From contig OZ020519.1 of assembly GCA_963971425.1 (NCBI GenBank), forward strand, positions 25,212,786-25,276,785: a DNA stretch of 64,000 bases, given 5' to 3'. Of the stretch, positions 1 through 64,000 are shown one piece after another; position 1 is the stretch's first letter; each line of letters begins with the position of its first letter. This stretch comes from Bryoerythrophyllum caledonicum. Lineage: Eukaryota; Streptophyta; Bryopsida; Pottiales; Pottiaceae. Under the pieces are notes generated by a model, which searched no databases, was not told the DNA's origin, and worked only from the letters and a program-made list of their open reading frames with translations. A program made the translations under genes and the position numbers.

Positions 1-9
1 TTTCCATAG

Positions 10-66
10 AATGCCAAAAGGTCCATAGATTGCCAAAAGGTCCATAGATTGCCAAAAGGTCCATAG
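10..66 (+). repeat. 19-bp tandem repeat, three units
   Basis: Three successive copies of a unit containing TTGCCAAAAGGTCCATAG; the first begins AATGCC rather than TTGCC. The opposite foldback arm near 1055-1083 has only one unit, so the expansion happened in the left arm. Confidence 0.8.
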
Positions 67-101
67 ATTGACATCGATTGGTACACTGGAGAAGTTCTTT
101 A

Positions 102-545
102 GAGCATCTCCACCCCGCACCGCAAACCCCAAAACGGGGAAGCGGGACGGGATTAACCCGTTGCGAGGCCTCTTGAACAGGGAATTGGGACATGGATCCT
201 AGGGCCCCGGGGGTATATTGTTTCGGCCACCCCCTCCCCGCATGCCACGTGGCATGCCAGGAGTGGCCTGATTGGAAAAAAAATTAATTTAATTTTTTTT
301 AAAGAATAAAAAATATTAATATTCCAATTTTTTTTAGAAACAAAAAAAGACATTGGAAAAAAAATTAGAAAATATTTACAAAAAAAATTTAAGTTTTTTT
401 TAAAAATCTTTAAAAAAAATTATATATTTTTTTGCAGCTCGCCGCGGGTGCAGGAAAGGGAGGATAACTCCTCCCCCGTCCTCCTCCTCCCACGGGGTAA
501 TCTCCACTTGGCGTGGAAGTTTCCCCGCCAGGGGTGAAGATGCTC
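102..545. mobile_element. PIF/Harbinger (Tourist-like) MITE with TTA duplication
   Basis: The ends are GAGCATCTCCACCCC and its near reverse complement GGGGTGAAGATGCTC, flanked by TTA at 99-101 and 546-548. The core is very AT-rich and has no gene. The other arm of the host foldback (about 1015-1030) reads straight through the corresponding TTTA, so the unoccupied site can be seen. A 3-bp TTA duplication and short TIRs are typical of PIF/Harbinger MITEs; the superfamily call is inferred from those two traits only. Confidence 0.7.
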
Positions 546-1083
546 TTAGACCCAAGGTAATATTCTCTTTATCCCGGGTAATATTTCCTATATTTCAAAT
601 AATATTTTTTTAACCTTGGTATAATATTTCCTACACCCCTATGAAAATGCTTTCTATATAGGGTAAGATTCCTAATATCCCGGGAAGATTCTATGCACCT
701 TGGAAACGATTCCATATCCGTGGAAAGACTACTCGTAAAAAGGATATCAACAGCCATGTATGCTACAACAGCGTATGTCCTTAAATTTATACGGATACGG
801 TTGAAATTCCTATTAAAATATTATTCAAGCTGCCCAAAAATCCATCCAAACCGTCCATAATACTTCATCGTGAATGTCCATCTGTTTCATGTGAGTAGCT
901 TTGTAGCACCCCAAATCCTAAGTTTTGGGGACACATGTATCCATCATGACCGTTCAATAGGGAATACTATCCGGGGTATAGGGAATATTGTGTGGGATGT
1001 AGAGAATATTACCCGGGATTTAAAGTACTTTCCCATGGTACCAATCAATGTCATTCTATGGTCCTTTTGGCATTCCGTACCTC

Positions 1084-2317
1084 GTTCAAAGTTATCAGAG
1101 GGGGCCACAAGGTGGTGGAGCCAAACCTAGCCCTATTTATTTTTTGGATGGGGCCCTAATTATAGCAAGGAAGGGTCTCCAAGGATAAATGAGGTCTACA
1201 GGCTCCAAATTTGTCCCCAAAAATCCTAAAAAAGCCTCTAGAGCCCCCAAAATTAAAGGGCCATAAAAATTATCAATTGCAATTAAGACGGGGCCCACCT
1301 TGGGTAACTCCAAACAAGGGGGTCAATTTGCCCCAAGGCCGATTTTGGAGTCTGTTGGTTTTTGTGAACTCAGTGCATGGTAATCCCTAAGAGTCCAAGG
1401 CATTTTCACACCAAAAAAAACCTTCAAAAATGTTCCTTTTAGTCAATGAGTAAGGAAGGAAACAAAATACTGCTGGTGCTTTCAACAAACAACATGAAGC
1501 TGCAAGCAAGACAAAGGGGAGGTTTATACTACCGACCAAGAACTCGTCCCATGACCCTCTAAAATCTGTGATTGGCTCCATCAACTCGTCCCTGGATGAC
1601 TTGGGTTTACAGTACGAGGAAAAAAGAAAAGTGACCAAAGGAGTTGAGGTCCTCTAAAGGCCTAGAAATAGGCCTAATGGATAATGTTGAAGGGTCCCCC
1701 ATATTTTGCCATGAGAGAGTTCTCTCATTGCTGAAATGAGGAGACCATGGGCCTGAAATGCCGTTTTATTATTTTAATTTTAATTTTTTTTTTTTTTGGT
1801 TGGATTTTTGGAGGGGCTCAACGTTATTGTAGATACAATGGCGGCCACCCTTTTTGTCTTCTCGGCTTGTTTTATTTTCTTTGTTATTTTAGGCAATATT
1901 TTCCTTTTTAGGCATTCTTTAAAAAAATCAACACGCCCACTTTTTAGTATATGGTCATTCCTCCCGATCCAAGTTCGGTTTACACTTAGTGAGAGGCCCA
2001 AGGGCTTTAAAAATTACATTTTTCTGAAGTGTGACCATGGAAGTGTGACCATGGAATTAATCCATTTTCCTTGGTCACGGCTCTTGGTCTGTAGTGTAAA
2101 CCGCCCCAAAGTTGTGATGGAAAGGGAGTCCAGTGACAATCATATGCCATGGCAGAATGGTGCAACACATGCACCGTTCAGTCGGCGTCAGAATATATGT
2201 TGGCTGCACACACGATCTCCGTGTAACTTGTTTCGAAGCTTGTCATTGACACCTTGAATTCTTGTTAGCCAAACAATCATGTCTATCGGACGAATTTCAG
2301 AAGCATCTGCCGTTTGT
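1084..2317. other. No gene seen
   Basis: The only recognisable item is a trace at about 1380-1460 that resembles one end of the TTAA family (TAATCCCTAAGAGTCCAAG followed by a TTTTCACACCAAAAA-type segment). The open frames here are short, lack family features and coincide with homopolymer-rich sequence. Confidence 0.4.
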
Positions 2318-2515
2318 GGCCGCTCGGTTGTAAGATACCCAAGTATCAACCACTGGTTATAAGATCCCCAAGTATCAACTGCTCGGTTACAAGATACCCA
2401 AGTATCAACCACTCGGTTATAAGATACCCAAGTATCAACCGCTCGGTTATAAGATACCCAAGTATCAACTGCTTGGTTATAAGATACCTGAGTATCAACC
2501 GCTCGGTTAGAAAAC
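2318..2515 (+). repeat. 30-bp tandem repeat, about 6-7 units
   Basis: The unit is of the form CTCGGTTATAAGATACCCAA followed by GTATCAACCG. Because 30 is a multiple of three, long frames appear on both strands with 10-residue repeats (for example RYPSINRSVI). Two degraded units with TCGTAGGCTC / GGTTATAAGCTG follow to about 2580. The frames are most likely by-products of the repeat. Confidence 0.85.
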
Positions 2516-2593
2516 CCTTACATTTCGCCAGCTCGGTCGTAGGCTCTCCAAGTTTTGCCAGCTTGGTTATAAGCTGCCCATGTTTTGAATCCA

Positions 2594-2817
2594 TTAACCC
2601 CTGAAGGACCAAGGCATTTTAGAGGAATCTCTACTCCATTGATTAAAAAGTGCCAAGATGAACTTTTTGAGGATGTTACTGTAGATTCATTTTCAAAGCT
2701 AATATGAGATGATGTGGTAAGAGTTTTGTGAACTTTAATTGTACATATTGTTAAAAGATAATTACAGTCACACTGAAAAAAAAGTCCCGGATGAACACTT
2801 GGTCTTTTAGGGGTTAA
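2594..2817. mobile_element. Short TTAA element (224 bp)
   Basis: The ends are TTAA-CCCCTGAAGGACCAAG and CTTGGTCTTTTAGGGG-TTAA, an almost perfect inverted repeat flanked by TTAA at both sides. The termini match those of the 950-bp family in this window but the interior is short and unrelated, so this looks like an internally replaced or deleted relative. No coding capacity. Confidence 0.7.
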
Positions 2818-3017
2818 TGATAAACACATGGAACTCTACTAAGAAGCCATTTTTTTTAAAAAAAAAATTATCGTCTTATCTTTTTTAACACAACTTAGTT
2901 CCGATAAGCTCCAAACGAGGATATGCTCCAACACTGCGCAGCATGGCACGGCAAGAAAACTGAAAAGTTTCACATTGGCAGGTTAGTGTGACAATGTGGT
3001 CCTTTAGCAAGATATCT

Positions 3018-3968
3018 TTAACCCCGAAATTACTTAGACAATTTCACACCAAAAACACTTCAAAACTGCTTGTTTCAGTGCAATGAGTAAGGAGGAAAAC
3101 GATAACTTTTATTTATAGTTTAAACCGTAGGATCTCAATTCAGTCTTATTAAGTAACATACTCACAAAATTTTATAAACTTTGACCGCACGGATTGAAAG
3201 ATTATAGTGTTTGAAGTAGAGAAAAGGATTCATTTTCTTCCTTGCGTTTAGTGGATCAGCAGACTTTGACTTCACTTGGCGTCCAACTTTTGCACTATAC
3301 AAGGTCTAAATTTACTATCATCATGTTAAGCATGATATAAGTTCCTTGCACACCAATTCTTAGAGGTAAAAAAAGGGTGTAGCATATTCAAAAAAATTGT
3401 GCAAGGAGTGGATGTTCACAAATTGTAAATTCACGTTCTATATTTTTGTGAACTTTATATGATTTAGAATGAGAATCCAAATGATCAATAAGAAGGTTTA
3501 CACCACATAATGTTGTGAAGAAAACAAAAAGTAAAAAATATGAAGATCTCTAAGTTTTATGTGGAAAGAAAGAATTTTTTTGGGTACATTACCCAACAAT
3601 GTGCGACAATGTGTGAAAATGTTTGACTTGGATTAATATGCTATTTTTCACAAAAAAAAAGATTTTTTTTAACAAAATGAAAGGAAATAACATCATCCGC
3701 TAGTATTGAAAATCTCACATTCAATTGAGTGTCCTAGCAAAAGTTTTTGGAGTAGCCCAACTTGCCCCATCTCCCCATCTGAACTTCAAAACCCTATAAC
3801 TTTTTCATTAAATGTCGGGTTTAGGAAAATATTGGACTTTCACAAAGGTTTTAGTGATATCCATCTATGGTATAAATTTCAAAAAAGAATGTTATAAATT
3901 GACACAGTAAGAACTTGCCAAAACCTTCGAGAGTCCCTCGAGGGGACTCTTGGTAATTTAGAAGTTAA
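3018..3968 (-). mobile_element. TTAA element of the 950-bp family
   Basis: Begins TTAACCCCGAAATTACTTAG and ends GACTCTTGGTAATTTAGAAG-TTAA. The interior carries the family hallmarks in minus orientation: ACACCAAAAACACTTC near the left end, CACGGATTGAAAGATTATAG, a CTGCGTTTAGTGGATCAGCA block, and TGTGTGAAAATGTTTGACTTGG. The TIRs have diverged. It has no long frame, so it is non-autonomous. A CTCGAGGGGAC-type small palindrome lies near 3930. Confidence 0.65.
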
Positions 3969-3984
3969 TTGTTCGTCTTCGATG

Positions 3985-4580
3985 TCTTAAAACACATATG
4001 ATAATTGATTTTAAATATGGAATGGAAGGATTAATTCTTTCTAATGGTATAGATATTAGATGCCAAGCCTTAGCAGACAATATCACTCTTTTTCTTTAGG
4101 GAACAAAAGAAAATTTAGATAGAGTTTTAAACTCCTAGGTTTATACTATGATTCAGCTGGTGTTAGGCTCAATTGGGACAAATCCGTTGCCATATGGTCT
4201 CTAATCATCTCGATCTTGGGATTTATGTGGAGTAAGGTCGTGCCCAAATGTACGTGTTGCGTAGATGATATTCTGCCTAATCTATCACACTCGTAGATTC
4301 TCCCAGGATCTCATGGTCCACTTAGGTGATAAAGGATTAAAGTAAAAGCTTTGGTGAGAAACTTTGTTTGGAGTGGATTAAAGTAAAAGCTCCAGTATTA
4401 TTATCACCACAAGATTGGGTGACACTTGAAGGACTGTGGATGGAAGAAGAATTCTATCATCTCATATCATATTCGGATAATGGATGGCAAGCTATGATGT
4501 ACATTAGGGATCGAAAGTCTTAAAAGGTTAATCTTGGCAACTGAAGCCACAATTTAACTCCTAGATGAATAAATTACTCG
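3985..4580 (+). mobile_element. LINE reverse-transcriptase relic
   Basis: Conceptual translation gives scattered pieces typical of a plant non-LTR reverse transcriptase: CQALADNITLFL followed by GTKENLDRVL, then DSAGVRLNWDKSVAIW, and further on RNFVWSG. The catalytic LADD-type motif reads LADN. Pieces lie in more than one frame with stops between them. The relic is bounded by two TTAA elements. It has no 3' tail and no target duplication that I can identify. Confidence 0.6.
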
Positions 4581-4584
4581 AGCT

Positions 4585-5391
4585 TTAACCCTTTAGCGCC
4601 CAGGAAGCCCGAAATGGGACTCCGGAGGTGCTCAAACTCAATTTGCATGAAATCCATGAGGAACTAGGCTTCGAGATACAAGGTTTAGATTTGCGCACTC
4701 GTTACACAAACACTCTCCAACAATCAGATCATGATTTGGATTTATAGAACTCTTGGAAAAGCTAGGAATACAACAAAAAAATACACCAAATACACTCAAT
4801 ACAGTGAATACAGTGAATACTATGCCACATACTATGTTGTATTTCACACACATGCACATTGATTTTGGTCTTAAAGTTTGATTGAACTTGGTCTTTAAGA
4901 CATTCTTCATTGTTTTGTGATTGTTGATCTCTCTCCTCACATACGAAACTTCTGTTTTGATTCGTACAAGGTTGGAACATTTTAAAATACAACCAAGTAG
5001 AAAAAAGAAAAAAAATCACCAATAATTGGGTATAAATATTTTCTTCACATATAATATGTCAATGCGAAGCTATCAACCTAGTGCACATGTGAAACGCTCT
5101 AATTCAAAGTAAAAAAATTCTTGCAAGACTCTATTGATAGTTAAAGTAGTACACCCTTCAAACCCACAGTTTTCACTACCAATATACGGTAACTTTAAAC
5201 ACTATAATCTATTCCATCAACGGTTGGATGTTGTGCAAAATTTCCCCAAAGTTGAGATCATGGGTTAAGTTCAATTTTGTAAGGTCAAATATTAATATTA
5301 GTCATTGTATTTCCATCAATTCCGGTTCAAAGAAAAAAATCAGTAGAATTCTTGGGTTTTCCAGAAACATCCCTAGGTGCTAAAGGGTTAA
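4585..5391. mobile_element. TTAA element, second family (807 bp)
   Basis: The ends are TTAA-CCCTTTAGCGCCCAGG and CCTAGGTGCTAAAGGG-TTAA, an inverted repeat flanked by TTAA. The termini resemble the 950-bp family (CCC-TTTAG-CC-AG pattern) but the interior is different: it has an ATACACTCAATACAGTGAAT stretch near 4790 and no CACGGATTGAAAG block. No coding sequence; the short frames inside have no family features. Confidence 0.6.
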
Positions 5392-5439
5392 CCTTTAAAT
5401 GCCGAAGCAGCCAGAAATTGGCTTCTCGGATGACATTAT

Positions 5440-6295
5440 TGGATGATAATCAACGTAAACAACTATTTTTCATCCAATTTTTTTTAGGAGAGTTCCTTGT
5501 ATGTAAAGTACTCTCACACAAGTATACGAACTTTTTGCTTTTGTACGTTTCCACACTACACTGTTGCCAACTTTGGCACCACCCTGAGGGCTCAAAATTT
5601 GTCAATTTACCATGAATTTTTTGGCACAAGATCACTTCTATGTTGAAAACATGTGTGCCAAGTTTCAAGGCCAGAAGATTTATACAGAAAAAGATGTCCA
5701 AGATTTACCAACATGGGGTAGCTGTAAGAAAAGTTTCACAGCTGCCAACTTTGACACCCTTCCAAGGATTGAAAGAATTTTTTTTGCCCATGTAATTTTT
5801 AGCATGAGAAGACCTCTATGTTGATTATATGTGTGAAAAATTTCAAGTCCAAAAGATCCACACAATTTAAACTACATCAAAAGCTAGCAACATGTGTAGT
5901 TGTGAGAAACATTTCACTCCTAGCCGACTTTGAAACACTCCCAAGGATTGGATTTTTTGGTATTTTTCCATGAAATTTTTGTCATGAGACTATCTCTATG
6001 TTGATCACATGCATGCCAAATTTGAAGGCCAAAATATCTACTTATTAAAAGAGTTTTGAAATCTACCAACATGTATAGTTGTGAGAAACATTTCGCTGCT
6101 GCCAACTTTGACACCCTCCTAAGGATTCTATTTTTTAAATTTTTTCCATGATATTTTGGACATAAGACCATATCTATGTTGGTCATACATGTGCTTAATT
6201 TCAAGTCCAAAAGACCTACAAAAGAAAAGAAACAAATTCAAATCTACCAAGATGTGTAGTTGTGAGAAACAATCAGCAAAACCATTCCACTATTA
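5440..6295. repeat. Left part of a foldback with about 178-bp direct units
   Basis: Four related units spaced about 175-181 bp each start near GCCAACTTTGACACC (about 5567, 5746, 5921, 6098) and carry CATGAATTTTTTGGCAC and TGTAGTTGTGAGAAAC. The segment 5440-5820 occurs in reverse complement at 20326-20660, on the far side of the 13.8-kb element. So the pre-insertion locus was an inverted-repeat (foldback) sequence of about 1.4 kb. The 60-70 codon frames on both strands are repeat artefacts. Confidence 0.7.
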
Positions 6296-6893
6296 AACAC
6301 GCAATTAAGCAATTATGCACTTAGCCAAGTGCACTGGTTGCTGGTAGAAAGCCGCAAGTTATTTGCTCATAACTTTTTTTTAAATAAAAATTTGGCAAAA
6401 GTTTAGTATGTTTTTTGTCAATTTTTTTGGGTGTTTGTCGTGTCATACATTGGCATCTTCATGTTCATATCAAAAATATATTTTTTACATTCGCTACCTT
6501 TTTTTAGAAAATATATGATTTCTAATCTAGTTTGCAAATCCTGCTACAAAATTATGATCTTGTGCCCAAAGAGATTATAAATGTCTTATGAGTTATTATA
6601 GGAATTTAGAGTACTGCAGTACAAATACAATGTGTAAGAGATACAAAAATATATTTGCAATTTCCTAAGACAGTGTAAAGTACCTCACTGTATTTTATAA
6701 TGCAAAAACATACATAATCAAGCAATTCCACACTATTGCTGAGGAATTCTAAAATCAAACATATCATATGGACCACCCAATATATAAATATATACCACCC
6801 ACTGAACGATAGACACATCTCAAACTGCATTATACTAATGTACTTGTCACCTAAACTGCGTGCATGCTCTACTATAGTATATAGCTCTAGGCC

Positions 6894-9314
6894 TCAGAGC
6901 TCATCTTCTGGCGGAACGACTCCCTCCACGTGTCCAATGGCGCTACCTACCATAGCGGACAGTTCATGATCCTGCACAGGACGATCTCCCACATCTTCGA
7001 TGCCAATGGACGCACACTCAACATATCGGTAATTGCTAGGAACACCCTCCCGCGTATGCCTTACCCTATCACCATTGTAGAAAAAGCCATCCTCTCGATT
7101 GAAGGACATCTCTCGCTCTAACGAGAAGGCCCCCTGAAATGCAATGATGTCCTCGGATACGCTAGATCTTGGAACGGAAGGCAAACCTGGTCCGGTATCA
7201 CTCTGAGTACCTTCCAACCTCACTTGTGTCTCCGATACTGGCTCTGATTGAGAAGGCATCGAAGGCTGTGGAATCCTCCTCTGCACCGAATTTTTTTTCA
7301 ATGAATCCAATTCTTCTTCCTCCATCTCCAGCCTACGACCATCAAATGTACGCCCCCCTCCTGCCCCTGCGGCCAAACCAACATCCACTACACCGGTATC
7401 TTGCATCCTCTCTCTAGGTGTTGCAGACGTCCTTCCTGAAGTATCTCCCACCGCCCGCTGCGTTGATGGAATCCTCTCTCTTGGAGGAGACTGGTTCACT
7501 CCATCTTCATCGGCGTCTGAACCACTACGAGATGAGAAATCTTCAGTGGTACCTGAACGTGGCAATCTCTCATGTAAACCACCTCCATCCTCATTGTCGT
7601 CTTCATTCCACACTCCACCAACCACCTCTTCGGTCTCAGGTACGACGTTGCAACCAGTACTTGGTCCACCAGTCCTGACCAACAGTTGTCCTTGGAAATT
7701 GTCGGACAACTCATTGTACAGAAATGAAACTCTGTCTGTACAATCGTCAATGATGAAAACCTCAGATCCCTGGAAATCTCCTTCAAGGATCGTGGGAATG
7801 GCCGTGTATATGTTATACGCCACTAAACCCCAACCACGGGGCAAGTATGAGCCCACTAGTCTTGCCAGCTCTGATGGAGATCTCTGAAGTGAATCAACTT
7901 CAGAGGGTTGGCGTGCCTCACTCCAGTGATCCAAGAAAAGAAGCGGAAGTGGAACGTCTCCAGAAACATAGTTCGGGCCAGGAGATGTACCGACAGGGTG
8001 CTGCATACAAATCACAACATCGCCAATCGGTTGTACTACTTGCTCCAGACGCCCATTCTCTGTAAAATCGAGAGCATAGGGATTAACCGAGTTTGGATCA
8101 AATGCCCAACATCCACGTCGCATGGTACATCCCTCTGGAAGCTTCACCTTCGTGAAAAAGTCTTCGTTGGCATACACGGCCGCTGGTAACAAGAAGACGA
8201 CGTTCCATTGTTCAATATTTGCCATCCATAATGTCAGTTGTGCAAAAGCTGCGGATAATTGGGCGTCTCCCCAATGACCATCTCCATGCCTCCCACCGCC
8301 ACGTCGACAATCAATCACCCACAAACATGGTTTTCCCAACTCTATGTAGTCGGTGCGGAATAACCCTCTTCTACACCGAATCGGAAGAAGATTCTCTGTG
8401 TCGCTCTGGCCTGGCCTCTTGACTTCTATCTGCCATTCCCAATTAGCAGTAGCATGTCCTCCCACATCCACGGACAGTCCAATGTATCCATGCCCCCCTG
8501 CTGCAATGTCACCATAATGAAACCTAATGGAAAGAGGGATGAGGTAGCCTATGTCTTCCAACTTAGACACCTTCCCCCGCATAGGAGCAGTCCAAGCTTT
8601 TTTCGTGGCAGCATTCAAAAGCTTCCCGAAAGTATCAAGTTGTGCATTACTCCTCGGAAAATACTTCCCTACACGAATACGGAAGAACTCCTCCATGGAA
8701 TCAAGTGTACTTTCCTTGTTCTCCACCATCAACCAACGGATGGAATTGATCACAGCTTCTCGTCTCTGATATCGGTCACAAACACCGGCAATCGTACGAG
8801 GATGTGGATTCTTGTCTTTTACACCGTCGAAGTAGTATGCTTGACGAGGTCTTACTCCATCCTCCGTCATCGGCTTCGCTGCAGCAGACTTTGCCAACCG
8901 AAGATAATATGGAATCGGAACCCTACCTAACGGCCTCAACCAATTCTGGGTCATCTCCTTTCTTGTTGGTCGTACGTCCACATTTGGATCCAGCTCTTTC
9001 TTCCTCGCCATGTCCTTCCACTTGTCCTCTTCCTCCTTGCTATAAAAGAGAATGCCATCTTCGTAGTCCTTGCATACTTGAATGATAGCTTCGAAGCAGT
9101 CATTGCTCGGATTCCATGCATGATTGGTCAGATCCTCCATGTTTTTGGCCAACCTCTTCACCGTGACAACTCCATCCCCCTTGGACAACTTATGCACTGC
9201 ACTTGCCGCACTCACCAAAGCAATAGCCCTACGTGCATCGTCCGCACGTAGTGTGCTATCAGGCCTCCCGTATAGATCCCAAATCTGACGGATCTTCCTC
9301 AAATCCTCTTCCAT
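6894..9314 (-). CDS. Element protein A, 806 aa, unknown function
   Basis: A single uninterrupted frame of 806 codons, the longest in the window, starting MEEDLRKIRQIWDLYGRP. The first 270 residues are mixed and charged. Residues about 285-520 look like a compact domain with several hydrophobic strand-like segments (CLWVIDCRRGG, WNVVFLLPAAVY, DVVICMQHP, LPLLFLDHW, WGLVAYNIY, EVFIIDD). Residues about 560-730 are acidic and Ser/Arg-rich, probably disordered. The tail has a conserved piece (FNREDGFFYNGDRVRHTR) also found in the 5.6-kb relative at 43640-43760. I do not recognise a family; the strand pattern could suggest a Rossmann-like fold, which is only a guess. Its start codon overlaps the end of frame B by 16 nt. 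The intact frame contrasts with the broken plus-strand gene. Confidence 0.7.
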   Translation of the reverse strand: MEEDLRKIRQIWDLYGRPDSTLRADDARRAIALVSAASAVHKLSKGDGVVTVKRLAKNMEDLTNHAWNPSNDCFEAIIQVCKDYEDGILFYSKEEEDKWKDMARKKELDPNVDVRPTRKEMTQNWLRPLGRVPIPYYLRLAKSAAAKPMTEDGVRPRQAYYFDGVKDKNPHPRTIAGVCDRYQRREAVINSIRWLMVENKESTLDSMEEFFRIRVGKYFPRSNAQLDTFGKLLNAATKKAWTAPMRGKVSKLEDIGYLIPLSIRFHYGDIAAGGHGYIGLSVDVGGHATANWEWQIEVKRPGQSDTENLLPIRCRRGLFRTDYIELGKPCLWVIDCRRGGGRHGDGHWGDAQLSAAFAQLTLWMANIEQWNVVFLLPAAVYANEDFFTKVKLPEGCTMRRGCWAFDPNSVNPYALDFTENGRLEQVVQPIGDVVICMQHPVGTSPGPNYVSGDVPLPLLFLDHWSEARQPSEVDSLQRSPSELARLVGSYLPRGWGLVAYNIYTAIPTILEGDFQGSEVFIIDDCTDRVSFLYNELSDNFQGQLLVRTGGPSTGCNVVPETEEVVGGVWNEDDNEDGGGLHERLPRSGTTEDFSSRSGSDADEDGVNQSPPRERIPSTQRAVGDTSGRTSATPRERMQDTGVVDVGLAAGAGGGRTFDGRRLEMEEEELDSLKKNSVQRRIPQPSMPSQSEPVSETQVRLEGTQSDTGPGLPSVPRSSVSEDIIAFQGAFSLEREMSFNREDGFFYNGDRVRHTREGVPSNYRYVECASIGIEDVGDRPVQDHELSAMVGSAIGHVEGVVPPEDEL

Positions 9315-10309
9315 GGTAGAATATGAATGTTCTGGAACTCCGCCACGTTGATCCGCGTAGACTTCTCAATGTAAAAGCGACGATCATCATACACCACAAA
9401 AGAGGCCTCCCACCGCTCAAACGTGTCCAGATACTCGTTCAAAGGCATAGTACCATCTCTCCACTGCTGTTGTGCAAACTTACAAGCTGCTACTATGTGT
9501 TGCCCATCCACCGGTTCCCAAATGATATGATCTTGAAGCCAAGAATACTGTGATCCCAAAGCACCCTCTGCAGAAGCACTCCCGTGTGCAAAGAACATGC
9601 GTTCAAACTCTCGTGCGGTACCTACCAACGGAAATGGCAGCTCTTCCTTCTCAACGACACCATCATCGGTGGTAGTATGCACGATGTATCTGATCGGTCG
9701 AAGTACCAATCTACTCACCCGAGTCGCGGATTCTGGGTCTCGTAAGCAGTTGAATACTTCCATGACCCTCTTCTGTGATAAAACCCGGTGGTTGGTTTCC
9801 GGATTCTCCACAGAGACAATGCGGTCTATGTGTGCCTTAAACACAAAATTCCCCCACACTGATCCTTTCGCAATCTCCTCTGTTACAGGCACTGGTGCTT
9901 TTAAATTCATTGGAGTTGGAAGATTCTGTGGTATCTCCGCATTGTCTTCAAAATCCTCTGGTATACTATCTGGAAGGTTGTGAAAATCTTCTTCCTCCGG
10001 CGCCAAGGCTGACAAATCAGCTAAATCTCCCGGTGTAGATGTAGGGGCCCTACGATGACCATCAGACGTCCTGAGCCCTGACCTAGGAATCCTGCCACCC
10101 GATCTTGCACTTCTCCCAATCAACCTCCTCCCACTTGGATCCAAACTTGATGGGCCTTCTCTTGAACCAGAAGCTACATCACTGTCAACACGCCGTGGCC
10201 TCTTCGTAGGACGTCTACTTGTTAATGGAGGATTCAGTAATGTCTGTACCTCAGAAGTTGTGGTGGGATGTTGGCCTCCACTTCCTCTCCCCCCTCCAGT
10301 GGTCGCCAA
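9299..10309 (-). CDS. Element protein B, 336 aa, unknown function
   Basis: The open frame starts MATTGGGRGSGGQHPTTTSE and its first 130 residues are low-complexity with a basic patch (RRPTKRPRRVDSD) that resembles a nuclear localisation signal. The rest (about 150-336) is more ordinary, including NFVFKAHIDRIVSVE, RVMEVFNCLRDPESA and WEPVDGQHIVAACKFAQQQW. It overlaps frame C by 76 nt upstream and frame A by 16 nt downstream, each in the -1 register. In the 5.6-kb relative, sequence matching the C/B junction lies in one continuous frame (about 44240-44447), so B may be the continuation of C rather than a separate protein. No family was recognised. Confidence 0.6.
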   Translation of the reverse strand: MATTGGGRGSGGQHPTTTSEVQTLLNPPLTSRRPTKRPRRVDSDVASGSREGPSSLDPSGRRLIGRSARSGGRIPRSGLRTSDGHRRAPTSTPGDLADLSALAPEEEDFHNLPDSIPEDFEDNAEIPQNLPTPMNLKAPVPVTEEIAKGSVWGNFVFKAHIDRIVSVENPETNHRVLSQKRVMEVFNCLRDPESATRVSRLVLRPIRYIVHTTTDDGVVEKEELPFPLVGTAREFERMFFAHGSASAEGALGSQYSWLQDHIIWEPVDGQHIVAACKFAQQQWRDGTMPLNEYLDTFERWEASFVVYDDRRFYIEKSTRINVAEFQNIHILPWKRI

Positions 10310-10857
10310 TCCAGTTGCAACGGCTCAGCAAGAATTCGATAAACTTCTGTTTCTTCTGGTTCTGCTGGCGGAGCTTGAGTTGTCGCACGTGATGGGTCTC
10401 TCTCCCGAAATGCTTCATATCTAATATGTTCCTCTATAATCTTCTTAGCCTTCAGCACCATCTCCGGTGATAACGCTAAACAGGCTAAGACATTGTTGTG
10501 TCTAGCAGTACGTACCACAAGAGAGATGTTCAACCAAAACGTCTGCAAGGATTTGAGGAATTTCACCTGACCTGGATTTTGAAGAAGATTCAAAGGGACA
10601 GGTGCCAAAAGCAACTTCTTCGAAAGAGAAGTCTTCACCTCCGATTGACCTGGACCCACTGCGCATGTAACGTATACCATATCATCACGTCGAAGAGTGA
10701 TTGCTTGGATTTTGCCAAAACTCTTTCCCAACGCCGATTTACGCTTCCCCAGCTCAAAGGGATAATCTGTCACCCATAAGAAGGCGCTCGTCTCATCCAC
10801 TTCCGCGATCCACCAACCGTGGCTCTCCCAGATTCTATCAATATTTGGTGGTGCCAT
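10234..10857 (-). CDS. Element protein C, about 207 aa, unknown function
   Basis: I place the start at the Met of MAPPNIDRIWESHGWW (10857). The frame stays open 27 codons upstream, but that part is read from a nested TTAA-element repeat. Visible segments are WWIAEVDETSAFLWVTDYPF, KIQAITLRRDDMVYVTCAVG and LSKKLLLAPVPLNLLQNPGQ, then a helical stretch (MVLKAKKIIEEHIRYEAFRE) and an acidic, Pro-rich end containing EPLQLDWRPLEGG. The equivalent of that last block in the 5.6-kb relative reads RPIQVDWRPP. C is the first frame of the C-B-A run and would be transcribed from the divergent intergenic region. No family was recognised. Confidence 0.6.
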   Translation of the reverse strand: MAPPNIDRIWESHGWWIAEVDETSAFLWVTDYPFELGKRKSALGKSFGKIQAITLRRDDMVYVTCAVGPGQSEVKTSLSKKLLLAPVPLNLLQNPGQVKFLKSLQTFWLNISLVVRTARHNNVLACLALSPEMVLKAKKIIEEHIRYEAFRERDPSRATTQAPPAEPEETEVYRILAEPLQLDWRPLEGGEEVEANIPPQLLRYRHY

Positions 10858-10915
10858 AACGCAACACTCAAAAAACCTGTATATCATTACAAAACGATAG
10901 TCACTATTAGTATGG

Positions 10916-12010
10916 AATAAGAATTTTTGAACCACCACTCATTGCACAATATTTTTGAACATGCAACACCCCTTGTCTACCTCTAAAAACTTTTGCACTA
11001 CACAAGATCTAAATCCAATACCATCGTGTTAAGCATGTTGTTAGTTCTTATAGGAAAAATAGCATATTAATCCAAATCAATTATTTTCACACATTGTCAT
11101 ACATTTTCGAGGAGAGTACCAAAAAACTTCTACCGTTCCACATAAAACTTTGAGAGCTTCGTATGATCCACTTTTAATTTTTCCTACCACATTATTTGAT
11201 GTAAACCTTTGTATTGACCATTTGGATTCTCATTTCGAACGATATCAAATTCACCTAAAAACATAACGTGAATTGAGAATTTTTGAACCACCACTCATTG
11301 CACACTTAAAAAAAACATGCTACACCCCTTGTCTACCTCTAAAAACTTTTGCACTACACGAGATGTAAATCCAATACCATCGTGTTAAGCATGTTGTTAG
11401 TTCTTTGGTGAAAAAGCATATTAATCCAAGTCAATTATTTTCACACATTGTCACACATTTTCGAGGAGAGTACCAAAAAACTTCTACCTTTCCACATAAA
11501 ACTTTGAGATCTTTGTATGATTCACTTTTGATTATTTCTACGGCATTATGTGATGTAAAGCTTCGTATTGACCATTTGGATTCTCATTTCAAACGATATT
11601 AAGTTCACAAAAAAACATAACGTGAATTGTGAATTTTTGAACCCTCACTCATTGCACAATTTTTTTGAATATGCTACACCCCTTTTCTAACTCTAAACAT
11701 CGGTATATAGAAAATTAACATCATGCTTAACATTATGGTAATTAATTGAGACCTTTTATAGTGCAAAAATGTGACACCAATTGAAATAAAAGACTGCTGA
11801 TCCAAAAAACGCAGGGAAGAAAATGAGCATTTTCACTACTTCAAACATTATAATCTTTCAATCCGTGCGGTGAAACTTTATGACATTTTGTGAGCATATT
11901 ACTTAATAAGTCATCATTGAGATCCTACGGTTAAAACTAAAAAAAAAACATTAATTCTAGAGGCTTTCTAATTTCACAAAAACAAGCAATTTTAACGATA
12001 TTTGGGTTAG
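10916..12010 (+). mobile_element. Degraded TTAA element with internal tandem duplication
   Basis: Shows family hallmarks: TGCACAATATTTTTGAACATG, AACGCAGGGAAGAAAATGA, AATCTTTCAATCCGTGCGG. A unit of about 355 bp beginning GAATTTTTGAACCACCACTC occurs at about 10919 and 11276, with a third start near 11630, giving about two full tandem units. The left terminus is missing and the right terminus has decayed near 12005. It lies directly upstream of frame C and supplies its immediate 5' flank. Confidence 0.65.
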
Positions 12011-12200
12011 ATATTCTCTACATTATTTATGGACCAAGGTACTTGGGGTATCAATATCTAGGGTATGACGACCAGGGTATGAGCTCCTTGGTACCACACG
12101 CGGTTATCAACCGGTGTATCAAATTAGGGTTTGGATTAGGGTTTCGATTTCTGGGTATCAATAAGGATATCAATCCTTTGCTCAAGTGGGTAGTCCTAGG

Positions 12201-12224
12201 AGGGGTGTGCGCGCGCACACCCCT
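12201..12224. repeat. Perfect 24-bp GC-rich palindrome
   Basis: The halves are AGGGGTGTGCGC and GCGCACACCCCT, centred at 12212/12213. A degenerate relative (GGGGTGTCCGCGCGCACA) lies at about 12867-12884, so the two bracket the purine-rich and GC-rich insert between them. It could be a terminal structure of that insert or a DNA cruciform/protein site. Confidence 0.7.
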
Positions 12225-12866
12225 GGTAGAAGTTGTGATGAGGCTGTGAGTGAGAGGGTAGGGTTAGGAGGAGGGAGACAATGTGTGGGAGGTGTGAGGA
12301 GATGTGTGGGAGAGATGGGTTTATGTGGGCGGGGAAGGTGTGAGGGAGGGGAGGAAGTTGTGGGAGGTGTGAGGGAAGTTGTGGGCGGCAAGGGTTTAGG
12401 AGAGAGAAGGAGAGAGTGGGTGAGGAAAATTGTGTGTGGGTGAGTGGGGGAAAGAGAGAGGAAAAAAAAAACATGGCATGCCTGGGCCACGGCAGCGCCA
12501 CGCCTGCCCGCGCAAGGCAGCGCCTGCGCGGCAGGGCTGGCAGCGCCTGTGGGCAGGGCTGGCAGCTCCTGCGCGGCAGGGCCTGTGCCGTGTAGGGCCC
12601 GCGCACGGCAGCGGTGTTGCGAGCAGGGCTCGTGCATGGCTGTGCGTGCGCCGGGCCAGCGCTTACGGCAGCGCCTTTGAGCACATGGTTTAGAGTGTGT
12701 GAGGGTAGGATAGGAGGCCGCGGCAATGAAATGGGAAGGAGGCGTCGCACCTGCGAAGCCGCGCAACGAGGAGGTTGACTGCCACACTTGATCGCGGAGG
12801 AAGCTATTGATTTGATTTTTGCTTCGATGTGTTTGGATTAGCTTGGTGGAGGAGCACCAGCAGTAG
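12225..12866 (+). repeat. G-rich then GC-rich low-complexity insert
   Basis: 12225-12470 is GTG/GAGG-rich on the plus strand. 12480-12680 is very GC-rich with imperfect repeats of GGCAGCGCCTGCGCGGCAGG. Composition differs sharply from the AT-rich surroundings. Long frames on both strands (up to 233 codons) result from the lack of AT-rich stops and the Pro/Thr/Ser repeats, and I do not call them genes. Origin unknown. Confidence 0.5.
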
Positions 12867-12954
12867 GGGGTGTCCGCGCGCACAGCTCTAGCTCAAGGTT
12901 ACTTTGGGAGGCGTCACGCGATTTCCACGTCACGCGAATATGTTGACTAGGGTT

Positions 12955-13095
12955 TGGATTCGTGGTTGTGGCGGCTAGGGTTTGATGGCGGCGGCTAGGT
13001 TTTGGCGGCGATGGCTAGGGTTTGGTGGTGGTGGCTAGGGTTTGGTGACGGCGGCTAGGGTTTTGGAACTAGGGTTTAGGTTCTTCTGTGTAGAG
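12955..13095 (+). repeat. Telomere-like GGCTAGGGTTTGG repeats
   Basis: About seven occurrences of CTAGGGTTT in roughly 140 bp, many inside a longer unit GGCGGCTAGGGTTTGGTG with a GGT/GGC-rich spacer. It resembles plant telomere units (TTTAGGG) but the spacing is irregular. AGGGTTT motifs (telo-box) are also common upstream of plant ribosomal and translation genes, so this may be promoter sequence for the element's plus-strand gene. Confidence 0.55.
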
Positions 13096-13926
13096 GCTAG
13101 GGTTTCAAGTAGTGCGCTGATGTGCCATATTGAGGATTTTGTGCAATACTACGAGCTGCTCTTTTGACTCAGTTTATGAGGTTTTGGTGTCATTTTTTCA
13201 CTATAACAACGCTTGCACTCTCTAGTTGTTGACTGCTATCATGTTTTCTTGTTGAAATTGCAAGTTTGTACATACTCCAGTTGGTGTTCTCATTTATGAA
13301 TTCAAACATTGGTACTCACCTAACACTAACGTAATTCTGTCTGAACTTCAATCATCATGAACATAACCCTTGAGTTCCTCACTTTCAGAATTGAAACAAA
13401 GTTAGAAGCTTACCAAGTTCGCAAAAATCTCCTCGATGTGCAAATTTCCTCCAATCAACACAGTATACAAATTTGACAAAAATTAGTGAATGAAGTAAAA
13501 ATGCACATAGCCTTGAGGTTTTGATTGCAAGAGTGCCCACCTTAGAAACTGCGAAGAGAAATGACCTCTAGGTTTGCATAGAAACCTTTTATCCATGTTG
13601 GAACCTTGTGCCTCAAGTTTACTAGTAAAAATTTGACTTTAAGAACTTTGGACCGTTTGCTTTGTTTCTCCATATGTTAATTTTTTCAATATATTATACT
13701 AAAATTTCGGGCTATATGTAATACGAAGATACATATAGGATTTTTTATCACATAGTTTACCATATAAACTTTATGCATGTGTTGCAGGTAAAGGGGGAAG
13801 GGTTGAGAAACATGTCGAACAACAACGACGGAATGGTGATATAATGTTGAACGCCATCAAGCATCAGTGCGTGTACCGCTAACACCTGCAACGTATCTTG
13901 AGGTAAACATTTATTTTTATACAAGT

Positions 13927-14878
13927 TTAACCCCTAAGGTACCAAGTGTCCAAAACGGGCTTTTTGAAAGTTTGGTCAGGTTCCTATGGTGTCAATTTCC
14001 AACATTCTTCTTTGAAGTTTTTATAATAAAAAGACATTACCAAGACCTTAGTGGGAAAACAATTTGTACCTAAATTGGACATTTGATGAAAAAGTTATAG
14101 GGTTTTGAATTTTAATGGGGAGGGCGGGCACCTCCGGCACCTCCAAAAACTTTTGATAGGACACTCTATTGAAAGTGAGATTTTCATTACTTGCAAGTAA
14201 TATTATTTCCCTTCATATTGTCCAAAAAAAATTCTTGTCTTTAGTGAAAAATAGCATACCAACCCAAGTCAAACATTTTCACACATTGTCACTCATTGTC
14301 GGGCAAGGTACCAAAAAAACTTCTTGTTTTCCAAATAAAACCTAGATATTTTCATATTTTTCACTTTTTATTTTTTCCACATCAATATGTAATGTAAACC
14401 TTCATATTAACCATTCAGATTGTCAATCAAAAACATAATAAGTCAAAAAGAAATTAAACTGTGAATTAACAAATTTCAAGCCTCCACTCCTTGCACACTT
14501 TTTTTGAATATGCTACACCTGGTTTCTACCTCTAAAAAATAAAATGTAAGGAGCTCACATCATGCTTAACAAGATGGTAATAGATTTAGACCTTTTGTAG
14601 TGAAATTTTTTGACACTAACTGAAGTCAACATCTATTGATCCACTAAACGCAGGGAAGAAAATGAACCATTTAGTTGACTTCAAACACTATAATTTTTTA
14701 ATCCGTGGGGACAAAGTTTTTGAAATTTTGTACATGTATTACTTAATAAGCCTTTATTGAGATCCTACGGTCAGAACTAAAAATCAAAGTTTTTGTTTCC
14801 TTCTTTATTCGTTGCACTAGAATCCATTTAGTTTGAAGTGTTTTTGGTGTAAAACTGTTACGATACCTTAGGGGTTAA
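13927..14878 (+). mobile_element. TTAA element of the 950-bp family, well preserved
   Basis: TTAA at 13927-13930 and 14875-14878 bracket CCCCTAAGGTACCAAGTGTC and CGATACCTTAGGGG. The interior has no long frame. The flanks (TACAAGT | GATTGATT) occur joined by a single TTAA at 47069-47072 in the 5.6-kb relative, so that site is the unoccupied target. This fixes the boundaries and shows a TTAA duplication, as piggyBac-type elements make. No transposase in the window could move it. Confidence 0.85.
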
Positions 14879-15168
14879 GATTGATTCTTGATTGATCTTT
14901 TGTACTATGTTGTTTGTAGAATAACCTTTATGTGGACGTACAAATCCATTATTTAATTAGCGATTGTAACAAGTTCCAATGGTGTCAATAATAGCAAGTA
15001 GAGAACATGGTTCATTTTCTTCCCTAGGTTCAGTGAATTCCCTTCGTTTCAGTTCACTTGGATTCAAAAGATTGCATCACACATGATCTAGGTTCATAAT
15101 CATCATGTGAAGATTGATTGGTTCCATTATTCACCAATGTTTAGGAATGCAAAAGAGGTGTAGCATAT

Positions 15169-16116
15169 TTAACCCCTAATGGATCAAGTGTCAAAAATTG
15201 GCTTGTTGAATGTTTGGTCAGGTTTCTATGGTGTCAATGTCCAATATTCCTCTTTGTAAATTTTACTATAGAAAGGCATTACCAAAACCTTAGTGGGAAA
15301 ATAATTTTTACGTAAATTGGACATTTGATCAAAAAGTTATAGGGTTATAAATTTAAAATGGAGAGAGCAAACAAGTTGGGCACCTCCAAAAACTTTTGCT
15401 AGGACACTCTGTTGATTGTGAGATTTTTTGTACTCAAAAGTAAAATGATTTCCCTTGATGTTGCCAAAATAAGTTCTTGTCTTTATTGAAAAATAGCATA
15501 CCAACCCAAATCAAACATTTTCACACATTGTCAGTCAGTGATGGGCAAGGTACCAAAAAAACTTCTTGATTTCCAAATAAAACCTAGATATCTTTTTATT
15601 TTTCACTTTTTTTTTCCAGTACAATATGTGGTGTAAACCTTCTTATTGACCATTTCAATTACCAATCTAAAACATATTAAGTTCACAAAAAATTACAGTG
15701 TGAATCAACAAATTCCGAACTTTGACTCTTTGCACAGTTGTTTTGAATATGCTACACCTTTTTTCTCCCTCTAAAAATTGGTGTACAAGGAACTAACATC
15801 ATGCTGAACAAGATGGTTAAGGATTTAGACCTTCTGTAAAAAAAAAATTGACACGAAGTGAAGTCAAAGTCTGCTGATCCACTACACGCAGGGAAGTAAA
15901 TGAACCATAAGATTCACTTCAAACAGTATAATCTTTCAATCCGTGCGGCCAAAGTTTCCGAATGTTTTTTTAATTATTAATTAATAAGTCGTAATTGAGA
16001 AACTACGGTCAAAACTAGAAATAAAAGTTTTTGTTTCATTTTTTGTTCGTTGCACTGGAATCCAACAATTTAGAAGTGTTTTTGGTGTAACACTATCATT
16101 GTACCTTCAGGGTTAA
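15169..16116 (+). mobile_element. TTAA element of the 950-bp family
   Basis: TTAA at 15169-15172 and 16113-16116 bracket CCCCTAATGGATCAAGTGTC and TTGTACCTTCAGGG. The same insertion is present, truncated, at 47369 in the 5.6-kb relative, so it predates the split of the two large elements, whereas the 13927 copy came later. Its flanks (AGGTGTAGCATAT and CCGTGCAAGGAGTTCATG) are themselves an older, diverged member of the same family. Confidence 0.8.
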
Positions 16117-16334
16117 AGATTCCGTGCAAGGAGTTCATGTTCTAAAAATTCTTAATTTTCTCATTTCAAAGCAGTTTTATCAAAAGGTACAATATCATCA
16201 TCATATTTTGAACAGTAAATATGTGTTTAGAAACATACCTTTTATCAGATGAATGGTGCTTTGAAGGTTAACAATTAGTAAATGTATTTTGACTAATGTG
16301 CAGCCATAATGTTCCTATTTTTTCAATAGTGATA

Positions 16335-19300
16335 ATGGAGAGCCGCACGATTCAGACTCCTTTGATACGGCCACACATCGAAACGGACAATATGCCTTCT
16401 AATAGCTCTGTGGGGGCCCGATTAGTATGAGCAGCACGTGCAAGGCAAATTCAACAGAGATCTGTTGGGATCATGACTTCTGAATTGGAAAGGGTAGTAG
16501 AATTGCTTTCAGAAAGAGGAGATGTGGTGGGCTTAGCAACGAGGGAGCATGCATTCAAAAGTGGCATGGAATTCAATGGGTCGAAGTTGTTCCCATTCGA
16601 GGTGGCGGTGCGTATCAATAGGGTAGATGATGCATTGCATTGGACCGGAGAGATTGTAGGAGAACGCCTTGGCATGTGTGTGGGCTTGATCATTCGTTGG
16701 CATCGATCTTTGCTACGTGTAGTGGCTACAGAACCTGATATCACAGGTGTCCATGGTGACATTGGATCACAGATAGCGCCTGCAGAAGTGATGGCGTCAG
16801 AATTTGATTTTCCTGAGTTCATCAACACACCAAGATCCACCCAGAGGTCTCGACGCAGTGGTCATGCTTCAAACGCCATAGATGAAAATTCGTCGTCTTC
16901 CCAATCTACTCCCTCAAATATCCAAGATTTGCCCCATGTAGATGGATTTGCTTATGTTGGACCAGCACGTCGTCCATATTCTATGCAAAATAGCAGAAGG
17001 AGAGATTCAAGGGAGCCATCATTGACAGAAGCTGCACCATCTAAGGTATTGCTTAGAAGCGTGCAAATTGCAATGGCACAAGGAGGATGCAAACGTAATT
17101 GTTTGAGGGACGTTCCACCAAGGTATCTATTGGACATGCGATATAATGCATGGGGTAGTGAGTTTTCAGTTCGAAGTACGTGGATGAAACAGATGCTGGT
17201 TTCTTTTTACACAAGGTCGGAAGGAACTCGTCGAGACAAGTTTGTAACAAAGTTAGATGGGAAAGAAGTTTGCAATGCTTGCTACGCTCTTGGGGTTGGA
17301 TATTCACAGAGGCGCTTTAAGCAATTGAAGAAGGACTGTCTAATATATGGAAGAGTGACATCGATTCACAGCAATACCCTTTCAGATCCAATAAGAGAGA
17401 GTACTAGAATGTCTGCAGCAGAGGCTTGCTTTAAATCGTTTGTCGATGAAGCTGGTTGTCCTCAACCTCATCGTTGTATTCGCCGTAAGAGTGACAACGA
17501 AGTGGTGCCTCTCATTCTTCTTCCTATGAATACATCCAAATTTGATGTATTCAATTACGTGAACGAGGAGGTCAAGAGAATTTGTAATGGAGAAACCAAT
17601 TCTATGAGTTCGTTCCGGAGGATGTGGCACATCAAGTATCCCCACGTTCAGGTACCTCCATTCTCGAGATTCTCAAAGTGTTATCATTGTTGAGAGTATA
17701 AATGTGCCATGGAGGGAACCACCAATGCGGATGCAAGGATAAAGATAAAGGAGTTGTTTATGTTGCATCTGCGCAATCAGATGGAAGAACGTAGGCATTA
17801 TTGGATATTCAAGAGGTCGTGTTATATTAGCCCTGAGTTGTACATGTGCATCATAGTGGATGGCATGGACCAAAACACGACCATGGTACCGAGGATGCGG
17901 CAGACTGTGAAGAACATTGAACATCGGTTTGTGAAGACCCATCTATGTGGTGCTCTTGTACATGGGATTGGTTTATATTGCGACGTGTGGTTTGGGGCTC
18001 ACCACAAACACGATAGCAATCAAGTCGTGAGTACATTGTTGTACGTGATTGGAGATGTGCTGCGGAGGAGGGGTTTTTTGCCACCAATACTGCAAATTCA
18101 GGCCGACAACTGCACGCGTGAGAACAAAAACATTTATATGTTTGCTCTATGTGCTACATTGGTGGGATTGGGGTTTTTTCAGGAGGTGGAACTATCTTTT
18201 CTTATAGTAGGCCATACCCACGAAGATATTGATCAACGCTTCAGTTGTATATCAAATACGTTGAAGAGGTCGGACGTCGACTCGTTGAAGGAAATGATTA
18301 GTCTTATAGAACGAGGAACATCTCCTACAGAAGCATTTGTTAGCGCCCGGCTGCTAGAGAATGTATGGATTGGAAATTGTTCATAACTCCTCACTTATTG
18401 ACAGGTCAAGATTCATTGGTGGGCATAACATTTCCGCACCACATGCGATTCTATATGGACAATCGAGCAGCGACTCGTGACGTTCGAGTACAACACAAAC
18501 ATTATTGCAAGGATCTATGGGGACCGGAGGCAGGGACGAAAACTTTGAGGTCGTTGCCAAATAGGGATGAACGACCATCGTTTGCGGAAGTATTTGCAGC
18601 GGACGAACGAGAGTTGAAGGCGTTGGATGACTTCATTGCATATAAGCAAAGGTGCATTCAAAGGTTGCAGCATGAGGACAAGAATCGTGAGGCAAAAGTA
18701 GAGGCTGAAAGATTGAAACTCTATTTAGCTGAATTTCCACATAAAGATCGTAGCAATGAGCATCGTACCTCACCGTTTTGGCCTTCAGAGTTCTCCAACA
18801 CCGGACCTACAGGGAGCGCATCTTTGGATGTAATGGATGGTGCAAGTGAAGAAAATCGCGAGGTAAATGTCGAAGAGCAGGTAGTGGCCATGCTTCCAAA
18901 TGCCGAGGCTCGAGGATACTTTGGTCCTCGTAGAGGAAGACCCTCTAATCAAGCAGTGCGTAGGGCACAACAAACAGAGCGCAACTATGTTGAGGAACGC
19001 GCCGAAGAAGGAGCAATGTATGAAGATAATCATGACCCATTTCCACCATTTAATCCACAATCTGATATCCGTTGTGGATAGTTTGTAGCCTTGAGTGTTG
19101 ATCGAACAGAGATAGAAGGCGGTGTACCATTCTATGTCGGGAAAGTGATTGACGAAGGAAAAAACCGACGGAGACTTAAGATTAAGGTTTGTTGGTATTG
19201 GCCCATCATCCAAAGGGGGGTTGCTGATGGACATGGGTCTTCTGCACAACGGTATGCAAATTGCATGGATTCATTCTGGGAGCCATCTGGGGAGTGTCAT

Positions 19301-19525
19301 AGTTGGGTAGAGAAAGATGCATGCATTTTTTCATGGGTAGACACACCGGAAAGAACCATGTCCGGGGCCAGCGGGTGCAAAAAGCGCAATGTATTTGGAG
19401 TGCAGGTTGAAAGCAGGATTCGCATTCTTCAATCGGCAAAGGCCCACATCCTACAATATATTGCAATGCAAACCGAAGCTATCGATGACGACCGTTTGCA
19501 AGCAGCCCTAAATTCTGTGGAGTAG
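16335..19525 (+). pseudogene. DUF7869-like putative transposase gene, decayed
   Basis: A gene of about 1,060 codons in one dominant reading. A Met at 16335 (MESRTIQTPLIRPH) is in frame with the long stretch from 16473, interrupted by TGA at 16428. The frame runs to a TGA at 17691 and continues in the same frame to 18386. It shifts near 18365-18405 and is again broken by a TAG at 19079, where the copy at 40985 reads through. Motifs: an early CYHC pair, VDGMDQ (17856), LQIQADNCTRENKN (about 18094) and LIVGHTHEDIDQRFS (about 18200). From memory these are hallmarks of DUF7869-type proteins and look like the acidic residues of an RNase H fold. The tail (PFYVGKVIDEG, KVCWYWP, CIFSWV) resembles a small beta-barrel reader domain. 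It is probably the element's transposase relic; function is inferred. Confidence 0.65.
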
Positions 19526-20097
19526 ATAGTGTGCCTTTATGAGAGTATACTAGTTGTGTATATTAATAGATATATAGTGTATGTGTAAGAGTAGTATATT
19601 CTAAGGGTGATGTAAGACGTTATGTCATTAATCCTATAGAGTAAAGGTAATTTTACTATTGGTGCTAAGTCCATTTGTAGAAGAATCTATATTTAGTTTC
19701 CACCATTGTATGCATTATATACTACGTTGAATATCTTTTAATCAATTGCCAACCCTTGCATAAAGTATGTTTTTCTGTGATTACGCCTGTTTGTATACTA
19801 CAATCCTTCAAATCTATCTTTGAAATATTGTGAAACTATATTAAATAGACATTTATCTAATATTAACGAGGGGCCACCACAAATTAGTTGAAAATGCCAA
19901 AAAATTGCTTCCAATATTAACAACCATGATTGTACGTAATATTGTTGTAGAAGCTCAATTTTTTTTTTTGGAAATCTTTTTTTTTCTTTGATTTTTTTTT
20001 GCAATTTTGCAATTTTGCCACTTTTGTTCGCAATGGCCGCCACTGTACTCAAGTGCACTTTTATATGGCCAAGTGCATAATTGCTTAATTGCGTGTT
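19526..20097. promoter_or_regulatory. Right subterminal region of the 13.8-kb element
   Basis: The 570 bp after the plus-strand gene are conserved in three copies (here, 41430-41993 and 47985-48547), including GGTGATGTAAGACGTTATGT, a homopolymer stretch and TTGTTCGCAATGGCCGCC. AAGTGCA motifs occur near both element ends (AAGTGCACTT and CCAAGTGCATAA here, TGCACTTAGCCAAGTGCAC at the left), candidate transposase-binding repeats. The 3' end of the gene's transcript must also lie here. Confidence 0.5.
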
Positions 20098-20660
20098 TAT
20101 TGTCAACTTTGGCACCCTCCCTAGGTGAAAAAATTGTTAATTGACCATGAAGTTTTTGGCACAAGATCTTCTTCATGTTGATAACATGTGTGCCAAAATT
20201 CAAAGCCAGAAGATGAATACAAAAAACCATCTTCAAAATCTACAAGAATATGTAGCTACGAGAAACAATTTTGAATATCCTTTATTCTATTCATCATGTG
20301 GCCTTGGAATTTGGCACACTTATTATTAACATAGAGGTGGTCTCATGCTAAAAATTCCATGGGCAAAAAAAATTCTTTCAATCCTTGGGAGGGTGTCAAA
20401 GTTGGTTAGGTGTGAATGGCTCACAACTACATATCTTGGTAGATTTTGAATATCGTTTTTTGTATTCATCTTCTGGCCTTGAAATCTGGCACACATATTG
20501 TCAACATAAAGGTGATCTTGTGCCAAAAATTTCATGGTAATTTGACAATTTTTCAGCCCTCAAGAGGGAGCCAAAGTTGGCAACAGTGTACTGTGGAAAC
20601 GTACAAAATTAAAAAAGTACGTATACTTGTGTGAGGGTACTGTACAAGCATTAGATGATG
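20098..20660. repeat. Right part of the interrupted foldback
   Basis: 20098-20325 continues the direct unit found left of the element (TTTGGCACCCTCCCTAGG, TTGGCACAAGATC). 20326-20660 is the reverse complement of about 5440-5820, ending near GTATACTTGTGTGAGGGTAC. Together with 5440-6295 this reconstructs an inverted-repeat element into which the 13.8-kb element inserted. Confidence 0.7.
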
Positions 20661-21242
20661 ATGAAACTAGCCTCATTGAGGTAATCAGGTTTTATCTATG
20701 AAAGAAAATGCTTGTGACACGGATCTCAATGTAGTAAAATTGAGAAACTTCTAGCTTTAGCTCTAGATCTAATTCAAGCCATCAAAATGATATTTTTGGA
20801 ATTTGAGTCCAACTAATGAAATGAAGCTAATGATGTCTTGTTTCCATACCATTTTGGAAATTTAAAAAATACGTAAAATTGAATAAGTTATTGTAATTTG
20901 AACTTGGACCTATACCCGTGGTTCTAATTTTAGCCAAACACGGAACTATCATTTACACCACAAGTTTTGGCACTATAATGTCCACCTTTGGTGAAATTTT
21001 CAGAATTTTTTAGCATAATTTGTATTTAATAAGAATTTTCTTCACTTTTTCTTCAGAAAATCACAATAAATTCAAATTTCCACCAAAAAATCTGTGATTT
21101 TTCTAACATAATTGAGACATATGATCTCATCTCTCAAATTTAAAAAAAAAATAATTCCTCTCATATTTGATGAGAAACTAGAGCGTATGGTTGATTGAAA
21201 ATTTAGATTGATGCCACGGTCATAGGCTCCGTCGTTTAAGGG
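20661..21242. other. No gene seen
   Basis: AT-rich sequence without long frames, recognisable repeats or RNA gene. Nothing to annotate. Confidence 0.5.
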
Positions 21243-22180
21243 TTAATTCTTACAGGACCAAGTGTCAAAAATGGGGTTTTTGAAAGTTCAGCCAGGTTCA
21301 TATGGTGTCAATTTCCAACATTCCACTTTGAAATTTTTAGTGTAGAAGGACATTACTAAGACCTCAGTGGGAGAACAATTTTTTCCTAAATCCGACATAT
21401 AATGAAAGTTATAGGCTTTTGAATTTCAAGTGGGGAAAGCGGGCATTTTGGGCACCTCCAAAAACTTTTGCTAGGATACTCTTTTGAATGTGAGATTTTC
21501 AATACTAGCAAGTAATATTTTTTTCCTTCATATTGTCAGAAAAAAGTTCTTGGCTCTAGTGGAAAATAACATATTAACCCAAGCCTAACATTTTCACACA
21601 TTGTTGGGCAAGGTACCAAAAAAACTTCTTCTTTTCCACATAAAACTTAGAGATCTTCATGTTTTTGACTTTTTTTTTTCCCACAACGATATGTAGTGTA
21701 AATCTTCTTATAAACCATTTGGATTATGAATCCAAAACATACTAATTTCACAAAAACTAAAAATGCAAATTGGCAATTTTTGAACCTCCACTCCTTGCAG
21801 AGTTGTTTTGAATATGCTACACCTCTCCTCTACCTCTAAAATTTGGTGTATGAGGAACTAACATCATGCTTAACACAATAGTAAAGGATTTACACCGTGT
21901 GTAGTACAAAAATTTGACACCAAGTGAAGTTAAAGTCTGTTGCTCCACTGAACGCAGGGAAGAAAATGAACCACTTGTTTGACTTTAGACGCTATAATCT
22001 TTCAATCCATGGGGTCAAACTTTATGAAATTTTGTGAGTATCTTACTGAATAAGTCGTACTTGAGATCCTACGGTCAAAACTAGAAATCAAAGTTTTTGT
22101 TTCCTTCTTTATTCATTGCACTAGAATCCAACTATTTTGAAGTGTTTTTGATGTGAACTGTCACGGTACCTTAGTGATGA
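21243..22180 (+). mobile_element. TTAA element of the 950-bp family, diverged
   Basis: Starts TTAATTCTTACAGGACCAAG and carries the usual order: GGTGTCAATTTCCAACATTC, GGGCACCTCCAAAAACTTTT, CATATTAACCCAAGCC, CGCAGGGAAGAAAATGAACC, CTTTCAATCCATGGGG. It fades near TCACGGTACCTTAGTGATG. The right TTAA is lost. Non-coding. Confidence 0.65.
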
Positions 22181-22316
22181 AGGGTGAATCAAGACAACTC
22201 CAGGAGCCGATTGGTGAACTTTGGATGCAGCTGAACGACCAACTGCCGAAGGGCAAAGAATGTATAGGGATCTTTGAACTGGGCATTGCCCACATGTACG
22301 TAGGCGCCCTGATGAG

Positions 22317-22830
22317 CCAACACCGAGTGTAGCCCTATCTGTTCTAAGAAGCTCCTCAGTCCGCTTGATGGCATCGAAAATCATCCCTCAAGGTTGTGTG
22401 CAGCTCTTCTACTCCTATTCTCTCAAAACAGAAATGATTTGTATGGATGCACTGTAGTCTTTATCTAATAACACCACAAATAAACCTACGTTCAAAAACA
22501 AAGTCCTAGAAACATACTGAACAAATAACCATCAGAACACCACAGCCACATTCTTTAACCCCATACATGCAGACAATGACACTGTCACCAGCAAGATAGA
22601 ATGTGAAAACAGCAACAACAAATCCAAAACCAAACCACACAATGACACGGGTGGCGTGACAAGAAAGTGATCAGTGTCAAATTACGAGCACCAAGTGTAG
22701 CACTATCAGTTCTAAGAAGCTCCACAGTCCGGTGAATGACATCAAAAAGCATTGACTGACTGCGGCTCTTCTTCTAGGCCTAATCTCTCCAAAAATGTTC
22801 TGTATGTATGAATGCACCGAAACCATGAAA
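22317..22830 (-). repeat. Direct repeat of about 125 bp, copies at 22317 and 22685
   Basis: Two copies share TCTAAGAAGCTCC, GTGTAGC, CAGTCCG and a downstream GATGCACTG / GAATGCACCG end. Read on the minus strand, both give a similar peptide (FDAIKRTEELLRTDRATLG and FDVIHRTVELLRTDSATLG), so they may be duplicated exon remnants. They could equally be duplicated 3' flanking sequence of RPS10. No protein family recognised. Confidence 0.4.
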
Positions 22831-22903
22831 GCCAGATCTCTATCTAACAAGTGAAAGAATGCTCTGGGACCTTGAACTGGTTTCACGCATTACCTGCGTC
22901 TAG

Positions 22904-24117
22904 TCATTCGGTCTGCTTCTGATCCACGACGCTTGCCTCCGTGACATGCGCCTTGACCCGGCTCATGTCCAAGCGCGTCTTGTAATGGAAGTTCACCTTG
23001 AGCTGCACGCCCAGCATGTTGTGGTTCTTGAGCTGGTTGTACTTCTCCCGCAGCTTGCCCACGTCCATATCCATGACCAGCAGCTGCTTGCGAGTCTTCA
23101 TCTCGAACTGGTCGCGCGCCTTCTTGTCCACGTGCGGCGACCGGTTGAACGTGAACAGGATGCGCGTGGTGGGGAGCCCCACCTTGCTCACATTCCTCAG
23201 CTTCCCCGGGTGGATCTTCTCGAAAGATTTCAGGACGATGGACATCTTGGCGGTGGCTCCGGAGCCCGTTGCCATCTCCTCAATGCCGTCAAGTGCATCC
23301 ACCTTGAAAAATCACAGCATCAAATGCCACAACTTCAACGGCAAGCCTGATTCAGCTGAGAAACTACGACAAAACCTATCAATCTGCTAATGCAGTTGCA
23401 ACCACGCTCCAAATTCCAGAGCACAAAATCCTGTGGTTAGAATTGCGCACATGTGGTTCTCAACTTTACATAACATCAATGACGAGTCTGATCCAGTAGA
23501 GCACCTGCAACAAAACCTATCAACTTTGGTCGAAATCCTAAATCTTTTCCAACCGGGCTCCAAATTCCAAGAAAGAATATCCAGCGGCTCTGAAACCTCA
23601 CATAACTTCTACGGCAAGCCTGATTCAGCTAAGAAACCACAACAAAACCTATCAAGACGATGCACTTTGGTCGAAACCCTAATCCTGTTTCAACCAGGCT
23701 CCATATTACACAGCACAAAATCGGTAAGGTGGTGAGATCTCCTTACCTGTGACTCCGGAACGCCGGCAGGCCGTCTCCCTACGCGAGCAGCTGCAATGTC
23801 AGTGTACATCGACCGCCTCGCATCTCCACACCCAGACGCACCCCCGACGTCTCGCAAATTCAGCAACGACTCCAAACTCGAGCTCAACGGCGCTGCCGCC
23901 TTCCCTTTCACCTGCATTCCCCACACAAATCTCGTCAGCAGCGCCAATCTAAACCTCCCCAACCTTGAAACCCTAAACCTCCAAAACCTTGAAATCCTCA
24001 ACCCTAAACCCAGATATTTAAACTCGAAATTCCAACATGAAATTTCACGAGCGCCACGACGAGCACCAGCAATTGAGGCAGCAACGGCGATCGCCGAAGC
24101 AGCGACCTAACAGCCAT
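22904..24117 (-). CDS. RPS10: Mitochondrial ribosomal protein S10, nuclear gene
   Basis: Exon 2 (22904-23302) encodes the conserved S10 core of plant mitochondrial type: [68 protein letters not shown]. Its acceptor is TTTTTCAAG at 23303. The best upstream exon ends at 23747 (donor GTAAGG) in the same phase and gives an Arg/Ser/Ala-rich leader ([30 protein letters not shown]). The start is not settled: an ATG at 23929-23927 lies in the leader frame, and a more mitochondrial-looking Met ([15 protein letters not shown], 24117) is in another frame unless a further short intron exists. Translation could also begin at [10 protein letters not shown] (23275). The intron (23303-23746) holds about three imperfect 130-bp repeats (GGCAAGCCTGATTCAGCT). 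The product joins the small subunit of the mitoribosome (S10/uS10). Confidence 0.8.
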
Positions 24118-24371
24118 TGAAGCCGCACCACGACACAAGCGTCCTCTGCGGCGAAGAAACGCGAACAAACGGCAACACAAACTTCGTAATTCACGTTTAA
24201 ATATCTGGAAAATGCATAGATATGTAAACGTGAATTATCTTTATCTGGAAAATTCACGTTTACATATTTGGATAGTAGCGTCTATGACCGGGAAAAGACG
24301 ATAGAGTGTTGTGTTTGGAGCAGCTTCGAACATGAATTTGTGAATTTGTCGTTGCACGAGAATTCACTGCC
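24118..24371. promoter_or_regulatory. Shared divergent promoter, RPS10 / TyrRS
   Basis: About 250 bp between the two head-to-head organellar-translation genes. It holds three copies of AATTCACGTTTAMATAT: 24188-24204 (plus), 24220-24236 (minus) and 24251-24267 (plus). The first two form an imperfect palindrome around AAAATGCATA. TATCTGGAAAA also recurs. No clear TATA box was singled out. The regulatory role is inferred from position and symmetry. Confidence 0.5.
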
Positions 24372-27300
24372 ATGGCGTCGGGGCATTGCCTGTCGCATTG
24401 CCTGGCGCACACCTGCGGCCCCGCGCTGCTGCTGCGGCGCTGGTCGCAGGCCTTAGCTACCCGGCCTCTGCAATGCTTCAGTACCAGAAGTGCGTTTTCC
24501 TTGCAACAAAGGAATGCTGCGTTCGTGCCGCGGCGGAGCGCAGTGACATGTTCTGCGTCTGCGCCGGCGACGGCGACGACGAGCGTGGGAGTCGCAGTGC
24601 AGGGCGTGACGCGGAACGTGGTGGACGTGTTGGAGGAGCGCGGGCTGATTGAGTCCGTGACGAGCGAGGAGCTGCGGCAGGCGTGCATGAAGCAGCGCCT
24701 CAAGGTGTACTGCGGGTTCGACCCCACTGCGGAGTCGCTGCACCTCGGCAACTTGCTCGGGATTATCGTCCTCTCCTGGTTCCAAAGGTGTGTGCTATGG
24801 CTCAATTCTGGATGTCGAGGTTGCGTTTGGTGGGGTAGTTGAATTGTGGTTCAAGAGATGTGGAATTCCTCACCGCAAGTCTCGGGAAGCCAAGTTGTGT
24901 GGAGAGTTTTAGGGTTTATGGCGCATTTCTGTGGGGTTAGCAGTATAATCGAGTTATTTGGAAAGTCTACTGATGTTTAAACAAGATACTCCTTCTATTT
25001 CCATTGTCAGTTGTAGTAAAATCAGCTTGAAATAGTTCTGATCAGTCTGAAATCAGCTCAAAGGAGAGAAAGGCGGGTGAAATTCATTCAAACTCGTTCT
25101 TCATTTTCAAACAGAGATGGATAAAGCTACTTTGAGTTGAGTTTAGAGACCACCAAGCTCTTCCATTCCCTTAATTGGAAGACCCCGAAGTTCTTCTTAT
25201 TTTTCACAGGGAGGAAAGAGTAGTCAAAAGAAGGGGTATCAGCATCGACATCCCTAAACTTCATGTGTAGCAATGTGTTCGGAGCTGAAACAAAGCTTTC
25301 GAGTTTAGGGCTCATGTCTGCGGTTACGAGTAAAACATGTCTCAAAGTTCACGGACTCGTTTGGAGATGATGTTGAAGGTTGTGCTGATTATGGACATGG
25401 GTTGAGGAGTTTGAGCATTGGATAATGGTCATGTTTGGGTGAACTCGTGCTGATTCTGTCGTGTAGGTGTGGCCATATCCCAGTTGCGTTGCTCGGAGGC
25501 GCCACTGCGCGAGTTGGAGACCCGTCCGGGAAGAGCAAAGAACGCCCTGTTCTTGACGACGAAACCATAGCCAGGAATTCAAATGGAATTGCCCAAATTC
25601 TCGCCAAAATATTGGAGGTATTACCGTTATTTCAGCCTCTAGCCAGAGTTCTCTGACCTCTTTTTAAGCCTAATATGCATGTTTGGCATGTGTATCGTAG
25701 TTGCATGAACAGTGTAGTTGGTCCCTTCTTGGTTTGGGAAGCTAACTTAGAACATCAAGGAAACTTATGAACAGTGAAGATTAGCTATTGGAGAACTTTA
25801 TGTTGCATTGGGTGTACTCCCTCACATAGCTGAGGCTTGTTTTAGCTTTGAAGATTATAGTACATATTTTAGCCACCTTCGAACCTCCAAAATTCTAACC
25901 TCTCTTTTCTCTTCTAGACAGACTCTATAGATAACTTAAATGCATCCTTAGGGTTTCGTGTAATGTATGGGATGCTGTGGCTTTTGGATGTTTAATGCTT
26001 GAACTGGTTGGCAGGTGCACTCAGATGCGGATACGAAAGCTGTAGTTCTTAATAATTACGACTGGTGGAAGGAATTTTCGCTGTTGGATTTCTTGAGGGA
26101 CGTTGGCAAGTATGCGAGAGTGGGTACGATGATGGCGAAGGAGAGTGTGAAGACACGGCTGAACTCGGAGGACGGCATGAGCTACACGGAGTTCACGTAT
26201 CAGTTGCTCCAGGGGTACGACTTTGTGCATCTCTTCAAGGTAAAAGCTTATCAGAAAATAGAGTTATTTGTTAAGTATTTAGTGAGATGACAGTTTCTTG
26301 TAAGCATTCCAATTGAAGGGCCACCAAGCTCTCCTATTGATCTAGTACTAGTCAGAGGGAGTAGCTCATCAATACTTCAAGTGACTTGAGAAGCAACTCT
26401 AACCTGTCAAGATGATGACTAATCTTCTCCGGTTTCTTGTACATTTTCTGCAGAAGGAGGGCGTCTCGGTCCAAATCGGAGGCAGCGACCAGTGGGGCAA
26501 CATCACAGCAGGCACCGACCTCGTCCGCCGCCTGCTCCAACAAGAGCAAGCCTACGGCCTCACCTTCCCGCTCCTGCTCAAGAGCGACGGCACCAAATTC
26601 GGCAAGTCCGAGTCCGGCGCCATCTGGCTGGCCCCCTCCGCCCTCTCCCCCTACAACTTCTACCAGCACCTCTTCGCCGTCCCAGACTCCGACGTGATCA
26701 AGTTCCTGAAGCGCCTGACCTTCATGGAGATGCCTGAGATCGAAGAGCTGGAGGCTTCTATGGGGCAGCCCGGGTATGCGCCAAACGCAGCGCAGAGGAG
26801 GCTGGCGGAGGAGGTGACCAGGTTCGTGCACGGCGAGCAGGGGCTGGCGGAGGCGGTGAAGGCGACGCAGGCGTTGGCGCCCGGCGCGGCGGCGGAGCTG
26901 GACGCTGTGGCGTTGGAGGCCATTGCGAAAGACGTGCCGTCGTGCCCTGTGGCGTATGAGAGTGTGGTGGGGTGCTCTTTGGTGGATGTGAGTGTTGGGA
27001 CTGGGCTGCTTCAGAGTAAAGCTGCGGCTCGGCGGCTGATTAAACAGGTATGTCTCTTGAGAGGATTATTGCCTCTGGAAAGATTGAGTTGTTTGTTGAG
27101 TTTTGGTAAGATACTTCCTCTTTGCTCACTCTGAATAGTTGTCAGACCAATAGGATCCTGGTGGTCTTCAGTTGTGATCCTTACAAGATTAGTCACCTCA
27201 CTGAATAGTGAGGTTTCATTCTTGACAGGTTAGAGTTACTTGTGAAGTCACCCGGAGTTTCAAAAAGATGCTCCCTCTTTTTACTACTCTTTCCTCACTC

Positions 27301-27727
27301 TAGATAGTTACTAGATCTATACAAGAGCTTGGTGGTGTTGAAACTCAAGTCGAAGTAGTTGCAGATGTCCTTGAGAGTAAAGAAAGAGTTTTCATGAGAT
27401 CAACCTTGATGAATATCAGCCGTCGTAAAATTGAGAACTATTTAGGGGTAATGAGTAAAGAGGGGGTATATAATTTAAACTTGGGGGGACTTAACGGATA
27501 ACTCTAGCGTACCAAACCTTTTTAGTGGATTTGTAATGCTGATCTGGGGTTCTAGAGAAATACTCAGTGGTGGTGTTTTGTGGTATTGGCAGGGTGGTCT
27601 TTATTTGAACAACAAGAAGGTGGAAGATGAAGCGAAGACCATGGTAGCTGAAGATCTTATAGATGAAAAGATTTTCCTACTCTCTGCAGGCAAGAAGAAC
27701 AGGCTTGTTGTGAGGGTGACAATATAG
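24372..27727 (+). CDS. Tyrosyl-tRNA synthetase, organellar, five exons
   Basis: Class I synthetase charging tRNA-Tyr, of the bacterial (TyrS) type used in plastids and mitochondria. Exons: 24372-24787, 25467-25617, 26015-26239, 26454-27047, 27593-27727, all with GT-AG borders that keep the frame. Exon 1 starts [20 protein letters not shown], an Arg/Ser/Ala-rich transit peptide of about 80 residues, and contains the HIGH-type motif ([11 protein letters not shown]). Then come [43 protein letters not shown] and the KMSKS-type signature [12 protein letters not shown]. The last exon encodes the S4 RNA-binding tail ([19 protein letters not shown]). Full length for the family, with no break. Introns 1, 3 and 4 carry members of a small foldback MITE family. 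Part of exon 1 is duplicated at 32001-32130. Confidence 0.93.
26260..26404. repeat. Intronic foldback MITE, intron 3 of TyrRS
   Basis: The left end AGAGTTATTTGTTAAGT is matched in inverted orientation by ACTTGAGAAGCAACTCT, with GATGACAG / CTCATC near the tips. A short, eroded member of the family best seen at 33632-33901. Confidence 0.45.
27233..27502. repeat. Intronic foldback MITE, intron 4 of TyrRS
   Basis: The left end AGTTACTTGTGAAGTCACCC runs into GGAGTTTCAAAAAGATGCTC; the right end AAACTTGGGGGGACTTAACG is its degenerate inverse. The middle contains AGAGCTTGGTGG and GAGATCAACC, shared with 33632-33901. A relative also begins at about 24953 in intron 1. Confidence 0.5.
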
Positions 27728-29649
27728 ATAAATTCTGAAGAGCTGCGTATTTATGTTTGTACCCACTCACAACCATTTGATCAGGAAGTTAAACGCTCTC
27801 TACTATTCCATTTTTGTTGATTCTTCAGATTGTAGAAGTCCTTGGGTCACTACTTAGTTTTCCTCAGGTGTTTTTAGACTCTTTGAGCTCAACTGGCGGC
27901 ATAAGAACATCCAATGAGACGAGTACCCAACTTTTGGTTGACCAGATGCCAGCGAGGTTTGTGACCTCAGCCGTGCTTTGTCACTAGAGTGCGCCAACAT
28001 CGTATTCGATCTCTGCAGTAGGCATGGAAATGCATTTTCATTTACACGTTCTTTGGATCCTTCTGTTGTGTAGTTTAGTTTTCCCTGTAATGGACCTAAA
28101 TTGTGGTCAGTTACGGTGCAATAACCAAGAGCATGACGGCTTTGCAGTCGGGGATCATCGCCGTAGATTAGTGGTGGAATTTGATTCTCTGACCGCAACA
28201 GCTGCACGAAGCAGACGTGGATTGAGCTTTGTGTAGAGGTTTAAGGCTTTGTTAACGTCTCATATCTAATCATTTCCTTGGGTGCAATCCAATATCACAG
28301 AGGTTGGTTGATTTCATGGATCCTGGAGCAGTTTCGGGTTGTTTTCAAGTAGCTTGAAGTAGTTTCTGTTGCTTCCATGGAGGTCGGAGTATTTTTGGGT
28401 GCTTTCGTGGAGCCGGCAGTAGTTTTGCTTTGGTATGAAGCCAGGCTTTACTGGCTGACTTGTCATGTTGTGAATCGTGTTCGCAGCATTTCTCAAATGT
28501 CCTGCTTGTTCCTTGTGGTCGGGAAACTACTGTGGTAACGTACTGCTACCTATATAGAAGTTCAATGATAATCCAAGCTGCTATCGATAAAACGTGACCT
28601 GCAAAACGTCATGAACAGAGGAGAGCTGAGATGCCGTGCCGATCCAGTTCCAGGCCTGGCTACCATGTGTCACTGATCAACAGGAATCCGTTCAGTCTGT
28701 CGCCAAGCGATTGTGTAATCGAGACAACGTCAACGTGAAGGCAGTTGTCACTTGCCACAAGTTCAAGGAAATAGTGTTGTTCAAGGAGTAGTTATTTCAA
28801 CTTGACGTAGATTCTCCTCAACCTCAATTGCATATTTTCCCGCAATTGAATGCCCTGCCCAAGGATGCTTCCTACCATCTGCACGGCGTCACTTCAAGCT
28901 CAAACTACTTCCATGCTTTTTAATTTAAAATGTAAATGAGGACAAGAACATGACCACAACAGAAAACAGATGCGGTGATCATGAAAGTGCATCAGCACGG
29001 TACAAAATCATTACTACTCTGCAGATAGAAGAAATACCTGTTGGCCCTTGAGACGCTCTAATTCCACTTCCAATCCCTCTAGATCAACCCCATCACTTGC
29101 AGGTCATGCCAAATTAATAAATGAAATGTAATAAGAAAGCGCTCATAGAAGCAAATAAAGCACAGAACTAAAATCAGTAGAGATGTTTGTAAAGTCACTC
29201 GAATTTTGAAGACAACCCCTCTTATCTCATAAAATTAACATCACCTCTGTATAGTTCTCAATTAAACTAGAATCAGCTCGAAGGAGAGAGAGGCGACAAA
29301 TATTCATCAGGGCTGATCTCTTTTCGCACTCTCAACGACGGCTTAACCTATTTTGACTTAAGATACCAACAAGCTCTTCCATTCTTAATAATTGAAAGAT
29401 AAGAGCACCACACTCTTTCTACTGAACTAATAAATATAAGGTGAAACAAAATAAATCAAAAGAGGGGTAGTCTCATTGATTTTACAACGAACTCTACAGT
29501 GTAAAAAAGCTTGCCCAGACTCGTCTCCAAAAGTAAGATCACCAGCTGTGATAGATAAATCAGCTGCTTGCTGCTCTGCTTCTCCAAGCTCAGTATCCTA
29601 GTATGCAATCAACAATTCCCAGACATAAACTGAGATGATCCTGACCTAC
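27728..29649. other. 3' flank of TyrRS; no gene assigned
   Basis: The first few hundred bases include the TyrRS 3' UTR. A 70-codon plus frame (28024-28236) with a hydrophobic start exists but has no support. 28310-28400 holds imperfect repeats of TTTTGGGTGCTTTCGTGGA type. Around 29170-29440 there is a partial intronic-type MITE (GTTTGTAAAGTCACTCGAAT, then GAAAGATAAGAGCACC). No RNA gene recognised. Confidence 0.4.
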
Positions 29650-29934
29650 TCTTGACCTGAAAAGAGCCTGGATTCAAGAGCCATTGTTCATATCCAACAG
29701 ATGAACTAAAAAAAACCACAGGTACATCCCCAATATGTATCAATATTATAAAGGAAAACCACTTGTCAATCTAGAGTTACTTGTAAAGTGAGGCAATAAT
29801 ACGATGAGTATTGACTTCTTTTCACATTTTTAAATGTTAAAAATCAACCCTAAAGAGCTCCTAATCAATAATCAGCTAGGATTATGTAAGACCATTTGAC
29901 CTACCTAAAAAGTGCTAAGCTCAATAAAATTCCT

Positions 29935-30878
29935 TTAACCCCTAAGGTACCAAGACAATTTTACACCAAAAACACTTCAAAATTAATGGATTCTAGTGCA
30001 ATGAATAACGAGGGTAACAAAAACTTTGATTTTTAGTTCAGACTGTAGGATCTCAATAAAGGCTTATTAAGTGATATACATGTACAAAATTTCATAAACT
30101 TTGACGGCACGGATTGAAAGATTACAGTGTTTGAAGTCAAGCAAATGGTTCATTTTCTTCCCTGCGTTTAGTGGATCAGCAGACTTTGACTTCAGTTGGT
30201 GTCAAAAAATTTCACTACACAAGGTCTAAATCTATTACCATCTTGTTGAGCATGATGTTAGCTCCTAACACACCAATTTTTAGAGGTAGAGACGGGGTGT
30301 AGCATATTCAAAACAAGTGTGCAAGGAGTGGAGGTTTAATTCACACATTAATTTTTTTTTAACTTAATATGTTTTCGATTGATAATCCGAATGGTTAATA
30401 AGAAGGTTTATATTACATATTGTTGTGGAAAAAATAAAAGTGAAAAATATAAAGATACCTAGGTTTTATGTGGAAAAGAAGAAGTTTTTTTGGTACCTTG
30501 CCCCACAATGAGTGACAATGTGTGAAAATGTTTGACTTGGATTGGTATGCTATTTTCCACTAAAGACAAAACTTTTTTTTGACAACATGAAGGGAAGTAA
30601 TACTACTTGCGAGTACTGAAAATCTCACTTTCAATAGAGTGTCCTATCAAAAGTTTTTGGAGGTGCCCGAGGTGCCCGCCCTCCCCATTTAAAATTCAAA
30701 ACCCTATAACTTTTTCATCAAATGTCCAATTTAGGAAAAAATTGTTTTCCCACTAAGATCTTGGTAATGTCTTTCAATAGTAAAAACTTCAAAGAAGAAT
30801 GTTGGAAATTGACACCATAGGAACTTGACCGAACTTTCAAAAAGCCCTTTTTTGGACACTTGGTCCTTTACGGGTTAA
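29935..30878 (-). mobile_element. TTAA element of the 950-bp family, in duplication copy A
   Basis: TTAA at 29935-29938 and 30875-30878 bracket CCCCTAAGGTACCAAG and CACTTGGTCCTTTACGGG. Copy B of the surrounding duplication has AATTCCT-CTAA-ATCATTCC at 35398-35401 instead, an unoccupied site with one substitution in the target. The insertion is therefore absent from copy B and likely postdates the duplication. Non-coding. Confidence 0.85.
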
Positions 30879-31390
30879 ATCATTCCTATCATCTGACCTT
30901 AAAACACATGCATGAACAGAGCTTCCAAAAACAGAGCATCGCATAAAAATCAGTGAAATATGACATAATGCAAAGAATTGTAATTCCAAATCATGCAGCA
31001 GAAACTATCCTTCTACTCCAAAACTCCACATCACAAATACAAGCTCCAGGGAACCAATGTCGGCACCTCAACAAAACTAGGGTAAGTCCGAATGGCTGCA
31101 ATGTGACCGAGAGGCTGCAAATTTCGCCATAGATCGGATAGTAAATTCAATGACATGCGAGAGATGGGAGCAAAACCAACACTGACTCACCGAGGAGGCG
31201 AAGAGCATGGAATGAACAGTGAGATAGAGGTCATTACAAAGTGTGCCCACCAGCAGATTAATGTGAAGAAATTATTCAGTTACTCGGATAGTTCAGTCAG
31301 ATAATTCAGTTACTCGGTAGCAATGCTGGAGTACAACTTTTACTCGGCCCTGACTAAACAATGAGTACTACTTTCGATTACTAATACAAC

Positions 31391-31804
31391 TTACTTGAAT
31401 CTTCGCATAGCCTTCAAATCAGCCTTGATATCTTCAATAGAAGCCTTCATGTCACCCATCTGGGTCTTCACAGTTGAGACATTCCATTCTATAACCTTAA
31501 TTTGTGCATTTTTCTTCAACTCTTCAGCCTGCTTCGTTGATTCTAGAGCCTGAATCTGCTCGAAGTGGTGGGCAATCCACAGATTGAAGCCCACCCCAGC
31601 TACACCAAAAGTGGTAAAGCCAACCCAGGGGAACCGGTGCTCTTTAGAAAAATGCTGCGAAGAAAAAAAAAGGGTTATCAAGAATCCTAAGAAAAATTGC
31701 CGGAAAAAAAGAGACAATCTCACCACGCTCACCTCATGAGTGAGGAACGGCGCCCCTTTGCTCACCACGGGGCGCGCGCGTCGGATGCAACTAAAGAAAA
31801 CCAT
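31391..31804 (-). CDS. Small membrane/coiled-coil protein, copy A
   Basis: I read two exons on the minus strand: 31733-31804 (MVFFSCIRRARPVVSKGAPF ending THE, donor GTGAGC) and 31391-31654 (acceptor TTTTCTTCGCAG), with a 78-nt intron, giving about 111 residues. There is one probable membrane helix (WVGFTTFGVAGVGFNLWIA) followed by a charged heptad-like tail (AEELKKNAQIK, VKTQMGDMKASIEDIKADLK). The basic N-terminus could be an organelle leader. Family unknown. A second copy at 35916-36303 keeps the same exon structure and an identical last 23 residues, which argues that this is a real gene. The intron could also be retained, since the frame stays open through it. Confidence 0.6.
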   Translation of the reverse strand: MVFFSCIRRARPVVSKGAPFLTHEVSVVRLSLFFRQFFLGFLITLFFSSQHFSKEHRFPWVGFTTFGVAGVGFNLWIAHHFEQIQALESTKQAEELKKNAQIKVIEWNVSTVKTQMGDMKASIEDIKADLKAMRRFK

Positions 31805-31920
31805 CGCCGAAAAAAAAGAGTAACCGAAGCCCTAATCCGCGAAACCCTAAAGCCAAGAACACGTCGAACACGCCGCACCAGACCTCTGCAAGAAAAAAAA
31901 TCAGCGAAAAACAGCCCCGT

Positions 31921-31998
31921 TGAAAAGAGCCTAGGTGAAAAGAGCCCCGGTGAAAAGAGTCCCGGTGAAAAAAACCGCGGTGAAAAGAGCCACGGTGA
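31921..31998 (+). repeat. 15-bp minisatellite, about five units
   Basis: Units of GTGAAAAGAGCCCCG with small changes (GGTGAAAAGAGTCCC, GGTGAAAAAAACCGC, GGTGAAAAGAGCCAC). It immediately precedes the copied TyrRS exon fragment. Its 15-bp period leaves a plus frame open with KRAPVKRVPVKK-type repeats, which I take as an artefact. Confidence 0.75.
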
Positions 31999-32000
31999 CC

Positions 32001-32130
32001 GCGGTGGACGTGTTGGAGGCGCGCAGGCTGATTGAGTCCGTGACGAGCGAGGAGCTGCGGCAGGCGTGCCTGAAGCAGCGCCTCAAGGTGGACTGCGGGT
32101 TCGACCCTACTACGGAGTCACTGCCTCTAG
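32001..32130 (+). pseudogene. Copied fragment of TyrRS exon 1
   Basis: Nearly identical to about 24612-24741 of the TyrRS gene. The translation gives [20 protein letters not shown] then CLKQRLKVDCGFDPTTESL. The HIGH region is altered (LPLGK instead of LHLGN) and the match stops there. Only part of one exon is present and no intron is included, so it is a non-functional fragment. It lies inside duplication copy A and is missing from copy B. Confidence 0.85.
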
Positions 32131-33057
32131 GGAAACCAAAATATAAGAAAGAGAGCAAATAATATAAATATATTTGGGATATATTAGCTATGGAGAAGTG
32201 TTTTCAACTCTGTGGGAGAATTGCCTTATATACTTTCCTCCCACCATAGAAGGTAAAGGAAACTACAAGCTCACTTTACTTTGAGCGGATATAGAAACGT
32301 AAGTTCCTTTTACCTTATGGGGACATAGAAACATTAGTTCCTTTTACCTTATGCAGATATAGAAACTACACTAAAGGTCACACTAAAGATCACACTAAAG
32401 ATCACTAAATGCGATAAGTTTTAACTCTTAATGCCAATTTTTACCAAGAGCACAACTCTCTACAAGAGGATCAATATAAACATAGTTGGTAAAAATATTC
32501 ACTTAAAGTAAAAACTTATCGCATTTACAAGTCATTTACTGAGCATTACACTAAATGTGATCTTTAGTGTACTGATCGTTTCTAAGTTGACCTTGACTTT
32601 AACAATTGGCTCCAATCTGCGGCAATTTCGCCTTGAGCTGTAAGCTTTTACCGCCATCACGTCAGCCGACTCCTCTTTTACCCACATGAAGCAGATGACA
32701 CATCACTCACCTAATTGTGAGTCCAAGTTCTAGGGTGAGAGTACTACAGGAACCGAATCAGGGTTCAACCAATGCGTAGTAATGTGGTGTAGGACACAGC
32801 AATTTGAGGCAAAGTTCGTGTTGTGGAGAAGGGAGTCCTGAACATCTCTTGTAGTCGCCTTCATCACAGACTCTGGAGCACAGATGACACCCATTTGTGA
32901 CTGAATTCCGTGAAGAATAAACCGAGTCAGGGTTCAACAGAAGTAGTGTTATGTAATTTGTGACAGGGACATCAGTTGGGGCTGAGATCAGTAGTGCACA
33001 ATTCGGTTGTGATGTATGCTTGAAGCAGGAACGCATCTGTGAGGTTTGGAGGGCGAG

Positions 33058-34712
33058 ATGGCGGAGGGGGGGATGATGATGGGATCGGGGAAGGTGCTGA
33101 CGGAGGAGGCCAAGGCGTGGATGACGGCGCAGGTGGAGAGCTACCAAAAGTGGGACCTGAACGCGGCGGGCGTGGGGCGCGCGCTCTACCTCGTTGCGGG
33201 GTTCGTCTTCGTGGCCGTGGTGGTGTTCGAGCAGTACAGCAAGCGCAGGGAGCACGTGTCGAAGCTGCCGCCCGGACCCTTCCAGTGGCCCTTCCTGGGC
33301 GCCCTGCCGCATTTGCTCGTCGCCGCGGGCGTCAGGTCGTCTTCCTGATTGCGGGAGCACGTCTCCCAACTCGCATCCAAGCATGGGCCGCTCGTGTTTT
33401 TGCAGGTTGCGGATGCGAAGGTGTTGGTTGTTTCCAGCGGAGTGCTTGCCAAGGAGGTGAGCATTGTTCTCTACCTCGTTTTGCTCAGTTCGGGTCCTCC
33501 TAGGGTAGCTCCGTTTACTCATTCATAGGTTTCGTTACGGAGCTACCCTAGATATTCTACCAATCTGGCTGGGCTTTTGCAAAAAAATCTATGACTAGTG
33601 TCATTTTACAGCTCTAGAACTCATACTCAGAGTTATTGGTAAAGTCACCCAAAGTTTCAAGAAGATACCCCCTCTTTTTCATTACAATGTAAATAGTCGT
33701 TAGAGCTTGGTGGTCTCGGAACTCAAGTTATATCAGTTTTAGCAGTGTTTGAGAGTGAAGAAAAAGAGTTGGCAAGAGATCAATCCTGATGATACTACCT
33801 CGGCCCTCTCTCGCTCTCCTTGTAGAGCTCATTTTAGAACTATGTAGAGCTGATTTAAGAGGGGTATCTCACTCAAACTTCAGGTGACTTTACAAATAAC
33901 CAAGTCTTTTTTGGGGACCTCTCAAGGCATCAAACTCCTCATCACCTTCTACTATTATTAATAGTTGAGATCATCAAATAGCCTTCCTGTACCAGTTGCC
34001 GATATTATTTGCTGTTGCACCAGGGTTCAGGGTTTAGAATTCTGATTACATCGCCAACTCTCAACTGATCATTTTTGGTGCGTTCCAGGTCCTGGTTGCT
34101 CACGACGCGGAGTTTTACTTCCGCCCGCGCTGCTCGCAAGGGCAGCACTTGGCCTTCAACTTCACAGACATAGCCTTCGCAGAGGGCCGGCACCACTGGT
34201 ATCTGCGCAAGCTATGTGACACTCGCCTCTTCTCCCCGGAGTGCTTCGTCTCCTACTTGCCCCTGCAAAAGAAGGAAGCCGCCAAGATGCTGCACTCCAT
34301 CTGGGAGGCTTCTAAAAGAGGAGACGACATCTCCATCCGAGACGAGGTCACCGCCTTCGTCCGCAACCGCTTGTGCGCGATGTTGCTGGGGAGAGCGCGT
34401 CTGGAGAATCTTGAGAATATCAGTATTCAGTTTACTAAGGAGACTCTGGTGACATTGCTGGATGAGGCATTTTCTGTGGCGGGTGAGGTGACTTTGAGTG
34501 ACCTCACGCCTGGGTTGAAGTGGCTGGACTTTGGTGGGAAGGAGGAGAAGATGAAGGACTTGCATCGGCGGTTCAAGGCTTATTTTCAGGAGATTCTTGA
34601 TGATCGCTCTCATCGTGTGAAGACAGAGGAGCCGGAGGCTCTTGTGGATGTGCTCCTGAGACTGGACGATGATGACAAGCTCTCACATGAAGCTATCATG
34701 GGCATTCTCTTG
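33058..34712 (+). pseudogene. Cytochrome P450, CYP71-clan type, 5' part only
   Basis: Exon 1 (33058-33456) starts MAEGGMMMGSGKVLTEEAKA, with a membrane anchor (ALYLVAGFVFVAVVVF) and the proline hinge KLPPGPFQWPFLGALPHLL. An in-frame TGA at 33346 precedes LREHVSQLASKHGPLVFLQV. Intron 33457-34088. Exon 2 (34089-34712) has VLVAHDAEFYFRPR, HLAFNFTDIAFAEGRHHWYL (helix C region; WxxxR reads WYLRK) and continues to DKLSHEAIMGILL, where a GTATGT donor stands just before the usual I-helix exon. No I-helix AGT, ExxR, PERF or heme-binding Cys follows; the sequence passes into duplication copy B. The stop and the missing half make a working enzyme unlikely, though a transcript with a distant exon cannot be excluded. 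Subfamily not assigned. Confidence 0.85.
33632..33901. repeat. Intronic foldback MITE, intron 1 of the P450
   Basis: Best-preserved member. The left end GTTATTGGTAAAGTCACCC continues AAAGTTTCAAGAAGATACCC; the right end is its inverse (GGGTATCTCACTCAAACTTC, then GGTGACTTTACAAATAACC). The middle has AGAGCTTGGTGGTCT and GAGATCAATCCTGATGA. About 270 bp, no coding sequence. Relatives: introns 1, 3 and 4 of TyrRS, 29180 and 34755. Confidence 0.65.
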
Positions 34713-35108
34713 GTATGTGGCACTCACTGTTTTTCTTTTTGGAGTGATAATCTTTCTGAAAGCATTTATAAAGTCACCGAGAGTTTGAGTGAGATGCCCC
34801 CTCTGTTTGAGTCAGCCTTAAATGGTTCTCAATTTATCTGAAATGTGCTCTACAAGGAGAGAGTTGATCTCATGTAAACTCTTGCTCCCTTTGAAAAACC
34901 GGGTAGAACTGTTTGAGTTGCGTTTAAAGACCACCAGGCTCTTCCATGCTTAATTGAAGGATGAGACCAACGAGCTTTTTCATTATTTTAGAAAGACTAC
35001 ACTAAGCATCGCATTTAGTGTAGCGCCCAGTAAATGACTTGTAAATGCTATAAGTTTTTACTTTAAGTGAATATTTTTACCAACTATGTTCATGATGATC
35101 CTCTTATT

Positions 35109-36575
35109 TGACCTGAAAAGAGCCTGGATTCAAGAGCCATCGTTCATATCCAACAGATGAACTAAAAAAAACCACAGGTACATCCCCAAACATAATAACG
35201 TATCAATAATATAATGGAAAACCACCTGTCAATCTAGAGTTACTTGTAAAGTGAGGCAATAATACGATGAGTATTGACCTCTTTTCACATTTTTAAATGT
35301 TTAAAATCAACCCTAAAGAGCTCTCAATCAATAATCAGCTAGGATTCTGAAAGACCATTTGACCTACCTAAAAAGTGCTAAGCTCAATAAAATTCCTCTA
35401 AATCATTCCTATCATCTAACCTTAAAACACATGCATGGAACAGAGCTTCCAAAAACAGAGCATCACATAAAAATCAGTGAAACATGACATAATGCAAAGA
35501 ATTGTAATTCCAAATCATGCAGCAGAAACTATCCTTCTACTCCAAAACTCCACATCACAAATACAAGCTCCAGGGAACCAATGTCGGCACCTCAACAAAA
35601 CTAGGGTAAGTCCGAATGGCTGCAATGTGACCGAGAGGCTGCAAATTTCGCCATAGATCGGATAGTAAATTCAATGACATTGCGAGAGATGGGAGCAAAA
35701 CCAACACTGACTCACCGAGGAGGCGACGAGCATGGAATGAATAGTGAGATAGAGGTCATTACAAAGTGTGCCCTCCAGCAGATTAATGTGAAGAAATTGT
35801 TCAGTTACTCGGATAGTTCAGTCGGATAGTTCAGTTACTCGGTAGCAATGCTGGAGTACAACTTTTACTCGGCCCTGACTAAACAATGAGTACTACTTTC
35901 GATTACTAATACAACTTACTTAAATCTTCGCATAGCCTTCAAATCAGCCTTGATATCTTCAATAGAAGCCTTCATGTCACCCATCTGGGTCTTCACAGTT
36001 GAGATATTCGATTCTACAGCTTGAATCTGCGCATTTTTCTTCGATTCTAGAGTCCGGCGGTGGGTAATAAACAGATTGATGCCCATCCCAGCTCCACAAA
36101 TAGAGATAATGTCAACCAAGAAGAACAAGCGCTCTTTAGAATATTGCTGCGAAGAAAAAAAAGGGTTGTCAAGAATCCTAAGAAAAATTCAAAATTGCCA
36201 AAAAAAGAAGAGACAATCTCATCACGCTCACCTCATGAGTGACGTACGGCGCCACTTTGCTCACCACCTGGCTCCCACGCCAGATGCAACTAAAGCAAAC
36301 CATCGCCGAAAAAAAAAAAAACAACTGAAACCCGAATCCTCAAAACCCTAAAGCCAAGAACGCGCCAAATATGCCGAATAACAGAAATATATTTGAAATA
36401 TATTGGCTATGGAGAAGTGTCTTTAACTCTGTGGGAGAGTTGCCTTGTATACTTTCCTCCCACCATAGAAGGTAAAGTAAACTACAAGCTCACTTTACTT
36501 TGAGTGGACATAGAAACATAAGTTCCTTTTACCTTATGCGGATATCGTTTCTAAGTTGACTTTTACTTTAATACT
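35109..36575. repeat. Segmental duplication, copy B
   Basis: Direct-orientation counterpart of 29650-32600 without the TTAA element, the minisatellite and the TyrRS fragment. It begins GACCTGAAAAGAGCCTGG and ends near CGTTTCTAAGTTGACTTTTA. It begins about 400 bp after the last P450 exon and may have displaced that gene's 3' half. Confidence 0.75.
35916..36303 (-). CDS. Small membrane/coiled-coil protein, copy B
   Basis: Two exons on the minus strand: 36232-36303 (MVCFSCIWRGSQVVSKVAPY, ending THE before a GTGAGC donor) and 35916-36146 (acceptor CTTCGCAG, then QYSKERLF), about 100 residues. Compared with copy A it lacks about 11 residues before KKNAQIQ and has several changes in the membrane segment (VDIISICGAGMGINLFITH), but keeps the last 23 residues (QMGDMKASIEDIKADLKAMR and the end) and both splice sites. 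Function unknown; the shared structure suggests a genuine, possibly expressed pair. Confidence 0.55.
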
Positions 36576-36810
36576 CCTCCTCGATCTGGAGTTACCTCAT
36601 TAAAAGCTATTTCCATGGCAAAAACCTAAAGTAGGAAAAATCCATAGATCTAGAAAAGAGTATAACTTATCGAGGATTTAACTCATCGAGGAAATCATTT
36701 CTTTATTTATTTTTTTGTAGAAAGTGAAGGATTTACTAATTTGTACACAAGTAACATATTTTTCTGCTATATTCTTTACTTACGAACATTGGTTCTGTTG
36801 TTTATTGCAG

Positions 36811-38086
36811 GGACTTGGTGTTTTCGGCAAGCTAATCGAAGTTGGAGCAGGGAAGATAAATGGCTCCTTTCTTCACCCGAGTGTTGCACTTCTACGGCTT
36901 TATCCTCAGGTTAGATTCTGGGAATTTCTCACTTGTGCATTTCCATTTCCTGTTATCAGAATTCTCTTTATCTGCAGCTATTAATAACTTTGCGGTGGAT
37001 ATGCAATTACCTCTCTATGCCTACGATTCCCCAGAATGAACAGGTTGCCACGAGTATGGTATACAATAGTAGGCTTCGCACTGGTAACATATTTTTCGAA
37101 TGATTTGGAAGTTCCTAGAACTTGTTTGAACTTAATATTTTTGTTTTGTATTTAAGCGACTGTGGACTTATACTGATTCCTGTAGGTACGAAGCTTAGAT
37201 TCACGCTTTGAACTGCTGGTGTTGAGAGCAAGTCTATTCCAGAGTGTTTACTTACAGTATGTACGCTGGAATAGAGGTGAGTGATTGGAGATGGTTTAAA
37301 CATCTCGTCATTCTACTGGTGTACGCTGGTTATGTAATCTTGTCTCTTGAAGATTTCGATGGCTATTTTTTAACATGCTGTGGCGTATGCTCATGATTCA
37401 TCTGGCCGCGTTTTATACGAGTCGACATCTTATATAGCAGTTTTACTTACAAGAGTCGCTAGCGGACTTGCCACGTTGTTGGCACCAGGACCTGATGGGA
37501 GTGAGAACGTTGGAGGTGCGGCCACAGCAGAAGGGCAAACCATGACTCAGATAATTACACAAGCCAAGGTCCTGAATACCGCAGATCATCTCTGCTCTTA
37601 CTTGGGGCCAACAGGTAATAAATATTGATCTGCCTCAGATTTTACTGGTTTGAATCTCTCCTTATTGTCAGGTCTTATGTCCTTCACACTTTTGTAATCA
37701 TTGCGGTCTTTACCAAAGGAAGATTTAACTGAATGCTTCACTTAATTTCAGGATCAAATCTCGTTTCCGGGGCTAGCACTTCTGCACCAGTGGCTGGTGA
37801 AGCATATAAAGCTCTGTGGGCTCTTATGAGTGGTATGAAACTAGCATCAGGGAAGGGAGAGCAAAGGCAAGGCTTCCCTTCGACTGCCCTGCGAGGTTTC
37901 GCGGAGAATTGGGCTGATGACAGGAAAGGTGAGGAAGAAGGCTGTAGAGGTGACGATGGAGCATCTGGAGTAATTGAGACAGTGACCGACTGTATGGCCA
38001 AGTCAAGGGGCGTTCAGGCTGCAGGATCTTATGCCCTTCTGCATGGATCTGATGCGGCTCTCTCCGCGACAAACATAAACTGCAGG
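36811..38086 (+). pseudogene. Exons of an unidentified host gene, partial
   Basis: Four stretches read like conserved protein with splice borders: 36811-36909 (GLGVFGKLIEVGAGKINGSF, acceptor TTATTGCAG), 37186-37276 (VRSLDSRFELLVLRASLFQS, donor GTGAGT), about 37380-37614 (VAYAHDSSGRVLYESTSYIA, donor GTAATA) and 37752-38086 (SNLVSGASTSAPVAGEAYKA to ATNINC, donor GTACAA). I find no usable acceptor for the third stretch: a stop lies just upstream with no AG between. No start or end of the gene is present. It may be a fragment stranded between the duplication and LINE insertions, or a gene with exons outside my recognition. Protein family not recognised; helical repeat-like composition. Confidence 0.5.
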
Positions 38087-39339
38087 TACAAAAAAACACT
38101 GAATGCGCCCCTGATAGATGAACGCGGTAGAAGAAACACACCTGACCCATGTACTTCCGTCGGCCTTAGTAAACCTTCCCAAACGAACCCTCTCCCACCA
38201 ATTCAATGACATGGTAATTTTCGACACCCATCCTGCACGTCACGTAAGCATCAGCTACTCCATTTCAAGTCATCATCCTCCACTCTCACTCTTGATATAA
38301 AAAATACCGAATTCAATCTTTCAACTATACGCTCCCATTCTCGGAGAACCTCATTTCACCAAACCGAAGATCCATACCACCGAGAATTGCCTTCACATAG
38401 CTCAGAAATCACTCTACCATTCTACCGAACCGCTTCCACTCAACTGAAGCCAACTGCGAACCACGATCGCCGATTCTCGATGACAAAAATCTGTCAGCTC
38501 CCGGCATTCCAATGTCCATGAACAACCGTCTCATAGACTCACATTTTCCATTCCTCAGCTCAACAAGCACCTACCTGAATCCGCTAGCGGTAAACAATCG
38601 CCCTTCTCCTCCTTTGCGGACTCTATCCCCACCCCGTCGCATCCCCGCACCTAAAGCGCCATAATGCACGCAAAACCAACACCACATCGATCAACTCCAC
38701 ATATTACAGAATATTAAGAAAAAGATTCACTTCAAAATTTTATAGAAAATTGGAAGAGTAGAGAAGGAGCGGGTTACAAACAATAAGTGTTTGTTAATAG
38801 TGTTCGTGATGATTCTTAGCACTTTGCCATAGTCATCCGTGGACGATTTTTCTTCCGGAGACTGTTTTTCGTCCACAGGCTGTGTTTTCAACCACGGATT
38901 GCTTTTCCATCCGCAGTGGATGAAATTGTAATTTGGCCAAATTAGATTAATAGTGAGTTAGTATCTCTTAAAATAATCATTGTTCTCGAATCCCGACTTT
39001 GGATATCGGCTCTCTAAAGGGGGTTTTCATTTAGTAGAAAAATAAATTGCGTAGAAGGTTTTTCAAAAGCCACATTCTTGTGAGTGTATATAAACCATTT
39101 TAAGGAAGTCCAATGCCTAACTTTGTAGGTAGATTGCTAGGGCATATTCACTCGGTTATAAATATCCATAACAATTTGAAGCAATGAAGTATATGCAATG
39201 ATTAATACAAACATGCATACATTAAAATGCAGAGGCATCCAAATATGAATAGCAAAAATGCTTATAGGAAGATTTTGTTGTATTCATTGATATTGTATAA
39301 TGTATTTGGTCTACTATTTCGTGTACTCTATGGAGTAAT
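38087..39339. other. No gene seen; small hairpin at 38838-38876
   Basis: 38090-38700 has raised GC and many short frames without family features. At 38838-38876 GTGGACGA and TCGTCCAC form a hairpin, nested with CCGTGG / CCACGG up to about 38900. The rest is AT-rich. Confidence 0.4.
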
Positions 39340-40765
39340 TTCCACACACTAAAATATCCTTAGAGTAGAACTTATGGCCATACACAAAACACTACAAATC
39401 ATCACAAGAACATACAACAATGAACCCGCACACATATTCACTGGTTGTATCAATGCACTTTATCTTCTAAACATCCAAATAACACACCCTACCCTCTACA
39501 ATAGCCACCTCGACCAAACTATTTTAATGTCGTTGGTCCACATGTTACAAAACCGAACACAAATAACAACCCTTCACAAAGTTAGAGCCCATGCCAATAT
39601 TGATGGAAACGAACAAGCAGATAAACTTGGAAAAGAGGTCCACGAAAAAACGCATAAAAATGCCAAAGACTCGTACGAACATGCACATGCTACCCCATAC
39701 TACTTCCAAATAGAAAACATTGGGCCTTCTAAAGAAGATACCCCCGATAAAGGGCCAGTTTTATTCTTGAACAAATATCTCAAGAAACAAGACCTCTATA
39801 ACAACCTTGATACAATCGCAGAAAACTTCCATAATATAGAATAATGGGTTGCCAACAACAAAATAGACTATGAACTCTCTACGAATTTTTGGAAGAATCC
39901 CATCATCTCTAACTCACAAATAACATGCCTCATCAAATTCCGTACTAGTCGATACATGGGAAACGCCCAAAAACAACTTTTATTTGGAATAGAAAGATTC
40001 CCATTTATAACATGCCCCATATGCACTTCACAGACCCCGACAAATGGCTCCATGTTCTACTCAAAATGCCAAAACCATCACATACGCTCCTTAATTGTCA
40101 AAAGACATAATAAAGCCGTATGGGAAATTCAAAAACTAATTATCTCCCATAACAAATCACGATGATTTATCCTCATGAATAAAGGCACCTTTAATAACAA
40201 CCCACAAGGAAATACGGTCCCCCCTCGGCTACTCCCATGTACATGCGCAATTTAGGGCTGTCACTGTAACGCTACTCAAAGCAAACATACTTTACATGCG
40301 GGGCCTACCATACAATGACCCTGCACCCGACCACATTAACCAAGACTATACCATTCAATTCATCGAATTCACATATTGTAATGATAGATTCTCCCCAAAA
40401 ACAATTGAAAACAAAATGAATAAATACCAACCCCTTATTGATGACATCATTGCCCTGGGATGGAAAGTGGACCCCCTTATTATAATCACAGCCGATGCTC
40501 GTGCCACCACCTTTATCCAATCTATAAATATCCTTGAAGATACTTTAAAAATCTCCGTCGAAACAATTTCACACACTTTCAATAACATTAACACCATTGC
40601 CATTCAACATGCCATGTCCATTCTACTACACAAACGCAAAATTGAAAACAACCAAGCCCTCCCCGACACGGTGTCTGGTGGGCATGGTCTTAGTGGTGGA
40701 ACAAACAGACCCTTTATTCACGCCGGCCCCTTCGCGGACCGGCGTTCTTCTTCTTGCTTTAACTT
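39340..40765 (+). mobile_element. LINE with RNase H, 5'-truncated copy
   Basis: Begins inside the RNase H domain (VELMAIHKTLQ carries the Glu; EQADKLGKE the last Asp; the middle Asp position reads FTGCIN). Then comes YLKKQDLYNNLD and a C-terminal zinc-finger-like region (CPICTSQTPTNGSMFYSKCQ, HHIRSLIVKRHNKAVWEIQK). The end matches the LINE at 50398-54956 through GGACCGGCGTTCTTCTTCTT. No poly(A). A stop after NFHNIE and other breaks make it inactive. Confidence 0.75.
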
Positions 40766-40965
40766 TTGGGTGAGAAATATTCAAGGGATTTTAGGGGTAC
40801 AGGTTGTAAAAAGAAATTTGTTGAACATGTAATGATATGAAATACTCTTGAACTTGTTTGAGGTGAATATAAAAAGTTGGAATGTATAAAAATTTCTCAT
40901 TCCAGACATACACTTATACTAAAAAATTATCATTAAAATTCATTTGGAAACGAGTAACATGCATC

Positions 40966-41993
40966 TGGTATCTGTTGTGGACAATTTGTAGCCTTAAGTG
41001 TTGATCGGGCAAAAATAAGGCGGTGTATCATTCTATGCAGGGAAAGTGATTGAGGAAGGAAAAACCGATAGAGACTTAAGATAAAGGTTTGTTGGTATTG
41101 GCCCATCATCCAAGGGGGGTTGTTGATGGACATGGGTCATCTGCACAGCGGTATGCAAATTGCATGGAGTCATTCTAGGAGCCATTTGGGGAGAGCCATA
41201 GTTGGGTAGAGAAAGATGCATGCATTTTTTCATGGGTAGTCGCACCGGAAAGAACCATGTCCGGGGCCAGCGGGTGGAGAAAGCGCAATGTATTTGAAGT
41301 GCAGGTTGAAAGCAAGATTCGCATTCTTCAATCGGCAAAGGCTCACATACTACAATATATTGCAATACAAACCAAAGCTATCGATGACGACCGTTTGCAA
41401 GCAACCCTAAATTCTATGGAGTGGATAGTGTGCCTTTATGAGAGTATATTAGTTGTGTATGGTAAATGATGTATAGTGTATGAGTAAGACTAGTATATTC
41501 TAAGGGTGATGTAAGACGTTATGTCATTAATCCTATAGAGTAAAGGTGTTTTTACTATTGGTGCTAAGTCCATTTGTAGAAGCATCTATATCTAGTTTAC
41601 ACCATTGTATCGGTTATGTACTACGTAGAACATCTTTTAATCAATTGCCAACCCTTGCAAAAAGTATGTTTTTTGTGATTACGCCTGTTTGTATACTACA
41701 ATCCTTCAAATCTATCTTTGAAATATTGTGAAACTATATTAAATACACATTTATCTAGTATTACCGAGGGGCCACCCAAAATTAGTTGAAAATGCCAAAA
41801 AGTCGCTTCCAATATTAACAACCATGATTGTACATAGTATTTTTGCAAAAGCTCATTTTTTTTTCTTTGAACAACATTTTTTTTTTTGAAAAACATTTTT
41901 TGTTTTTGCAATTTTGCCACTTTTGTTCGCAATGGCCGCCATTGTACCTAAGTGCACTTTTATTTGGTGGGTGCAAAATTGCTTAATTGCACA
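40966..41993 (+). mobile_element. Lone right end of a 13.8-kb-type element
   Basis: Matches 19060-20097: the C-terminal part of the DUF7869-like gene and the right subterminal region. It reads through the position where the larger copy has a TAG (TGTGGACAATTTGTAGCC). Other frame damage is present. The terminal repeat is altered (CTTAATTGCACAAATT instead of ending GCGTGTT), so the extreme end has decayed. Confidence 0.75.
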
Positions 41994-42940
41994 AATTTTG
42001 TAATTTGATGTTTTTAGAAAAATCAAACAAATTCAATACAGTTATCTCTAAATTTTTTTCTTGATGCAAATAAGACTGATATAACAAGTCCAATTAATGT
42101 TTGACTTCTAGAATTTTAGTAAATCTTAGGGTTAGTATTTTTAATCATTCAACTTAAAATCGTTAGCTTTAACTAGACTTTGATCAAGTTTTCCATTCTT
42201 ATATATAGTACAAGGCACACGTGCCTACAATATCCGTTGTACAGAGCTTCTTTGAAAGACTAAGAAAAAAAAAATACCTTCGCAACAAGGTGTGTTTGGC
42301 AAAGGCGACTAACTTGACCTTTTACTTGTTCAAAATTATATGACTCTAGACAACATTCATAATCATCTAGATTAAGTAACTTGACTTGACTTAACTAAAC
42401 TCAAAATATCTCAATACCTATTAACAATGTGTTAACAATTTTTATATACTTGACATCCATGATCTACACTCTTCATCAACAATGAAGACAAGTTGAATTG
42501 TTGTTGCCCGTCAATGACGTTGTTTCTAAGGTATGTAGTACATAGGAGGTCGGATTATGATAGGTCAAAAAATTGACCTTGGAGGAGCAGAAATGAAGTA
42601 AAGAATGGTGATGAAAGATGTTGGAGGTAGCTGCGGCACAAGGACGTTGCTAAAATAGGGAGGTAGATGCTCAATGTTATTGCGCAATGGCATTTAAATG
42701 GAGTAGTCCATTGCGATAAGAAACCTCAAGTGCTCAATGTTATTGCGCAATGCTATTTAAATGGAGTAGTCCATTGCAATATGAAACCTAAGGAATCTAA
42801 TTTACTCAACAACCAAATTGATTCTTTTATACTAAATCATCATAGATTCAAAATGTGAGAGATTCCATCTCATCAATTATTGTAAGCTTATCCCATAGTT
42901 TTGAGAGTATATTAAATTCATAATAATATTTTTAACATAT
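41994..42940. other. Intergenic; contains an unoccupied TTAA site
   Basis: 42001-42140 is paralogous to 48710-48810 joined to 49928-49985. The TTAA at 42094-42097 corresponds to the insertion point of the TTAA element at 48811-49927. No gene recognised. Confidence 0.55.
42669..42795 (+). repeat. 63-bp tandem duplication
   Basis: CTCAATGTTATTGCGCAATG starts two units 63 bp apart, and each unit contains the small inverted repeat ATTGCGCAAT and TGGAGTAGTCCATTGC. The 21-codon period keeps a 63-codon frame open; I do not call it a gene. Confidence 0.75.
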
Positions 42941-43489
42941 AACACGCAATTAAGCAATCATGCACTAGGCCAAGTGGCGCTCAATAACAACAAGATTTTG
43001 CGCGGAAATGTCTTTTGGAAGGAAAAAAAATCCGACAATCCCTATTTTTTCTTTGCTATATTTTTGTGACAATTTCATTGAATATTGGTTTCTCAATGTG
43101 TACATAAGTAAATCATTTTCACCATTTCGGTAAGATTATGCATAATATATGATTACGGTATTTCATTTTTATTCCATTGACAATATTACATTGACCATGT
43201 ACTTACAAGAAACTATCCATATACAATTTGTTGCATGAAATAAATTTTATATGAATTTAAATAAATTTTAGTGTCGTGCTACAAATACAATTTGTAGAAG
43301 ATGTAATGATAAAGCACGCAATACAATGATGAAGTGTGAGGTTTAGAACTCTATATTTTTCATATATATAAAACCATACATGATATAACTATTGAATACT
43401 ACAAAGATCATATACTACAATCAAACAAACCGTCTCTAAAGAAAATATACCAATCACACTGTACTAGTCATCTAAACATCATGTATGCT

Positions 43490-44447
43490 TAGCTACGGTA
43501 TGACCTCAGAGTCTTCATCATCCTATGGCGATATTACTCCCGTAGCGTGTTCCATGGCAATATTTACCATTTCAGCCAACTCCTCTTCTCGCACCGGACT
43601 ATCTCCAAGACTGACTGATGTAGACTGTTCATATCTCTAGCTTCCATGGTCGTCGTGCCGCGTGTGCCTTATACCATCTGCATCATAATAGAAGCCATCC
43701 CTAAATGTCAGCGGTGCAGTGAAGGTCTCCTGAAATTCAGCAACATCTTCTGGTTCGCTCTCTCTTGAAACAAATGGCAATATTGGTCTAGTGCCACCTC
43801 CAATACCTTCAGCGCTCCCATGTGTCGCAGATCCAAGCTCTGATGGAACAGGCCCCAAAGACTGTCCACCCCTACTCAATTCCGAAAAAAACATGAGAGA
43901 ATCGGTCGTACATTGCTCTGATTTTGACAGCTAAGAAATGGATATGTTTATCCCATCTGTTGGTGCCTCTGAAGGAACATCTAGTACCGTGGTATCATCA
44001 CCCGTTCCAACGGGTATCTCATGTACACAAACTCCCACATGTGGCTTGTCCAGCTATCGATTTACGGCCCCTGCCACGCGATGGCGATGTCCTGCCCCGC
44101 GACGTCGAAGCCGTGCGACGCAATGTCCAGGCCCTACTACGCGATGTCTTTGAGCGGCCACGCGATGTCTCTGAACGGCCACGCGATGTCTCCGAACGGC
44201 CACGGGACGGCCGTCCATCAGAATCTGGAGCTATGTTGCCCTCTTCACGTCGTGGCCGCTTAGATGGACGACCATTTGTTGGTGCACGAACACGGGATGG
44301 TGGCAGTTCAGTGGGCGGCCGCCAATCTACCTGTATCGGCCTTGCTAATGCGCGATAAATGGGCTTGGTCTCCTCTGGATACGTCGGTAGACCTGCACGC
44401 TCTGGCTCCGTCCGCCGTAATGCCTCATACATGGTATGAGCACTCAT
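43490..44447 (-). pseudogene. Fused remnants of element genes C/B and A
   Basis: 44019-44447 reads SAHTMYEALRRTEPERAGLP, then ARPIQVDWRPP and NGRPSKRPRREEG, matching the end of frame C and the basic region of frame B in a single frame. It then runs into an Arg/Ser repeat (GRSETSRGRSETSRGRS, coded by a repeated CACGCGATGTCT-type unit near 44155-44205). 43637-43894 matches the tail of frame A (FRDGFYYDADGIRHTR). About 2 kb of frames A and B are absent. GGATGAAA-rich sequence follows at 44470-44600. Confidence 0.65.
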
Positions 44448-44599
44448 AAATCTTCTAGCGCGTGAAAATCACAACGGATGAAATGCGTAAAAACAACGGA
44501 TGAGGAGGAAAAAATACAGCGGATGAAAAGACAAAAAATCAAAGAATGAAATGCCAATAAAGGGATGAAAAACATTGGATGAAAAAATGGGGATGAAAT

Positions 44600-47040
44600 G
44601 CCAAGAAGTGGCTTCCGCTCTAAATCTGAAACTAATATGTAATTAAAGAATTACGGACTTGGCTAATTTCAGCAAATAAACCACAAAAATATGCCCGGAT
44701 TTTTTTACAAAAATTTTACAAATTTTTTTGAATTTTATTTAAATTTTTCATATTTTCAAATTGGAATGGAAAGTAGGCTTCATAGACTTCATTTCATTAT
44801 TTGGACTCAAAATCACAAAATATCATGTTCATGACTCAAATTCAGATTTAGAGTTGGAGCTAGAATCTACGAAATCGGAAGAAATTCTGCAAATCTTCAC
44901 TATGGTGATTTCAGCGGCCTTTGAGGATTTTTAGAAAAAAGAGGAAAAATAAAAAAAATCCGAAAAAGATTTGGATGATACCTCCCGATTCAATCTACAA
45001 GGGAAAAAAATTCAAATTGTTTTGAATTGTTGAAAATTACTTATAGGCATTTCAGTTTCGTCCAAATCTATGGAAAAAAAATGACTGGATCAGGGTATGA
45101 CCGGATATATGACTAAATAATGGGTATCAACGAACTCTGGAAGGGGTATCAACCAAGAGCAACGGCACGATTAAGAGCCTCGTGCGTACGTATGGGCCGT
45201 TAGAGAGTTGAGCCCGCTCAACATTGCCGACGCCGAACCCTAGCCCGCCCACACTGCCAACGCCGCTCCGAATTTCACTACGCCGCTCTGACCCTAGCTG
45301 CTTTCATACTGTTGACTTCGACACGCACAACACATGGAGGAGAGAGAAGGAGAGAGATGAGAGTGAAGTGAGGAGAGAGGACCAGTAGATTAGTTAGGAT
45401 GTTTGCAAGTTGGTGATGTTGCTTGCAATTTGTGATGTAGCTTGTAGGTTTTTCGCACGTTGTTCACTCATCTACTCGTAGGTTGTTCACGCGGCTTGGA
45501 GCGTTACTCACTCATAGGTTGTACACTTGCACCTTGTTCTTTAGACGAAACCCTAAAACACCCTAGGAGAAACCTTGAAACACCCTAGGTGAAAACCTAA
45601 GACACTCTAGTCGAAAGCTAATGACACCCCCGCGTGCCCACCCCCTTGAGGTGAGAAGTCCAGCCATGAAAATGGCGGCGCCGCCGAAATCAGGGTTCCA
45701 AAAATGAGGGTTTCCAGATCGCCGACATAGTTTAGATAATTAGGGTTTTCAGATGTAGTGTCTCATGTTTTCCAATTAAGTAATGACCCAACCTTAAACC
45801 CTAAACTGAAGTTCACAGGATAAAACGCAAACAAAATTAAAATATAAGTAATTTAGAATGGTTGTGCACCTGAGTAGTTTAGAAAAGACGTTCTACTTTC
45901 TGCTTTGAACCTGCAATCACATAAAAACCAGTGAACAACATGATAGGATGAAGTAGAAATCTTGACCATCTAAAAACATCTGAAAACATGATATGTGGAG
46001 CTCACCTTTGGATGATCGTAAAAAAGAGACTCACTATTATGAAATGGCTGCCTTATATGGATTTCTAAACTTTGTGGTTAACTACTCTACTTTTATACAT
46101 ATAGCAAATATTACCTTCTTTTAAGAATATTACCTTGTCGTCAAACACTCTACTATTATACATATAAAGAATATTATTTTATGGTCAAACAATCTACTTT
46201 TATACATATAAATATTACTGTCTTTTTTCTTACCAAAAAAAATTTGTTTAGTGTAAAAAGTACATTTTAACCCAAGTCGAACATTTTTGGACATTCTGAG
46301 GAAGGGGGAAAAAAACTTGTTTTCTACATAAAAACTAGAGATCTTCAAAGTCTTTGCTATTATTTATTTTTACCACAATATGTGGTGAAAACCTTAGTAT
46401 CAACCGTTTGAATTATCAAAGTATTCCATATTTGTGTTAAAAAAAAGGTAAAACGTGAATTGGTAATTTTTCATTTGTTTTCAATTAGACGTCAAAATTA
46501 GATGCTTTGCCACTTTTTAGTTGTGGTAGTTTTGGGGTGTTTCTTGATGGAAAAAGGCTTTGAAATTTAGAGGTTTGTTCCTTGAGGATACTTATGCTCA
46601 TTGAAATTTTAATATGAAAATGTCCTTCATAACAACTTTTTGGAGGTATTTAAATTATTGTATTTGGATTGATGGTTTGAAAGTTAGTTCATACCTAATA
46701 TTGGAACGTACAACTTTTGCTATTACTCTCTATTGCCATTAACATTTTCCATACCCATAAAGGAAAAATAAGACTTTTGACATAAATTAGAACTTTTGAC
46801 ATTTTGCTTTGTTTCTCCTTATGTTTAAACTTTTTACATATTATATTAATATTTTGAGCTATATGTAATACGAAGATACTTAGGAGTTTTTATCACATAG
46901 TTTACCATATAAATTTTATGCATGTGTTGCAGGTAAAGTGGGAAGGGTTGAAAAACATGATCAACAACGACGAAATGGTGATTTAATGTTGAATGCCATC
47001 AAGCACCAGTGCGTGTACCACTAACACCTGTAACGTATTT
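44600..47040. other. Central non-coding part of the 5.6-kb element
   Basis: 45090-45170 shares GGGTATGACCGG / GGGTATCAAC motifs with 12050-12180. 45230-45300 has an inverted CCCTAGC-rich GC stretch comparable to the TAGGGTTT area at 12955. 46190-46480 is a worn TTAA-element piece (CATTTTAACCCAAGTCGAAC). 46860-47040 parallels 13690-13910. No gene. Confidence 0.45.
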
Positions 47041-47368
47041 TGAGGTAAACATTTATTTTTATACAAGTTTAAGATTGATTGTTGATTGATCTTCTGTATT
47101 ATGTTGTTTGTAGAATAACCTTTATGTGGATGTATAAACATTTTTTTTGAATTAGCAATTGTAACAAGATCCAATGGTGTCAGTAATAGCAAGTAGACAT
47201 CATGGTTCATTTTCTTCCCTAGGTTGAGTGGATTCCCTTCGTTTCAGTTCACATAGATTCAAAAGATTGCATCAGACATGATGTAGATTCATTATCATCA
47301 TGTTAGAAATGATATTACTTCTATTTTATACCAATGTTTAGGGATGCAAAAGAGGTGTAGCATATTTA

Positions 47369-47853
47369 ACCCCTACAGGATCAAGTGACAAAAATGGGCT
47401 TCTTGAAAGTTCAGTCAGGTTCTTATCGTGTCAATCTCTAACATTCCTCTTTGAAAATTTTACTATAGAAAGGCATTACCAAGACTTTTGTGGGAAAACA
47501 ATTTTTACCTAAATTGGACATTTAATCAAAAAGTTTTAGGATTTTGAATTTCAAATGGGGAGAGCAGGCAAGTCGGGCACGTCCAAAAAGTTTTGCTAGA
47601 ACACTATGTTGAATGTGAGATTTTCAGTACTCGCAAGTAATATTATTTTCCTTGATGTTGTCAAAATAAGTTCTTGTCTTTAGTGATAAATAACATATCA
47701 ACCTAAGTCAAACATTTTCACACATTGTCACTCATTGTTGGGCAAGGTACTAAAAAAACTTCTTGTTTTCCAAATAAAACCTAGATATCTTTTCATTTTT
47801 CACTTTTTATTTTTTCCACAACAATATGTGGTGTAAACCTTCTTATTGACCAT
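47369..47853 (+). mobile_element. Truncated TTAA element, shared insertion
   Basis: Begins TTAACCCCTACAGGATCAAG after AGGTGTAGCATAT, exactly as the copy at 15169. It is cut off at about 47853, where CTTATTGACCATTTGGA passes directly into the element gene sequence GTGCAGGTTGGAAGCAGG (equivalent to about 19400). Confidence 0.75.
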
Positions 47854-48810
47854 TTGGAGTGCAGGTTGGAAGCAGGATTCGCATTCTTCAATCGGCGAAG
47901 GCTCACATACTTCAATATATTGCAATGCAAACCGAAGCTATCGATGACGACCGTTTGCAAGCAGCCCTAAATTCTATGGAGTAGATAGTGTGCCTTTATG
48001 AGAGTATACTAGTTGTGTATGTTAATTGCTATATAGTGTATGTGTAAGAATAGTATATTCTAAGGGTGATGTAAGACATTATGTCATTAATCCTATAGAT
48101 TGAAGGTGTTTTTACTGTTGGTGCTAAGTCCAATTGTAGAAGCATCTATATTTAGTTTCCACCTTTGTATGCATTATGTACTACGTAGAATAACTTTTAA
48201 TCAACTACCAACCCTTTCATAATGTATGTTTTTTTGTGATTACGCCTGTTTGTATACTACAATCTTTTAAATCTATCTTTGAAATATTGTGAAACTATAT
48301 TAAATACACATCTATCTAGTATTAACGAGGGGCCACCAAAAATTTGTTAAAAATGCCAAAAAATTGCTTCCAATATTAACAACCATGATTGTAGGTAATA
48401 TTGTTGCAGAGGCTCAATTTTTTTCCTTTGGAAAACATTTTTAAATTTTTTTTTTTTTTGCAATTTTGCCACTTTTGTTCGCAATGGCCGCCGTTGTACC
48501 CAAGTGCACTTTTAAATGGCCAAGTGCATAATTGCTTAATTGCGTGTTATATATCAAAATTAAATAAAGTTAAAAACTTATATTTTTAATTCTATATTAT
48601 GAATATTAAAGAATAAAAATATAATTCATAAATCATTTATGTAATATCATTTAATAACTAAAATTATTATAAATAGTAAGATTTTATTAAATGTAATAAT
48701 TTTTTTAATTATGATTAAACTTTGATGTTTTGAGAAAAAACAAAAAAATATATTTTCTATTATTTCTAAATTCCTTTCAAATGCCAACAAGAAAGATACA
48801 ACAAGTCTGA

Positions 48811-49927
48811 TCAATTCCTAAAGGACCAAGTGTCCCTTAGGGAGATGATTTTGATTTTGGGCAGGTTCCTTTTTTTTTTTTAAATCATTATTTTTTGAAT
48901 TTCTTATTCTAGATTGTCCATAATAAGAGCTTTGTGGGTGTTTTTATTTTTATTTTTTTGGACTCATAGTTTGAAAGTTGTTGGCCTTCGAAGTCAAATA
49001 TGGCGACCCTAGGCAGCATGGGCAGCCCTGTGAACCAATGACATACAAGTGTCAAAGAAGGGTAGTATATAGGGGCACAAAGGGTGGCGGAGGGATAGGG
49101 TAGCCCAAATCATGGGTGGAAGAAGAATCTTGAAAGATGCCTTTCAAAAAACTCAAGAAAATTCTTCAAGAATGAAACAAATTCATAATGGAAGTGGACT
49201 AAGCCGGCTAGTTATCCCCAAGACCCGCAAAGCGACCAACAAGGGTCTGCCGCGTTAAGTTTTTTTTTTTTCCCTTGTGTGAACAAAAGTTTAACGACCC
49301 TGAATTTTAGGGGAAGTGGGTGAGATGACGTGGCCAAACATTTGATGAACAAGACCCATTTTCAAAAATTGCCCTATTGAAAATTGCTTCAATAATTCAA
49401 TAAATTATTCAAAATTATAGATTTTATTATTTTAATCCAATTATTTTTCCTAAATTAATGAAAAGTGGGAATGACAAGTTTGAACCGTTGGGATTCTCAA
49501 ATATGTAAAGTCGTATGCAACAAACATTGCCACTCCATTTTTGAAGCATTGTCACGTTTTTGTACTCCCATGCACCAAACTATTTATTTCAACATGCTTC
49601 ACTCCTCGTTTTGACCTAAAATTTTGCACACAATTAGCTAACACCATTTGAATTATATTGGTAATGGTTCCATATACACTCTTGTGTAAAAGTTACAAGA
49701 TATGCAAAGTCAAAGTGGGCTGACTTTGCCGGGCAAGGTGCAAAAAAAACTATTTCTTGCACTTCAAACGCAATAATCTTCATATCCGTGCAGTGGAATG
49801 CAACCAAAAAAATATGGCCAATTAAAAGTCCACAATCTTGCTCAAAAATATGATTTTTTGCTTCTTTCTGATGGGGGAGTTTTGGACCAGTATTTAAGAG
49901 AAATTGCCAAGGAACTTTAGGGGTTTA
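48811..49927 (+). mobile_element. TTAA element, diverged 1.1-kb member
   Basis: The ends are TCAA-TTCCTAAAGGACCAAGTG and GGAACTTTAGGGG-TTTA. The flanks correspond to the intact TTAA site at 42094-42097, confirming the position. The interior is rearranged relative to the main family (GGGCAGCCCTGTGAACC and a GTGGGATGACGTGG-like area are unique) but keeps GCACTTCAAACGCAATAATC near the right end. Confidence 0.6.
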
Positions 49928-50397
49928 TTGTAAACTTTTATAATTTAAGTCAACCTTAGGATTTCCTATTTTAATCATTTAACATACAACATGAACGTCT
50001 TTCTCTTTGTTGATGACTATCTCCAATTTTAGATTTTTTCCTAACAAGAGCTTTGTGGAGGTTTTTTTTGTTTTGGATTCATGGTTTGAAAGTTAGTACC
50101 ACTCAAAGTTAGAAATGGGGACTTTGGGCAACTCCAAAAATTTTGCAAAAATTTTCTATTGACATTGGGGTTTTTCAAACAGAGAGAGAATATTAATTTC
50201 TTTGAAGATGTCAAAAAGAAATTCTTGTCTTTAGTGAAAAAAACATTTTCACACATCTTGAGCAAGCGCAAAAAAAAACTTCATCTTTTCTACATAAAAC
50301 CTAGAGATCTTTGTGTTATTGAGATTTTATTTTTTCAACTACAATATGTGGTGAAAACCTTCTTATTGACGGTTTGGATTATCATTCTAAAACATAT

Positions 50398-53300
50398 AAG
50401 CCACATCCCAAACTCCATACTCATATTCATGCCTCCAAAATTCCAAGAACTCCTTTCCTTATTTTCTCATTACTACAAACAAAAAAAATCCCTCTATCAT
50501 GAAAACTAGTCCTACGGTACTTCTATATAAAAAAAAGAGACCCTTCAATGCTTCCCAACCATAGACCAATTGCCTTAGCTAACACTGTCTACAAAAAATT
50601 TACAAGCACATTCACAACAATACTATCCTCCTATAGGGAAAAACACCAAATCTTACATAGTAGCCAAGACGATTTTGGTGCGATATCCGAGGTCTAACAT
50701 GATTTCACTCTTCCACCTTATGCGTTGGAGAATACTTTGGAACAACTTGTCCCATCTCCATACAACGCCGGAACCATACAAGGTGATACAGTAAGCCCAT
50801 ACCTATTCATCATCTTTTAAAACCACTATTAAGATGGATGCAACGAGGAAATCATGGCTACACTTTTGGAACATCACAAGTCACTTTAAACTTGGTCGCT
50901 TATGCCAATGACCTGGCTACTACAACCAATAAACTTCAATCACTACAAATCCAACTCAATAAAATTGACAAATTTTGCGACTGTTGGCATCCAAAAATGT
51001 GCCGCCACGGGATGTCCAAAATGAATCCAAAATAAACCCTACCGCATTCAAAGCACTTATGCAAAACGCCAACATAAAATACCATAACCAACTCATCCCA
51101 ATACTACATCTAAACGAACCATACGTGTACCTTGGCACTTATCTTGTCCCCTCACTAAAATAGAAGATACAAGTTCACACCACTACCACAAAATTCACTA
51201 AACAATGTAAAGAACTAATAACATACCCGGCCACTATGAAACAAAAAATAAAAATGGTAGACACAATTCTTAGACCTGAAATAGCATACGATTTCTATGT
51301 AGTCCTTCACTCTATGCCTCTTATGAGAAAATTATGCAAAAAAATCATAGCCATATTGAAATTCATTTTTAGCCTCCCTAAATGTATGTCAAATTTCATA
51401 ACTCAACTCCTACAAAACTTATTTGGATTGAAAGCAAATCCCCTAAAAAACGCTTACCTCCGATATATTGGAGAACAACTTCAAAACGCACTCAACGACA
51501 AATGTGGACTTGGAAAGATTTACAAAGGGCTCACTCACTCTATTCTTGCCAAATACATTGGTCCTAAAAACATTTCTAGAATAAACATAGCCATTTGCAT
51601 TAGATCTCCAATCACCCGAATATTTTTTCTACAAAAAAATGAAGCAAAAATCTACCTAAAAGGAACACTCACAGATTTTCTCCTAGAACCCTCTCCTTTG
51701 GAACAAATATGGCTACACAAAATCCAGAATGACACAACAATTAACCAACACCTCTACCAAAAACTCTTACAAAACTCTTTTCAGTGAATATTACGGACTT
51801 AAAACAAATTACTTTACCAAATGGAACACACATCATCAACCACAATGACTTCAAAATATTCCATGCTACACCATCCAAACTAATAAAAAGCGCTCTTAAT
51901 ATTGCCCAACAACTATTTTGCTACTCCCTGTCTTCTAATACATACACCTCACCATGCGTTACCCACCTAAGCTCCTACACATTTTAAAAAGCATATGCCA
52001 CCACCAACAATAACATCCATCCTAGAATCAATCCCCGTGCAAATTCACCCCCCCACCCGCCACACCTTTTCTTTCCTCTCCTCCAAGATAATCCTTAAAA
52101 ATGCATCTATATATCCTATAAATCTCATTCTCAACCACCGAAATAGAAAACATATTCGCTCAAACAAAATTATAAAGAATAATACCTACAACAAATGGTT
52201 ACCCCAACACAACTTCTTCCCATGGCATGGCCAAAACACCTCCATCCACAACTCCACACAATTAATACAATATTATCAAAACACTCAAAACAAATTCTAC
52301 TTAGAAATCATTCAAGCACACCATTCCCAAGAGCAATCTTGTGACTCAAGATTTGTTACCCCACCAATAATCATTCCCCTCCTCAATATACACACTACTA
52401 AATGCAACTCGAAAAAAGATATTCTTACATCAAGATATACAATTAGAATTAATGACAACATAGAACCAACAACCTAGCCATTTGAAATTGAAATAGTTTG
52501 GCTATACCTAAGAGATAAATACGGCATCCCCAAAAATGACCCCCTAAAACTTGCACAATACACATTATCCACATCCAGTCTAGCCTTAATAATCTCATCC
52601 TTCAACATCCAACACTTGTACTTCTCATCCCCCGTCAAATGTCCCATCCAACTCATTAAATTTCATTCAACCTTTGAAAGAAACAAAATCTTTGGATCAC
52701 TAGGAAATGCCTTTGACCACAAATGGACTGGAAATGGAATTGCATACAACCACAGCGTAGAAGAAACGCAACAAAGAATCTACTGGGCAAGACTTGCCAC
52801 CAAAAATGACCCAAAAAACACCTCCACACTTATTATCACACCATATAACAACTGGCACCAAAATTTTAATCCACACTTAGGTCCATTCCCAAATTCTCAC
52901 ATCATTACATTATTCAAGGCAGACTCGGTACCACATGAAGAATCCATTATCACACCCGAACTAAAAAAATACCTAGGATCGAGTCATCCACCATACAAAT
53001 AGTATACATACACTACCAAAATCAATATATTGGCTCCATGGAACAACTTGCTACACTTACCTCTATAACAAATAACTTCTACATATGCCGACTATACACA
53101 CAAATAGCTCCACCCACACCTTCCCAAACCCCAGTGAATTGCAACAAAAAATGGTCACAACTAGAATATGCACATACAACAGAAACCGGCCTCACTACAC
53201 CACCCACCCTCCCCGCATATTGTAACTATACCCCTCTAAAATTTGAACCTGCATATAGCTACTACACAGATGGTTCCTTCAAAGAACCAGCACAAGCAAG

Positions 53301-54956
53301 TTCCAAGCATTGGCATAAAGAAAAAGTTGGATATGGCATATACAACTCAACCAAATAAATAAAAATCTCTGAATGATTACATGGACTTCAAAATATCCTC
53401 ATAGCAGAAATGAGGGCCTTGAATAAAATTCTCCAAATCATTACTACACAATACGTTGATAAACCTGCACACATCTTTATAGATTGTATAAACGTGTTGT
53501 ATCTATTAAACATATAAATAATACACCCTACCCTCCACTATAGCCATCTCAACCATTCCAGCCTAGCATCTATGGTTCAAATGCTTCTAAACTGCACACA
53601 AATCACATTGACCCTCCATAAATTTAAAGCACATGTCAATATAGAAGGAAACGAACTAGCGGATAAACTAGCCAAAGAAGGACTAGGAAAATCCCATAGA
53701 AATGTCAAACACTTGTATGAACAAGCCCACACTACCCCATACTACCTCCAAAGAGAAAGTTGATCTTCTATGAAAGACACCATGGACAAAGGTCCCATTA
53801 GATTTTTGAATAAATATCTCAAAAAACAAGATGTAATTAGCAGCGTTGATCTAATTTCAAAAAGGCTCCTGTACATAGACAAATAGATCGGCAACAACAA
53901 CATTGATAATGAACTCTCTACACACTTTTGGAAAAATTCCACAATTATAGACTTACAAAAAACATGCCTTATCAAATTCCGCACTGGACAATACATAGGC
54001 AATGCTTGCAAACAACTTTTTTTTAGAATAAAATGATTTCCATCCATAACATGCCCAATATGCACCTCCATGGACCCGGACACATGGCTACACGTACTCT
54101 TCAAATGCCAAAACCATCACATACATCCCCTAATCATCAAAAGACATAGTAAAGCGGAATGGGACTTTTGAAAACTAATAATATCCTCAAATAGTTCCTA
54201 GTGCTTCATACTTAAGAACGCGGAAACCTTCAACAATAATCCGCAAGAAAATAATGTCCTGCCATGGCTACTTCCATGCACATGTAGAACCCAAAGATGT
54301 CATTGTAATGCTAGATTTAAACTAGAAATACTATGCGTTGAAGGAGTACCATGTAAAGACCTCCAGCTGGACCATATAAACACAAACCTTACTATCCAAT
54401 TTATCATATTCAAATACTGTAACGATAGATTTTTCCCAGAAGCAATTGAAAACAAAATTAAAAAATATCAACCACCGATTAATGACATTGCAGCCCTTGG
54501 ATGGAAAGTTGACTCTCTTATTGCCATTGCCGCTAGAGCCACTATAGCTGCTACCTTTATCCCCTCTATTAAAAAGTCTCGAATAAACATTCAATATCTC
54601 CATTAACCCAATTAAAGACATTCACATTAACTAACACCATTGCTATTCAATAGGCGATGTCCATACTCCTACACAAACAAAAAATTGAAAATAACCAACT
54701 TCTCCCAAAAATAAATGACACCCCTAAAAAAACCTCTCTTAAACACACACGTAACCTTACAAATCAACTCTTGGAATTGATCGGTGTGGCTCTGGTTGCT
54801 CCTTGGTTTCTAGTTATTGGTTACATAGTATTTATCTCCAAGAGGGGGAGTAGTTCCATACTACCAAACCTGTATCCGGTGGACATGGATTTAGTACTGG
54901 AAGAAACAGACACTTTATTCACTCTGGCCCTCCTTCGGGAACTGAAGCTCTTCTTT
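50398..54956 (+). mobile_element. LINE with RNase H domain, 5'-truncated, 4.56 kb
   Basis: Bounded by a 10-bp target duplication TAAAACATAT (50388-50397 and 54957-54966). It begins within the reverse transcriptase: NHRPIALANTVYKKFTSTF, then GTIQGDTVSPYLF and LVAYANDLATT (the usual YADD reads YAND). The thumb (MKQKIKMVDTILRPEIAYDF), a connecting region and RNase H follow. All four RNase H acidic positions are seen: YYTDGSF 53260, LIAEMRAL 53398, FIDCINVLYLL 53470, NELADKLAKEG 53650. Next is a zinc-finger-like end (CPICTSMDPDTWLHVLFKCQ). The 3' end is CTGAAGCTCTTCTTT with no poly(A). Many stops and frame changes; no endonuclease domain remains. The clade is not assigned. Confidence 0.85.
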
Positions 54957-55107
54957 TAAAACATATTCAAATCACAATAAAATAAAATGTTAATTGGAAA
55001 TTTTTGAACCTCCACTCCTTGCACACTTGTTTTGAATATGTTACACCTCTTTTCTACCTCCAAAAATTGGTGTATAGGAAACTACCATCATGCTTAACAC
55101 AACGGTG

Positions 55108-57419
55108 TCCTGATGTAAATATGTACAATGTATAAAACATTTACTTGTTTACCTTTTTGGAAAGATCTGTGATTAGGAGGACGAAATTTATTGATGACGC
55201 TTCGAGTAGCTTGAAGGTGACACTTATTGCTCATGGAATTGTTTAAAAGACGAAAGCCGTAAATAATATTCACCAATTTGAAGTATTCCTTCACGTTCTT
55301 AGAGTTTGTATTCCGATTTGAAGCTCGAACTGTAAAATGTCGAAGTGGAGGGTTTTTATGGAGTCACAAGATCTAGAGTCTGAACCGGAGGTATAAATTA
55401 GAGCTTTCCTTGTCTCAGTTGCCAATTCAACCATCCCAGCCGGCGGTTTTCACACCATTGCCATTCCACCCACAAGATGAACCTAGTTCTTCTCGTCCGT
55501 TGAAGCAGCCTGGTGATGAGCGGCGTTGGCATGATAATGTCCAAAAAGCCGCTCGTATTTTAGTAATCTTACTTAAAACAGGATGTGTTGAACCGGGCAC
55601 CCGTGAAGTGACATTTGAAGGAAGTTTCGAGGGCATGAACGAAGACCATTATTTTAGTATATCTAGGCCAATTGAGGTAAGCGCTGGCCACCATCGTTGG
55701 TTAGAAGGGCCAGTGAATCCTTTAACATAGACTCAGCGTGCAGATTACATCGCAATCACTATCAAGCGCATTCTCAAGTTCTTGCAGATGGAGTAGCACT
55801 TTTTTTTTACTTTAATTTTTACCTCTACTTGATTTTTATTGAAACTTTGTACTAAATATAAGTATTTTGTATTCCATTTGAATATTAGAAATTAAAAAAT
55901 GATAGATAGAGGGTAGTTTATCTCCTAGTTAGAACTCTAGAGGTTTGTTGACCTTAAAAGATAAATAGGTACTTATCTTTTGAGTTTTCCTAGGGCCAAT
56001 GGGTGTTTTGAGGTCCATGTGATATACACGTGGGTTGATCTCATCCACTTTAGGGGTCTAGAGGGTAGGTAGGCATCTTCTTTCTCCCTCTTAGTCGGAT
56101 TTTGGGGGAGAAAAGGGTTACTGTGCTTTTGGAGTGAAGTGTGTGTGGGTATAGAAAGCTGAGAGTTTAATGAGTGATAACTCGGTTTGTAAGAAATGTT
56201 TTGAAATGAAATTTTGAGGGTTTCTTTTTCTTTAAGATGCGCTTTCATAAAAATTATTTTTTCTCGATTTAGAGTTGTAAAAAAAGTTACAAGCGTGTGA
56301 GTGGAGGAGGGTCTACAGCCACCTAACAAAGAGGAGCAAAGATTCGGGTGACCGCCAAAGTTTGTAATTTTTGCGTCTCTCTTTGAAAATTTTAGTAGTT
56401 GTAGAGCTTTTGTTTAGCTTTGCATAAACTTATCATTTAGTTTAGCTGGAGTTAAATTGCAAAAGTTATGAAAGTTTGAAATTGTGAAAACCTGAGGCCA
56501 TCCATTGAGGTGGCAGAGGTTACAACAAGCCATAATGTTTGGACAGTAGTTTAGAATGGTTTGAGATTTAAAAGATGTGTGCACAATAGTCATAGCTCTC
56601 CAAACAGCTGTTACAATTGAGATTTGAAGTTTTGAGGAAGTAGTTATGAGCGACTGAATATCTAGAGGGGCGAAACTTTGAACTCATATAACTTTCGGGC
56701 AGTAGTTTTAGAATGAATTGAAATTTGAAAAAATATTATTTATTTGTATTAGCTTTCCAAAAAGCTGTTACACTTAGTAGTTAGAATTTTGAGTCATCTG
56801 TGGCACTTGTTTGAAGGTTCCAGCCTTGGTGGAAGCTTTTCTATTGTGTTTTTTAAGACTTCTTTTGAGTTTCTTTGTGTTTTTGAACACTTGAAGATTT
56901 TAAGATTTTAAGACTTGAAGACAAGAAGACCTGAAGACTTGTGTGTTGTGGCTTGTGGCTTATTAATCCTAGCGAGATTTGGAGGCTCGTTGTCTTTATT
57001 TTGTTATTCCCAGCCGGATTTGGAGGCTAGTTATTTTCAATTCTGCTTCGTAAAGTTTGACACCGCAAAGTGGGATTAATCACCCACACGGTCGTATTTA
57101 TGTTGTTCCTACCGATGAGGCACGATTGCTAGTCAGCGTAGGTTTGAAATTTAGGAGTCAATCTTTCGGACGGTTTCAGCTTGTGGTCCGGCCGTCCCAT
57201 TTTACCCGTCCGAGGCCGTGGGTTCTTATCATCTCACCTTTACCCTTAACCCGTTTAGAGCCACCACAGGATATGCCAATGGGAAGTTGTTTGAAGAGTC
57301 GAAGATATGAAGGTTTGAAGAACAGAAGATTTGAAGTCACAACTGGACTTTTCTAGTCATCTATTCCGGTTGTAGCCAGATTCTCCGTGAATTCTCAAAG
57401 CGGTCCTCTCTCTTCACAA
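55108..57419. mobile_element. 2.3-kb insertion, possible solo LTR-like fossil
   Basis: It interrupts the split repeat between AACGG (55103-55107) and a second AACGG just before TAATTAATTT, a likely 5-bp duplication. It starts TGTCCTGATG. Inside are two similar blocks (GCAGTAGTTTTAGAATG with AGCTTTCCAAAAAGCTGTTAC, about 56530-56780) and a GC-richer tail. A 106-codon open frame (55410-55730) has no recognised family. Size, TG start and 5-bp duplication would fit an old LTR-retroelement remnant, but I cannot place it in a family. Confidence 0.35.
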
Positions 57420-57735
57420 GAACGGTAATTAATTTAGACCTCATGTAGCATAAAAATTTGATACCAAGTGAAGTTATATTCTGTTGATCCACTCAATGTA
57501 GGGAAGAAAATGAACCATTTCATTGACTTTAAATGCTATAATCTTCATATTTGTGCAGTGGATTGTAGCCAAAAAAAAATGTGGTAAATTTATATAGAAG
57601 TCTTTTAAAAGATCTTACGGTTAAAAATCCAAAATTGTACTTCAAATTAATTTTTTTGCCACTTGTTGATAGTGGCAGTTTTGGAATGTTTCTTGAGGGA
57701 AAATGCCTTGGGCTCTTAGAGGTAAAGAAAGAAAG

Positions 57736-58879
57736 AAGAAAGTAATGAGGCCCAAAATCACACATATACAAACAATGCTGAGGTTAAAGGCAAACCATGT
57801 TCGTTGAAAGCATGCTATCTATTGCCTCACTTAAAATGCAGAAGATTACCACCTAAAAGCTACCTTCCATTGAAGACAAAATAAACGTGGATTGACCAAC
57901 AACCATAAAAGAGTCTTGCTAAAGACTAATAGCCCTTGGATAAGCAATGACTTTAGTATACTTCACACTTTATACTCTCTTGTCATCATTATATGTTGCA
58001 AGCTTGATCTATGATATCTTCATTAGAAGCATATTACTACAAATACATCCCCCTAGTTTGTTATTGCATCATACATACTCTACACATAGTTGCATGGTGG
58101 ATATCACACCAACCATGTACTAGACGGTACGGTAAACATACACAATGTATTCCATACCGAACCCATTATAAATATATACATTATCAATATATACCTAATA
58201 CAAATATACATACAAATAATATATATACGGCTATATATACATATAAGAAGGAGCATATATATCCTGATACATGCATATTGTACAATATCAATACACACTT
58301 TAAAACAAACACACTCTTCAAAACAAATATATACAACACACACATATGTAAGGATAAATACACATCTGATATTTACAAACTACATATATCACACACTCTT
58401 ACATACCAATTATATATGTATATAACACTTATCACACTAATATACATACAAACTCATATGATCAATGTACACTGCAACCTAAGCACGCACATACTACCTC
58501 AAAGAATCAAATAACCACAAATGTTATTAGAAAAAAACCCAAACTACATAGACATAGACAAAACACGTTGACTTAACATACAAAACACATACTTCCAAAA
58601 ATAATAGTAAAACACATAAAATCAAGTAAGAATAAAAAGTAAATCCAAAAAAAAACGATACACAATTAAAATTGTACATTGCAAATTCTTGATATTATTG
58701 GAAGGAGATATTGAAACAGACATTGGCTCCATGCTGGATACTAAAAGATCACCCCACAACACATAAGAAAATAAATAAATTGTATTTGATCTCAAATACC
58801 ACATTATTCCATTGTGAGTACCAATACGTTATTGTATCTTTACACTGCAACTCAAAAAGCACACACATTATACGACACA
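57736..58879. other. No gene; AT-rich simple sequence
   Basis: 58130-58500 is dominated by TATACATA / ACACATA-type low-complexity sequence. The long frames there (up to 167 codons of Ile/Tyr/Thr/His) follow from this composition. Nothing else recognised. Confidence 0.5.
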
Positions 58880-60073
58880 AAAGAAGAAGAAGAATCTGGA
58901 CTCTAGAAGAGGCTTGAGTGAATAAAGTGGCTTTTTGTTCCACCATAGAATCCATGTCCACTCAACATAGGTTTAGTAGTGAAACTACTGAGGATAGACA
59001 CAATGTAACCAATAACTAGTAACCAGGAACCAAGGACCAACTAGAGCCACACGACTCAATTGCAAGAGATGATCTATAAAGGTTAAATGTGTGTTTTTGA
59101 GAGGTTTTAAGGGGTATCATATAGTTCTAGGAGAGGTTGGTTATTTTGAGTTTTTGTTTGTGTAGAAGTATAGACATTGCATGTTGAATAGCGATGGTGT
59201 TGATTTTTGTAAATGTCTTCTTAATTGGATTAATGGGGATACTGAATGTTTTTTTTAGATTTTTCATAGAGGAGATAAAGGTAGTAGCTCTAGCTCCAGC
59301 GATAATGACAATACGTGGGTCAACTTTCCATCTACAAGCTCCAATGTTATCAATAAGTGGTTGCTATTTATTAATTTTGTTTTTTTATTGCTTTTGGGGA
59401 AAACTTGTCCTTACAATATTTGAATCCGATAAATTGGATAGTAAGGTTTGTATTTATGTGGTCCGGTGGAGGGACTTTATATGGTAGTCTTTTGACGCAT
59501 AGTATGTTTGGTTTAAATCTCGCATTACAATGACATCTTTGGGTTGTGCATGTTCATGGAAGTAACCAAGAAGAGATCTTGTTTTCTTGTGGATTGTTAT
59601 TGAAGGCTCTAGCGTTCATAAGTATAGAGCACCGGGATTTCTTGGAGGATATTATTGGTTTTCAGATTTTCCATACTGCTTTATTGTGCTTTTTGACGAT
59701 CGGAGGATGTATGTAATGGTTTTGGTATTTGAGGAGTACGTGTAGCCATGTGTCCCGTCCCGTGAAGGTGCATAGTGGGCATGTTATGGATGGAAATTGT
59801 TCTATTCCAAAAAAGAGTTGTTTGCGGGCATTTCCCATTATAGTCCAGTACAAATTTTGATAAGGCATGTTCTTTGCGAGTCTAAAATAGTGGGATTTTT
59901 CCAAAAGTTTGTAGAGAGTTCATTATCAATGTTGTTGTTGTTGGTCCATTTGTCTATGCTAGAGAAGCTTTCCAATATGAAATCCAGGTTGTCAATTGGA
60001 TCTTGTTTTTTGAGATATTTATCCACAAATCTCTTTTGACTTTTTTCCAGGGTGTCTTCCATAGAAGATTGAC
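58880..60073 (-). mobile_element. LINE 3' fragment, minus strand
   Basis: Reads on the minus strand as the C-terminal part of the same LINE family: DKYLKKQDPIDNLDFILESF, NELSTNFWKNPTILDS, CPLCTFTGRDTWLHVLLKYQ, HNKAVWKI, then the 3' region with GTGGACATGGATTC and TTTATTCACTC. Truncated at its 5' end at about 60073, inside a TTAA-type element. Broken in several places. Confidence 0.75.
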
Positions 60074-60850
60074 TTTTGAAGTCAAGAGAATGGTTCATTT
60101 TCTTCATTGCATTGAGTAAATCAACAAACCTTGATTTCACTTGGTATCAAATTTTTGCACTACATAAGGTCTAAATACCTTACCAAAGTGTTTAGCATGA
60201 TTTTAGTTCCTTGTACACCAATTTGGAGAGGTAGCAAACATGTGTAGCATATTTAAAACAAGTTGCAAGGAGTGGAGGTTCAAGAATTGCTAATTCACAA
60301 AAAAAAATTGGTAACCGTAATATGTTTTAAAATGATAATCCAAATGGTATATAAAAAGGTTTTCACCACATGTTGTTGCCAAAAACATAAAAAGTGAAAA
60401 TAATTAAGATCTCTAGGTTTTATGCAGAAAAAATAAGTTTTTTGGGTACCTTGCCGGACAATATGTGAAAATGTTTGACTTGGGTTAAAATATTTTTTTA
60501 TATAGTATAGATAAGAATTTTTTGACATCATCAAAGAAGGTAATATTCTCTATATGCATGAAAAATCTCTATGCCAATAGAAACTTCTAGCAAAAATTTT
60601 GGAGCGGCCCGGAGTCCCCAATTTGACTTTGAAGGCTAATAAATTTCATATTATAAATCCAAAAACAATATATATTTTTTGTTTCCACAAAGCTCATAAA
60701 AAGGAAAATCTATTATAATTTTATTTTTTTAATTTCAAATTTTCAAATTTTAGGAACTTGCTCAAAATGAAAAATGTCCTCCCAGGGTTAGATGAGCTTT
60801 CAAAGGTTAAAAATGAATCCTTATGCATTGGATTTTTTGTTCAATGTATA
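60074..60850 (-). mobile_element. TTAA-family relic next to LINE fragment
   Basis: Minus-orientation family order: AAGTCAAGAGAATGGTTCATT, CACTTGGTATCAAATTTTTGC, GTGTAGCATATTTAAAAC, GCAAGGAGTGGAGGTTC, GTGAAAATGTTTGACTTGGG. It loses similarity after about 60800. The LINE fragment at 58880-60073 interrupts or truncates it. Confidence 0.55.
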
Positions 60851-62541
60851 GAATTCTACACAAGCTCCCAAAAGTGAGCCATGTCCTCTCTAGACCTATA
60901 TTTTTTTCTTGAGATAAAAATCAGAAATTACTTTTTCAAAGCACCCTTGGGAATTTTTCTTTGAAAAACTTCCCAATCTTGTAGAAGCTGTCTTAGGGAC
61001 CACTAATGAAAGTCTACAATTATATAAGTCAATACTTTTTTTGCAAATACATATTTGCAATATTAATACAATGAGGTTGCAAGAAGATGCACACTATAGA
61101 TGAGGTATTAGCATGAAAGGTGTAAATACAAATGGAAAAGCAATGAAGCAATCCACATCATTTGCTTAATAAATCTCCAGTTTACTCCACACAATTTAAG
61201 AATACAAAAAGGTCCAAAACTTAATAGTGCTTCTCATCATCTTAATAGCACTTATTAGCGCTTCACTTTTGTCTTTTTTTTGTAGAATGATGTTGGTAAG
61301 AAAATTATGCCTAGTGATATCATGACATCCTTATCGTACACATTTTGCTTGTAAATTCTAAAATACTTATTTATTGAAAGACTTATCTCAATGATGAAAT
61401 ACTTTAAAGTAATGTGATTTCAAAATTAATTACAATTCTTGAAAAAATACACTAATTATTACTTAGTACATGTGACCTAGAAACAGACTTTAGTAAAACC
61501 ATCAATAATGTTTAAACCACATTATTTGTAAAATTCCAAATACTGAAGGCTACAATTTTGAGATTTTCATATTTTGCATTTAGGGAAATTTCATATCACA
61601 TTTAATAATTGTCATTCCTCTTTATAAAACACACTTTCCAAATCAATAATTATAGAATTGTGGATAGATGTCTCATAAGATCATAGTGTCTAAATCACTA
61701 GATCATAGTGTCTAAATCACTAGATTATAGTGTCTAAATCACTAGATGTTTCACTGGATGTCTCACTATGTCTCAAAACTATTCTTCTTCTTTCCTACCG
61801 TTTTACATACTAAACCCTTCAACATATCAAGTTGTATAACCACTATATAAACAATCATCTTTAGTATGAGAGCCAATTATACTGTGATTACAACGCCTTT
61901 GTTCTATAACTAACTATTATTGTCAATGCTTTATACTTCATTAAGATTGTTGGTGCACCTCCCACCTAGTTCCATTTTCAAAAATAATGCAAGCTCTCTA
62001 TATTCATGCACATCATATAAAATACAATCAGTTATAACCACTCCATCAAATCAAAAGTTTTCAAGAGAACCACTAAGTATCTTATTTTTCAAAAAGCACT
62101 AGGTTTGAATCATCAAATAATTCAAAGTTTTGTACAATCTCATCTAAATAGGACCCAAGTGCCTAAATTCCATTTGAAGCTGAGCCTACACCTAAGAATG
62201 TCAACAAATATTATGGCCATTCAACCCAACCTATTCTACACTAACAAATAGATTTCCAAATACTTATCGTACTGACAATAAAAATTCAGCACTACAGTGC
62301 CAAATAATTATTTATTTCTAAAAATAGACGTGTTGCTAAACGATATCCCATAAAATATGTTTTTTCACCATGCTAAGAAATTGTTTTTTTTAAAAACTAA
62401 TTTCCGAAGAATTCAAAAAAAAAATTTAGAAATATTTTATGCCAAATATGACCCTTTGGATACGGTAGTATAAATGTTATAAGAGCAAATCTTTACTGGA
62501 ACACATATTGCTGCAATACAACGATACCTTAAATTCTGGTT
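60851..62541. other. No gene seen
   Basis: AT-rich sequence with only short frames. Apart from the 22-bp tandem repeat at 61678-61743 I see nothing to annotate. Confidence 0.5.
61678..61743 (+). repeat. 22-bp tandem repeat, three units
   Basis: Three head-to-tail copies of the 22-bp unit that starts AGATCATAGTGTCTAAATCA; the third unit has ATTATAG in place of ATCATAG. No associated frame. Confidence 0.9.
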
Positions 62542-63496
62542 TTAACCCCAAAGGTATTGTGACAGTTTTACACCAAAAACACTTCAAAATTGTTGGATTC
62601 TAGTGCAATGAACAAAGAAGGAAACAAAAACTTTTATTTCTATCTCTGACCGTAGAATCTCAATTAAAAATTATTAAGTAATATACTCTCAAAATTTCAT
62701 AAAGTTTGACCACACGGATTGAAAGATTATAGTGTTTGAAGTCAAGCAAATGGTTCATTTTCTTCCCTGTGTTTAGTGGATCAACAAACTTTGACTTCAC
62801 TTGGTGTCAATTTTTTGCACTACACAAGGTCTACATCCGTACCATCTTGTTTAGCAAGATGTTAGTTCCTTATAAACCAATTTGAAGACGTAGAGGACGA
62901 GTGTAGCATATTCAAAACAATTGTGCAAGGAGCGGAGGTTCAGAATTTGCCAATTCACACTTTAATTTTTTGTGAGCTTAATATGTTTTCGATTGATAAT
63001 CCGGATGGCAAAAAATAAGGGTTACACCACATATTGTTGTGGAAAAAATAAAAAGTGAAAAATATTAAGATATCTAGGTTTTATGTCGAAAAGAAGAAGT
63101 TTTCTTGGTACCTTGCCCAATAATGAGAGACAATGTGTGAAAATGTTTGACTTGGGTTGGTATGCTATTTTTCACTAAAGACAAGAACTTTTTTGGACAA
63201 TATGAAGGGAAATAATATTACTTGCGAGTATTGAAAATCTCACATTCAATAGTCTAAGTGTCCTTGCAAAAGTTTTTGGAGGTGCCCCAGGTGCCCGCTC
63301 TTCCCATTTGAAATTCAAATCCCTGTAACTTTTTCATCAAATGTCCAATTTAGGAAAAAGTTGTTTTCCTACTAAGGTCTTGGTAATGCCTTTTTGTACT
63401 AAAAATTTCAAAGAGGAATGTTGGAAATTGACACCATAGGAACATGACCAAACTTTCAAAAAGCCCATTTTTGACACTTGATCCTTTAGGGGTTCA
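62542..63496 (-). mobile_element. TTAA element of the 950-bp family, well preserved
   Basis: TTAA at 62542-62545 precedes CCCCAAAGGTATTGTGACAG; the right end is TTGATCCTTTAGGGG followed by TTCA (one change from TTAA). The interior follows the family throughout: GGATTGAAAGATTATAGTGT, GTGTAGCATATTCAAAACAA, GGTACCTTGCCCAATAATGA, GGAGGTGCCCCAGGTGCCCG. Non-coding. Confidence 0.8.
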
Positions 63497-64000
63497 TATT
63501 TGGAAGTTCCAAATTTTCAAAAAACTTTGAAAAGTTTACTTCAGTTTAAAGAAAATGAAAAACACGCATAAATTTAGACGATGATAAATAACATGGCACA
63601 ATGAAATTATCAAGCCATCGTGCACGGGCTTCAAAATTCAACTCATCTTTTGATCAGTGGTAACCACAAAGACCTATTTTATCTCACAAAGAATGCATTC
63701 AACTTCTACACATCTGCAGGTTCTCCTCTAAGCGCAAAAACAACCATCTCCACCCCTGAACGCCAACCCGATCCACGCCACGCACGAGACGCAGGAGTGG
63801 AGAAGGCACGGTTGGAAGCATGCAAGGATTTCGTCGCACCGGTTGAGAGCGTCCCATAATGGAAAGCCAAGTAGCCAACTCCCGTCAAGTGTCGTAGAGG
63901 GCCATGTGTCAATAGGAGAGTAGCACTCACAGACGGGGAAATTTTACCCGGACCCGACAAGTTGAGGTTTTCTGGCGTTAGATCCATTTTCTCTCACCAG
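63497..64000. other. No gene assigned; GC rises toward window end
   Basis: From about 63720 the sequence becomes richer in C and G (GAACGCCAACCCGATCCACG), unlike the repeats before it, which may mark the edge of a gene beyond the window. A 93-codon minus frame here has no family features. Confidence 0.3.

Follow-up and report, generated by a model that had tools for sequence, protein, structure and literature searches.

The window, the whole 64,000-nucleotide stretch of Bryoerythrophyllum caledonicum DNA that was analysed, contains a damaged copy of a highly abundant DNA transposon with terminal inverted repeats (TIRs), the features of which are listed in Table 1. Two genes face away from one another: a plus-strand gene for a DUF7869 protein, the putative transposase, and a long second gene, designated 'mg', on the minus strand. 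The sequence-only reading had described two gene sets pointing outwards from a 5-kb centre and 32-bp inverted ends with one mismatch, and both descriptions were borne out, the former by the layout of the open frames, between which the centre is non-coding, and the latter by reading the ends at positions 6296 and 20097.

Table 1. Features of the transposon copy in the window (positions are those of the window).
Feature	Position	Strand	Remarks
Whole element	6296..20097	+	13,802 bp; ends read in the sequence
Left flank of target duplication	6292..6295	.	ATTA; readable as TATT plus one extra A
Left terminal inverted repeat	6296..6327	+	32 bp, starts AACACG
Second gene 'mg'	6894..10857	-	broken here; start codon set by comparison with L045
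'mg' frame A	6894-9365	-	
'mg' frame B	9299-10324	-	
'mg' frame C	10234-10938	-	
Centre between the divergent genes	10939..16334	.	non-coding, with nested repeats
Nested insertion	13931..14874	+	944 bp, ends CCCCTAAGGTA, TTAA duplication
DUF7869 (putative transposase) gene	16335..19525	+	broken here; start codon set by comparison with L046
PF25273 (DUF7869) match within the putative transposase	17925..18329	+	Pfam E=5.3e-46, 157.1 bits
Right terminal inverted repeat	20066..20097	-	one base differs from the left repeat (G for A)
Right copy of target duplication	20098..20101	.	TATT

In a search of the genome (437 Mb, 894 contigs) that allowed up to 2 mismatches, the 32-bp end gave 858 forward and 899 reverse matches (1,757 in all), whereas the reversed control pattern gave none in either orientation in the same search, and the ends are therefore not chance occurrences. 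Ten opposed end pairs were fetched, and all 10 proved to be bounded copies of 12.5-13.6 kb; both gene-bearing blocks of these copies align to their counterparts in the window, with identities of about 86-95%. Full-length copies other than the one in the window thus exist; their absence, which would have refuted the sequence-only reading, was not observed. No Rfam family was found at gathering score in window positions 6200-20200.

Elsewhere in the window, another element shares these ends (42941-48548; 5,608 bp) and is flanked by an exact 4-bp duplication (ATAT). The two other places in the window at which a conserved end had been noticed are explained by this element, of which they are the two ends. 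It aligns to the right 0.7 kb of the larger element, a stretch that takes in roughly the final 130 bp of the transposase gene, and to parts of the centre; at the E-value applied, the gene blocks gave no further match. Frames resembling tyrosyl-tRNA synthetase and P450 were seen by eye near 24-27 kb and 34 kb of the window and would suit a plant-type host. At the site of the nested 944-bp insertion, the empty site is unbroken in seven of the 10 other full-length copies and in the 5,608-bp element; it is filled in the L035 and L037 copies, and the L031 copy also lacks the insertion but has lost about 50 bp next to the site. Copies differ in length in part because of the nested insertion.

An exact 4-bp target duplication was found in 13 of the 14 insertions for which both ends were in hand, the window element being the sole imperfect case. 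All 10 fetched copies are bordered by exact 4-bp direct repeats of varied sequence; the duplications among copies include CATC, ATTG, TATG, CATT, TTTC, TTAA, TGAT and others, and the copy spanning L045 and L046 is flanked by TGGT. The 5,608-bp element and an element of the diverged C1 family, described below, supply the other two exact cases. An empty site was identified for the L031 insertion, which sits in a dispersed repeat. When its flanks were joined minus one CATT, a search of the fetched DNA gave 40 single alignments that span the joined sequence (some of these loci overlap and some alignments contain small gaps), and L005 1-294 carries a single CATT at this point, most other copies of the repeat having CATC or CATA. 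The L031 element was thus inserted into this repeat with a 4-bp duplication. The dinucleotide flank that had been reported as shared by the two ends of the window copy is present, but in the light of the 13 exact duplications and the empty site it is the remnant of a 4-bp rather than a 2-bp duplication.

The plus-strand gene had been likened to DUF7869 proteins, an assignment that the Pfam match confirms. Comparison with L046, which contains a 1,066-codon open transposase frame, revealed three stop codons (16428-16430, 17691-17693, and 19079-19081) and a frameshift near 18360 in the window copy. A genome search for DUF7869 gave 3,606 first-look candidates, and in about 65 of the best 150, which were listed, the match is free of stops and lies in an open frame of 1,066-1,087 codons. 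The L046 protein scores 172.3 bits against PF25273 (gathering score, 26 bits), and DUF7869 was found in all 14 of the proteins aligned (best E=7.2e-57). Four aspartates (D509, D591, D631, and D633 in L046 numbering) are invariant in these 14 proteins, and E630 is conserved in 13; D512, N592, H627, and H629 are further invariant columns. The order of the acidic residues would fit an RNase H-like D-D-(D/E) centre. In the AlphaFold model of the transposase (mean pLDDT 55.6), strands are placed at residues 503-509, 585-588, and 617-623, with low confidence in the region that matters (residues 508-598 under 50), and a Foldseek search with this model returned no match at E<=0.001, the rows for Tudor, MazF, CAP-Gly, UHRF1 and others being insignificant (from E 0.79 up). 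Because the model is of low confidence and Foldseek gave no significant match, we infer, rather than observe, the catalytic reading. PDB sequence searches with the transposase gave either nothing or rows taken as chance (best E 0.024, ribosomal L38e). Relatives of the transposase were found neither by tblastn in phages nor, as confirmed cases, by pattern-based scans of viral_contigs and prokaryote genomes. A resemblance of its N-terminus to plant CACTA-linked domains was considered but was unsupported by the Pfam scan.

Three cargo proteins (A, B, and C) had been described on the minus strand. Comparison with open frames of 1,348 codons elsewhere in the genome showed instead that frameshifts in the window copy have split a single gene into A, B, and C, which follow one another along it. 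In a genome search for the second gene (1,647 first-look candidates, the best 55 listed), 16 of the 55 matches listed are stop-free and lie in a frame of 1,348 codons, and in L045 the minus frame was read as a single 1,348-codon open frame. As both of its genes are broken, the window copy cannot make either protein whole and is not autonomous.

At five places among the matches listed, both genes are stop-free, divergent, and about 10 kb apart; the C14 place (L045 minus frame and L046 plus frame) is the only one of the five that was read with both ends. Among 140 second-gene matches listed, 55 have one of the 150 listed DUF7869 matches no more than 16 kb away, compared with a random expectation of about 1.1%, and 52 of these 55 neighbouring pairs are divergent, three are on the same strand, and none is convergent, although these pair counts are not independent because some matches are pieces of one gene.

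The two-gene layout is also found in diverged families. One of these, the C1 family, has a transposase with about 37% identity to the main-family protein. It also has a second gene, which lies in two open pieces on the opposite strand upstream of the transposase and contains stretches that are 32% and 21% identical to its main-family counterpart. A search with the first half of the C1 second gene gave 85 listed matches, including further diverged relatives. The C1 element is 10,998 bp long and has the ends AACACCGGTTTCGTTAAAA. Its 4-bp duplication, AATA, is less clean than those at other sites because a repeat of about 18 bp close by is also common to both flanks. The C1 ends were set by copy comparison, in which similarity starts at about position 1213 of L049 and stops at about position 2709 of L050. 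Despite their deep divergence, the main and C1 families have in common the five bases with which their ends begin, AACAC, and the length of the duplication. For the C9 family, an inverted-repeat search gave no convincing ends, and the same search missed the C1 ends.

The second gene could be a captured host gene that is carried but not needed by the element, as the term 'cargo' in the sequence-only reading implied. It is large and matches no family, and short copies such as 42941-48548 lack it, all of which would suit a passenger. However, it is kept with DUF7869 across families in which the second genes are only 21-41% identical, it lies on the divergent side in nearly all of the neighbouring pairs listed, and its dN (0.33) is well below its dS (1.08) in the one pair measured (L045-L063). 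For the transposase, one pair (L046-L055) gave a dN of 0.07 and a dS of 0.43, the other 14 pairs being saturated at synonymous sites and giving no ratio. With more synonymous than amino-acid change in one pair each, both genes look as if they have been kept for their protein. Because it has stayed beside DUF7869 through deep divergence, the second gene looks like working machinery and is probably not cargo; we regard the captured-gene explanation as quite improbable.

No match taken as real was found for the second gene in Pfam, NCBIfam, PHROGs, or PDB sequences, none of seven relatives has a Pfam match, and no ParB is among the PDB matches of the protein. The AlphaFold model of part of its protein (4 sequences) has a mean pLDDT of 36, too low for use. 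An alignment of the seven relatives contains invariant TNxR, LRP, and PxDGQH motifs followed by a later N, in an order that we take to be that of ParB/Srx domains. For the ParB/Srx fold, PMC4619093 describes motifs of the forms DGQHR and DGQQR. When the partner was compared with six ParB domains by hhalign, the score was 24.0 (E 0.014, probability 3%) over only 36 columns in the expected place; none of 200 column shuffles reached this score (maximum 18.9) and the reversed profile scored 12.9, but the unrelated, longer transposase profile scored 19.2. No relative of the conserved domain of the partner was confirmed in scans of prokaryote genomes or viral_contigs. From these sequence comparisons, the ParB/Srx-like domain is a weak lead, not a finding.

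Taken as a whole, we consider it highly likely (probability about 0.85) that the element is a cut-and-paste TIR DNA transposon with two divergent genes. The DUF7869 protein would serve as the transposase and would have an RNase H fold, its putative D-D-(D/E) catalytic centre being formed by D509, D591, and either D631 or E630 (L046 numbering). It would bind the 32-bp ends and join them to the target strands with a 4-bp stagger. The 1,348-codon partner may be an accessory protein that assists transposition or binds DNA, and it could contain a ParB/Srx-like module. CACTA and Mutator elements likewise combine a transposase and a second protein in one element, and the role of that second protein is comparable to the one proposed here for the partner.

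Several known groups can be set aside. The 4-bp duplications of varied sequence rule out Mariner/Tc1 elements, with their 2-bp TA duplication, and piggyBac elements, which target TTAA. CACTA and Mutator (MuDR) elements differ in that the present element has AACAC ends, a 4-bp duplication, and no matching Pfam transposase; the Mutator duplication is given as 7-12 bp in the section of PMC10741241 consulted. The corresponding portion of PMC10045372 gives a 9-10 bp duplication for AcademH, which the 4-bp duplication rules out, a comparison that covers the AcademH lineage of Academ only. The same portion gives a 4-bp duplication for Ginger1, a feature shared with our element, but no integrase family is among the Pfam matches of the 14 proteins, so that a Ginger or other integrase-type (Gypsy-integrase-like) transposase was rejected.

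The sequence-only reading had recognised no named superfamily in this combination; two placements are to be weighed, and neither is preferred. The element may belong to the Sola superfamily (Sola1, 2, or 3), with DUF7869 as part of the Sola transposase and the second gene as a lineage-specific addition, a placement that we rate at a little under even odds. The DN...KN and GHTxxDxD pattern of the transposase may resemble Sola motifs; a scan of viral_contigs with a putative Sola-like motif gave four stretches with frames of 44-85 residues, which were taken as chance. The likeness is otherwise to a published description, the consulted part of which gives Sola elements a DDD transposase, 4-bp duplications, TIRs of 11-1124 bp, and sizes mostly of 2-9 kb with some over 15 kb, and reports them in the moss Physcomitrella (PMC10741241). 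The 4-bp duplication, the TIRs, the large size (11.0-13.8 kb here), and the report from a moss agree with this description, and the invariant acidic positions would be compatible with D-D-D, but that part of PMC10741241 mentions no second gene for Sola, whereas our element has the divergent 1,348-codon partner.

Alternatively, DUF7869 transposases, 5'-AACAC ends, 4-bp duplications, and a divergent partner gene may define a superfamily of their own that is as yet unnamed, to which we give nearly, though not quite, an even chance. All 14 aligned proteins match the Pfam entry, which by its name has no assigned function and is here tied to bounded mobile elements, and among the proteins scanned no Pfam transposase family other than DUF7869 was found. 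The terms DUF7869, PF25273, and IPR057191 (which we take to be the InterPro number for DUF7869) are absent from the 5.39 million papers searched, which is weak evidence; DUF7869 may already carry a Repbase name. A further and more speculative proposal, which we consider unlikely, is that DUF7869 marks an undescribed eukaryotic superfamily (AACAC ends, 4-bp duplication) needing two proteins, the second of which would contribute a ParB/Srx-type (DGQH) module, i.e. a DNA-clamp or nuclease fold like those of bacterial partition, that takes part in transposition.

A Pfam domain without known function is now tied to mobile elements with defined ends, a target duplication, and an empty site, and a long protein without any family match has been shown to travel with it. 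AACAC ends, a 4-bp duplication, and two divergent genes together provide a signature for transposable element annotation, by which many genes of such genomes that are labelled hypothetical would be identified as belonging to transposons, and the element offers a testable two-protein transposition system.

In the AlphaFold model of the transposase of L046, a locus with a 1,066-codon open DUF7869 transposase frame, two beta-rich stretches are predicted near the two ends of the protein (residues ~53–130 and 915–1030), where the model confidence is mostly fair to good. A Foldseek search with this model returned no significant matches. In another DUF7869 family, represented by L047 and L048 (C9:16367500–16383500), one 12-base word recurs five times at a spacing of exactly 1,995 bp upstream of the transposase, and this regular spacing suggests that the upstream region is a tandem array of ~2-kb units.

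Between the two divergent genes of the main element, GGCGGCTAGGGTTTGGTGGC is repeated in tandem (window 12970–13063; unit, 20 bp; ~4.7 copies), and telomere-like TAGGGTTT words reside inside this repeat. A dispersed repeat of ~950 bp occupies six places in the window; one copy (13931–14874) resembles a piggyBac-type non-autonomous element in its inverted ends and TTAA duplication.

Copies of the dispersed ~950-bp repeat in the window
Position	Inverted ends	Duplication
3018–3968		
13931–14874	CCCCTAAGGTA	TTAA
15169–16121		
21255–22190		
29935–30880		
62542–63494		

Exact-pattern ends of the main family, i.e. full matches to the 32-bp end pattern with one base left free, are crowded toward the start of contig C1 (65 Mb) of the host genome: among the matches listed, from which they were tallied, 36 of the 45 ends lie in the first 12.8 Mb and 9 in the remaining 52 Mb. 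Several opposed end pairs among the matches listed in the host genome are separated by only 2–6 kb, and some close pairs carry the right-type (G) end at both sides (e.g. C1:12772680 and 12774872), which suggests that the genome contains short non-autonomous families.
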